The notes under the pieces are model-generated. The model was not told the DNA's origin. It searched no databases and saw only the letters and a program-made list of their open reading frames with translations. Positions 1 through 64,000 of a DNA stretch of 64,000 bases are shown here, in pieces. Position 1 is the stretch's first letter. Every line of letters starts with the position of its first letter. The translations under genes were made by a program, and so were the position numbers. The stretch covers positions 7,890,028-7,954,027 of the forward strand of contig OZ020519.1 of assembly GCA_963971425.1 (NCBI GenBank), in the 5' to 3' direction. This DNA is from Bryoerythrophyllum caledonicum. Taxonomy: Eukaryota; Streptophyta; Bryopsida; Pottiales; Pottiaceae.

Positions 1-1614
1 CTGTCCAACCGGAAGGCTTCCCAATAAGGTACCCTCGCAGTCGACTTCGCTTCTGTCATGGTGTCACAAGCTCTTCACTTCGAGCTCTCTCTCGTCATCA
101 TCTCCGACTCCTCATCGTCATCCTCCTGGACTGCTTTCTGATCAACATCTCATGCCCTGCACTCCATGAAATCGGGTTCCTCTCCGAATTCCATTCCTGC
201 AGTAGTCACATGATCATCGAAGTGGAGCTTCATCTCTTCCACGCTTCAACAGAGAGAAAGGGCAACCCTCTGTATCCTCATCAGTGAAAATCTACTATGA
301 GGACAGGTGAGGGAGATGGCTCCAGTTTTGGGAAAAACAGAGGGTGACCAAATTGCAATCACAGGGTGCCTGATCTCCTGCGACGAGCATGATCCATATC
401 AACAGACGCCATGGACAAGTAGCTCACAGAGAGAATCAAGATCGGCAACTCCGTGGATCACACCAAACCACATGCAAAACTCGCCATCCACGATCGAGAA
501 GCTCCTCTGCAAATGGCTACTCTTCAAGCCCCATGGCTATGAAGGTGGAGGACGCGTGAAAGAACCGCTACGCTTTGCCGAAGACACAGACCTCCCTCTC
601 TCCTCTTCTTGCGTAGCATCACAGGCACATGGAGAGGAATGCCGTGCTCCGGGGCCTCCGCGAGGGCGGAAGGCATGATGATGGTGTGTGGGGCAGCGAA
701 GGGCGAGCGGTGGGGGCAATGATGCCGGTTCAGAGATTGGTGAAGCTTCCGATCTGTAGCAAGAGCGCGGCAGAATGCGAAGGACTCGCCGTCAGATTCA
801 GCCGAAGCCTGCACCCCAAGGGCTCAACCGTTGGGCTCACACAACCATCTCCCAAGAGACAACGAAAATGAGCTCCCATCCGTCCTCCATCTCCCCTCAG
901 AAGGCAGTTCTCTCTCATCCATCTCGTTCAGGTGGAGCTCCATCATGTCCCCTTGGGTTTGAAAGGTTTTGGGACGCGCCATCGCTGGTTCACAGAGGTA
1001 ATTGTGACCTCTCCGTGTGTTAGGGTTAGGGTTTGGCGCTCTGAAGGATTGGTTTGAGGTGAGTTTCGAGAGTGATGCGGAATTTTGAGTGAAAGCCTGA
1101 TAATGGGAGGCGAAGTGATTTGGAACGCTTTCATTTCTGGGACTGATGCTGTCGCTAAAACGCGACGAGAGGATTATGAGGGAAGTTTGTTTTGGAGTGA
1201 GTTTTGAGACATGTCGTGGAGTGATGATGCGGAAGATGTTGTGGAACATTGGTAGGAGGATTGGCGATGATTTTGGAGTTTCCTGAGAGTCCTTGAAGAG
1301 GCCATTCCCTTCTCGCGACTTTCGGACTTCTTTTCCGTAAAAACAATTCATCTGACGCGGTGCATCACTATCGCCGCAGGTATGGTGACGTGAGCGCACT
1401 GCGAAAAGACTACTAAAAGTACTGTTTCTGTTGGTTAAGGGTTTTGCGGGTGTCGAAAGAAGGCTTCGTTTGTTAGAAAAAGGTGTGATTTGTGCTGAAA
1501 TTGGCTAGTCTCTGTGTATGGATTAGGTTTCGTCTGAGCATGTACCGGTCTGCACTGATTTACGCTCGTTCAGTGATTATCACATGTCATGGTGGGTCAA
1601 GCGCGCCTTGAAAC
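1..1614. other. upstream region of ABCI10, no convincing gene
   Basis: Several open frames of 60-190 codons occur on both strands, but none shows recognisable domains or a consistent splice pattern. The segment probably holds promoter and 5' leader sequence of ABCI10 and perhaps the tail of a neighbour outside the window. Confidence 0.5.
1020..1036. promoter_or_regulatory. telo-box-like motif
   Basis: Two adjoining copies of a TTAGGGTT-type motif lie about 590 bases before the ABCI10 start codon. In plants the reverse form (AAACCCTA) is a known promoter element of housekeeping and translation genes. Use as a promoter element here is an inference from position only. Confidence 0.3.
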
Positions 1615-2460
1615 ATGACGCTTACTTTTGCTTCCTTGCCGCACTCGCTCCGTGGCGGTGGTGCGTGTGAGGTTTCTCCACGATGTAGATCCTTCATCTT
1701 CCCGCTCCCGCTGCGAAAGCCTCGCAGACTACTCGCAGCGAGAGCCACCGCGGGCGAGCCTTCGCTCGCAATCGACGCGCGCGACGTGGGCCTCACAATC
1801 CAGTCCTCCAGCGGCGCCGCGCTCCCCATCCTGCGCGACTGCACCGTCCAGATCCCCGCGGGCGAGCTCTGGATGCTCCTGGGCCCGAATGGGTGCGGCA
1901 AGTCCACGCTCCTCAAGGTGCTCACGGGCCTGCTCCGGCCCCACCGCGGCACGATCTCCGTGGCGCTCCCCCGCAGCTTCGTCTTCCAAAACCCCGACCA
2001 CCAGGTGGTGATGCCCACCGCGGAGGCCGACGTCGCGTTCGGGCTGGGCCACCTGGCTCTCACCGACGCCGAGGTCGCAGCGCGCGTCCTCAACTCCCTC
2101 GCGGCTGTCAACATGGGGGAATACTCCCAGCGGCCCGTGCAAACTCTGAGCGGAGGCCAGAAGCAGCGCGTGGCGATCGCGGGCGCGCTCGCGGAGCAGA
2201 GCCGCGTGCTGCTGCTCGACGAGCTCACCACGTTCCTGGACGAGGCCGACCAGACCGGCGTCTTGGAGACCGTCCGCGCCGTCGTTGGGGGGGACGTCAC
2301 CGCCCTCTGGGTCACGCATCGCCTCGAGGAGCTCGAGTTTGCCGATGGCGCTGTCTACATGGAAAACGGCCGCGTTGTGCTCTCTGGAAGCGTCCGCGAC
2401 GTCAAGGCATACATCCAGAAACAACAGGATGAGGTGAATAGAAATGGTGGCTTGAGGTGA
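1615..2460 (+). CDS. ABCI10: chloroplast ABC transporter I family member 10 (ECF-type ATPase)
   Basis: A single-exon 281-residue frame. Residues 1-45 are rich in Arg, Ser and Ala and look like a plastid transit peptide. An ABC ATPase domain follows, with Walker A GPNGCGKST (90-98), Q-loop Gln125, signature LSGGQ (178-182), Walker B VLLLDE (198-203) and switch His235. Length and motif spacing fit plant ABCI10, the ATPase resembling bacterial EcfA/CbiO. In plants it is thought to work with ABCI11 and ABCI12 as an ECF-like metal transporter of the plastid envelope. Local GC is much higher than in the flanks. The start is the first ATG that gives a full transit peptide. Any ECF-type ATPase is a fallback call, but the plant-type N terminus favours ABCI10. 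Confidence 0.85.
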   Translation: MTLTFASLPHSLRGGGACEVSPRCRSFIFPLPLRKPRRLLAARATAGEPSLAIDARDVGLTIQSSSGAALPILRDCTVQIPAGELWMLLGPNGCGKSTLLKVLTGLLRPHRGTISVALPRSFVFQNPDHQVVMPTAEADVAFGLGHLALTDAEVAARVLNSLAAVNMGEYSQRPVQTLSGGQKQRVAIAGALAEQSRVLLLDELTTFLDEADQTGVLETVRAVVGGDVTALWVTHRLEELEFADGAVYMENGRVVLSGSVRDVKAYIQKQQDEVNRNGGLR

Positions 2461-3422
2461 GGTTCCTATCTTCATCAATGTAGAGATCAATAGGATTCGG
2501 TCGACGCGATGTATGGCAGACTATGAAGCCACTGGTTGCTAGCATTTTGAGCAGGAATGTACTTGCCCTTGGCTTCCTCAGAAATTGAGTTCTTGCGGCG
2601 ATTCTCGTGGCTTCTTTCCAGTTCATGGACGACCAGGAAGCCACTGCTAAATGATTTCGACCGTGAATGCGTCCGAGCTGCTGGTGATTTGTTTGGTTAT
2701 CATGTTGATTCTGTGACGTGTTTGAGGTTGAGCACGGATTGAGTAGGCGAGATGTTTCTGCAGGTCCCTTGTAGCAATTCTGGCAGAGCATGGTTGCTTT
2801 CTAGTTCATGGCAAACATGATTTTTTTGCAGTACACACGGTGTTGTTTTTTCACGTGGTTGTGTGCGCCGCGGATGCTCTGATGGCATCACCTGGATCCA
2901 ATGCGAAGTCCGGGAATCTTTCTCACGTGAACCAGGCCTTATACTGTAACATTGATTAGCTGGATAAGCATCCTGTGAAATATGCTCCTGATCCATTCTG
3001 AATCTTTTCTATTCAGAGCCTTACAGTGAATGGCATCATAATTGAACATTCGGCCCTCTTGTTCTGATGCTAGTGCACCATTTTGCTTCACCTTTTTTGC
3101 AGCCTCCAACCTCCCCGAAAAGCCAGTTGTTGTAGCAAGTTACTTGACAAGTATTTGTAAAGTCACCCAAAGTTTCAATAAGATACTGCTTTGTTAATCT
3201 ATACTACCGGTACTGTAGTACTCTTTATTTACTCTTTACATCTAGAAAAAAGCAAGTGGGCGCCAAGTGGAAAGAGATGCCAACTGTAGTGCGTCATTAG
3301 TAGTATATTTTGCACAGTATATCCTCCACTCTTGCGTATATACTGCAACTCTCTCACTCTCTCACACACTCACACTCTCTCTCTCTCCAACGGGAGCATT
3401 GTCGTTCATAATTGTACACGCA
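2461..3422. other. ABCI10 3' region and promoter of the next gene
   Basis: Non-coding. A pyrimidine/CA-rich tract (CTCTCACTCTC type, about 3345-3390) lies just before the next gene's ATG and resembles plant 5' leader CT-repeats. Nothing else is recognised. Confidence 0.45.
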
Positions 3423-5262
3423 ATGGGCGGGTCTAACCCTGTGGTGCTGGTGGCGCTCCTCACCGCTGTGAGCTTGGTGATCACCATCTTCAAGTACCAC
3501 GACGCGCCTCAAGCGGTGCCCCTCTGGTGGGATTTACACGGTGAGTTGATTGCACCCTAGTTATTCTCTTTGGAGAGTCATCTGGTGGTTCTATGTTGGA
3601 TCATGGTAGGCTTGGTTTGTGATGATGGTGGTTTTTCTATTCCTTTGTTGGATGTGGTTTTTGTGTTGTGAGGTGGAATGTGTCGGTGGGAATGGGTTTT
3701 GGGAGATCACTTGGGTATAAAATGATGGTGGTGTTAGGATGTGTGAGTGGATGTGACACTTGTGATGTGGGAGGAGGTTGGCTTTTCAGACCTGGGGATT
3801 ATGTCAGTGATGGTTTTTGAGGTGGTTTTGGGAGGTTATCTGAGTTCGTGATGGTGGTGACACTTTCTGTTGTGAGAGGATGTTGATTTATGGGGATGAT
3901 TTTTGAGGTATTTGGAGGTATGTTAAGGTATTTTATGACATGATTCTGGTGAGTTTGTGTGGAGAGGATGTTGGATTATGGGGTGGATTATGTCAGTGCT
4001 GGTTCAAATTGGAAGATCATCTCGGTTTAGGGTTTGGGTGTTATGACTTGTGGTTCTAGGTTGTTAGATGTTACTTTGCTGTCGTGAGAGGATGTTGTTT
4101 TCTGAGGTGGATTATGTTGTGATGGATTTTGAGGTGTTTTTGGGAGATCATCTGGGTTGGATATGGGAGAAGAGGTGATTCTAGTTTGCTAGATGTGACC
4201 TTGCTGTCGGTTAATGAGGTGGAAAGTTTTTGTTGAAGTGATTAGAGGAGATTATCTGGGTATGTCATGTGTTTGCGGTTCGTTGGACGTGACTTCGCTG
4301 TGGGTTTCTGAGGTGGAAATCTTATGTTGTGATGGATTTTTGAGGGGTGTATCTTGGTATACAACCATGGTATTATGATGATATAAAACTTTAGTTTGCG
4401 TATGCGACTTTGCAGTAGGAGAGGATGTCGGTGTCTGGGGTGGAAGTTTTTGAGGTAGATCGTCTAGGCATGTCAGGTTGATGGATATGACCTTGCTGTT
4501 GGCTCATATCGTGATCACACGACGGTATTGTCGTGAAATGTGATTCTGGTTTGTTGAGTGTGACTTGGTTAATCTCAGTGATGTTTCTCGATCATGCTGA
4601 TGGTTTCTGGTTTCTGTTTGCAGCTCTTCCTCTGCTCTGGGTGCCGCGATGGTTAGGCCTCTTCCTCCTCCCAGTCCTAACCTTCCTGGTGCCCTACGCC
4701 CTCTACCAAGCTGTCGTCAACAGCGACCTGGAAAGCCACGGGTAAGCAAGCTCTCCAACCCCCACTGGATCAAGTTTTCTTTTGCCGAATGATGACATGT
4801 TTCTTCTCCCGGCGCTGCAGGCATGAGTCGAAGCACTCCATCTTCCACATCGTCACGCTTCCTGCCATCTTCCTCTTCATCACACAGACGTTCGTGCTCC
4901 TCCCCGCCGCCACGAACTCCTCCCACGCATTCCCGGCGCGCACCTTCGTGGCCAACGTCGCGCTCTGGCTGCTCATCTGGTTCGGCCACAACGTGAAGCA
5001 CGTGGAGGCCAACAAGGTGGTTGGCGTGGTGAACCCCTGGACCACGAACGGAGCGGCCTGGGACTCGCTCCACCAGCAAGCCGGGCTCATCTTCGAGGTC
5101 GCCGGAGTGATCCTCTTCGTTTTGGCGTTTGTGCTCCCCATCGGCTGGCCTCTCACTCTGGGGCTCGTCGTCTTGTGGCTGGGGCCCTGGATTGTGGCCT
5201 ACGCTTTGGCCTTCTCTAGTGGCGCCAGCTCCTCGGAGAGGGAGCCTCTTGTCGGTGCTTGA
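3423..5262 (+). CDS. SdpI-family integral membrane protein (three exons)
   Basis: Coding exons 3423-3540, 4624-4741 and 4821-5262 have GT-AG borders and matching phases and give 225 residues. The product is almost wholly hydrophobic, with about six membrane segments. Near the N terminus it has AVPLWWDLHALPL, matching the DUF1648-type start of SdpI proteins (which usually read P-x-H-W). The C-terminal half has the SdpI hallmark: NKVVGVVNPWTT, then W-x-S-L-H-x-x-A-G and a long hydrophobic stretch. SdpI is known in Bacillus as the membrane immunity protein against the SdpC killing factor, and relatives are widespread in prokaryotes with mostly unknown roles. The two introns and the flanking plant genes show it is a nuclear gene, not contamination. 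A plant function cannot be inferred. Confidence 0.75.
3541..4623 (+). other. intron 1 of the SdpI-family gene, internally repetitive
   Basis: A G/T-rich intron of 1083 bases. It holds about eight degenerate copies of a module like GAGGATGTTG...GAGGTGGA...TGGTTTTTGAGG at intervals of roughly 100-130 bases. It begins with GTGAGT and ends in TTTGCAG. Confidence 0.6.
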
Positions 5263-5620
5263 ACAGGCCTGTGCTTTTGTTGTAATTGATCTTGTGTATG
5301 TACTTTGGCTTGTAATAAAATCTTCATGTTGGTTTTCTCTGTTCTTTAAGGTGTTTTTGTGACCCTGGATCTGTGATTGATCATGTGTGTCAGTGCTTGA
5401 ACAGGCCTGTGCTTTTGTTGTAATTGATCTTATGAATGTACGACTTTGTCTGTAAGAAAATCGTCACGTTGGTTCTCTTTGGTCTTGAAGGTGTTTTTGT
5501 GACCTTGGTCTGAGTCTGTGATTGATCATGTAAATGTGATTCTTCTAGTATCATAAAATCATGTTGGTTTCTTTCCTGGACTTGAAGGTGTTCCTGTGAT
5601 CTTGTTGATCGTGTGTGTAT
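5253..5620 (+). repeat. tandemly repeated 3' end of the SdpI-family gene
   Basis: A unit of about 138 bases begins at the stop-codon context GTGCTTGAACAGGCCTGTGC and includes an AATAAA-like signal at about 5315. It recurs at about 5391, and a third shorter copy follows from about 5520. The second copy keeps the same TGA context outside the frame. This looks like local tandem duplication of the polyadenylation region. Confidence 0.7.
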
Positions 5621-6300
5621 AGGAAAGGACCATGTTGCTTTTTCTGTGGTTTTGTAAACTTCGTGTGACTGGTTCTGTGTATGTTCTCTTAGAGAATTAT
5701 AAAACCGTAACGTTAGTTTTTCTCTCTCTTATAGCATCAAAAGTTCGTCCTGGTTTTTGCAAACCCTGGTTACGAAATATATTCATCGAAAGTGGTGGAA
5801 ATTCAACAGAATATTGACAATCCCTTCTAAAACTTGATGACACGTATGTTTCCAAGTAGACTCTATACATCCCGAACCGAAATCCAATACTGCAAAAAAC
5901 CGGGCTTCACTTGCAGTACTCGAAGAGCAAAACGTTTCAAATTTACGAGCTATGCAGGGAACATAGCATGATCCTTTTCTTCTTTTCTCTAGACGGAAAA
6001 CAGCTTTCTTCACACATAATATGTACAAACTGAAATGATCATCCACTGTAGCTCTAGTAACATCTCATGACAGTGATTAAGCTCCATTGAATGCGTGCCT
6101 GGTGATCGATCCCTGAGCGCCATATAATGTAGAGAAAATATTGTATCAATCTGCTGCCGAGCTTGCATCACATTTCGAGGACGACAACTGATGCCATGGA
6201 ATACATGCTCCTCATCAGAATAATGAAAGATAATTACGAACTGTCATGCAAGATTGTGCGACCATTTTGTTATGGAGAGGGAGAGAGATTACGAACTCAC
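5621..6300 (-). other. probable last intron and 3' end of the LAZY gene
   Basis: Exon 4 stops at a GTGAG donor just below 6301. A short frame ending near 5783 (minus strand) contains AVLDFGSG, vaguely like the V-L-E-L tail of LAZY proteins. More than one splice acceptor fits, so the last exon is left open. Confidence 0.35.
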
Positions 6301-8326
6301 ATTCCGAGTCGGTGCGAATCCAGTTGCCGTTCTGAGCACACGAAGCCCACCCTAAGTTCCCGAAACTGGGACCTGATCTGCGCTTCCGGTGCTCGCCCAC
6401 CTCGGATGCCACTGATTCCTCCACACAATTTGCAATGCAAGGCGGTCCCTACAATAATCATACATCAAAGGACCACAGAGTAATCAATAACTATCACGTC
6501 GGTTTGGATAGCACTAGGAGACTTTCACCACCTGATACCAGGCTAGTATCACCCTGAGTATCAGTATAGTATCACCCACGGTATCAGGCTGGTATCACCA
6601 GAGTATCATACAGGTATCAGTCAAGAAGTGCTTGTCGAAAACCACGTTTAGGACGGATGATCATCTCGTCCAATTCACGACATGAGTGCCTCGGTATCAC
6701 CCTAGTATCAGCCCGAGTAACATAGCAGTATCGCCCCGAGTATCACCTCAGTATCAGTCGAGAAGAGGGCATTCATGTGCATGTTTAGGAAGGATGATCA
6801 AGTTGATCGGTTGCACGTACCTGCGTCTCTGAGGGCTCGATTGGAGAATCATTTGTCGGAGGAAACAAGCATGTGTCCTGCTTCGGCGACACTCTATGAG
6901 AGGCGCCAGTGCGGCACCTGGACCGCCATAGCCGTCCCAGATGTGAACCAAGAGACGTCCCTTTGGTACTATTCTCTGTCACCTTCTTCTCCGGGGGCTT
7001 GGTCCGCTTGCGCACTGATCGCCGCGACCTGAATACTGGGAAGAGCCCACAGAGAGCTCCCGCGTTGTAGAACTCGTGATCTGAGTCGACAAACTGGTCA
7101 TGAACATGTTTCGTCGCAGAGTGACTGCAGCTGGTTTTGATCTCGGCGAGCTTGTGATCATCGTGGTTGGCATGTGTACATAGAGCCGAAGACCTTGCTG
7201 TGATGGATCCCGGGTCGCCGAACACTGGATACTCGGGGATGAGTTCCTTGCTCGTGCAAGCTGCGGCTACTCCGATCGAGTGGTCAGTTGATTCGACTTC
7301 GTCATCGGAGCTCCGGACCTCGCGGATCACTGTGGTATCAGTGCTCCCGGATGTGCTTATTGCAGGTGATGGTGGGCGCTTGTGGTCGGTGATGTGCGGC
7401 GTTACGAGCTGGTCGAGAGCAAACGTGCCGATAGCGAGTAAGCCTTCTTGCTCGTGGCTGAACACGAACCTGATCGTCTCCTGCAGCCTCTCTTCCCATG
7501 TCTCTGCGGCGTCCAGGTGATCGACCAGTGCTGAATATTCTCCGCCCGACCGTGTCATTCGGGGCTGATCCTCCACGCTTCCATACTCTGCAGCTCTAGC
7601 GACATCTGAGGTTCAGAGACACAGCTCTTGCACTTGTCAACTGTGTGCACAGAAAGCAGAGATATCCTGAAAGGGTTGGGGGGTAACATGAAAGACCTAC
7701 TCCAGCTTTGAATGGTCCTGAACCATGAATTGCGAATTCACTGCTAAGTTTATCATTGATGGACCATCTAAGCTGTCGTAGATCTTGACTGCACCTTGAG
7801 TAATCTGTAATCTTATCATATCAGGACCAACGAACACCAATGAACCACTACAACCCCAGCTGTATCACGTATACTTTGAGATTTCAGCTCATCTCTTCTG
7901 CATTAGTAACAGTTTTCGGGTGAAGCTTTCCATGTTAGCGTGACTCAAATTTGGAGCATCATGCTAGCTGTCCCTGAACTTGTAAAACTTAAGACCAAAT
8001 TGGATCAGATGATACTTCAGTGGGAGAGAGATCAATTAAGTTGGAGACGTACTCCAAATGGTGACTACTGCAACCTTCAGAATTCTGTTTCATGGTACCA
8101 AGCTCTGACGGTTTTCCAGGGGTGGAATCACAGTACCTGAATATTGCAGCTTGAATCCTTGACTCCGAATCGGAGGAGGATCCTTCTTCCTCTCCCACCC
8201 GAAGAACTGCACACCACCATCTCCAGCACGACATACAAATGTATGACATAGCCAAGCGGAGCCAACCAACTTACTGCTCAACAGATCTAGCTCAACACTT
8301 CACAACTGAAACCTCCATACCTTCAT
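6301..8326 (-). CDS. LZY: LAZY/IGT-family gravitropism regulator
   Basis: The exons I can place on the minus strand are 8326-8321 (ATGAAG only), 8206-8137, 7587-6983 and 6448-6301, all with GT-AG borders and consistent phases. The protein begins MKFFGW, the N-terminal signature of LAZY proteins. It has GLLAIGTF (the IGT motif) in exon 3 and ends exon 4 with NWIRTDSE, matching the K-W-I-K-T-D-S-E run before the C-terminal CCL motif. LAZY proteins link statolith sedimentation to auxin transport by recruiting RLD proteins at the plasma membrane. The final exon, expected to carry a V-L-E-I-like tail, was not placed with confidence. Candidates lie at 5780-6060. A divergent, seed-free-plant LAZY is the best reading. 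Confidence 0.8.
6520..6775. repeat. degenerate GTATCACC-type repeats in a LAZY intron
   Basis: Two copies of a roughly 150-base module, each made of short GTATCACC.GAGTATCA units, start near 6525 and 6690. Each ends in TATCAGTC.AGAAG and then a segment ending GGATGATCA. They lie in the intron between LAZY exons 3 and 4. Confidence 0.6.
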
Positions 8327-9080
8327 GACTTGATGTTTACTTAGTCCACCTGGTCCCTAATGCGCATCGTCCCAAAGCACTACACCAACACACAATCTCT
8401 GTACTTCCAACCACCAGATCAATCATCAGCGCTTCGCCCCTCAAGAAGCCCTTTCACCAGAATAATTCCAAAACCCCCTCCGAGAACACAGCCCCCACGC
8501 TTCCAAACAACTTTCTCATAAACCAGAGAGAAAGCACGTACATGAACACAAGAAAAGTTGGATTAAGCCACACTAGAAACGTGGCTCCTCACCTATAAAC
8601 AACTCACTCTTCTTAGACAGGTGATTCTAGTATCGAACGAACCACAAAGAAAACTGTAACGTCTAGACCAGAAGCTGGAGTCATCGAGGTAGGGAGCAAC
8701 CTGATGATATATCCCGGTTATGCTTGTCTAGAGCATCAACTGGAACTAGCTAGCTCAGCGATTAATGACTGCACATGGGACCGTCACAGGTGAGAGTCGT
8801 GCGAGATGCCTCACCAGCACGTCAACGCCGACGTCGAGCTACGAGTGTAGTGAAGCTGGGGCTTCGCCGTGTGTCTGGCTGACCGTCGTACAGTAGAGTG
8901 AGTGGGTAAAAATAGTGGAGTGCGGGCCTGACATAGACCAGATCCTGCAATGGCCGCATTCTCATCCGGGAACGTGAAAGCGCAACCACCGAGGCCGCGT
9001 CGTCCAGAAGGGAATCGTAGCAGACCCTTCCACAAACGGAAACTATTGTAAACACCACATGTGTTCGGTGGGAGCTCTAT
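8327..9080. other. upstream region of the LAZY gene
   Basis: No coding evidence. It probably includes the LAZY 5' leader and promoter (transcribed leftward) and the edge of the transposon-rich block. Confidence 0.4.
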
Positions 9081-9319
9081 ATTATTTCTTTCGTGAGGTT
9101 GATCTGTGTGCTTAGAGCCGGGGATTTTTTTTATTTGCTTTGTCTGGTAGTAGGCAGATTGGCCCAATGCATTTATACGGTACACGAGTGCCAGGAGTTA
9201 TATAGTACAACATTCATGCCTATGTTGGATAGAAAGTCGTATTTACATGTACAGTCAGCTCTCCTTCTACAACAGCTCCGTTTGTCTTACCAAAATTCAC
9301 CATCAGTCCATCGCATTTA

Positions 9320-9558
9320 TACCCTACGCTATGGTCAGTTTCGTACATAATTCATTCAAAAGGGGGACTTGTCCAAAATTTTGGAAATTTCAAGAGGTTT
9401 GGCTAGGCGATACCTATGTAATACCAAGGTGACACCCGTGTAAGATCTAGGTGATACTTGTGCAATACCTATGTGATATCCTCTGTGTCGAATCAATGTG
9501 ACAAAAATAAATAAATGCTTCGGCACTTGCCTGCCGAAACTAACCGTAGCGTACGGTA
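9320..9558 (+). mobile_element. 239-bp MITE, copy 1
   Basis: The ends are imperfect inverted repeats of about 24 bases: TACCCTACGCTATGGTCAGT at the left and a TACCGTACGCTACGGT form at the right. The interior has a run of GTGATACCTATGTAATACC-like units. A second copy of identical length lies in reverse orientation at 18475-18713. No coding capacity. Confidence 0.8.
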
Positions 9559-9565
9559 CTGTAAA

Positions 9566-9777
9566 TATAAGGTAAGCCCCCCGGGCCCCCTTGACCCTCT
9601 GTCCATAAATGGAGAGAGGGGAAAATTATACTATAATTTTCTAGTGATAGCCAATAGAATTACAATTCCAACCCAAGTGATTTCATATTTTTTCGATGAA
9701 AACTGAATTAGTTATCTCCTCTCTCTCAATATATGCACATTCCTTCACTTGTTGGCTTTAGGGGGGCTTACCTTATA
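9566..9777. mobile_element. short family-B MITE
   Basis: Perfect 17-base inverted ends, TATAAGGTAAGCCCCCC and its complement, enclose about 210 bases. The inside matches the longer B element at 14836-16309, including GTGATAGCCAATAGAATTA and GATTTCATATTTTTTCGATG. Confidence 0.8.
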
Positions 9778-9924
9778 TTATTTCTTTCGTGAGGTTGATC
9801 AGAGCCCGGGCTTTTTTTACTTGCTTTGTCTGGTTGTAGGCAGATTGGCCCAATGCATTTATACGGTACACTAGTGCCATATATTACAACATTCATGCCT
9901 ATGATGGATAGAAAGTCGTATTTC

Positions 9925-9950
9925 AGGTAAGGCCCCCTAAAACCGACAAG
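9925..9950 (+). mobile_element. end of a family-B element interrupted by a family-A element
   Basis: AGGTAAGGCCCCCTAAAACC followed by GACAAG matches the terminal sequence of other B copies, which then continue with TTAA. Here an A element begins exactly at that TTAA. Related B interior sequence reappears after the A element near 14330-14560. Confidence 0.55.
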
Positions 9951-10779
9951 TTAACCCCTAAAGGACCAAATCTCCTTTGGGGGGATTTATGATTTTGGAT
10001 AGGTTCCTAAAATTAGAAAAAAAATCCTTTTTCTCTGAAATTTTTATTCTAGATTGCCTCTCATAAGAGCTTTGTGGAGATATTTTTATTTTATTTTTTG
10101 GATTTGTGGTTTGAAAGTAAGTACCACTTAAAGCCAAAAGTGGGGACTCTGGGCACCTCCAAATTTTTTGACAAAAGTTTCTATTGACATTGAGATTTTT
10201 CACACGTGTAAAGAATATTTCCTTCTTTGGAAATTTTCTAAAAAAAATCTTGTCTTTAGTGTGAAAAGGCATTTTATTCCAAGTCAAACATTTTCACACA
10301 TTCAATGGGTGTTTCATCCAATATTTGATGATAAATAGATTATTCATTTGGTGAGCATATGTTAGTGATCTTGTACGTCTTGTAGCGAGATTCATTTTAG
10401 TTGGTGTAATCTTGCATTAATATATATGTATTAATTTTTCAATCATCTCCAAAATTGTGCTTTGAACAGGGCAAAAGCGTGAAACTTTGATGAGGTAGTG
10501 GATTTCTATTAAATATGGCTTATACAACTTCGAAAGATATCCAATAAGTCATCCTAATGAGGAACTTAGCGCCCTTTGATTTGAGGTGAGATAGGATAGC
10601 TTCCTAAAAAATTCTACAATTACATTTTCCCTCTTTGCACCAATCATATGTGCCTCCGCTAAAAGACAATGAGACTTATTTATGGTTGGAGCAATTTCAC
10701 GTGTGATTTTGAAAAAACAGGTAGAAATTTTTGTTTTGTCAAATTTTCAAAAATTCATGAAATTGAGAATCTTAAAGTA

Positions 10780-13473
10780 CAGAGGGGTGACATTCAAATT
10801 GGTGTTTTTGCAATTCCAGGGATAGTGTCTACTCTATTGCCAACTTTGACGCCTTTTTGAGGGCTAAACAATTGCTACTTTACCATGAAAGTTTTGGCAC
10901 GAGATATCTCTATGTTGACAACATATGTGCCAAATTTTCAAGGCGTGGAGATGATTACAAAAAAAGATAATCAAAATCCACCAACATAGGATAGCTTTGA
11001 GAAAAGTTTCACAAGTGCCAAATATGACACCCTCCCAAGGATTCAATTTTTTTTATTTGCTAATGGAATTTTGAGCAAGAGACTATCTCCTTGTTGACTA
11101 CACGTTTGGAAAATTTCAAGTCCAAAAGATCTACACAAAAAAACATATTCCAAATCTACCAACATTTGTAGTTGTCAAAACAAACGGAGAAACTATTTCA
11201 CTACTTCCAACTTTGACACCCTCCCTAGGGCTTAAAAATTGTTATTTCTCCATGAAAGTTTTGGCACATGATCATCTCTATATTGAGTAAAAAAATTCAA
11301 GGCCAAAAGATGCATACAAAAAAAGGATATTTAAAATCTAGCAATGTATGTAACTACAAGGAACAATTTGCAGGACATATTCAAAATGTCAAATTATCTT
11401 TCACACCTCGTGCTCCTACATTGAACTTATCCATGTGACAGAACCCCTAAAGATAAATAATTCTCATTAAAATTTGTAACATCTACATGAATAAGTGTTG
11501 AGTTGTTTCATTGAAAAGAATCCACTTAGTTATAAATTGTGCATCATACATGCATAAGAAAGTTTTCTCTTCTAAGTATCAATTGAGCATTGTTACGTAA
11601 AAAGAATATTATATGTGATTTGTGATTGATTCAATGTTGGGATGATAATGAGAGCAAAGAAAGTGTGACCGTGTGTGATGCATGAGTGTTGCATATTGGT
11701 TGATTTACATGGACTGAGCCATGTTATGCATGAGTGTTACATGAATGGAGTTTGTAGATGGGCAAGTTATTCACATGGACTAATTTACATATATGGGCTG
11801 ATTTATTCACATCGGCTGAGTTGTGCATGTGGAATAAGATACATGGGTTGAGTGATGCATGAGTGAGAATTTAGAATCTTATTAACATCGTGAAAGAAAG
11901 TACATGATGGCAATTTCAGATGAAATTTGTGCTCGCATTATAGATATGAGTGAAGGAGGAATACAAGAGCTCACATTGCAACCACTGTTGGAGTTTTTAT
12001 TAGTTCAGTTCAGAGATTAGTGAAAAAAATCAGAGAAGATGGAACTTACACCCGCAAACCTTCCCATGGAAGCTGCACTAAAAAACTTAGTGATAAAGAT
12101 GTATGTAGTGTTTTGCAATACTCAAGAACTCATCGCCACTCGTCAGTTTGAGAAATAACTAATATATATCCTAATCAAGTGTGTAGATATATTATTAAAA
12201 GGTTCTTACGTAGAGGTGACATTTCCAATCAAATTGCACTCAAAAAACCTTTCTTGACAGCTCGTCACATGTCTCAGTGATTGAATTTTTGCTCAGAAGT
12301 ACCATGGATGGAGTGCAGATGAGTGAGAGTGTATTATTTGGATAGATGAATCTACCATTGAAATTGAAAAAAATCTAGACAAGTTCATGTTCGGAGAACT
12401 ACATATGGGCGCTATTCATCAAGTTGCATAGTTCCTCACTTTTAAAAATGGATGGACTTTTTTGATGATTTGGGACGCATTTGTTGGAGGGAAAAATTCA
12501 GAACTTGTCTTTCTGCCTAAAAATTAGACATTTAGTTAAAGATTTTATAGAAGTGGTCTATGATGGCGAATTTGTTCATTTGATGATAAAGTTCTAGAAG
12601 GAGTGTTTATGGAAGATGGCGCACCCATCCATTGCAACAAAATATGTGAAGAATGGAGACAAACACGCCTTCTTGAGAAGCTAAATTGGCCTGCAAACTC
12701 TCCCCATCTCAGTCCAATTGAAAACCTCTGAAAGATTTCAAAAGATGATGTGCAACATTGCAAGGCATGCCCTAGAATCTTAAATGGGTTGAAGGTAGTT
12801 CTTGAAAGAGAGTGGAAATTAGTGAGTAGTACAAAGCTCCTTCAACTGTATCATTCAATGGCCTCTAGATTACAAGCAGTGATTGACGCTAAGGGAGGAC
12901 ATATATGTTGATAGATTTTGAATATCTTTTTTTGTATGCATCTTTTGGCCTTAAACTTTTTCACACATGTTATCAATATAAAAAATGATCTTGTGCCAAA
13001 ACTTTCATGGTGAAGTAACAATTTTTCAATCCTAAAGAGGGTGTCAAAGTTGGAAGTAGTGAAATGTTCCCCATTTGTTTCTCACAACTACACATGTTGG
13101 TAGATTTAGATTGTGTTTTTTTGTGTGGATCTATTGGACTTGAACTTTTCACACTTGTAGTCAACAAGGCGATGGTCACATGCCAAAAATTCTATGGGCA
13201 AATCAAATTTCAATCCTAGGGAGGGTGTCAAAGTTGGCAGCTGTGAAACTTTTCTGACAGCTACCACGTGTTCGTAGATTTCAAAAAAAAAAACTAATTC
13301 ATCTTTTGGCCTCAAAATGTGGCACATATGTTGCCAATATAGAATTGATCTTGTGCCAAAACTTTCATGTTAAACTAACAGTTATTCAATCCACAAGTGG
13401 GCGTCAAAGTTGGCAGTAGTGAGGACACTATTCCTGGAATTGCAAAAACGCCAATTTGAATGTCACTCCATTG
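10780..13473 (+). mobile_element. Tc1/mariner-type element with long compound inverted repeats
   Basis: The left end CAGAGGGGTGACATTC after TA and the right end GAATGTCACTCCATTG are inverted. Each terminal region of about 560 bases is built of three units of about 175-188 bases (10830-11370 and, inverted, 12905-13425), each containing GCCAACTTTGACGCC-like and TGAAAGTTTTGGCAC-like cores. A transposase relic lies in the middle. Confidence 0.8.
11890..12900 (+). pseudogene. Tc1-like (DDE_3) transposase relic
   Basis: Pieces in different frames show the order of a Tc1 transposase. A helix-turn-helix part carries SVQRLVKKIREDGTYTRKPS. Then come WIDESTIEI (first catalytic Asp), MEDGAPIHCNK (second Asp) and WPANSPHLSPIENL (Glu), with 34 residues between the last two acids (DD34E). 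Several frameshifts and stops make it non-functional. The host protein family is clear; the subfamily is not. Confidence 0.8.
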
Positions 13474-14835
13474 TTCATTGGTTTAGGTCAATGGGAAGGT
13501 GGTACAAAGTCCCGCATTTACACCAAGAATGGTGGTCAGAAGTAATGGAAGTGTTTACAATAAGAAAAATGGATTTGCAACAACTAGGGGTATAGAAAGT
13601 GGCCTTTTACCTAGGAAAGCAGTTTAATTTTTTAAATAGATAAAAATTTATTGAATCTAATATCCAAATGGTGAATAGAATAATCATGTCATATTCTAAC
13701 AAATAGAAAAAAATATTTCAAAAAAAGTAAGAATGCTAATTTCTATGCGTTTTTAAGTGAAAACAATAAAGGTAGCCAAGAACTTTCCTTCACTACTACC
13801 AGCCTCAAAAATGTGCAATTGTCATCTCTACATTAGCAATATTCATCTCAATAGTACCCTCCCTAGCTGCCAAAAGAGTCGAACTTTTTATGTTTGAAGT
13901 GCCATAACTTTTTCCCTACAAGCCCAAAAAAAAAATTAAAAAAATCCCCACAAAGATAACCCGTATCTCTATTAGCAATAAAAACTTCAAGAAATCATCT
14001 TTAAAAATGGATTTTTAGGAACCTGCCCAAAATCAATTTGTCCCTGGTAGAGACAAATTGTCCTTTACGGGTTAAAGGGTTGAAAAGATCTGAGAACACA
14101 AGGTACAGTAATCAGTGAAGAAAATTCCTGTCTACCAAACCAGTATTTATTTCAGATGATATTCTGTGAGTTTGTCTGTTTGTCTGTTTGTCTGCATCCT
14201 AGCATAAACAAGTACACAGGACACGAACTTGAAGCTTCTATGGTAAACCCCGTAGTTGACAAGTTGAGCAATTTGCATACATGCAGAGAACAAATAGTAA
14301 TACATACATCTGCAGGTAGCCACGTGATTTACTTTTTCAATTCAATTGATTTCATAATTTTTCAATGAAATGCAAATTAGTTACGAATTATCAATGTGTG
14401 TTGTCATGTTTAGCCAGTGCCCGTCAAAGCGCTGACCAAAAATAAAGGGTCTTGGTTTATATCGTACCTCCATTTAGAGGTGAGTTGGTTGGATGTATCC
14501 CAAATTTAGAGGTGTCAATTATGGATTTTGGTTGGTTACCAAGAGGCTACATAAATGCATGTTTGTCACGTCGCAATGCATGGATGAAGAGAAAAGAAAC
14601 GAATGGAAATGCTTCCATAATTCAACATGGACGGTGCGAATGCAACATTATGCCCTCCATAATGCAAGCCACCGAGGCATGTACCTACATATCATGCCTG
14701 CTGCTCACAATGTCTAAAACCATGCACTACTGACAAAACAACATGCGAGAAAGCTTGTCCGCACCATGTGCATTTGTTCATTTCCAAGTCTCTTAATTTG
14801 TTCGGCACAACTTGAGGTATCATCAGCGCTTATCT

Positions 14836-16309
14836 AAGGTAAACCCCCCACCTACGGTTAACTCTTTAAGGCCAAACGACTATGGGTCATTTTGGAACAA
14901 GAACCTTTCTAGGAAGCGTTACATGCCACTTCGAATGAAAAAATAGACCATGACTTAGAGGTGGAGGAAGATGGGCATCTATTGAGGCCATTGCCACGAC
15001 AACTGGTGCAAGCATTGGCGAGCTACAATGATTTCCGTGAAATGAGTCTGTAGATTTTTGTATTGGAATGTACCTGATGCGTAGATGTGGAACACTTGTA
15101 GACTCTCATAGGCCAGACAAGCTCATTGGCCTTAAAGGGTTAAAGCCATGTGCACTACTGGAGAGCATGTATGGAGAGAGTAAATAATAAAATATTTACT
15201 TTCTAATGATAGCCAATAGATTTAGAATTTTGATCCAAGTTATTTCATATTTTTCCGATGAAAATTAAACCAGCTAATTATGAATTTTCAAAATGTGGTG
15301 CCATGACTAGCCGGAGACTGCCAATGAGTACTTTCCATAAGTGCTGATCAAAAGTAAGGGATCCTGACTAATAGCAAACATGCATTTGGAGCTGATTGGG
15401 TGGTAATGGGATGGAAGTGGATTGGATAATAGATATATTACCCAAGTTTTGTGCCTGTAATGGATTTTGGTTGGACACTAGGGTGTCCCCGCTAAAAGTC
15501 ATGTTTAGTGTTCTCATTACCAATTATGAACCCTAGGAGCATCTCCACTCTATCCACGAGCTTGCCCATAGCAGGCACTAGCGAATGGTGGGATGGAAGA
15601 GGACCTAAGTACCAATATTGTCAATCTAACTAAAACAACTCTCTTTGTACAAAATATTATAGCATTGTTCAAAAAGCTAGTAAAGCTCGTACCAGTGGAG
15701 CTATTTGGTGAAGCAATAAACCTCATCCTTTGTACTCATGGAAAAAATGAGTTATTCCCAATGTATTTCTAGGCCATCTTTAATTGAAGGTAAACACAAG
15801 AAAACAAGATGATTTTTAAGATGGCCTCAAAAACACACCAAAAAAAAAAACAAATCACAGTTTTTTTGTGATTTTGAAAGGCCCTCGTCTTTCTTCTCCC
15901 TTTTCTAGTTTAAAGAAATCCCTATGGTAACCAACCGAAACCCACAACTGTCACTTGTAAAATTGGGGTATATCCAACCCACTTCCATCCCATTACCACC
16001 CATTCACCTCCAATAGGAGGTTTGCTATCAACGAAGACTCCTTACTTTTGGTCCGCGCTTATGAAGGGAACCTATTGGCGACATCCGGCTAAACATAGTA
16101 GCACATTTTCAAAACTCATAACCAATTCACATGTCATCAAAAAAATACGGAATTACTTGGGTTATATTGTAATAGTCCTATTGGCTATCACTAAAAAAAT
16201 AAACGTATGATTATATGTTCTCTCCATATATGTGATAAATAAATGTATAATTATATGTTCTCTCCATATATGCACATTGATTAACTTGTCGGTTACGGGT
16301 GATTACCTT
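14836..16309. mobile_element. family-B element with long inverted arms
   Basis: The left end is AAGGTAAACCCCCC and the right end is TTACCTT (complement AAGGTAA). The arms at about 15176-15420 and 15975-16290 are inverted copies sharing a GATAGCCAATAG core and a GTGGTAATGGGATGGAAGTG core. The interior is non-coding. The left arm holds a nested 280-bp A-type MITE. Confidence 0.7.
14862..15139. mobile_element. 280-bp A-like MITE in a TTAA site
   Basis: Flanked by TTAA on both sides (14858-14861 and 15140-15143). The inverted ends are CTCTTTAAGGCCAA and TTGGCCTTAAAGGG. Removing it restores a B terminus that reads into CATGTGCACTACTGGAGAGC, as in uninterrupted B copies. Confidence 0.75.
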
Positions 16310-18474
16310 ACTCGCCCACTATTGTGTTTTGGACATAACCACAAATCAATGTTGTGCACTCCCAATAAATGAGTGTCACATGAGCCGGCTTCTGCCTCTA
16401 ATTCTCTGACTGTATGCAACCTAGGGTTACGGGCATTGGAAGCGCATGATGCAAATAATGATAACCAATGTCGATATAGAGACGTAGATTAGACATTAAA
16501 TACAAGTATCCCGGTGCTTAACCATTATTCTTTTGAAGAACACATCCCAAAGTCATCTGCATACGACATTGTAGACTAGGTCTAAAATCAGGTTGGTGAT
16601 GCAAAAAATCTTTCAGATTCTAGCTGCAAGTCAACAGGCATGGGCAAGGGATCTCCCTATTTACCCCCGGTCGAGCGTTGCACCAAGCCTCGACCTTAGG
16701 TGGTTCCATTTTTTTCGGCCAAATTCAGGGCTGCGGCCCCAAATTACCCTCAAAAGGCCCCCTCCAACATAAAAATAGGGGCTCGTTTTGTCCATACCCT
16801 CCCCCACCCTCCCAAGCCTGAAGCTTGCTCCAACGCTCAACCGGGGTATTTAGGCAAATCCCATGGGCAGTATGGAAACATCAGGTCCAACTCAAAAATA
16901 CTTCAAAAATAGAGGTTTCGTGAAAGTAAAGGATCTTTCACCCCAAATCTTAAGGTTTTATGTTAGTAACTAGGACCACATGCACATGGTGACTTGGCTT
17001 GGGAAAGGAGTGGGGAACCATCCGTCAAACTTTTTGGGAACTTGGGGTACTACGGGGGAGCTTTAGCTTGCATGAGGTAGGGTCCAAGAGTGCTAATTGC
17101 CATGCATCTCATTGGTGCATAAGAAGGGGGTATGAGATTTTTGGAAGTACATTCTCGTGCATAAATAAATTTTGTCCTGTCTGGCACCATATTTCTACTG
17201 GCTTTTCTCTTTGGAGAGCACTTTTAGGAAAACTACAATAGTAAAGATGTATCTAATATATGATTACTCAAATAGGTAATGCTATGACGTGGTCTGTAAA
17301 TAGACAATGTTACTTACCTCACTATATAGCTTGTTCTATACATAAATAAGTTGAAGTTTAGAGTGTGTTATACAGTGAGGTAAATAATTGAAGATATTAA
17401 GTTAAGTTTGAGCTGCTCAAATGTACTTTTTTGAAATAACACTAAATGTACACATGTGACATTTTTCCAAAAATAAATTAAAGTTGACAAATAGTGTTGG
17501 ATTTACATTAAGTGTCAGCCACATGTAGGTCGTTGTTGACATTTAGTGGGACGTGGGCATGTTCATGTGGTGTCAATTTTCAACAATTCTCTAAGTTCAT
17601 ATTTTTATGCTAAATAAACACTTCTAAAAGTCGTGTGGAAATGCAACTTTTTTTTTCTTACAGATATGATGTTCAATGAATTTAACATCATGCTTGAATA
17701 CATGAAGCCGGGTAGTTTGGGCATTTTGCCCAAGTTACTCAAAACAATTTGAGATTTTCTCTACAACTACACTAAACACTGAATATAGTGTAGAGGGATT
17801 ATTGATGTAGATCACTCACACTAATTTCCATCAAAGCATGTGCATGCCAAGTTCTGATTGGGTATTTCTTCTCAAGCAAGTGTGTGTCAGTCAACAATTG
17901 CATGTAAATTTTCAATTAGTGTAGGAAATTTCAAATAGTCTGGTCTATACTACATTCACGGAACGGTGTACCTAACAACACTTCCTTTGAGTTCTAACAA
18001 CAAAAGAACTTTCAATGGTGCAAAAATTTCACACCAAGAGGAGACATGGTTTTCACATAGTGTGCAAAAAACTTTCATTCTTTCAGATAAACAGGCAAAA
18101 AGTTTTGATATTTTGCAACCTTTTTTCTTTTCTTTTTTCATTTTCCAACTTCAAGAAAAAATAATAATTGTTATGTTCCTTGTTTGGAATAGGATTTTAT
18201 CCGATAAAAATTCCACAAAAACACTTATGGTAGTTTGTGTGATTTTGGACACCTTCTTGTTGCAAAGATTGGGTTTTAGCACCCCTAGAGTCCCATTTTG
18301 GGCTTCTTGGGCGGTAAAGGGTTAAGCGACTAATGTAGAAAGAGAGGGTATCCATCTGAAACTTGGAGTGGCTTTACTAGTACCTCACTCAATTCCGATT
18401 ATTGTTACTTTCTTTTTCTAATCTTGACCCAAGAATACGGTAATGCAAGTGAAATAAAGTACATAAATTCACCG
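16310..18474. other. AT-rich transposon-derived DNA, no gene seen
   Basis: No recognisable coding region. A family-A right end (GGTAAAGGGTTAA) lies at 18313-18325, so the segment before it is probably a decayed A copy. A TA-rich stretch at 17240-17420 has short repeats around ATACAGTGAGGTAA. Confidence 0.5.
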
Positions 18475-18713
18475 TACCGTACGCTACGGTCAGTTTCGGC
18501 AGGCAACTGCCGAAGTATTTATTTTTTTCTGTCACATTGATTCGACACAATGGATATCACATAGATATTGCACGAGTATCACCTAGATCTTGTACGGGTG
18601 TCACCTTGGTATTACATAGGTATCGCCTAGCCAAATCTCTTGAAATTTCCAAAATTTTGGACAAGTCCCCATTTTGAATTAATTATGTACGAAACTGACC
18701 ATAGCGTAGGGTA
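18475..18713 (-). mobile_element. 239-bp MITE, copy 2
   Basis: The inverse of the copy at 9320-9558, of the same length. It has TACCGTACGCTACGGTCAGT at one end and a GCGTAGGGTA form at the other. Interior differences amount to scattered substitutions, so the two copies are fairly recent relatives. Confidence 0.8.
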
Positions 18714-18986
18714 TTTTGATTTTTAAATTGTCATGGGTGAGGGCATGATGCTATTGGCGTTTGGTGTCGGTGGCATTGAGACAACTGCAAAGAGTTCTTT
18801 TGTGGGGATAATAAAGGGACTCACAACTTCCAAATTATCATAGATGACCGCATGCTGCCAAAAATGGTTGTTGCTGTACACGGTACAAAAGTGTCTCTTT
18901 GGTGCATTCCATTTCAGGACATGCAATCTTTCTGTGTGCACATGGCAATAATACCATTATTGTACTAGTGACAACCCCATTGGTGG

Positions 18987-20815
18987 TTAACCCTTCAAAG
19001 GTCGGTGGACCATACATACGGTCGCATGTTTAAACCAAAACCCCTAAGAGCCCATTTAACCCCCGGGGGCGACGTTTTTCATTTTGAGCAGGTACCTAAA
19101 ATCTGAAATAAAAACTTTTCTTTTGGAAATTTTTATGCTAAATTTTCCTTGATGAGATCTTTGTGGAAATGTTTTTAAAAAATAAATTGGATTCATATTA
19201 TGAAAGTTATTAGCCTTCATTGTTGACTCCAGGCAACTCCAATTTTTCTGCTAGAAGTTTCTATTGACTTGAGATTTTTCATTCATGTAGACAATATTAC
19301 ATGTCAAAAAAAAATTCTTGTCTTTAGTGTTTAAAAGCATATTAACCCAAGTCAAACAATTTCACACATTGTCGGGTAAGGTACCAAATAAACTTTTTCT
19401 TTTCTACATAAAATCTAGAGATCTTCATATTTTTTCACTTTTTATTTTTTTGACAACAACATGTGGTGAAAACCTTCTTTTTGACCGTTTGGGTTATCAT
19501 TTTTTAACATATAAAGTTCACAATAAAATAAAACGTGAATTGGCAATTTCTGAACCTCCACTTCTAGCACACTTGTTTTGAATATGCTACACCCCTTCTT
19601 TACCTTCAAAAAAATTGTGTGTAAGGAATTAACATCATGTTTAACACAATGGTAAAGGATTTAGATCTTGTGTAGTGCAAACATTTGACACCAAGTGAAG
19701 CCAAATCCTGCTGATCCGCTCAACGCAGGGAAGAAAATGAACTATTTTCTTGACTTCGAACGCAATAAGCTTCATATCCTTGCGGTGGATTGTAGCCAAA
19801 AAGAACTGGTAAGTTTATATAGAAGTCTGTTTTAAGATCTTACGGTTAAAAATCCACAATTGTACTTCAAAATTACATTTTCTTGCCACTTGTTGATAGT
19901 GGCAGTTTTGGAATGTTTCTTGAGGGAAAATGCCTTGGGCTATTAGGGTTTAACCCATACAAGACCGTGCCTTATGCTTCACCAAAACCACCGACAACAC
20001 TTTGAGATGAGATATTATTAGACTAATTCAAACAACATTCTACTATTTTCAACCATATGATCTTCAAGCTAACTACTACGAGAAGACACTCAAAACAATT
20101 CGATAACTTTGACTCTGCAGATTGATAGGTACATGCATTTGAAGAGTGCAAAGTTGTTTTTTTTCCACGGTGCGCGGACATGGCTAACATACTTTGACTC
20201 AAGATTATGGCATATTTTCTACTACTTATTGCATAAACTAAATGGTTTTATGTTCTACCTTGTGTTAGGTCATTGCACGCCAAACATCACAAGTGATAGA
20301 GGTGTTTACGATAGGAAATATGGACCTGCAACAACTAGGGGTATAGAAAGTCGCCCTTTACTTACAAAAGCACTTTTATTTTTTAAATAGAGAAAAAAAA
20401 ATTGGATCTTAAATCCAAATGTTGGATAGAATAATAATGACTTATTCTAACAATAGAAAAATATTTTTCAAAAAAAGTAAAAATCTTAATTTCTATGCGA
20501 TTAGAAGAGAAAATAAGGTTGCCAAAAACTTTCATTCATTGCTACCCGCCTCAAAAAAGTGCAATTGTCAATTCTACAATAATACTATTCATCTGTATAG
20601 TACCTAGCCTAGCTGCCAAAAGAGTTGAGCTCTTTATATTTGAAGCACCATAATTTTTTTCCTATGAATGCCAAAAAAAAAAATTCCCCGCAAAGATGAC
20701 CCGTATTGCTATTCTCACTATAAATTTCAAAAATTTATCTTCCAAAATGGATTTTTAGGAACTTGCCCAAAACAAATTTGTACCCTACAGGTACAAATTG
20801 TCTTTTAGGGGTTAC
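18987..20815. mobile_element. family-A element, non-autonomous copy
   Basis: It starts TTAACCCTTCAAAGG and ends CTTTTAGGGGTTAC (the last TTAA altered). The last 530 bases match the right part of the copy at 9951-14075, including AACTAGGGGTATAGAAAGT and GGATTTTTAGGAAC. The interior contains the AACATCATG...GTTAAGCATG-type segments also seen in the other A copies. No intact gene. Confidence 0.65.
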
Positions 20816-22588
20816 CATACAAAAATGTAGCAAGATTCTAAAAGGTTACCATACTAAAATTTAGCAAGACATACACCTTTGGATTGAAGATTCTTCAACT
20901 AACATCTTTCATTAGGAGGTCATTTTAGTATGAACCTTATCCTGCTCAAATACAACACCATACATGTAGAATACATGACCATTTTGCAACTTCTGAGGTA
21001 TGTAGTAGGTGCAATAATGATCTAAATTAAAATTGTCTTGTGTCATTGAATTAGGCTCAACACAAATACAAAATTTTGTAACAATTGTATACATAAATTC
21101 TTACACCTTGTATGTCAAATACACAGAAAACATCATGTTCCAATCCAAATGTGGCTTCTCGGACCTTTAATCCCTAAAGGCCCGTGACAATTTCACACCA
21201 AAACACTTCAAAATTGTTGATTCTAGTGCAATAAGTAAGGAAGGAAACAAAACCTCATATTTATCCTTTTGACCATAGGATCTCTATTAAGACTTACTAA
21301 GTAACATACTCACAAAATTTCATGCACTTTGACCGCACGGATTGAAAGATTATAGTGTTTGAAGTCAAGTAAATGGTTAATTTTCTTCCCTACGTTGAGT
21401 GGATCAACAGACTTTGACTTCACTTGGTATTAGATTTCTGCACTACGCAAGGTCTAAATCTTTTACCATTGTGTTGAGCATGATGTTAGTTCCGTGTACA
21501 ACAATTTTAGAGGTAGAGAAGGGGTATAGCATATTCAAGACAAGTGTGCAAGGAGTGGAGGTTCAAAAATTGTCATTTCACAATTTGTTTTTTTGAGAAT
21601 TTAATATGTTTTAGAATGGTAATCTAAACAGTCAAAAAGAAGGTTTACATCACATATTCTTGTAGAAAAAATAAAAAGTGAAAATTATGAAGATCTCTAG
21701 GTTTTATGTTAAAGAGATGAATTTTTTTTCTTCGCTTGCCCAATATGTGTAACAATCTGTAAAAATGATTTTTTACACTAAAGACAAGAATTTTTTTGAC
21801 ATGTTCAAAGAACGTAATATTCTCTACATGTATAGAAAATCTCAATGTCAATAAAGACTTCTAGCAAAATTTTGGAGTTGCCCGGAGTCCCCATTTTTAA
21901 CTTTGAGTGGTACTAACTTTCAAATCATGAATAAAAAAATAAAAAATAAAAAACCCCCATGGAGCTCTTATCAAGGACAATCTAGTGTAAAACACGCAAT
22001 TAAGCAATTATGCACTTAGCCAAGTGCACTGGTTGGTGGTAGAAAGCCGCAAGTTATTTGCCCATAACTTTTTTTTAAATCAAAATTTGGCAAAATTTTA
22101 GTATGTTTTTTGTCAAATTTTTTTGGTGTTTGTTGTATCATACATTGGCATCTTTATGTTCATATCAGTAATATATTTTTTCCATTCGCTAACTTTTTTT
22201 TGAAAATATATGATTTCTACTCTAGTTTGCAAATCATGCTACAAAATTATGATCATGTGCCCAAAGAGATTATAAATGTGTTATGAGTTATTATAGGATT
22301 TTAGAGTACTGCACTACAAACACAATGTGTAAGAGATACAAAAAAATATATGCAAATTCCTAAGACAGTGTAAAGTACCTCACTGTATTTTATAATGCAA
22401 AAACATACATAATCAAGCAATTCCACACTATTGCTGAGGAATTCTAAAATCAAACATATCATATGGACCACCCAATATATAAATATATACCACCAACCGA
22501 ACGATAGACACATCTCAAACTGCATAATACTAACGTACTTGCCACCTAAACTGCGTGCATGCTCTACTATAGTATATAGCTCCACGGC

Positions 22589-25500
22589 TCACAGCTCATC
22601 TGCTGGCGGAACGACTCCCTCCACGTGTCCAATGGCGCTACCTACCATAGCGGATAGTTCATGATCCTCCACTGGACGATCTCCCACATCTTCGATGCCA
22701 ATGGACGCACACTCAACAAATCGGTAATTGCCAGGAACACCCTCCCGCGTATGCCTTACCCTATCATCATTATAGAAAAAGCCATCCTTTGCATTGAAGG
22801 ACATCTCTCGCTCTGATGAGAAGGCCCCCTGAAATGCAATGATGTCCTCGGATACGCTAGATCTTGGAACGGGAGGCAAACCTGGTCCGGTATCACTCTG
22901 AGTACCTCCGAACGTCTCTTGTGTCTCCGATACAGGCTCTGATTGAGGAGGCATCGAAGGCTGTCGAATCCTCCTCTGCACCGAAAAAAATTCACATGAA
23001 TCCAATCCTTCTTCCTCCATCTCCAACCTAGGACCATCAAATGTACGCCCCCGTCCTGCCCCTGCCGCCAAACTAACATCTACTACACCTGTATCTTGCA
23101 TCCTCTCTGTAGGTGTTGCAGACGTCGCCCCTGAAGTATCTCCTACCGTCCGCTGCGTTGATGGAATTCTCTCTCCATCCTCATCGGCGTCTGAATCACT
23201 GCCAGATGAAAAATCTTCAGTGGTACCTGAACGTGGCAATCTCTCATGTAAACCACCTCCATCCTCATTGTCCTCTTCATTCCTCACTCCACCAACCACA
23301 TCTTCGGTCTCAGGTATGGTGTTGCAACCAGTACTTGTTCCACCAGTCCTGACCAACAGTTGTCCTTGGAAATTGTCGGACAACTCATTGTACAGGAATG
23401 AAACTCTATCTGTACAATCGTCAATGATGAAAACCTCAGATCCCTGGAAATCTCCTTCAAGGATCGTGGGAATGGCCGTAGATATGTTACACGCCACTAA
23501 ACCCCAACCACGGGGCAAGTATGAGCCCACTAGTCTTGCGAGCTCTGATGGAGATCTCTCAAGTGAATCAACTTCAGAGGGTTGGCGTGCCTCACTCCAG
23601 TGATCCAAGAATACAAGTGGAAGTGGAACGTCTCCAGAAACATAGTTCGGGCCAGGAGATGTACCCACAGGGTGCTGCATACAAATCACAACATCGCCAA
23701 TCGGTTGTACTACTTGCTCCAGACGCCCATTCTCTGTAAAATCAAGAGCATAGGGATTAATCGAGTTGGGATCAAAGGCCCAGCATCCACGTCGCGTAGT
23801 ACATCCCTCTGGAAGCTTCACCTTCGTGAAAAACTCCTCATTGGCATACACAGCCGCAGGTAACAAGAAGATGACGTTCCATCGTTCAATATTTGCCATC
23901 CATAATGTCAGCTGTGCAAAAGCTGCGGATAATTGGGCGTCTCCCCAATGACCATCTCCATGCCTCCCACCGCCACGTCGACAATCAATCACCCACAAAC
24001 ATGGTTTCCCCAACTCTATGTAGTCGGTGCGGAATAATCCTCTTCTACACCGAACCGGAAGAAGATTCTCTGTGTCGCTCTGCCCTGGCCTCTTGACTTC
24101 CATCTGCCATTCCCAATTAGCAGTAGTCAATTCTCCCACATCCACGGACAGTCCAATGTATCCACGCCCCCCTGCTGCAATGTCACCATAATGAAACCTG
24201 ATGGAAGGGGGGATGAGGTAGCCTATGTCTTCCAGTTTAGACACCTTCCCTCGCACAGGAGCACTCCAAGCTTTTTTCGTGGCAGCATTCAAAAGCTTCC
24301 CAAAGATATCCAGTTGTGCACTACTCCTCGGAAAATACTTCGCTACACGGATACGAAAGAACTCTTCCATGGAATCAGGTGTACTTTCCTTATTCTCCAC
24401 CATCAACCAACGGATCGAATTCATCACAGCTTCTCGTCTGTGATATCGGTCAACCACACCGGCAATCGTACGAGGATGTGGATTCTTGTCTTTTACACCG
24501 TCGAAGTAATATGCTTGAGAAGGTCTTACTCCATCCTCCCTCACCAGCTTCGCTGTAGCAGACTTTGCCAACCGAAGATAATATGGATTCGGAACCCTAC
24601 CTAGAGGCCTCAACCAATTCTGCGTCATCTCTTTTCTTGTTGGTCGTACGTCCACATTTGGATCCAGCTCTTTCTTCCTCGCCATGTCCTTCCACTTGTC
24701 CTCTTCCTCCTTGCTGTAAAAGAGAATGCCGTCTTCGTAGTCCTTGCATACTTGAATGATAGCTTCGAAGTAGTCATTGCTCGGATTCCATGCATGATTG
24801 GTCAGATCCTCCATGTTTTTGGCCAACCTCTTCACCGTGACAACTCCATCCCCCTTGGGCAACTTATGCACTGCACTTGCCGCACTCACCAAAGCAACAG
24901 CCCTGCGTGCATCGTCCGCACGTAGTGTGCTATCAGGCCTCCCGTATAGATTCCAAATCTGACGGAGCTTCCTCAAATCCTCCTCCATGGTAGAATATGA
25001 ATGTCTCTGGAACTCCGCCACGTTGATCCGCGCAGACTTCTCAATGTAAAAGCGACGATCATCATACACCACAAAAGAGGCCTCCCGCCGCTCAAACGTG
25101 TCCAGATACTCGTTTAAAGACATAGTACCATCTCTCCACTGCTGCTGTGCAAACTTACAAGCTGCTACTATATGTTGCCCATCCACCGGTTCCCAAATGA
25201 TATGATCTTGAAGCCAAGAATACTGGGATCCCATAGCACCCTGTGCAGATGCACTCCCGTGTGCAATGAACATGCGCTCAAACTCTCGTGCGGTTCCTAC
25301 CAACGGAAATGGCAGCTCTTCCTTCTCAACGACACCATCATCGGTGGTAGTATGCACGATGTATCTGATCGGTCGAAGTACCAATCTACTCACCCGAGTC
25401 GCGGATTCTGGGTCCCGTAAGCGGTTGAATACTTCTATGACCCTCTTCTGTGATAAAACCCGGTGGTTGATTTCTGGATTCTCCACAGAGACAATGCGGT

Positions 25501-25681
25501 CTATGTGTGCCTTAAACACAAAATTCCCCCACACTGATCCTTTCGCAATCTCCTCTGTTGTAGGCACTGGTGCTTTTAAATTCATTGGAGTTGGAAGATC
25601 CTGTGGTATCTCCGCATTGTCTTCAAAATCCTCTGGTATACTGTCTGGAAGGTTGTGAAAATCTTCTTCCTCCGGCGCCAT
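22589..25681 (-). CDS. ParB-like plus beta-class DNA-methyltransferase-like protein (transposon-borne)
   Basis: An uninterrupted 1030-residue frame. Residues about 50-210 include EPVDGQHIVAACKFAQQQ (165-182), like the G-Q-H-R/A-A core of ParB/DGQHR domains. Residues about 500-765 resemble a permuted N4/N6 DNA methyltransferase. A hydrophobic strand VID is followed by C-R-R-G-G-G...H-W-G-D (564-581) where such enzymes have D-P-P-Y-G...W-D. Then SELARLVGSYLPRGWGLVAC (712-731) and EVFIIDDCTDRV (749-760) sit where they have the V-L-D-P-F-x-G-S-G strand and the acidic cofactor site. Both key motifs are altered, so activity is doubtful. Residues 765-1030 are acidic and low-complexity. It may be a DNA-binding accessory protein. 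The fold call is an inference. Confidence 0.5.
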   Translation of the reverse strand: MAPEEEDFHNLPDSIPEDFEDNAEIPQDLPTPMNLKAPVPTTEEIAKGSVWGNFVFKAHIDRIVSVENPEINHRVLSQKRVIEVFNRLRDPESATRVSRLVLRPIRYIVHTTTDDGVVEKEELPFPLVGTAREFERMFIAHGSASAQGAMGSQYSWLQDHIIWEPVDGQHIVAACKFAQQQWRDGTMSLNEYLDTFERREASFVVYDDRRFYIEKSARINVAEFQRHSYSTMEEDLRKLRQIWNLYGRPDSTLRADDARRAVALVSAASAVHKLPKGDGVVTVKRLAKNMEDLTNHAWNPSNDYFEAIIQVCKDYEDGILFYSKEEEDKWKDMARKKELDPNVDVRPTRKEMTQNWLRPLGRVPNPYYLRLAKSATAKLVREDGVRPSQAYYFDGVKDKNPHPRTIAGVVDRYHRREAVMNSIRWLMVENKESTPDSMEEFFRIRVAKYFPRSSAQLDIFGKLLNAATKKAWSAPVRGKVSKLEDIGYLIPPSIRFHYGDIAAGGRGYIGLSVDVGELTTANWEWQMEVKRPGQSDTENLLPVRCRRGLFRTDYIELGKPCLWVIDCRRGGGRHGDGHWGDAQLSAAFAQLTLWMANIERWNVIFLLPAAVYANEEFFTKVKLPEGCTTRRGCWAFDPNSINPYALDFTENGRLEQVVQPIGDVVICMQHPVGTSPGPNYVSGDVPLPLVFLDHWSEARQPSEVDSLERSPSELARLVGSYLPRGWGLVACNISTAIPTILEGDFQGSEVFIIDDCTDRVSFLYNELSDNFQGQLLVRTGGTSTGCNTIPETEDVVGGVRNEEDNEDGGGLHERLPRSGTTEDFSSGSDSDADEDGERIPSTQRTVGDTSGATSATPTERMQDTGVVDVSLAAGAGRGRTFDGPRLEMEEEGLDSCEFFSVQRRIRQPSMPPQSEPVSETQETFGGTQSDTGPGLPPVPRSSVSEDIIAFQGAFSSEREMSFNAKDGFFYNDDRVRHTREGVPGNYRFVECASIGIEDVGDRPVEDHELSAMVGSAIGHVEGVVPPADEL

Positions 25682-25687
25682 GGCTGA

Positions 25688-26533
25688 CTAATCAGCTAAA
25701 TCTCCCGGTGCAGATGTAGGGGCCCTACGATGACCATCAGACGTCCTGAGCCCCGACCTAGGAATCCTGGCACCTGATCTTGCACTTCTCCCAATCAACC
25801 TCCTCTCACTTGGATCCAAACTTGATGGGCCTTCTCTTGAACCAAAAGCTACATCACTGTCAACACGTCGTGGCCTCTTCGTAGGACGTCTACTCGTTAA
25901 TGGAGGATTCGGTAATGTCTGTACCTCAGAAGTTGTGGCGGGATGTTGGCCTCCACTTCCTCTCCCCCCCTCCAATGGTCGCCAATCCAGTTGCAACGGC
26001 TCAGCAAGAATTCGATAAACTTCTGTTTCTTCCGGTTCCGCTGGTGGGGCTTGAGTTGTCGCACGTGATGGGTCCCTCTCCCGAAATGCCTCATATCGAA
26101 TATGTTCCTCCATAATCTTCTTAGCCTTCAGCACCATCTCCGGTGATAACGCTAAACAGGCTAAGACGTTGTTGTGTCTAGCAGTACGTACTGCAAGAGA
26201 GATGTTCAACCAAAACGTCTGCAATGATTTGAGGAATTTCACTTGACCTGGATTTTGAAGAAGATTCAAAGGGACAGGTGCAAGTAGCAACTTCTTCGAA
26301 AGAGAAGTCTTCACCTCCGATTGACCTGGACCCACTACGCAAGTAATGTATACCATATCATCACGTCGAAGAGTGATTGCTTGAATTTTGCCAAAACTCT
26401 TCCCCAACGCTGATGTACGCTTTCCCAACTCAAAGGGATAATCCGTCACCCACAAGAAGGCGTTCGACTCATCCACTTCCGCGATCCACCAGCCGTGGCT
26501 CTCCCAGATTCTATCAATATTTGGTGGTGCCAT
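25688..26533 (-). CDS. transposon-borne protein with basic C terminus, function unknown
   Basis: 281 residues starting MAPPNIDRIWESHGWW. The N-terminal 110 residues alternate beta-strand-like segments (AFLWVTDYPFELGKR, MVYITCVVGPG), suggesting a small barrel or BAH/PWWP-like fold, not proven. The C-terminal third is Arg/Ser/Pro-rich with a nuclear-localisation-like patch, RRPTKRPRRVD. Its stop lies six bases before the ATG of the 1030-residue gene and in the same frame. The two are therefore either a broken fusion or one transcript with a leaky stop. Not recognised as a known family. Confidence 0.6.
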   Translation of the reverse strand: MAPPNIDRIWESHGWWIAEVDESNAFLWVTDYPFELGKRTSALGKSFGKIQAITLRRDDMVYITCVVGPGQSEVKTSLSKKLLLAPVPLNLLQNPGQVKFLKSLQTFWLNISLAVRTARHNNVLACLALSPEMVLKAKKIMEEHIRYEAFRERDPSRATTQAPPAEPEETEVYRILAEPLQLDWRPLEGGRGSGGQHPATTSEVQTLPNPPLTSRRPTKRPRRVDSDVAFGSREGPSSLDPSERRLIGRSARSGARIPRSGLRTSDGHRRAPTSAPGDLAD

Positions 26534-26581
26534 AACGCAACACTCAAAAAACCTGTATATCATTACAAAACGATAGTCACT

Positions 26582-27571
26582 ATTAGTATGGAATAAGAAT
26601 TTTTGAACCACCACTAATTGCACAATTTTTTTGAACATGCAACACCCCTTGTCTACGTTTAAAAACTTTTGCACTACGGAAGATCTAAATCCAATACCAT
26701 TGTGTTAAGCATGTTGTTAGTTCTTTGGTGAAATAGCATATTAATCCAAATCAATTATTTTCACACATTGTCACACATTTTCGGCCAAAGTACCAAAAAC
26801 ACTTCTACCTTTCTACATAAATCTTCGAGATCTTCGTATGATTCACTTTTGATTTTTCCTACGGCATTATGTCATGTAAACCTTCTAATTGACCATTTAG
26901 ATTCTAATTTCAAACAAAATGAAGTTAAAAAATAAATAAATAACATGAATTAAGAATTTTTGAACCTCCACTCATTGTACAATTTTTTAGAATATGCTAC
27001 ACTCCTTTTCTACCTCTAAAAACTTTTGCACTATACAAGATCTAAATCCAATAGCATCGCGTGAAGCATGTTGTTAGTTCTTTGGTAAAATAGCATATCA
27101 ATCCAAGTCAATTATTTTCACACATTGTCACACATTTTCGGCCAACGTACCAAAAAAACCACTACCTTCCCACATAAAACTTTGAGATCTTCGTATTATT
27201 CACTTTTGATTTTTCCTACAACATTATGTGATGTAAAACTTCTTATTGACCATTTGGATTCTCATTTAAAACAATATCGAGTTCCCCAAAAAATATAACG
27301 TGAATTGAGAATTTTTGAACCTCCACTCATTGCACAATTTTTTTGAATATGCTCCACTCCTTGTCTACCTCTAAAAATTGGTACATAGCAAACTAACATC
27401 ATGATTAACATTATGGTAATTAATTGAGACCCTTTAAAATGCAAAAATTGGACACCAATTGAAGTCAAAGTCTGCTGATCCATAAAACGCAGGAATGAAA
27501 ATGAGCCTATTCTCAATTTCAAACATTATAATCTTTCAATCCGTGCGGTCAAACTTTATGAAATTTTGTGA
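26582..27571. repeat. tandem A-family-derived repeat, about 350-bp unit
   Basis: The unit beginning near AGAATTTTTGAACC starts at about 26600, 26953 and 27309, each followed by TCACACATTGTCACACATTTTCGG-type sequence in the first two copies. The third copy diverges into the usual A interior before the N gap. It lies just upstream of the 281-residue gene. Confidence 0.7.
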
Positions 27572-27771
27572 NNNNNNNNNNNNNNNNNNNNNNNNNNNNN
27601 NNNNNNNNNNNNNNNNNNNNNNNNNNNNNNNNNNNNNNNNNNNNNNNNNNNNNNNNNNNNNNNNNNNNNNNNNNNNNNNNNNNNNNNNNNNNNNNNNNNN
27701 NNNNNNNNNNNNNNNNNNNNNNNNNNNNNNNNNNNNNNNNNNNNNNNNNNNNNNNNNNNNNNNNNNNNNNN
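27572..27771. other. assembly gap (200 N)
   Basis: A run of exactly 200 N, the usual length for a gap of unknown size, lies inside the repeat-rich middle of the 12.1-kb transposon. Confidence 0.99.
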
Positions 27772-27872
27772 CACGAAGCTCTTTCTCACTTTCGTCGAGA
27801 GGAATCACGAAGGTCCTTGCATGAGGTTTGAGCCAAGAAGTTTTTGGATGGATGGAGGAGCACCAGGAGTTG

Positions 27873-28070
27873 GGGGTGTGCGCGCGCACACCCCATGAGG
27901 CGTCACGCGAACGCCATGGGGAACGAGGGGACTAGGGTTTGGTTTTAGGGTTTGGGTTTCTAGTTGCGGCGGCTAGGGTTTAGTTGTGGCGGCTAGGGTT
28001 TGGTTCTGGCGGCTAGGGATTGGTTGCGGCGGTTAGGTTTGGCTGCGGCAGCTAGGGTTTGAAGTAGTGT
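27873..28070. repeat. perfect 22-bp palindrome and a 20-21-bp telomere-like minisatellite
   Basis: A perfect palindrome centred on CGCGCG with GGGGTGTG/CACACCCC arms lies at 27873-27894. From about 27925 it is followed by five to six units of GGTTGCGGCGGCTAGGGTTT. The minisatellite is GC-rich within an AT-rich neighbourhood. Confidence 0.75.
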
Positions 28071-29150
28071 GCTGATGTGCCATTCCATAGATTTAGTGCC
28101 ACACTACGGGGCTACTCACATTACTGAAGTTTTCAGTGGGTTTTGGTGTCACTATTTGATGTTACTAGTTGACTGACTAGTTGTAAACAAATAACTTCTG
28201 TTGTATTTGTAATTTTTGAACATACTGAAGGTGTCCTCGTTTGTATGCTCAAATATTGGTACTGCTGACCTTACACTATTGTAAATCTGACCGATCTATT
28301 ATCATCATGAACCTAACCCTGGAGTTCCCTCGGATTCAGAATTGAAACAAGGTTAGAAGCTTACCAAATTTGCAGAAGTCTCCTCGATGTGCAAATTTCC
28401 TTCAATCTACACAGTCCACACAAAGTTGACAGAAGTCAGTGACTGAAGTAAAAACGCACATGGCCTTGAGCTTTCGATTGCAAGAGAGCTTACCTTAGGT
28501 ACTGGGAAGAGAAATGACCTCCAGATTTTCACAGAAACCTTGTATCCATGCTGGAAACTTGTGCCTGAAGTATACTAGTCAAAATTTGACTTTCGAAATT
28601 TGGACCTTTTGCTTTGTATTTTCTTATGTTAAAAATTTTTACATAATATATTAAAATTTTGGGCTATATGTAATACGAAGATACATAGGAGTTTTTATCA
28701 CATAGTTTACCATATAAATTTTATGCATGTGTCGCAGGTAAAGTGGGAAGGGTTGAAAAACATGTCCAATAACGACAGAATGGTGATTCAATGTTTAACG
28801 CCATCAAGCATCAGTGCGTGTACCACTAATACCTGCTACGTATCTTGAGGTAAACATTTATTTTTATACAAGTTTAAGATTGATTATTGATTGATCTTCT
28901 ATACTATGTTGTTTGTAGAATAACTTTTATGTGGATGTACAAACCTTTCTTTTATTAGGGATTGCAGTAATAGCTCGTAGACAACATGGTTCATTTTCTT
29001 CCCTAGGTTCAGTGGATTCCCTCCGTTTTCAGTTCACTTGGATTCAAAAGATTGCATCACACCTGATCTAGATTCATTATCATCATGTCAAAACTGATAT
29101 AAGTTCCATTTTACACCAATGTTTAGGGATACAATAGAGGTGTAGCATAT
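28071..29150. other. central non-coding part of the 12.1-kb transposon
   Basis: No coding frame is supported. The part from about 28975 to 29150 reads as a fragment of a family-A copy in the opposite orientation (TTCATTTTCTTCCCTAGGTT, GTGTAGCATATTT). Confidence 0.45.
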
Positions 29151-30098
29151 TTAGCCCCTAAAGGATCATGTGTCATAAATAAGATTTTTCAAAATTTAGG
29201 CACGTTGCTATGGTGTCAGTTTCCAACATTCCTTCTTTGAAAATTTTACTATAGAAAGGCATTACCAAGACTTCAGTGGGAAAACAATTTTTACCTTAAT
29301 TGGACATTTGATAAAAAAGTATAAGGGTTTTGAATTTCAAATGGGGAGAGCGGGCAAGTCCGGCACGTCCAAAAACTTTTGCTTAGACACTCTGTTAAAT
29401 GTGAGATTTCCAGTACTTGCAAGTAATATTATTTCCTTTGATGTTGTCAAAATAAGTTCTTGTCTTTAGTGAAAAATAACATACCAACACAAACATTTTC
29501 ACACATTGTCAGCCAGTGTTGGGCAAGGTATCCACAAAACGTCTTGTTTTTCAAATAAAACCTAGATATCTTTTTATTTTTTAGTTTTTATTTTTTCCAG
29601 AACAATATGTGGTGTAAACCTTCTTATTGACCTTTTGGAGTACCAATCTAAAACATATTAAGTTCACAAAAATCTACAGAGTGAATTAACAAATTCCGAA
29701 CTTCCACTCCTTGCTTAATTGTTTTGAATATGCTACACCCGTTCTCTACCTCTAAAAATTGGTGTACAAGGAACTAACATCATGCTTAACAAGATGGTTA
29801 TGGATTTAGACCTTCTGTAGTGCAAAAATTTGACACCAAGTGAAGTCAAAATCTACTAATCCACTCAACGCAGGAAAGAAAATGAACCATATGCTTGACT
29901 CAAACACTATTATCTTTCAATCTGTGCGGTCAAAGTTTATGAAATTTTGTTTATATATTACTTAATAAACCTTAAGTGAGATCCTACGGTCAAAACTAGA
30001 AATTAAATTTTTCGTCTCCATTTTTGTTTATTGCATTAGAATCCAACAATTTTGAAGTCTTTTTTGTGTAAGACTGTCATTGTACCTTCAGGGTTAAA
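29151..30098. mobile_element. family-A non-autonomous element nested in the 12.1-kb transposon
   Basis: It starts TTAGCCCCTAAAGGATC and ends CCTTCAGGGTTAA. The interior holds the family's TTTTCACACATTGTCAG, TTCTCTACCTCTAAAAATTG and TCAACGCAGGAAAGAAAATG segments. It is about 950 bases long and non-coding. Confidence 0.7.
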
Positions 30099-30315
30099 GA
30101 CTCCGTGCAAGGAATTCATGCTCTATAAATTCTTATTTTTTTCATTTCAAAGCAGTTTTATCAAAAAGTCCAATTTCATCATCATATTTTGAACAGTAAA
30201 TATGTGTTTAGAAACATTTCTTTTATTAGATGAATGGTGCTTTGAAGGTTTAGAATTAGTACATGTATTTTGACTAATGTGCAGCCATAATGTTCCTATG
30301 TTTTTAATAGTGATA

Positions 30316-30834
30316 ATGGAGAGCCGCACGATTCAGACTCCTTCGATACGGCCACACATCCAAATGGATAATATACATTCCAATAGCTCAGTGGGGGCTC
30401 GTTTAGTACGAGCAGCACGTGCAAGGCAAATTCAACAGAGATCTGTTGGGATCATGACATCTGAATTAGATACGGCCGTAGAATTGCTTTCTGAGAGAGG
30501 AGATGTGGTGGGCTTAGCAACTAGGGAGCATGCATTCAAAAGTGGCATGGAATTGAATGGGTCGAAGTTGTTCCCATACGAGGTGGCGGTGCGTATCACT
30601 AGGGTAGATGATGCATTGCATTGGACCGGAGAGATTGTAGGAGAACGCCTTGGCATGTGTATGGGCTTGATCATTCGTTGGCATCGGTCTTTGCTACGTG
30701 TAGTGGCTGTAGAACTTGATATTACAGATGTCCATGGTGACATTGGATCACAGATAGCGCCTGCACAAGTGATGGCTCCAGAATTTAATTTCCCTGAGTT
30801 CATCAACACACCTGGATCCACCCAGAGGTCTTGA
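30316..30834 (+). CDS. small unknown protein or 5' exon on the right arm of the 12.1-kb transposon
   Basis: About 172 residues from MESRTIQTPS. It is Arg-rich at the start (LVRAARARQIQQRS), then mixed alpha/beta. No family is recognised. It lies just upstream of the transposase in the same direction and may be its first exon, but no clean splice joins the two frames. The codon pattern and length suggest a real gene of the element. Confidence 0.45.
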   Translation: MESRTIQTPSIRPHIQMDNIHSNSSVGARLVRAARARQIQQRSVGIMTSELDTAVELLSERGDVVGLATREHAFKSGMELNGSKLFPYEVAVRITRVDDALHWTGEIVGERLGMCMGLIIRWHRSLLRVVAVELDITDVHGDIGSQIAPAQVMAPEFNFPEFINTPGSTQRS

Positions 30835-30908
30835 CGCAGTAGTCAAGCTTCTAACGCCATAGATGAAATTCGCCGTTTTCCCAGCCTACTCCCTCAAATA
30901 TCCAAGAT

Positions 30909-33506
30909 TTGCCCCATGTAGATGGATTTTCTTATCTGAGACCAGCACGTCGTCCCTATTCTATGCAAAATAGGAGAAGGAGAGATTCAAGGGAGACATC
31001 ATTGACAGAAGCTGCACCATTTAAGGTATCGCTTAGAAGCGTGCAAATTGCAATGGCACAAGGAGGATGCAAACGCAATTGTTTGAGGGACGTTCCAGCA
31101 AGGTATCTATTGGACATGCGATATAATGCATGGGCTACTGAGTTTTCAGTACGAAGTACGTGGATGAGACAGATGCTGGTTTCTTTTTATACAAGGACGG
31201 AAGGAACTCGTCGAGACAAGTTTGTAACAAAGTTAGATGGGAAAGAAGTTTGCAATGCTTGCTACGCTCTTGGGGTTGGATATTCACAGAGGCGCTTTAA
31301 GCAATTGAAGAAGGACTGTCTAATATATGGGAGAGTGACATCGATTCACGGCAATACCCTTTCAAATCCGATCAGAGAGAGCACTAGAATGTCTGCAGCA
31401 GAAGCTTGCTTTAAATCATTTATCGATGAAGCTGGTTGTCCTCAACCTCATCGTTGTATTCGCCGTAAGAGTGACAACGAAGTGGTGCTTCTCATTCTCC
31501 TTCCTATGAATACAGCCAAATTTGATGTATTCAATTACGTGAACGAGGAGGTCAAGAGAATTTGTAATGGTGAAACCATTTCTATGAGTTCGTTCCGGAG
31601 GATGTGGCGCATCAAGTATCCCCACGTTCAGGTACCTCCATTCTCAAGATTCTCAAAGTGTTATCATTGTTGAGAGTATAAATGTGCCATGGAGGGAACC
31701 ACCAATGCGGATGCAAGGATAAAAATAAAGGAGTTGTTTATGTTGCATCTGCGCAACCAGATGGAAGAACGTAGGCATTATTGGATATTCAAGAGGTCGT
31801 GTTATATTAGCCCTGAGTTGTACATGTGCATCATAGTGGATGGCATGGACCAAAATACGACCATGGTACCGAGGATGCGTCAGACTGTGAAGAACATTGA
31901 ACACCGATTTGTGAAGACCCATCTATGTGGTGCTCTTGTACATGGGATTGGTTTATATTGCGACGTGTGGTTTGGGGCTCACCACAAACACGATAGCAAC
32001 CAAGTCGTGAGTACATTGTTGTACGTGATAGGAGATGTGTTGCGGAGGAGGGGCTTTTTGCCACCAACACTGCGAATTCAGGCGGACAACTCCACACGTG
32101 AGAACAAAAACATTTATATGTTTGCTCTATGTGCTACATTGGTGGGATTGGGGTTTTTTCAGGAGGTAGAACTATCTTTTCTCATAGTGGGCCATACACA
32201 CGAAGATATTGATCAACGCTTCAGTTGTATATCAAATACGTTGAAGAGGTCGGACGTGGATTCGTTGAAGGAAATGATGAGTCTTATAGAACGAGGAACA
32301 TCCCCTACGGAGGCATTTGTTAGCGCGCGGCTGCTAGAGAATGTATGGGATTGGAAAATGTTCATAACTCCTCACTTATTGACAGGTCAGGATTCATTGG
32401 TGGGCATAACATTTCCGCACCACATGCGATTCTATATGGACAATCGAGAAGGGACTCGTGAGGTTCGAGTACAACACAAGCATTATTGCAAGGATCCATG
32501 GGGACCGGAGGCAGGGACGAAAACTTTGAGGTCATTGCCAAGTAGGGATGAGCGACCATCGTTTGCGGAAGTATTTGCAGCGGACGAACGGGAGTTGAAG
32601 GCGTTGGATGACTTCATTATATATAAACAAAGGTGCATTCAACGGTTGCAGCATGAGGACAAGAATCGTGAGGCAAAAGTAGAGGCTGAAAGATTGAAAC
32701 TCTATTTAGCTCAATTTCCACACAAAGACCGTAGCAATGAGCATCGTACCTCACCGTTTTGGCCTTCAGAGTTCTCCAACATCGGACCTACAGAGAGTGC
32801 ATCTTTGGATGTAATGGATGGTGCAAGTGAAGAAAATCGCGAGGTACATGTCGTAGAGCAGGTAGTGGCCATGCTTCCAAATGCCGAGGCTCGAGGATAC
32901 TTTGGTCCTCGTAGAGGAAGACCCTCTAATCAAGCAGTGCGTAGGGCACAACAAACAGAGCGCAACTATGTTGAGGAACGCGCCGAAGAAGGAGCAATGT
33001 ATGAAGGTAATCACGACCCATTTCCACCATTTAATCCACAATCTGATATCCGTTGTGGACAGTTTGTAGCCTTGAGTGTTGATCGAGCAGAGATAGAAGG
33101 CGGTGTACCATTCTATGTGGGGAAAGTGATTGAGGAAGGAAAAAACCGATGGAGACTTAAGATTAAAGTTTGTTGGTATTGGCCCATCATCCAAAGGGGG
33201 GTTGCTGATGGACATGGATCTTCTGCACAACGATATGCGAATTGCATGGATTCATTCTGGGAGCCATCTGGGGAGAACCATAGTTGGGTAGAGAAAGATG
33301 CATGCATTTTTTCATGGGTAGACACACCGGAAAGAACCATGTCCGGGGCCAACGGGTGCAGAAAGCGCAATGTATTTGGAGTGCAAGTTGAAAGCAGGAT
33401 TCGCATTCTTCAATCGGCAAAGGCTCACATCCTACAATATATTGCAATGCAAACCGAAGCTATCGATGACGACCGTTTGCAAGCAGCCCTAAATTCTATG
33501 GAGTAG
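30909..33506 (+). CDS. DUF7869-type DDE transposase of the 12.1-kb transposon
   Basis: Two frame-matched parts, 30909-31673 and 31689-33506, are separated by one in-frame TGA right after a FSKCYHC motif. The first part has CKRNCL, a VCNACYALGVGYSQRRF segment and SIHGNT, typical of the region before the catalytic core. The second has IIVDGMDQ, IQADNSTRENKN (first part of the core) and VGHTHEDIDQRFS, the signature of DUF7869 proteins common in oomycete, algal and bryophyte repeats. Asp51, Asp133 and Asp173/175 of the second part are candidate metal ligands. The C-terminal region (PFYVGKV...LKIKVCWYWP) looks like a small barrel reader domain. The true start is uncertain; the open frame begins about 30867. 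Confidence 0.7.
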
Positions 33507-34180
33507 ATAGTGTGCCTTTTTTAGAGTATACTAGTTGTGTATGGTAATTGATATATACTGTATGTGTAAGAGTAGTATATTCTAAGGGTGATGTAAGACG
33601 TTATGTCATTAATCCTTTAGAGTAAAGCTGTGTTTACTATCGGTGCTAAGTCCAATTGTTGAAGCATCTATATTTAGTTTTCACCATTGTATGCATTATG
33701 TACTATGTAGAATATCTTTTAATCAACTGCCAACCCTTGCAAAAAGTATGTTTTTTTGTAATTACGTCTGTTTATATACTACAATTCTTCAAATCTATCT
33801 TTGGAATATTGTGAAACTATATTAAATACACATTTATCTAATATTAACGAAGGGACACCACAAATTAGTTGAAAATGCCAAAAAATCGCTTCCAATATGA
33901 ACAACCATAATTGTACATAATATTGTTGCAGAAGCTCAATTTTTTTTCCTTAGGAAAACATTTTTTTTCTTTGATTTTTTTTTTTTTTTTCAATTTTGCC
34001 ACTTTTGTTCGCAATGGCCGCCGTTGTACCCAAGTGCACTTTTAAATGGCCAAGTGCATAATTGCTTAATTGCGTGTTGTAAGAGTTTAAAAAAATATTT
34101 CTTTTCATATGCTAGTAACCTGCCCAAAGTCCAAAACGTACGCCCCACATACACTTGGGCTCTTAGGCAATAAGGGTTAA

Positions 34181-35010
34181 TCCTAAAACGGTAGAAGGTT
34201 CCACTAGTGGCCAAAATATTCTACATGTGTGGTGACATATTTGAACATGATGAGGTTATCTTTCATTTGGAGGTCATTTCAGTATTTATTGTTGATCGAC
34301 TCTTTTGAGGATTCTCTCTACGCGTCACTCAATCATGTATTCCGGTGTATTCAGAATATGTGAGTACAAATGAATACACGTATTCATATTTAAGATACAA
34401 AACATATATGCCATACTTGATAACCTTGAAAATGTCCCCCATAACTACAAAAAACCACATTATCATTCAATAATAATAGTGTGTAGATGTAGTTCATAAG
34501 TGTCTTTAGTACATGCACTTTATTTCAAGCCATGTAGGATGATTTTGGACATGGGACATGGTAGAAAGATATGTATTGAAAGTGGACCTTATTATTGTTT
34601 GTTTTGAAACTTTTGGTTTTTTTACCAAAATTTTGTTTAAGCCATGAAGACTATCTTTGATGCATTTAAGCTTTTATAGTATAATGAAGTTTATGAAGTC
34701 AACCTTTTGACACCAACCATTATTACTTTTAAGTCACCAAAGATAAGTACTTTTCAACACATGCAAGTTCACTACTGTACCAATTACCATGGAATAGTAT
34801 TTTCTACTAGCTTTAAAGATAAGGAAGAGTTTGACCACCGTAATAATCCTCGTAGTAAGTTAGAGGCATGTGGAAAACTTGGTTTTGTTTCGTACACTTT
34901 TCTAAGTTATAGGAATTTTCTTAGATTTTTCCTTTTACAAAATCATAATAACTTTGGTTTCTTTCCAATTTTTAAAAAATATTTCTACACATAGAAACTC
35001 TGAAAACATA
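34181..35010. other. AT-rich spacer, no gene
   Basis: No coding evidence and no clear transposon end between the A right end at 34180 and the 33-bp tandem array. Confidence 0.5.
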
Positions 35011-35172
35011 AACATATTAATGATTAAAGATTTGTAATGCAAAAACATATTAATGATTAAAGATTTGTAATGCAAAAACATATTATTGATTAAAGATTTG
35101 TAATGCATAAACATATTAATGATTAAAGATTTGTAATGCAAAAACATATTATAAAAACATATTAATGATTAA
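35011..35172. repeat. 33-bp tandem repeat
   Basis: Four and a half units contain ATTAATGATTAAAGATTTGT followed by AATGCAAAAACAT, head to tail with one or two changes per unit. It is an AT-rich minisatellite with no spacers of the CRISPR kind. Confidence 0.85.
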
Positions 35173-35258
35173 TTTTAAAGATTAGAGTAAAAAATGAACC
35201 AACAAAAAAGGGTCTATGATTATTACAAATCCATACCCATAGGTCCAGCATTTAAGAG

Positions 35259-36830
35259 TTAATCCCTAAAGTTCCTCGACTATTTAACACTATAATTATT
35301 TTTAAACTATTCATTCCAATGTAAAGAATGTAAAAGAAAAAAACAAGTTTTTTTTCTATACTCAATAAATCAAAATTCTTACAAAATTTTATAAACTTTG
35401 ACCATATTGGAAGATCATAATGTATAAAGTGAAGAAAAAGGTTGTTTTTCTTCTAGGTCACATTGGGAGGATCAACAAACTTTGACTTCACTTTATGTCA
35501 ATTTTTTGCATTACACAAGGTCCAAAGTTTATATCATCATGATTCACATGATATCACTTGCTTGTACACCAATTTTTAGAGGTAGAAGACCGGTGTAGCA
35601 TATTCAAAATGATTGTGCAATGAACAATGGTTCAGAATTGCCAATACATATTTTAATTTTTTCTAAATAAGATTTTTTATAGAATGAGAATTCAAACAAT
35701 TAGAAGGAAGGTTCACACCACATCTTGTAGTAGTTTAAAAATCACCCTATACATATCACAATCACCACTTCTTACATAGAATTTATTTTGGTACCTTGTC
35801 CAACAATGTGTGAAAATGTTTCATTTGTGTTAGAAAATAATTTTCACACCAAAGACAATAACCTTTCTTAGCAGTCTCAAACAAAATAATCTTAAGTATT
35901 TGTATGAAAATTCTCAATACCTATAGAAGGTCGTAGCAAAAGCTTTGAAGTTGCCAAGGGAAAATGCCCAACAATCTGCATTTAGAATAGCATAACTTTT
36001 ATTCTAGATGTCTAATGGGAAAGATAATTATATTGTAATGAAGCATATACTATGGCACATCTTCAGAAATGTCACATAGTCAAGTTGGATTTACCCTCTA
36101 GTTGATGAGCTATCCACTAGATGACTTAAAAAAAATGAAGAACCTCTTAGAGAGCGTATAGAGTGGTGACAAACATTTTTAGAGTTCTGTGGCAATATGG
36201 TTGATGTTGTATACATGGATGAGGTTGCTAGCATTCTACATTTGCCACGTCATTTTGGAAGGACAAAGATGCCCACAAATTTGTCCAACCCAAGGGATCA
36301 AAATTTGTCTTTGGTGGTTGCAGTTGGTTGTTAAGAAATCATTACACACAATGTCACACTTGATACCTACGATATAGACAAGTTCTTAGAAATCATTGAA
36401 ACCAAGGTCAATCCTAACCTTGATAGACAAAGGTTTGTCCTCATGAAGAATGTCTCATTTCACAAAATCTTGTGAAATACAACAAGCTTTTGAAGATGCT
36501 CCACTCATCTACTTCCACTTCCTATCATATACCCCATTTCTTAGTGCTGCAAAATGGGTATTTGGACACACATTTTTTTAGATGTTGGAGAGAATCATGT
36601 GATATCAATATTTGACAAAAACTTCTATATATTTTGGGAGAATGAAGTGAATAAAAAAAATCTTTGTAGGATTATAATTCTTTTTGTAGGATTACAAATT
36701 TTTTGCACCAAACTTTTAAAAGAATAATTATGGTGCTCAAAGTAGAATTTCTCCCTCACCAAGCAAGACAATACTACATTACACTTCTTTAGTTTCGGAT
36801 CACATAAGAGTTGGTAGTTTAACCCCTAAA
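35259..36830 (+). mobile_element. family-A element remnant with its own transposase relic
   Basis: The left end is TTAATCCCTAAAG at 35259, followed by the usual A interior (CACATTGGGAGGATCAAC, TTTTTAGAGGTAGAAG). The right end is not found. At about 36817 a new A left end (TTTAACCCCTAAAGGACC) begins, reading rightward, itself truncated before 37 kb. Confidence 0.55.
36180..36590 (+). pseudogene. IS630/Tc1-like DDE_3 transposase relic
   Basis: Broken frames read VVYMDEVAS (first Asp region), then YDIDKFLEIIETKVNPN, VLMKNVSFHK (where M-D-N-x-S-x-H-K is usual) and YTPFLSAAKWVFGH (where P-Y-T/S-P-x-L-N-x-x-E is usual). The order and spacing fit the DDE_3 superfamily. It lies inside a family-A copy and may be a relic of that family's autonomous transposase. 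Confidence 0.6.
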
Positions 36831-37825
36831 GGACCATTTGGAGGACAATTTTTTTCACTTTGACTGCAATTACCTTTCAATCCGTACAACCAAAATTTCA
36901 TAAATTTTGTACCACATCATCTCATATAAGTTGAGAAGAAGATCCTACAGTTACATTCTCAAAAAAGTCTATCTTGGCGGTTTTAATCAATGGAGTAGAG
37001 ATTCCTCTAAAAAGCACTAGCTGTGCATGGTGCTTGGTTTCAGGACAACCAACAAAATACATGCTGATAAAGCTTGGACCGGCTCATCAATCACAATTCA
37101 CTTCTTCATCTTACACCCGAGAATTCGTTCAACACCACCAAATCATGCAACCGAATTAGTTTTCTCGAACCTCGCACCTTGCAGTGTCCTTCATAGACAT
37201 GATCATTAAAGGCAAACACATGAGACACCTTCACACATCACACCTTTTGCAACTACACTTTGAAAGGTTGATCTCTACATAACCATATACATACATACAT
37301 ACACACAAGGCTGCACTATATTATGTTTTACCTCTGCTGTTGAACACATAACATTAATTAACAGTTGTACCATGGCCCAACCAGAAACACTATAACCTTT
37401 GGACTTCATCAAATCACCCTTTCTTCATGTGCTCAACTTCAGCTAAAGATAGAGATAGGAATAGAATCATAGCTAATGATGTTATGACAACAATTATATG
37501 GTGCATGTCCTAGAATACAAAGTATACTAGATTTTTTATGATTGCATCTCACATGAAAAGGCTAAAACCAAGACAACCCCTGCAAAAACTTATGTTCATT
37601 TATGAGCAAAGAAGCTGTGTTAATTCCAGAAAGGGAAGAATGAGGCATTGTAAGAACCATCAAGGAATCGATTTCTGCATGCCAAGACACATGGGACTTC
37701 TGTGCTAGAAACTCTCAACCTCTCGTGCTCCCCAAGCACAGGACGATGGAGCAAAGGAAGTCAATATCAATCAAACGCAAGTACTACTACTACTACTCTT
37801 ATTCTCTCTGACACTAGGACCAACA
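36831..37825. other. A-element fragment and AP4E 3' region
   Basis: The first 150 bases are the truncated A element. The rest is non-coding, with a (CATA)n/(CACA)n tract near 37285-37305 and an (ACT)n run near 37783-37798. It probably includes the AP-4 epsilon 3' untranslated region. Confidence 0.5.
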
Positions 37826-40800
37826 TCATCCAAAAAGGTCCTGGAAAAGGGCAGGATTAGCACCAGTGGGCGTCACCCCAACTTGCCTGGTAGCCGCGTC
37901 TTTCTGCAACGAGTCTTGCACCGAAGGCCCCTTCTTCTCCGGTCCTGTTGCTGGCGCCTCGTTCAAGTCGAGAACAGGCCTGCTTCCTCCCAGTCCCAGA
38001 GACAGGAAATCATGGTCGTTTGTAGTAGATGGGACAGGCGTGTTGTCGTACAAAGACATGAAGTCGAGGTTTTGGGAGGAGGAGGGTGTGGGCGCTGTGG
38101 AAGGGCCATCCAGTAAGCCTTCCAGCTCCTTGAAGGGGTCGTATGAGGGCTTGGCAGCGGCAGCAGGAGGAGCTGAGAATAAGTCGCCTCCGCTCATGTC
38201 CATCAGGTCCATTAGAGGCGCGGGAGAGGGAGAAGGAGCCTTTTCTTTCAAGGTGGGCCGACTGGGAGCTGGATTTGATCCTTTGGCTCCGTTTGAAGGC
38301 CTTGAGGAGCTGCCGAAGAGGGAGGCTGCCAGTCTCTGTTTCTCAGCTGGAATCTCCGGTTGTGGCTTCTTCTTCTCGGTGTATGCAGGTGCTGCTCAGT
38401 GACCACCGTTCCACAGATCAGTACAACGACATAGCTCACTGAAAACTACTAAAAAGGAGCTGGATTTTGTACGAGTGGAAGGGAGAGAGTTTTCCCGTTC
38501 GCCCAAAGTTTGTGTAAGATACCCCCTCTTTTTCAATGAGGAACTGGAATCAGCTCTAGAATACTCGAGAACCAGCTCAAAGGAGAAAGAGAAAGGCCGG
38601 AATCTTTATCTTCATTCTCAAGGACAGCTATACCTACCTTGACTTGGGCTTAGAGACCACCAAGCTCTTCCATATCAATTGAAAGACCACCAGGTTGTTC
38701 CATTGATCTAATGACGGTTTAGAGTGAAGAAAGAGTAGTATAAAGAGGTGGTATCTTATTGAAACGTTGGGTACGGCATTGTTTGGACAATTCCTACTCA
38801 GAATTTTACGGGTTAACAATGCCGGATGAGTGAGGAACCAATTCACACATCAAAACGAGTCGTTGAAGGAGATGAACTCACCAGCTGGAGCGCTTTCCCT
38901 GGCAGAGCTTGCTCTCTCCGAAACATCACCACCACCCCCGCTTTCCTTCTCTTGGTCAAAGCTTGAAGTAGCCACAGGAGGAGGTTGTGAAGGGCGGCCC
39001 CACTTCTTCTGCACTCCATCCAACCGGAGCCTGGTGATTTCAGGTCCGAGTAAGTCCACCTGCGAGTTATCCGCGGCCAATTGGTTTCTGAGGCTCCGAG
39101 GCGACTCGGGCTTCTTCTCCTGGAAGTCTGGAAGAAGAGAAGGCGGAGAGGCAGCAGAAGAGGGGACGTGCACAGTGGGCGTCTCATAGGCTTCAAAACG
39201 GAGGGCGTGGGCGGGCTCCTGGTGGCTGGAACTCATGCCGCTGCCCATCTCCAGGCGCTCGCTCTCGTGGATGTAAGGGCGGGCCCCATTCGCTAGAGCT
39301 GAGTCCACAAACTCTCGCAAAAACGGTAACTCCGTGTCAATCTGCAGGCAATGTTTCCATGATTCGGTCAAGTTTGGAACCGAAACGGTAGATGACACGA
39401 TGGACAAATGATACATGCCTTCTACATGACATGATTCACAACAGTTGAGAGAGTAAAGTTGGTGGATGTTTTTGGAAGGAAGGAATGCACGTACTTCAAT
39501 TTCTTCGCCACTTCCATTTACAGGCAACACCTGTTGCACAATGTTTGGACTAAGTCCAAGGAATACTTGCAACTCGTAAGCTCGTTGCTGTAGGTCTGTG
39601 GAGTGAGATGCTAAGAGTTCATCCACAAATGAACGACACTGCAAAATGGTCATTGGTATACAACTGGTTTCAGTAACACAATTGACTATTTGAGGATACA
39701 AGACCTGGAACTCACCAGATGGCCGCATAATCTCAGGACTCACCAATTTCTAGGCAAAGCATGTAACAAAGTTTGTAACACATACAGATGAAATCACCTC
39801 AGGTATAAGCTGAACTTGTCGGTCTGCTCCAATCTCAAACGCGCAGATCTTTGTGATTGCTGTGATTGCATACCCCTGAACACGTTCACAGTAATAAGGA
39901 GGCATCAGGAATCATAGTTCTGTACAAAAAGTTAACGATACCTTGGCCAAAAACGTAAGAAAACAGAGGCACCCTCACCTTTACAACGGTATCACCAGGG
40001 TGAGCTTCAGCAACGTCACAGAGTTTGCCAATGATGTCGTCAGCAGAATGAGTGCCATCAGCAGTTCCATACTCTCCCAGTACCCAGCATACAACCTATG
40101 CAGAATATCATTAGTGGAAGGCTTTCGAACAAGTCCACTGATAAATTCAAGCTAGAAATTCATACAGTAGAAGAAGACATAGCGAGTGGTACTGGCATTA
40201 CAGAAAGAAGGGTCGTAGCTCAACCTGCAGGAGGATGGATGGTAATTTGGGTTCCCCAAGCAACTGCAAATAAGACTCCACCTGCATAAACAAAAAGCCA
40301 ACACAATAAGTTTCGGCAAATGCAAGTTCAAAAGGATGAAGAAAGAAAACTGGCCAATACTAGAGGAAAAAGGTTGTCTCGCTGTGAACTTCACAAACAG
40401 ACAAACGAAAAACAAACGGTACTAGTAATGGCTAGCAATCTGAGGTCGAAAGGAAGGAGGGTAGAGAAATGTACAGCAGAAGATCTGAGAAGAGAATCTG
40501 CTTCCTCATCATCCTCACCAGCACCTTTCGCAAGTAGCCGCATAAGGTCATGAGCAACTTTGGCAGGCACCAAATCTCCTGCCAGCTCAAAAACCTGGTT
40601 CATAGTCTGTTGCATCCCACCAGAAACTCTGTTATAAATCAGCAGATAATCAGGTCGTATTTCAATGAAACGTATAAGGTCCTACTGTTTGAAATAGAGT
40701 CAGAAAGCCCAGGGTATATACCTGAATGAACCATTGATTGCTGGGTGCAAACCTCTCAGCCAGCTCAACAATGCGACTTGCGATCTCTGTCTTGTTATGG

Positions 40801-42981
40801 GCATCACTCAAAGTGCGCATGTAAGTTATCATGTGATCAACTATTACTTCCACGTTTGTTGACTTGGTCATTTTGTACAAAAGATCCAACGTCTTCCGCT
40901 TCAAAGTGTCATCTTGATCCTGCCAATAAACAATATAGAAACCAAATCTATAAGTAACTAAAAAAGAAAAGGAAAAAAAGAAATTCACAACTAGTGCTGA
41001 CAAGCTGAAAAGGTGTTGTTTAATAAATACTCAGGCCCGTGCTCGTACCTCAAGACAATCGATAACAGCCAACTGATGTTGCTCGGCAAAGTCAGGATTT
41101 ATTTGAATCACACGACCCAGCGCATCTATTCCCATATACTTGTAGTTGTGATTGTCGCTCTGAAAAACATGAAACCACTCAATAGAGTTATTCAAAAGTC
41201 AGGCAAAGATACCACGAGTTTTGACCTCTTTTCTCATTTTCAAATGTTTACAGATTGACAATTACAAGCTCACCTTCAGAAACCGGGAGGTGATATCAGC
41301 AGCCAGTCCAAGGAGCTTGGGACTTGCGACTATCGCTGTGATTGTGCAGATGCACTCATACAGGATAGCGTTGCTTATATTTGTGGCAGGCTCGCCTTTG
41401 CCAGGCTCGCATCTCTTAAGAACCTCCAACAACACACTGTACATGTTCTCACTCGTGTGCCTATCCCCTGCTCCCAGCAATGCCAAAATCTTCAAAATCT
41501 TGATCTGCACCCCCAACAGCCATAAAAGCTTCAGTGATCAGCAATCACACTAGGATGAAATATCGACACCAAAATTGAGTCATTTGTGAAGTTGTCCAGC
41601 GTTTCAATAAGATACTGACTCTTTTACTACTCTTTCCTCACTCTAAATAGATAAGGGCTTGGTGGCCTTTCAATTGTAAGTATGGAAGCAATTGGTAGTC
41701 TAAAAACTCAGTAATTGTCAAAATTAGTCGTATTGAGCATATTGATCACCTGTACAAAAGGAGCTGGAGTGCGATGGTAATCATACGCCTTAGGAAGCCG
41801 GTGCTCTGCTACTTGCTTCAGAATACTCACAAAGCTCCCCGTAAGATTCTTAAATGCGTTCACATCCGCTGAGACCAAGTCAAACAGTGCACAGAGCGCT
41901 GCACTCATCACACTTGGGTCTTTGTCACACAGAATCTGCACCAACAACGTTGAACTTTTGATAAAGATAACGCATATCCAACAAAGGACACTGAAAAATT
42001 ATTGATCTGCAAGAACATATGACATTCGATAACTAAAAACAGACCAGAATTGGAGATCAGAACATGCTGTAAAACTCAACACGGGACTTTCAATAAGCTA
42101 ACGCAGGTCCCACTTAAAAATACACCCCAAGAATAGATGACAAATCAAACTTCACAGCAACTCACCTGTCGAAACTTTGTGAGGAGATGAGACACGGAAC
42201 TCGGGGAGCGTTGGTAAAATCTGTGCAAGGCCATGACAGCTTTTTTCCTGACATGCTCCTTAGGGTGGCCCAAGAGGTCCACAACTTGAGGCAAAACAGC
42301 GGGAATGGTCTCCTCATTGATGAGCTTACAGACAGCAGTAAGAGCAGCCGACACAACAAGGTAGTTATCCGACTTGAGATCCTTCTGGATAGTGTTCACA
42401 ATAAGGATAATCAGGTCGTGATCTTCGTTCAGAAACAAAGTGGTGGCGAGGTACCCGCTCTTTTTACACAACAGGTTGTCGTCATGCGTCATTTTCACAG
42501 CGTAGATGTAGCCGAAGGAGGCGTCGTGGCCCAGCATCTCCACGTACACGAGGCGGATGATGTACTCCTTCATCTTCTTGCGCGGGACGTCCGGCTCCAT
42601 GATGCGCTTCTTCAAGGAGTCTATCTCTGATAACACGATTCTCTCCTCCTCTGCTTTGGACTTGGCTTCGCCTATGGCCTTTACCAGGTCCAGAAAGTCC
42701 TTGGAGGAGCCTTGAGTTCCCATTGCTAACTCTCTTCCTATTGTCTTCAACTGGTCCACTGTGCCTTGTGACCTGATTTCCACCCCAAAAGAATTAGTAA
42801 AAAACTACCTTCAACATTCATACACGAAAGAAAATAAAACTCGAACTTGAGCCACAAGTAAGAAGACCTTATTTTCACATAAATGTCACAACCAAACTCA
42901 AATCAGAAACAGCAGATTGATTGTTGAGCCTTACCCTTGCTTAAAGGCCTTCTTCACGATATCAGTCGCCCACGACTCCAT
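37826..42981 (-). CDS. AP4E: AP-4 complex subunit epsilon
   Basis: Thirteen coding exons join without a break: 42981-42935, 42772-42166, 41935-41750, 41504-41274, 41159-41049, 40919-40722, 40606-40475, 40281-40225, 40095-39979, 39875-39798, 39638-39495, 39341-38882 and 38391-37826. All have GT-AG borders, and the total of 2934 bases gives 977 residues. The N-terminal 600 residues form the adaptin helical trunk ([35 protein letters not shown]). [15 protein letters not shown] marks the plant epsilon subunit. The C-terminal part is a Ser/Pro-rich tail with [10 protein letters not shown] and a terminal LFQDLFG. AP-4 sorts vacuolar cargo at the trans-Golgi network without clathrin. Arabidopsis AP4E is slightly shorter. 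Confidence 0.95.
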
Positions 42982-43480
42982 TTTGACCCTGTGAAGCCAC
43001 ACAATCCAGAACCGCCCTACGACCGCACCATCATCAAAAAGACGTGATGTCCAGCGCCCGTTTCCTCCGACCTGATCAACCCACCAAAACCAAAAAAAAA
43101 CGAAACCCTAATTCCATCACCAAACCATCACTCAAATCCTACATTCACCGCTCCTGCTCAAAACCCTCCCAGACCTCGCCATCCAACACGATCCAAAACC
43201 CAAAACGCATCGAAAACTCCAGCGACGGAAAAAACCGATCAAAAACCTAGAAATTTCCAGAAAGACCTAGAAAACCAGAAATTTCGCGGATTCATTCAGG
43301 AACTGAAAATTCTCGAGGAGAATGATAAACCCAGGAAATAAAACGGAGGAGAAGCGCTCACCGGGTGCAATCTTCAGGGATCGGGTCCAGATTTGAGCTC
43401 GGTTTGCGCCAGATTAGACGAATTGAGTTTGCAGAAGAGGAGGGTTCGGGCTGATCGCTTGTGGTGAGATCCGAGCGTAA
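42982..43480 (-). promoter_or_regulatory. AP4E 5' leader with a leader intron
   Basis: A GTGAGC donor at 43361-43356 and a CACAG acceptor just above 42988 suggest an intron in the 5' untranslated region, with the ATG seven bases into the second leader exon. Such leader introns are common in plant housekeeping genes. Promoter sequence proper would lie above 43480. Confidence 0.5.
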
Positions 43481-43498
43481 CCCTGAGCTATGAAATGC

Positions 43499-43523
43499 GC
43501 TGCTGCTGCTGCTGCTGCTGCTA
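43499..43523. repeat. (CTG)n microsatellite
   Basis: About eight uninterrupted CTG triplets, at or just upstream of the AP4E transcription start. Confidence 0.9.
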
Positions 43524-43944
43524 CGATTGTTGGTGGTCGAGTTTGCTTCACGACGTCGCTCGCGAGTGATGAGTCTGCAACGAAGCTCTGGTGGCGGTGG
43601 GGAGAATGTACTCGAGATGTACAGTGAGATGTGAAGATTGGTAGATTTGGGTGGCTGGTGAATGAGTCTTGAGGAGGTCGGAGCTCAATCCCGTTACTGT
43701 GGAATCATTCAGCGGATGCGTAGATTGTGGGTTGCGAAATCTGTAGACTTGGGTGCAGTGGCGGTTCTGGGTGCAGTGGCGGTTTCGAGGTGCTGTCCAC
43801 CTACTTGACCTGAATTTCGCCTGCATGCTGTGCTCGTCACATGCTAGCAGGCAATTTTTTTTTCTTCTTCCCGTGAACAACTTGTATCAGAGGTCCGACA
43901 TCATTTTATGTGAAGTTGACTGTATTATATGCATGTTTGTACAG

Positions 43945-44206
43945 GCTAAATTGAAAAGTGCAGTGCAGCTGGAAGATCTTCTTGACGCGACTCGTATGCT
44001 TGTTCCTCGAGCTAGGTTTGTGACTTAACTCTAGTTGGACGTTTGCTTGTTTTCTTGCTTGCTCGATACTTTCTAATGCAGATTCTGATATCTCGTTTCA
44101 TTTTTGATAACTGTTCTTAGATCTGGCAAAGAGAGCAGCGACAGTGAAGCAGACGGATTTTGAACATGCCGAGAAATTACGCCATGTGAAAGCCGTTCTT
44201 GAGGAG
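43945..44206 (+). pseudogene. two exon-like fragments of an unrecognised gene
   Basis: A segment after TTTGTACAG reads AKLKSAVQLEDLLDATRMLV and stops at a GTTTGTGAC donor. A second, about 120 bases on, reads LAKRAATVKQTDFEHAEKLR and then HVKAVLEE up to a GTGAAC donor. Both are charged and helical, and each is bounded by splice-like sites, but the phase between them does not match cleanly. No family is recognised. They may be a decayed gene divergent from AP4E or captured exons. Confidence 0.35.
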
Positions 44207-44419
44207 GTGAACTCTTGCAATCGTCTAAGTTTGTACTTGAGGATACTTTATCATTCTGTTCACTTGTTGATTTTGATTGAATCTTTTCCACCTCAATCTT
44301 ATGCAGGGTGGTCACTCGTTTACATGTTGGAGTGCAGGGTGCAGGTTGTTTCTCCCTCTTTACCTTCAAAATTTAAACTTTCTCATTGTTGTAGGATGCT
44401 AGGAACTTTTTGAGTGTAT

Positions 44420-45400
44420 TAAAATTTTTGGAGCGTAGTATATGTAGAAGGCGAATCTCTTAATTGTTGATCAATATGTCAAAATAAACAGAGATTTTCT
44501 TATTGGTTATGCCTATTTTTGTACAGGTTCTTAATTGTGTTTCTTTTGCCTACTCACAATTTGGATTGGTCTTGTTTCACCAAATCCGGTTTCACCTAGT
44601 TTTCAGGTGGTAGTAGGCAGGCACAGTGGCTTTGCATTCAAAGGGACATGATTGTCATAGAAGTTGGACTATGAAGTTCTATTACTTCTCTTTCAATTTA
44701 TTCAATGTTTTTTATGTTGTATTTTTTGTTTTAGTATTTTTGAGACCAACTCAAAGTTTGTAATGTTTTAATAGATTACTGTAAGAGCATTTTGGTTCTA
44801 ATTTTCATAAATAGGGTTATCATAATAATAATAAAGGTGATTTAGTAATTATTGACTTTAATATAAAAATTATATATCTTTCATATGAAATTTGTAAATA
44901 CTAAAATAGTACATGATCTGTATGATTTGCATATAGATGTGAAATACATTAAAAACAATATAGGATGTATCTATATACAACAAAAGACATTAACGATATA
45001 GTTTGCATACATAAATTATATGTACCTCAAAATAAAATACAATACAAAAAATATATATTATCAATACATGTTTTGTATAAAATTCTATATACAATTTATA
45101 CAATTTACATATATTTTTCAAAAGGGATAATATTTATAAAATCATTTTTCAATACAAATACGATATAAAACATACATGTCTTGTATATTAACTTTATACA
45201 ACATTTAAAAAAATCTATATGAAGTTCATATGAAAAATTTACAATGTGAAGTTTTGACATCGTTCATATCGTGATTTGTCAATATCGTATATGGTATTGT
45301 ATGCATATACAAATGATATTGTACCCTAGAGGTCTTGAAATTATATCGTTTCTCAATGAAAATTACATAATATCCATTGCCGATAATTTTCGTGATGTAG
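44420..45400. other. AT-rich spacer
   Basis: No coding evidence. 44800-45350 is nearly all A/T with recurring TATACAATT/ACATATA units, and ACTAAAATAGTA.ATGATCTGT appears both here (about 44900) and at 45851. Confidence 0.5.
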
Positions 45401-45624
45401 GTGTTTGATTATGTCTAGCTTATTGTTTCAAATTTTAACTTCTGTTCTTCAGCTGACTGGAAAATGAACATGCCTTGTGGTGGCAAGCTGCATTTATGCA
45501 AGTGATCCGCTGTTACTAACGAGGAATCACAGTGCCTATTCTGCAAAGAGTTCGAGTGCTATTCCTTTACTGCCACTGTGTCTTTTGAGTTGATAGTGAC
45601 TTGAGACTTCTCGGTATATTGCAG

Positions 45625-45789
45625 GCAACCACGAGGATTCGGATTCATACAGTTTTTGAAGCCCCGAGATGCCGCTGAAGCTCAACACCAGCTTGATCAT
45701 GAGCTGATTTTTGGGGGAGAAATAACTGTTGTGTTTGCGAAGGAGAATCACAAGAAGCCACAGGAAATGAGGAATAAAGAACGAATCAG
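45625..45789 (+). pseudogene. isolated exon of an SCL-type SR splicing factor
   Basis: After a TTGCAG acceptor the segment reads QPRGFGFIQFLKPRDAAEAQ, then H-Q-L-D and ITVVFAKENHKKPQEMRNKE, and stops at a GTGCAT donor. This is the second half of the RNA-recognition motif of plant SCL30/SCL33-like proteins, at their natural exon borders. No first-half exon and no RS tail are seen nearby. D-H-E-L-I-F-G replaces the usual G-Y-L-L-L-G, a sign of relaxed constraint. Probably a gene fragment or captured exon. Confidence 0.65.
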
Positions 45790-45976
45790 GTGCATATCTT
45801 CTTGTTTGTGTACATGTGATTTGTGTTCGTTAATGATATTTATATATATACTAAAATAGTATATGATCTGTATGAAATTCTTGCACGAAGCATTGTAGAG
45901 CGTTTCGAGAGTGAGTCACAGGATTTGTTGGAGCGGTTCGAGAGTGAGACATTCTGGCGAGATGCAATCTGGTGAG

Positions 45977-48900
45977 TGTTCTAGCAGGACGGCGGCAAAC
46001 TACTATGGTACTATGTAGTTTGTATTAACTGTGCAAAATTGACTCATTCTCTCTGACTCATAACATGCATTTGATCACTCATACACATAGTTTCGTCGCA
46101 CGAACTCGCTTCATTTCACAGGGTGGAAACAAACAGATAATCAGATCAACACTCAAGGGCGTGTAAATAGTGGGTTCAGGCATAACTAACTACTCATAGT
46201 TTGGTGCGTAACTAACTACTCATAGTTTGGTGAGGTTCGCCTAACGGTCTGGTGTGGTTATCAACAACTTCTGTTTGAGTTCGTGTGACGGTTTTCTATG
46301 ACATGTAGGCGTCCAACTGTGATGTCCATCTGGACAAGGGTTTTACTGACTTCAACATCCCCCCGCAGTCCGTGTACTCAAGGGAGCGGACTGTATATAG
46401 TATCCACGACTTCCGTTGCTGGGCGGCGTAGCGAAATAAGGCCGATGCTAGCACGAAGGAGTTGGAACCGGTCGACTGGGAGGGGCTTGGTAAAAAGATC
46501 CGCGAGTTGGGCAGATGTGGTGATGTAAGAGACGTTGATGTGACCAAGGTGTTGATGTTCACGAATAAAGTGATACATCACATCGATGTGCTTGGTCAGG
46601 CGGTGGAACTCGGGGTTGTGAACTAGTCGGATTGCACTCTGGTTGTCGGAGAAGAGTGGTGTGGGCGTGGCCTGGCCAAAACGAAGGTTGGCAAGGAGAT
46701 GGCGAAACCAAATGACATCCTTGGTTGTGGAACTAGCAGCAATGTATTCAGATTCCGTCGTGGATGTAGCCACGCATGCTTGTTGGCGGCTTGCCCAGGC
46801 GATGGGAGCTCGATTGAGCAGAAGAAGTGTGCCGGTGCGTGAGCGTCGATCAGTGGCGTCACCAGCATAGTCGGCGTCAGCGTAGGCGTCTAATTGGACG
46901 GTCTTCATTCCACCGTCATAGCAGATCGCAAGGTCGAGTGTACCAGCGAGGTAGCGAAAGATGCGGCGAATAGCCTGATAATGCACCTGTCGGGGGTTTG
47001 AGGAGTACTGCGCAACAGTGTTGACAGCATAGTTGATATCCGGGCGGCTTAAAGTTTGGACAAATATAAGGCTACCAACAGCAGCGGGGTATGAAAAAGG
47101 TGGGTCAATGACCGGCTCAGAGTCGGAGTCCAGTTTCAGGTTCGGGTCCGCCGGTGTGGAAATAGGAGCGTAGGTGGTGAAACCAAAAGCGGCATGTATA
47201 CGCCGTAAATAAATCTCTTGATTGATAAAAATCAGGTGTTGTCGGAGGTCTTGGTGGATGTGTAAGCCAACGTACAGGTGGCCGCCGGAGCGGGTGATAG
47301 AAAAATGTTCTTGTAGGTGGTGCATCATCTCGTCCATCTTGGAGGTAGAAGTGCTGCATGCTAGACCGTCGTCTACAAACAGAGACAGAAGCAAGGATGG
47401 ATCGCCCTCAGAGATATAGACGCACAAGTCAGCTTTTGTCGGTTGAAGCTTGAATTTGACCAGAAAGTCATGGAACGTGGAGTTCCATATACGTCCGGAC
47501 TGCTTTAGTCCGTACAAACTGCGAAGGAGGAGGCAGACCGAGATACCGCCGGTCGGGCTAGCAACCTCAAAACCTAGAGGTTGCGCCATATAGATCGTGA
47601 AGTCTATGAGTCCGTTCAGGTAAGCAGTTTCTACGTCGAATTGAGCGAGATGCATGTGTTGCTGGGCGGCGATTGCTAGCATGGTCCGAATGGACTCATA
47701 CTTCACAACAGGGCTGAATGTTTGGTCGTAATCGACTCCCTTCGTCTGCGTGAAACCGCGTGCCACTAGGCGGGCCTTATACTTGCCAATAGTACCGTCA
47801 GGGTTTGTCTTGACGCGGTAGATCTACTTGCATGAGATGGTTTGGTGGCCAGTTGGGAGAGGAACAAGCTTCCAGGTCCCCGCTTTCACCAAAGCGTTGT
47901 ACTCCGTCTGTATGGCGGTAAGCCAGTTGCTGGCTTGAGGGCTCTGCATGGCAGCGTTATATATCTCGAGGTCGGGTGGAATAGAAACTGGAGGAACGGC
48001 GACTCCAAGAAATGTTGTAGGAACATAATAATCTTGAAAGCGGGATGGTGCGTAGCGGGCACGTGTCGGTCGTAGACCGTGGTGATCGTGGTTGGACGTT
48101 AGGCTGTCCGGGTAGATGAGGTTCAGTTGGCTGAGAAGAGACTTTGGTGTGATCGCCAACTGGTGCACCGTGCGAACTTGATGGTTGACTGGTCGTGTCA
48201 GCCACATTAAGAGTGGCTGGGCGTGTGCTGGCCGGTGAGGTACTGGGTATCATGGGAGTCAAGGCCGGTTGGCAGGGAATGCTTGGACTTGCGCTCGCAG
48301 GTTCTGCGCCGACTGCGTGTGTCTCAAAAGAGAAAAGGCCGGAGTATACCTCGGTTGTGTCATGTTGAGGGAGGGTGTATTCGTCAAAGATGACATCTCT
48401 ACTGATGATAATACGTCGCTTCGTTGTATCCCAGAGTGTGTAGGCCTTGGATTCAGTGCAATATCCGACAAAGATCGCCTTTGTACTTTTGACGTCCAAC
48501 TTCCGGCGATGCACCTTTGGTATATGGACAAATGCCAAATTGCCAAAAACTCTGAGATGGCTCACAGTAGGCTTGCGCCCCCTCCATAGTTCGTAAGGCG
48601 TCTTGTAGTCTCTCGTCCGTGAGCTTGTTCGGTTCAACACATAGGCTGCGGTTTGGATTGCTTCCCCCCAGATGCGTAAGGGGAGGTTCTTCGCGTGGAT
48701 CATTGTACGCGCGCACTCAACAAGCGTGCGATTCTCGCGCTCTGCAGTGCCGTTTTGTTCGGGGCTATGTAGAGCGGTGAGCTCATGACGGATACCCTCA
48801 TCTACAAGGTAAGCACTAAACTCAGTGCTGAGGAATTCGCCCCCTCGGTCGCTCCGGAGCTGTTTGATACGCGTACCCCGCTCTTTCTGTACAGATGACT

Positions 48901-48992
48901 ACAGAACCTCAAAACAATCAAAGACATCAGATTTGTTTTTGACGCAGAAAACAAATCGATAGCCGCTATAGTCATCTTTAAATAAAAGGAAG
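45977..48992 (-). mobile_element. Ty1/copia LTR retrotransposon, 3' part (fossil)
   Basis: Reading leftward: the distal part of integrase (48992 to about 47900), reverse transcriptase with its F-V-D-D site and RNase H (about 47800-46378), a G-rich polypurine tract, and a likely 3' LTR of about 380 bases (46357-45977, starting TGTTGAAG). The 5' LTR, gag, protease and the front of integrase are not in view, because the CACTA element inserted into the integrase region. The missing half should lie beyond 64000. The visible part has a few breaks. The coding parts are still long, so it is not very old. Confidence 0.85.
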
Positions 48993-48995
48993 TAG
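48993..48995. other. TAG target-site copy of the CACTA element
   Basis: The three bases TAG directly precede CACTATAAGAAAACC. CACTA elements make 3-bp duplications, so a second TAG is expected beyond the window end. Confidence 0.6.
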
Positions 48996-49369
48996 CACTA
49001 TAAGAAAACCCCGTTTTTGGCGATGTCTTCTGCAGACGCAGAATCACTTTGGTGATGTCTTCAAGACAGAGCAGGAGGTCTAGCAAGACATGAGGATGTC
49101 TTCTACGTCTTTTGGGTACTGTAGCAACTTGGGTAGCATGAAGATAGTCGTGTCTTCTAGAAGTCACGAAGATGTCTGCGAAGACGTGGATGTCTTTGCA
49201 GATGTCTTCGCAGACATCCCCGAAGACATCAAAGTGTCGCGTTGGCAAGGGAATCCGATTTGACTGAGGGTAAATGTTTGAAAGTTACTATAGGGGGGGG
49301 GGGGGTAAAATGCAGCCCGAATGTAAAAAAAACAGCATAGAGGGCTGTGGTTTGCATGAGGAAAGGAAA

Positions 49370-49760
49370 AAAATCTTCATCCTATAAAATATTGTTTTCT
49401 TCTTTGTTCATTAAAAAAGTATTTTGTATTTCTCTCAAATTCGAAATATTAATTTAATGATATTAATATTCTATTTTCAGTAGTTGTCATTGGTCCATTT
49501 TAAAAAATATTATTAAAAAATAATATTATAAATTTAAAATTACAGAATATATATATTTCTGAATAATATAATAATATATTATAACATAATATTATATTTA
49601 AATAAAAATAATAATTTATATTCAGTTAAAAATATTATAACATTATAATAAATGTATTTAAATATTATGAAATTATTAAAATAGAAATGCTACAAAAAAT
49701 AACATTTTATAATAAAAGCAAATTTTCCGATATTAATAATTGAATAAACACGTGGACATA
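49370..49760. other. extremely AT-rich island within the CACTA element
   Basis: Almost pure A/T with repeated AATATTAT and TATAATAATA blocks and no coding potential. It lies between the left subterminal repeats and the TNP2 3' end. A 13-base G run lies just before it near 49293. Confidence 0.7.
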
Positions 49761-50018
49761 TTGTTTACATAATAATTTACAGCTTCTTATCTACATGGCA
49801 AGGAAAACTCCACGTTGGATAAGTTGAGACGTCATAAAATGTCTAGGCAAATGTCTCTAGAGACATGTGACTGTCTTCGACTATAATAATAAGAGGATGT
49901 CCCTCTAGACGTCCTTGAAGATGTCTATGAGGACGTCTACTGAGACATCCTTCAAGACGTTAGCTCGGACATCGCATGTTTAAAACCGTAGTCGGCGTAC
50001 CAATAAGTGACTCTGTCA

Positions 50019-53000
50019 CTACTCCTCTTGGATTTCAGCATTATTGACTGTGTTTGTTGCGGTTGTAACATAGCACCCTTCCGTGGGTGCTGATCTTCGA
50101 ATTGCCTCTGTCTCCTGAATCTCCGATTGTAAGCCTTGGAAGTCCGCGTCATAACCGATTGCGATTCCACTTGCTAGCGGCTGCCGATGCTGTATTGCAT
50201 TATGCCGACCTCGGACGTCTGTTCGGCATGCGATCTTCCATCCGCGTCAGTTGGGGTCATCCGAGAAGAAAACCTGTTGACAATGCAAGGGGAATGCAAA
50301 CGAATCCGGATGCACTCTGCCGTCCATGTGGTTGAAGTTCGCCACGCTAAATCCGTACTTGTCACGCTCAATGCTGGGCACTCGCACATCCCGTGAGGAT
50401 CTTACCCATTCGCAGAACAACACCGTGGTGCAGTGATTACGGTAATCCAACTCCAGTATTTCTTGGATACATCCCACATGCTCTGCAGTATGGTCAATAG
50501 GCCTCCCATTCTGAATCCCCCAACGCAGCTGTTGTGTGTAGGTTGCCACTACACAGAAGTCTCGAGTAACCAGGCCCCCCTCGGATGTCCGAACCCGCAG
50601 ATGCATCCGAATGCGCTCATTTGACGATGTGAGGTTGCAAACCGCTCTGGGGGACATGAGTACTGTACCACATCCTCATCCAACTATTCAACGGCCTCTT
50701 CTGCTTGCAGCACCCGTGCCCTTAGCCAATCTGCAAAGCACGGCAAATCGCTAAGTTCGGGGGGGTAAGTTACAGGCCTAGATGGTCGATGACATCTTGA
50801 CTGTACTCGAAAGGCCTCTCGCTGTTCCCATCGGCGTCCCTTTGCGATGATGTACTCTCTGTACAAATCTCCCACCTTTGTTGTTAGACAATTCGAATGC
50901 ATGATAAACCCCTACAACACATGTGTGGACTGTGCATATGTCCTATGAGACGTCTGCGAAGACATTGTATTCTCCGTGTTCAAGAAGAGTAATACACTGC
51001 AACTACGTCAAGAAGACATCTATGAAAACTGATGAATGTCTAAACGGACGTCATCTTAGACATCTTTGTTGACGTGCTCGTGTCTTAATTTATATGGAGT
51101 CCTTGATATTAACAAGGCCCGGTACTACATAAGTGAAAACTGAATGGCCGGCCTCTGATGTATAAGTATTGGGATAGAAACTCACTCTCGCCACGGTCCC
51201 AAGCACGGTGCGTTGTCGATGACGAATGCATGTGCGTAGCCCCGTACCTCATCGAACAATCGGCGCTTTGTGGATTCACTGTGCCCTAAGATCTCGTCAT
51301 TCATGGTGGCATCTTCGTTCGCGTCCCATACACGGTAAGTTGTTGCTCTGTGTCGTTTCAGGTACTCTGTACAAAACCCAAGCGTTTCGTCGAGACAGTA
51401 CCCTTCCGCTATGCTTCCTTCAGGATGTGCGTACGTCCTTACATAATCTTTCAGCGTCTTCAGGTATCTCTCAATTGGATACATCCATCTGCAATGGACC
51501 GGTCCACATATGAACAGTTGCTCCACAAGATGTACCGGAAGATGTGCCATGATGTTTAAGAACGTCGGTGGAAACTCCTTCTCCAACACACATGTTGCCA
51601 TTACCACGTTGCGCATGAGACTATCGCGAGAGTCCTCTCGTACCTCCTTCTCACATATATGCTGAAAAACCCTGCACATTTTGATGATGGCAACGCGCAC
51701 CTCTTCGTCCAGCACGGTCCGAATGGCCACCGAAAGTATCTACATCAGGCAATACAGTCATCATCTTCACCATGAACGTGAACAAGAAGATGTCCTCCTA
51801 GACATCTATGTATGTATGTAAAGACGTCTATATAAACATTACGATGGCAGTATGAACTTGAGGATGTCTGCATGAATATGACGATGTCTATGTATGAACA
51901 TTCGAATGTCTATAGATGAACATGAGGATGTCTAAGTAGGAACATTCGGATGTTTGTACAAACATGATGATGTCTATCTATGCACATGACGATGTCTGTA
52001 TAAGCATGAGGATGTGACTGTGCAATTCCCTTCTGTTCATCACAACAACTCTCCCAGCTACTTGTAGGCAAAACATAGTCCGTTCAGAATTCCAGTGCAT
52101 ACCTGCTGCATGAGGACCTGGTAGTCATGTGTCTTCATGTTCTGCAATTTGCCGTCCTGCAGGCGCTTGTGAATTGCCCCGACGTACTTCGTAGGAGTGC
52201 GGATACTGGATACGATGTGCACAAACTCTTGTTTCTCCTCAGGCTTCAACATGTACGGGGCCTACGGTATGTAGTATTCGTCACCTCGGCGTCGTGGAGG
52301 CTGCAACCAGATCTCCTCACGTATGTTCAAGTCCTGTACATCTTGACGACTTCCTAGGCTGTCATTCATTCCAAACAATGTCTTCAGCATGTTCTCGCAT
52401 AGATTTTTCTCGCAATGCATGACGTCCAAGACGTGTCGAACCTTTAGATGCTGTTACAAAGTACCACTTCAAATTATTAGAGCCGGATTGTGTCTGCTGA
52501 GTGTGCCACAATTCTAGCACTCGCTACCGTCAACGTGTGCAGGTGTCTACACGGACGTCTACTGAGACATTCATCATGTCGCAAAAGGCATCCAATATCC
52601 GAACTATAAACTTCTTGATGTCTACAGAGACGACGTGAGAGTGCAAAGGACATCTAATATAATAGTAGAGGATGTATATGTTTACCTACCAGTAAGGTAA
52701 TTCAAAAAATGTGCTCAAACGCTTTACTCCCGTACTGTGAACAGTGTCACTGGCAGCCCCTTCTCGGCCGCCAAGATCCAGGTAAGACTGCCTCCACGCA
52801 GCGTACCGAATGACGTCAAGTCCAGAGATGGATGAAGGCGTTGTCCGAGTCTCACGTTGGCCATTAAACCGAGTGTACCTCCGATATGGATGATGACGAC
52901 CGAGATATCGACGTATTCCCCCATACACGATCTTTGACCCTCTCGCCGTACGGTCACGACCCAAGTCCCCTGTCTTTGCCATCCTAGCATCTATCTCTGG

Positions 53001-54470
53001 TCCACATTTTGGACAACCTTTATATCCCTTGCGGGTTAGGCCAGATATCAGCACGTACGCAGGGAAATCTGAAATAGTCCACATGAGCAATCCGCGCAGG
53101 TTGAAGCGTCGAGACCCCACCTGTTGGCTAAAATCCTATGCTGGTACACCTTGCCAAAGTAGATGGAGCTCATTCAACAACGGGCGCAAATATACATCAA
53201 TGTTTGTCGGAGTTGGCGACCTCTTCCCCGATATCAATATGGACAACGATATGAAGAACTTCTTCGTGACAAACCATGGCTCCAAGTTATACATCAGAAC
53301 TAGTACTGGCCAAGTCGACAAATTCGTGTTGCTCAATTTGAAGGGATTGACGCCATCGAGTGCTAAAGCTAGGCGCATGTTGCGGTCCTCTTGTCCAAAG
53401 ATGTCAAACGCAGCGTCTGTGTTGATGTGCTTCCATGCAAGACTGTCAACCATAGATCGCATTATGCCGGGCTCACTAACATGCTTTGTGTGACTCGTCA
53501 ACATGCTTGCAACCTCTGGCGATCTCCACATCCGTTTCAGTCGGGGAATAAGAGGGAAGTGACGAATCACCTTTGCTGGGATGGAGGTTGTGCCCTCCAA
53601 CCATCGAGACTTGGAACACTGCGGGCATGTCAGCAAGTCTGCATTATCGTCCTCGTAAAGCACACATCCATCTGGACATGCGTGGATGTTGTTGTAGTCC
53701 AATCCAAGCCTTCGGATGGTCTTCGCAGCGGCATAATGACTTCTAGGCAGCTTGTTCCCCTCCGGAAGTAAGTCCTCCGCCAAGTACGGCAACAACTTGG
53801 TTTGGAAAGTGTTGCTCACCCCAAACACCACACACATGTTCATGAGGACGATCAAAGCTGATACAACACTGGTTTTCGATCCTGGATACAATGGTGTCGT
53901 GGCTTCCGCATACAAGCGTTCGAGGTCATCGATTGTATCGCTGTCCAACTCATCGTTCTCAACCGCATTGGGTTCCCCTCCTGCATCCATGTAAAGTGCA
54001 TCACCGCGATCCGAAGCATCCATGACCTGCCGCTGGACGTCATGATACTCATCCAGTGGAGTCGCGTCTTCTGGAACATCATCATGTCCGGAGACGTCTT
54101 GAACGACGTCGTGGGGGACATCATTGTGGACATTGTTTGGGACATCCTCGACGACGTCGTCGTCGTATGCAATATCCTCCACCCAAATACCTTCGGCTGG
54201 ATATCCGTCGGGGGGGTCACCACCTATGATGGACTTAGTCAGAAATGGGTCTCTGCCAACTTGTGCATGGTGCTCCCGAATGACGCGTATTCGCTGGCAT
54301 CGACCCCCATGACAGTTGCGGCAAGGGCAGTAGTATGTTGTTATGTTCTGCGTCGTGGCCACTCGTAGCTCGGTCTGGAGGATAAGGTCACCAAGTGGGA
54401 TGTGTCGCATTGTCCTTCCATCAGCATCGATTTGTATTCTTGCGCCGCGGCAAAGCCTGTCCGTACTCAT
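50019..54470 (-). pseudogene. CACTA TNP2-type transposase (Transposase_21), broken
   Basis: It starts MSTDRLCRG at 54470. An N-terminal transposase-associated zinc-like segment, YYCPCRNCHGGRC, is followed by the Transposase_21 region with ACPDGCVLYEDDNADLLTCP, CPQCSKSRW, NTDAAFDIFG, LALALDGVNPF and LLMWTISDFPAYVLISG. Further exons at about 52450-52103 (HLKVRHVLDVMHCEKN) and 51739-51186 (a DUF4218-like part: MAHLPVHLVEQLFICGPVHC) follow, then a DUF4216-like tail to about 50019 ending near QVFFSDDPN. Introns are filled with GATGTCT repeats. At least three in-frame stops, one right before DFSQQVGSRRF, indicate it no longer encodes a full transposase. Confidence 0.8.
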
Positions 54471-57278
54471 TGCTCCAACTTCTCTGCAAAGGATTACAAA
54501 AGGTATGACACAATGCGAGAAGTACTGAACGAAGAACATGCTTGGTACTAACAGATGAACAAGACCGCAAAGATGCGGTTATCTGCACAACGTCTATGTG
54601 GATGTCTTTGAGAACGCAATGACGTTTACACTGACATCTGTGACGACATCCTTAAAGACATTTAGTGAGATCCGACATGTCTAGGCAACTCACCAGTGGC
54701 TTCTTCCCCTGTTGACTACAACCGTGACCGTGACGACGGATCAACCAGTCTCGTAAATAGATAAGCATAGACAAGTATTTGCGACAAGGATGTGGGCAGC
54801 CCTACCGCCACATGTGTATCCTTATGCAATTCAACCATAATGCAGATTCAATAAATGTCGTTGGAGATGTTAGCAGACATCTGATGCATTCATCATAGAT
54901 GTCAGTGCATACACTTATGAGATTACAATAACCAAATGAAGTATATTTAGTGCAACAGATACAAACATGTCTTCACATAGACATGGATAAACCATGAACA
55001 TGCCATTACAAATCTGCATGCTCTATATAGATGGTATTGATATCTTCAAAACTAGCGCCGTGCTATCACTAAGTTTATTCTATGTACTGTGATGCGCTTA
55101 GAATGCCTGCAAGGTGACACGATACACTATTCCGCAATCATTGCAAGACAAACTTGGTCATACAACCACTGGTCGTAGTCGTCCTCCCAAGTGTCAAACG
55201 GATAACAACCCTCGTAGAACCATGACATGTTGTACATGTTCTTGTGGTACACATCATCCACGGTATCAGGTAAGAAATCAGTGGTGTTCATCAATCCAAG
55301 CTCGTATAAATACATGTGTTCACTATGCAGAAGCACTAGCCGCTGCAAGTACGCGGCATGCTGTGCATCATATTCTTCAAATGGATATGTGCCATACGGA
55401 TGATCGCACTCTCCCACGGATTCCACATCTGAGCATGCCTCTACATCCAACGCCATGCTGACACAAAGACACGGCTTATAGGTCCTGTAATCGCGACACA
55501 TGCAATGGGATGTGCATGGGCGGGTACATGCGACGGGGTTATAGGCTCACGTAATAGCACCGATGATGTTACAGGTAACGGAATAATATCGCTAGATATG
55601 TTTACAGAGACATCTACGATGACATCCCCGTCGACGTCCGTAGGTAACTCATAGGCATGATGGACACTTACCAAAAATCAAGTGTCTTTGATTTTACATT
55701 TGCACATCTAGCTAGGCAGCACTCGACCCTTCTTCCACTGGCAAGTGCAATGTAAGCGTTGTTTGCGCACGACAAAATCCAAGCCCAACGTCCGCTTCAC
55801 CTGCAACGGACACGTGCACGATGGTTTTGGGCAGCCCTACTTATCACGTCCACAGTCCACACAAGGGCAGTTACAAGGCTTGACGGATTTCGAACAATGA
55901 CGCTGCATCTGCAAATCAATTTGGTTGCACAGGCGTTACTGACAATTGAGCACAATATCACACTTGCGTGAAATTTATCTTTTCCAGTACAGATGTCTAC
56001 AAGGACATTGACAATGACATCCTCAGAAACGTCCCCAACTAATGCATTGTAAACATCGTCCACTGTCATTGACCATACACATAGTGCACATGAAAGTCAT
56101 GGTCTTTGAGAAATCTATCCTCATTTATACATGAGAAATGTCCACATGGTATTCTGATATAGATTAAATCAGTACTTAAAACTTCTGGACGTCGTGTACA
56201 TAGAATGCATTGGTATTCATTACAATTTACAGTGTCTATGTAAATGTAAGTCCATCACATCGTGTACGCTTCTTGCGACAATTGCCTTCATTATTTGGAA
56301 CTGTAATATACTTGTATACATATATGGTAGCAGTACAACTCGGGGAAGAGATTTTAGAATTCACTTTCTCATAAGCTATCACCATATGAGTATTTTCAGC
56401 GGGTACATGCTGAATTATTAAAATTTATTTTTTCCCCTTTCCCCACTACAAGAAAATAGGGTGTTTAGCAACGTTTTGAAAAATTCCTAAGCAACGCCTA
56501 GGGGCTTGCTTTTTGTAAAAGCAACAGTTGTAGCGTGATTTTATGTACCTAGGCGTTGCTTAGGAAGCCCCTAGGCATTGCTTAGGAAGCCCCTAGGCGT
56601 TGCTTAGGAATTTTTCAAAATGTTGCTAAACACCCTAATTTTCTTGTAGTGCCCATACTTATCATTTTCATTCCACTTTGCTTCGCAACTCTTCCCCACT
56701 GTTACATAAGACGTCAGGATTGTTCTTACATACGACTAAAGACATTAAATCACATGTTGACCGTGCCTACTGTGACGACGTTTACATGTAAGTACCAAAC
56801 TTCCGACCTCCCAATGTCTCCAGAGAGGTTCGGATGTCCATGGTGATGTCTACAATGATGTCCATGGTGATGTCTACAATGATGTCCATAGGGATGTCTA
56901 GGTGGATGTCAAGTTGGATGTCTAAGGGGATGTCTACATTGATGTCTACAAATTATAGGCCTGTCCCATAACGTACACCAGCCCGTATTCCACGTGGCTC
57001 GCCAACTTTAGGTACGAGAAGCACACTATAGAGAAAGGAGCCGTGCGCACATAGGACTCCCACTTGCTATCAAGGGGTACTCATAAACCCTAATGTAGTC
57101 CATTTCTTTGCATTCAAACATGGGACTAACTACACAATTCCTTGAGCACGATAGAGGAGTAGGATCTAGATACACTGTACCAGAGGAAGTGCGAGGGTCG
57201 GAGGTGACAGATGCAGTTCTACACATTTTCAGCAACTTTGTAGAACAAATTGCAAGAGTCACTCCTCCTACAGCAACA
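54471..57278. other. central region between the divergent CACTA genes
   Basis: Contains GATGTCT-type repeats (54580-54690, 54860-54990, 55600-55650, 55990-56040, 56820-56960), a nested 208-bp MITE and an acidic minus-strand frame at 55456-55127 (MALDVEACSDVESVGEC...). That frame could be a TNP2 upstream exon or spurious. Probable location of both promoters. Confidence 0.5.
56444..56651. mobile_element. 208-bp palindromic CACTA MITE
   Basis: It starts CACTACAAGAAAATAGGGTG and ends with the near-perfect complement CACCCTAATTTTCTTGTAGT-G. Inverted arms of about 60 bases include AACGTTTTGAAAAATTCCTA. The 3-bp target duplication is CCC on both sides. It is non-coding and nested in the large CACTA element. 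Confidence 0.9.
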
Positions 57279-60200
57279 ATGAAGGAGACTCGTGCAAGTT
57301 CCAAGATCCAACTGCGACGGAGTGCACGGCTTCTTCAACCTGCTCAAACACTTTGTCAACTGGAAGTGGAAGCTCCCACGGCACTCTTGACTGCTCCAGC
57401 CCCCAAACGGAATGCTCACAAGGTATGGACACTGAAATCCAGAAATAAATTTCGAAATTGCACATCCCATGTGTCACTTGGAACTTTCTCACTGCACCTG
57501 GCCTACACGCTCCACTGCGACCTCTTCCATGGCTGCAATATGCACCTTGCTGCTTGAATATTTCGCTTGGAGAACTGGGCTTTCTCTGTGGGTGATGGGT
57601 GTCGGTGTGTATGGTTTAGGGTCTCTGCGCCTGGGTCAGAGGCGGTGACCTCATGCATATGATCAATCAAAGATGGTAGAGTATCGGCCTGAGGTGTCCC
57701 GGTAATGGGCCTCTTGCGACACTATTCATGAACCAGCGGTCATGGGTCCCCGCGAATGAATGACTGGTGGCGTCTCCCGTACGGGGATGAGGAAGACGTT
57801 GTCTCACATGCTATCTGCTCCGACATTGGGGTTACTTGTATCCGAGATGCTCTGACCGCCACAGCTCGTGCGGCTGTTCGAGGCGCGGCGTGAGAGGTCT
57901 GAGGCTCTCTTAGGAGTGCATACAGTGCACAGTGCATGCTGCTTGCATGCGTTCGTGACTTTTGCTGATACGCAGAATTTTGTAGAAATTTGTTTTCCGT
58001 GCTGGTTGTCGTTGCATGTGATGTAAATCTGTTCATGCTATCAATTTAGTGTCTCGGTTGTAGTAGTTGCTAGTGCTACAGAGGAGCACCATCGTGGGCG
58101 CAACTTGGTCCTGTAAGTGCCCTCCATTGCATCATCGGATGGCAACTCAATTGCAGCTGGGTGCCGTTGAAGCTCTGTCGATTTTCGTCTGATACGATTG
58201 CAATCTGATGTTCTTGATTGCGCTGGTGCAGTTGCTGTTTGATGTCTTTCAATTTGGTGATACTGTGTGAAGATGGTCGACGTCTTCTCTAGAAAGAAAA
58301 CGTCAATGTCTAAAACACTGTCAAAGTCAACGTCTAACTGGATGTCTAAGTAGATGTCTAACGTAGGAATGGTTCTTCATGTGATTCGTGGTTCCCTGCT
58401 GATATGTCATTGTTGTCAGAAAGTGCGCACGGTCCTTTGCATACGTGGAGTTTTTGTGGACCCTTCTGTGCTATGAACATTCATTTGATTTCCTAATGAT
58501 CTGTGAAGTTTGCTGAGTCATTTGAATTTTCACGTGAATGTTGCTATGGACGTCTAAAAATATGTCTGTGGTTGTTGCAGAAGCATTTGGAGGCGTTTGT
58601 GGAGTGGCCAGCCCGGCATGTTAGGATGACGAAGAAGAGGGTTTTCAAGCGGCTGCGTTCGCCACGGAAGGCACAGGAGAGCAGTGACGGAGGTGACACT
58701 GCTGTGTGGCACGTTGAGGAGCGGCGGACCAAGAGAAGGGAAGACATGCGCGTCGGCCCCAGCGATAAAGGCAAAGGAAAGGTGCTTGACGTGCAATGGA
58801 CCTCAAATGCACGGCTGCGGGAGCTGCAAGCGCAGCAGGAGTTTCGGTGAGTGTGTTCTTTCTCGTGTCAGTGATGAACATGTGCGTTGCATGTGATAAA
58901 AATGTGATTCTGAGTATTTGTTGGCTTGGAGAGCGTCATCTGAAACGTCACGTGCAACGAGACTGTTGACATTAAGACATCTGTTCAGACATCTGCATCA
59001 CCGTACGGAATGTATGTAGTAGATCTTGGGCACATTGATTTGTTTTGTAATGCCTCCAACACTGTTTGGATGTGGAACTTGCCCTCACCTTCTAAAATGG
59101 GAGCGTTTTCTCCAGAGTCGGGGAGAAAGAGTAGAAACCCTCGATGAACTTGGTCCGACAAGTTCCATAAGTTTAGACTCCGTCAGTTCATCACGATGGC
59201 CACTGTAGGTGTTTACCTGCATGAGAGACTCACACAAGCATAGTAGAGTTTTACTGTTAGCATATTCTGCATAACAAAACCGCATAGTCATTCTTCTCTG
59301 CATGAGCGGACTGTGTTGAGCCCGCTATTATTCACTTGGTTGTAGTGTATGGCTCCATTTCAGAATTTAATATTGCTGAGAGAAGCCGAGGTGGTTGTTT
59401 TGTGCATCTGGAAGGCCCAAAATAATAAGTTCAGTACTGCCTGAAAGAAGTAACAAATATAAAATTGACCACAGTATCACACTTGAGCACAGTATCACAC
59501 TTGCGATTTCTAATATGGTTGTCAGGAATTCCTCGTCTGAGTTCTTTTCTGCTATTAACATGTAGCTAGGAAGGTTTTTTTATGTACAGCCGAGAGTATG
59601 AGACCCCGCAGGATGATGAGGACGAAGACCAAGAAGAGCATGCCAACGCTGATGAGGATGACTTTTCTGAAGACGCAACACCGACACCGCGTCAATTGGT
59701 GACTGCAAAACTGGAGCGCAGCCGGGTCCGTGGGAAGAAGCCCATCAGTGTGGACGAGAAGGGCATCCCGTACGGGACTTTCAAGCCGGCGTTTGAGGAG
59801 GAGGTAAAGCTGCTTGTCAGGGACTTGGATCCCAATGAAAACTTCCGTGGCCAGAACGAAGCCGTGAAGGAGAGGTTTTTTAAGCGGCTATGGTCAGGTA
59901 TAACCCAGTAAGACATCACTAGCTGTTCGGCAAGTCATCTCCACATGTCCAGCGATGTATATTAACACTGCGAACGAGAGAACCGTACGTTAGTAATTAG
60001 TATCTGTGAGATATAAATCAAGTTATTACTACATTATCAATGCCTGAGATGAATTAAGGTGGAATCGTCTGGCCATTTCGAAAAGGGCATGTCTAAGCAC
60101 ATCAGTGTCCTCACTTTTAATATTTTTCCCACAATCATATAGAACATGAGGAATTTTCCCATCGATCCACCCCTTGGCATTCTTACTGCCATCTTGTTAA

Positions 60201-61954
60201 TGGATGATTGCCTTCTTCCTAGCTTCACTATTTTGAATCTGTTATCATGTCAAGCCTGAATGTTCAACAACCTTTCTCTGCAAGCTTGGCCTTAGATTCT
60301 GATATTAATAATACCAATACCCATAATTTCATAATTTCATAGAGTCCATCCACTGCTGGAAATATCTGATCCAACCATGCCAGGTACCAAAAACTATTCT
60401 GTTCCGGGGGACGTAATTTCTAACAGCATGTGCGTATGTAATGTACAGGTCCATCATTGACATTGATGCTCTGTTCGCATGATTTACTACAGTTTCTAAC
60501 AGAGGTGAAAACTGGATTGTCTGTGTTCGCATTCTCTGTGTTCGCAGGGTGGGAGGTGATTGGGGACGGCCATCGCGATGCAATGGACAAGGCATGGATT
60601 AGCAAGAAGGCCAACAAGGTCCTCACCCATCAACGATTTTGTTTTAACAAAATGATCGACTCCAAACAGCACAAACCTCCCGAAGTCACCAACAAGCAGT
60701 GGAACAGGCTCGTGAAGAAGAGGATGAGTGAAGAAGCAAAAATCAAGTCTCACAAGATGCGGAGAGTGTCCAAAGGGAAGGGAAACAAGGCAGCTGTTGT
60801 GGCATTGCTTCGGGAGGCCGCAGTCGTGAAGCTGGTACGATGCTTACGTCCATATCCAGTTCAAGTACCTATATGTGCATGGAATTTTTTTGACTCTTTT
60901 GAGCTGTGCTGGCATTGCTTTTGTGTAACTTTTTGTTCTCAGATTTTGGTTCACGATTTTGGGTGTGTGTGTACGGAAGTTTGGTGATGGTGTGAGTGGA
61001 GAGGGGTGGTGAAGGAATCTAGATTTTTGTTATTTGAGAGGAAGATGAGTGCCTGGACAACCCAGTAGTTGCGTCCGCTCTGATTCAGTATGTTATTTTG
61101 ACTACCGCAAACACGCACTCTGTTCTGACTGCTCTACAGACGACTGCAGTTATTGTTTGTAATGCTCACTATCTAGCTTTCAGATTCTCCAGCTTCATGC
61201 TCTAGGTAATCGACGGTATAAATATGTACAAACGTTTTGTCTCTACACTATTTGCATCTGTATTCGTTTAATTACTTCCGATTAGTCCTGAAATTCTCTA
61301 TAGTTTGCACCTGACTGTTCTGCTGCCTTGAATTCCTTCGAACACAGTATAATATTATCTTGGCTGTGATTTTGATGTTGTACTTGACATTATTTTAGAC
61401 ATCTATGGACGTCTTTCCAGACGTCTCCGTGTCTTTCCAGACGTATGAGATGTCTTTCCAGACGTCTGAGATGTCTTTCCAGACGTCTGAGATGTCTTTC
61501 TAGACGTCTGATATGTCTTCCCAGACATCCTCTAATGTCTTACCAGACATCCTCTAATGTCTCAGGTAATGTTTTAGAAGAGAGTATTTCATGTCCTGTA
61601 AATGTCACAATAGTGTACTAATTTTTTTGTTGATGACGTGGTACTCTACTGTTGTAGAGTATCCGTCATCAGCGCGAACCGTTTGAGTCAAAGATCAATG
61701 ATGAGATCGAGGAGGAGTACCAGCGACAACAGGTGGATAAGGATGTTGATGACGATGGCCTTCAGGATATGGACACAAGGATGCAAGATCTCGAGGCATG
61801 GATGGAAGCATCGAACGAGCGCCTAGAGAAGAAGATTGATGCATCCAACACCCGCTTGGAATCCAAGATTGAGGCCTCCAACCAGCGCTTGGAGGCAATG
61901 TTGTGTCAGCTCATAGCTGTGAAGTATTTGCAGACGAACTCCACTCTGCCATAG
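57279..61954 (+). CDS. CACTA TNPA-like accessory protein (Transposase_24 domain), intact
   Basis: Five exons, 57279-57422, 58581-58846, 59590-59897, 60548-60834 and 61658-61954, have GT-AG borders and matching phases and total 1302 bases (433 residues) with no break. The N terminus is basic (MKETRASSKIQLRRSARLL). The centre carries the plant transposase (Ptta/En/Spm, Transposase_24) domain: IPYGTFKPAFEEEVKLLVRD, FKRLW, then FCFNKMIDSKQHKPPEVTNK and Q-W-N-R-L-V. The C terminus is a coiled coil of repeated A-S-N-x-R-L-E-x-K-I heptad-like units. TNPA proteins bind subterminal repeats and help pair transposon ends. An intact copy next to a broken TNP2 is notable. Confidence 0.8.
61380..61580. repeat. 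GATGTCTTTCCAGACGTCTGA tandem array in a TNPA intron
   Basis: About eight head-to-tail units of roughly 22 bases, several identical over CTTTCCAGACGTCTGAGATG, lie within the last TNPA intron. The unit holds an AGACGTCT palindrome. Confidence 0.85.
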
Positions 61955-63999
61955 TCTTCACATCTGCCCCTGCCTTCAACGCCCGTGACATTGCAGGTCA
62001 CTGCGACGTTGACAACGGAGCACGGGCTGGGGATGTCAATGGAGGCAGCGGAAGTTGGCTTAGGGGATGGAGATGCACCTGTAGCTACCGCAGCAGTCTC
62101 CACAGTCGTCGAGGATGTTTACTCCTTTGCAGAAATCCCGGCGTCTGGAGCACATACAACTGAACCGGTCCACACCGAGCAGGTAAACTAGAATAGGCAT
62201 GTTGTGATCATAATGGAGGTGTCAGGATGTTTTGCTAGATGTCTTCTCAGTCATCTAATGTCTTTGTAGAAGTCTGCAGACGTCTTCTCAAACATCTAAT
62301 GTCTTTGTGGATGTCCTTAGACGTCTTCTCAGACATTTAATGTCTTTCAGGATGTCTTCAGACGTCTTAGGAAACATCCTTGCGTCTGTGGAGACATCAA
62401 GCAGACATTGTCACGGACACTGCTATGTTTGTTTCATTTGTGTCCTTGCAATTGGAGAAGGTTTAATCTTAATTACAGTGTTTGCTCTACTGGTATGTGT
62501 AATGATTGATGACTATTATGCTTTGAATTTGTAGTTGGATGCACAACAAGTCTAGAGACCACGGGAACATCCCTCTTGTCCAAACATGAGTGCAATGTGT
62601 ATTGTGCATGCAATGGAAAATTGCAGATGTAGTGATGCATTGGAAGTGCAGGACGCTTTGGAAACAGAGGGTGCTACTGCTGAATTTGTGACGTGCAGTC
62701 CCAAGCCCGGTAACATAGCGAAGACATTGTCGAAGACACTGAAGCCTCCAGGATTGTCTAAACCGGCAAAGAAGGACACAACAAAGCCCCCTGGAGCATC
62801 TTAATCGACGAAGGCTGATGCGACAAAGGAAGCTGAGAAGGTTGGGCAGAGAGGCACCTTCACAAGAGCGGAGGCAATGAAGAAAAAATGACGACAACTT
62901 TGTCAAAGTAGGTCAGTGATTGCACAATACAGTGCTACACCCTATCATATGCAACTGTGCCACTTTAGGACGCATGAAATCTTTCTCACATTTGCTAGAC
63001 GTCTTTGAAGACATCTGGTAGAATATGTGAACGTCCTCATGGGCATCTCAGATGTCTAGTCGGACATCCTGAAGGATGTCTTATCACACAGAGCAGCATG
63101 TATTGCACTTTGTCGGGCATGTTGAACGTTCACATAGTATATTCAGTAGGGCTAACAATTTATGGACATTAGGAAGTACACCATGCATATATAGGTTGAC
63201 TCATTACCGGGATTTACAATACTTTCTTTCTTATGTGAATCCCTTCTTAAACCGCACTTGTTGAACATGTGCAGCGTCGGACTAGGTCAGAACTATATGG
63301 GAGTAGCAACATCAGCCAGCTACGTGGAGGAACTGGAAGTTGTGGGTGCGTAGTACATCGCTGATGTCCGCAAAAGTTATTTTTGGATGCAATGGTTTTT
63401 TTATATTACATCACAAACAGTTATAACAACTAAATTGTGATGCAACCTTGTTTTATGAATATGCAATGCTAATTTGTAATATTAGCAAGCAGCCAACACT
63501 GTTGTTGAAATTTTTTACAGTGAGTACTGCGATGTCTGTATGTGTCTTTGAACGTTATGTAAGACGTTTTTAAAGACGTTTGGAGCAGTAATGGAAGACG
63601 TTGTCATGGTCACTTGCAATGTCACAGTGAATGTTTTAATGGTGACTAGACCATGCTTCAAGAGACGTCTACGTATGGCATTGGATGTCTTATAAGACAT
63701 CATGTACAGGACGCGAGGATGTTCTCTCTGACGTCTATGAATCACATCCTCGCAAACATCTTCTCAAACGTCACATCAGACATCCTGTGTAGCATCCTGA
63801 ACAACATCTTCTCAAACGTCATGTAAGACATGATCTCCAGCATCCTCTGAAACATCTTCTCGAACAACGTAGCAAACATCCTCTCAAACATCTTCTCAAA
63901 CGAGATAGCAAACATCATCTTAAACATCCTCTCAAACATCCTCCCGAACATCCCGTAAGACATCTTCTAAAACATCCTTCACAACATAACATGAGCAGT
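61955..63999. other. right part of the CACTA element with repeat arrays
   Basis: Short open frames (62039-62191 and 62586-62804, Lys/Thr/Pro-rich) follow TNPA and may be further exons of an alternative transcript. GATGTCTT/AGACATC arrays lie at 62220-62405, 62995-63085 and 63520-63990. Confidence 0.45.
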
Positions 64000-64000
64000 A

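Follow-up and report, generated by a model that had tools for sequence, protein, structure and literature searches.

A segment of the Bryoerythrophyllum caledonicum genome holds 2 long genes that point away from each other between one pair of inverted ends, and it raises the questions of whether both genes belong to a single transposon and what the second protein does there. The window, meaning the whole 64,000-nucleotide stretch that was analysed, is C7:7890028-7954027 of an assembly of 437,360,962 bases in 894 contigs. Genes for an ABC transporter and for an adaptin also lie in it, together with a copia-type reverse transcriptase and pieces of a CACTA-type transposase, a content that fits a land-plant chromosome. 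An earlier note, based on the letters of this window, proposed that a DUF7869 transposase is paired here with a ParB/methyltransferase-like protein, and that this accessory protein might serve in evasion of silencing or in recognition of the element's ends.

Results

Ends, target site and copies in the genome

The matched ends, their coordinates and the GTAA duplications described earlier were exact in the sequence. The element runs from 21991 to 34078, with GTAA to its left (21987..21990) and to its right (34079..34082), and its terminal inverted repeats were placed by an exact 27-mer and by comparison of the arms at 21991..22022 (+ strand) and 34047..34078 (- strand). The end sequence AACACGCAATTAAGCAATTATGCACTT is present at 21991-22017 (+) and 34052-34078 (-), and its mean in 100 shuffles was 0. 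Counting from 21988, the inverted arms are 94% complementary over 35 nt. Between the ends, the 2 gene arms are transcribed outward, as had been claimed, with the accessory gene on the - strand and the transposase gene on the + strand.

The genome search for the terminal repeat that the note had proposed revealed multi-copy ends, with duplications that were 4 bp long and differed in sequence between copies. Exact copies of the 27-bp end number 567 in forward and 563 in reverse orientation, or 1,130 in the genome, as compared with 0 for a reversed control pattern; we did not find the end in viral contigs. Used as a genome query, the first 310 bp of the element yielded 40 scored matches of 859 first-look candidates (96-100% identity), and the right end yielded 40 scored of 1,350 candidates. 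Among 100 ends listed, 25 had inward-facing neighbours within 20 kb; the distance spanned was 12.4-13.6 kb for 10 of these pairs, which we read as full-length copies, and 2.2-7.1 kb for 11, which we read as deletion derivatives. Counting against this, 15 of the 25 inward pairs fall outside the 12.4-13.6 kb spacing.

A 4-bp duplication was observed in 6/6 paired copies, namely the window copy and 5 others that span 12,555, 12,698, 12,728, 12,772 and 13,042 bp (GTAA, TGAA, AAAC, TATG, TATA and TGTA). The element thus displays terminal inverted repeats together with a fixed-length target duplication in independent copies, as expected of a cut-and-paste (TIR) transposon. Among 40 distinct flanks (51 found), which are not all independent since both the left and right junctions of paired copies are included, A was present at -6 in 25 and C at -5 in 22, with A or T at -3 in 32 and at -2 in 32, so that the 4-mer is AT-rich. 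These preferences, and the presence of G directly after the duplication in 5/6 paired copies, place the target site close to the palindrome AC-TWWA-GT.

Linkage of the 2 arms

An assembly gap of 200 N (27572..27771) lies between the genes, and the note had recognised that its proposal would fail if 2 different elements were joined across it. Every one of the 5 copies followed through this space (the window, L039, L040, L041 and L057) in fact has a 200-N gap there; at the place of the window's gap, the corresponding sequence is about 811 bp long in the C14 copy and about 646 bp long in the C9 copy, and each of these stretches includes a 200-N gap of its own. Linkage of the arms therefore rests on scaffolds, shared duplications and repeated pairing, and not on gap-free sequence. 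Of 3 long stretches examined, L039 and L041 match the window copy (98.6-99.1% identity) over a length that begins in the accessory gene and stops less than 250 bp short of the right end, and L040 has no right arm within 8.7 kb. We compared the positions of 45 scored accessory matches with those of 72 scored transposase matches and observed, among the matches listed, that 22/45 accessory matches have a head-to-head transposase 6.0-8.4 kb away, as against about 0.04 expected by chance. The expectation that other copies would carry the same gene set was thus borne out for these 22; the other 23/45 have no transposase partner among the matches listed, which counts against it. That the arms are different elements, brought together by chance or by misassembly, would account for the gap in every copy read, but it is hardly credible, and we reject it, in view of the repeated layout and of the single 4-bp duplication shared by the outer ends of all 6 pairs.

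The space between the genes differs in length between copies. In the window it contains tandem repeats of about 355 bp (26589..27394) and a further copy of this repeat at 29476-29775; inverted copies are also present.

The transposase

The transposase gene (30316..33506, + strand), which encodes about 1,063 amino acids in its closest relatives, starts near 30316. In the window it is broken by 2 in-frame TGA codons (30832-30834 and 31671-31673), and its reading frame shifts somewhere from 30834 to about 30900. Its DUF7869 domain, with a putative DDE/RNase-H-like core, lies at 31905..32453 (+), and the identification made in the earlier note is firm, since the match to PF25273 has an E value of 4.6e-50 and scores 170.3 bits against a Pfam cut-off of 26. 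The predicted model has an integrase-like core. Pfam gives no function for DUF7869, and the name was absent from the papers searched. We obtained 248 DUF7869 relatives, and the 120 of them that are listed include proteins of sea urchins, amphioxus, mussels, a sponge and the liverwort Riccia. Long relatives that were aligned have 1,044-1,070 amino acids. Frames of 1,077 codons are present in L039, L041, L053 and L054 (L041 and L053 being one copy), and in neither L052 (the window copy) nor L055; among the matches listed, 42/72 transposase matches are free of stops and have frames of 1,062 amino acids or more.

The C-terminal part of the protein (33027..33404, +) resembles a BAH domain by Foldseek and by profile search. 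PtSHL was row 38 of the Foldseek matches to this part (prob 1.00), and all 3 matches up to E 10 in a PDB profile search were to BAH proteins, at weak E values of 0.063-0.18. The Pfam BAH profile matched 1/12 sequences, again weakly (E 0.13).

The accessory gene and its constraint

The earlier note had treated frames of 281 and 1030 residues as separate genes. We observed instead that they form one gene (22589..26533, - strand). In open copies it is a single frame, about 1,311 codons long, and in the window an in-frame TAG at 25688-25690 divides it. Relatives that span the junction are continuous proteins, and the stop, at codon 282, is present in only 1/30 aligned copies, the window's own. Two separate proteins are therefore rejected, and the element has 2 genes and not 3. 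Longer accessory relatives have 1,205-1,488 amino acids. Over the aligned length 12/30 copies are open, and 18/30 are stopped, shifted in frame or incomplete, which counts against our reading; among the matches listed, 22/45 run without a stop through a frame of 1,311 amino acids or more. Both genes are open in 15 of the 22 paired copies, one of which, on C12, has small indels near the start.

Pooled over 10 of the 12 open copies (L011 and L012 dropped), pN/pS for the accessory gene was 0.30 overall, 0.15 in the ParB part and 0.24 in the methyltransferase part. Shared variants gave 0.30 as compared with 0.56-0.59 for private ones, and the difference between shared and private variants in broken copies had a Fisher P of 0.0005; this test used 27/30 copies, after removal of L032 (part missing) and of L011 and L012 (near-identical to L010). 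The accessory protein is under constraint and is kept as a long frame in many copies. Since the window frames are interrupted and 15/22 paired copies are open in both genes, the family is a recently active DNA transposon of which the window copy is a dead member. The copies show a family with its own DNA-modification-like or DNA-binding accessory, as the note had proposed, and the window copy is broken in both genes.

Predicted folds and motifs of the accessory protein

The description of the accessory protein as ParB/methyltransferase-like, for which the note had suggested structure prediction and profile searches, was upheld by predicted structure but not by sequence profiles. The predicted model has a clear beta-class N6A/N4C methyltransferase fold at residues 493-735 (23372..24100, -) and a ParB-like region, with a moderate fold match, at residues 19-376 (24449..25522, -). 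Profile searches of Pfam, PHROGs and PDB gave no support for ParB or methyltransferase, only scattered weak rows that we took as chance. Among viral structure models, those matched by the accessory protein include some that carry the names ParB/Sulfiredoxin and chromosome partitioning protein. For both predicted models, of the accessory and of the transposase, the structure comparisons (VIA lists) bore mainly on the methyltransferase and integrase-like cores. By sequence, we found no relatives in viral contigs, prokaryote genomes or phages; the 5 phage records that came up have E values of 0.8-5.

The signature motifs of the methyltransferase appear to be replaced. With placement judged by strand order in an alignment of 13 sequences, the position expected for a DPPY-type motif reads DCRR in all 13, and no Gly-rich SAM motif was seen at its expected position in the rows that reach it. 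The putative ParB active-site stretch, placed by alignment, reads DGQH(I/V)VAA-like and lacks the conserved arginine. The accessory protein is also present in further subfamilies and in 13 relatives, and in one copy of a distant subfamily the same end lies about 600 bp beyond the accessory gene. No relative was found in any named species among the scored candidates, which were those sharing most words.

Discussion

Relation to known systems

The brown alga Ectocarpus has a Sola-1 transposon, Sola1-1_Ec32, with a ParB-methyltransferase accessory, the methyltransferase of which is predicted to be active (PMC12477816). Our element shares with it the opposite-strand layout beside the transposase and, by predicted fold, the same pair of folds; it differs in its plant-like host, its larger accessory and its apparently replaced methyltransferase motifs, and the 2 are likened here by description. 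In the algal accessory class a single protein, encoded opposite the transposase, combines a ParB-like part with a DNA methyltransferase part (PMC12477816); the layout and predicted fold observed here agree with this, the ParB part with a moderate match. Through the same paper, such proteins are also noted for green and red algal transposons (PMC12477816). With the Sola superfamily the element has in common its short inverted ends and 4-bp AT-rich duplications, as described for Sola2 (PMC3627910), and the moss Physcomitrella has a Sola1 entry in a published table (PMC9033089). Because of the layout, the pair of folds and the Sola2-like 4-bp duplication, the B. caledonicum element most likely belongs to the algal ParB-methyltransferase Sola1 kind.

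Fusions of ParB with a DNA methylase occur in bacteria, for example in Bce_0392 (PMC5512222). In comparison with these bacterial proteins and their phage counterparts, the accessory protein is larger and its motifs are apparently replaced, and no sequence relative was found among them. KolobokP with its His-Me finger endonuclease, and fungal transposons with TET/JBP dioxygenases, as outlined in PMC9587614 and PMC12730594, are alike in joining a transposase to an unrelated second protein and differ in both transposases and partners.

The earlier note knew of no such arrangement in plants. The kind is already in print for algal transposons (PMC12477816), whereas we found no land-plant report in the literature searched; absence is not proven, as most subscription journals were outside reach. 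As far as our searches reach, the plant-like host, the DUF7869 link and the target site are new, as are the signs of selection on the accessory gene, the methyltransferase motifs that appear to be lost and the BAH-like tail.

Possible roles of the accessory protein

We tentatively prefer, as the best of several readings, that the window holds a dead copy of a Sola-1-kind two-gene transposon family whose accessory is a DNA-binding pseudo-enzyme that recognises the DNA of its own element. The DUF7869 protein would cut and paste the element through a DDE/RNase-H active site, and may be directed to particular chromatin by its BAH-like tail. The accessory protein, with a ParB-like part and a methyltransferase fold in which the motifs look replaced, would in this lineage be the DNA-binding pseudo-enzyme; DNA binding is favoured over methylation because the DNA-handling shape is retained while the methyltransferase signatures look lost. 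Its likeliest task may be to bind non-coding DNA of the element, either the inter-gene repeats or the ends or both, so that the element is kept expressed, or its ends are recognised, as VANC does for VANDAL. VANDAL elements belong to the Mutator superfamily, unlike the element described here. According to PMC5735166, VANC proteins bind short motifs that are multiplied by tandem repeats in the non-coding parts of VANDAL elements, and remove methylation. The likeness lies in a transposon-encoded accessory and in non-coding tandem repeats, which are the targets in VANDAL (PMC5735166); the difference is that binding is demonstrated for VANC and proposed for our protein. As we weigh them, a role in anti-silencing or expression is favoured, with an end-binding co-factor as its main rival and an active methylase next. 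A more elaborate form is, as a whole, rather unlikely: that the accessory lost methylation and became an anti-silencing clamp, its ParB part loading at element sites and possibly spreading with a nucleotide switch, its emptied methyltransferase fold reading or shielding DNA against host methylation, and the BAH-like tail letting the transposase read chromatin.

TnpA of En/Spm provides a model for a DNA-binding transposition co-factor, and the accessory protein could possibly be an obligatory subunit of this sort, which pairs the ends or loads the transposase and has no role in silencing. The constancy of the divergent layout in many copies is consistent with such a subunit, as is the end common to a subfamily with a diverged accessory; yet DUF7869 is common in named animals, and the accessory protein, with candidates sharing most words scored, was found in no named species, so the DUF7869 type of transposase may not need it. 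The proposal made for the algal proteins is that of an active methyltransferase which marks the DNA of its own element, and here its active site would be altered. This reading draws on what has been predicted for Sola1-1_Ec32 and related algal proteins (PMC12477816), on the clear predicted fold and on the constraint in the methyltransferase region, but we consider it unlikely, given DCRR in place of the DPPY-type motif and the missing Gly-rich SAM motif, both as placed by strand order.

The unpaired accessory matches and the frequency of short end-to-end distances are what one would see if the accessory were captured cargo with no role in transposition. This we judge improbable, since many copies keep the long constrained frame, as do further subfamilies and the 13 relatives, and such proteins recur in algal transposons. 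More improbable still is a ParB-like part that acts as a nicking nuclease and helps to cut or resolve the element: Bce_0392 does nick DNA non-specifically, according to PMC5512222, but the arginine that this source describes as highly conserved in ParB/Srx active sites such as that of DdrB was not seen in our alignment, as placed.

Implications

ParB-methyltransferase accessories have been noted in algal transposons, and we found no functional work on them. With its high copy number, its recent activity and its many open copies, the family in this plant-like genome offers a system for testing what such proteins do. DUF7869 gains a biological setting, that of an element with known ends, target site and 4-bp duplication. 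If the methyltransferase motifs are truly lost, the value of the partner protein to the element would lie in DNA binding and not in methylation, and this would change the reading that has been proposed for the algal proteins.

Results and discussion

All five copies of the Sola1-like element that we read across the middle carried a 200-N assembly gap between the accessory gene and the DUF7869 transposase gene: the copy in the window (27572-27771) and those in L039 (2358-2557), L040 (2513-2712), L041 (6300-6499) and L057 (892-1091). Because the gap recurred in each of them, the middle of the element seems difficult to assemble, perhaps as a result of long repeats or an unusual structure. Repeats of ~20 bp, resembling GGCGGCTAGGGTTTGG, adjoin this gap at window 27922-28079.

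Among the exact 27-bp ends listed on the 65-Mb contig C1, 38 of 49 fell within the first 13 Mb and 2 of 49 between 13 and 53 Mb. Contig C1 may have an unusual structure. Two right ends on separate contigs, L047 on C6 and L048 on C4, had identical flanking bases, which suggests either that a stretch was duplicated or that the element inserted into another repeat. A second copy of the end was observed at position 3083 of L005, at most ~1.6 kb from where the C9 copy has its left end, and copies therefore cluster or nest at that locus. The window additionally holds, at 46378-47823 and 51182-54578, a reverse transcriptase of Copia type (RVT_2) and fragments of CACTA type (DUF4218, Transposase_21).

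The transposase appears to have a BAH-like C-terminal part (window 33027-33404), and a stretch resembling it was also seen in several other relatives and in some animal ones. Possibly, this BAH-like tail provides DUF7869 transposases with a built-in chromatin reader.
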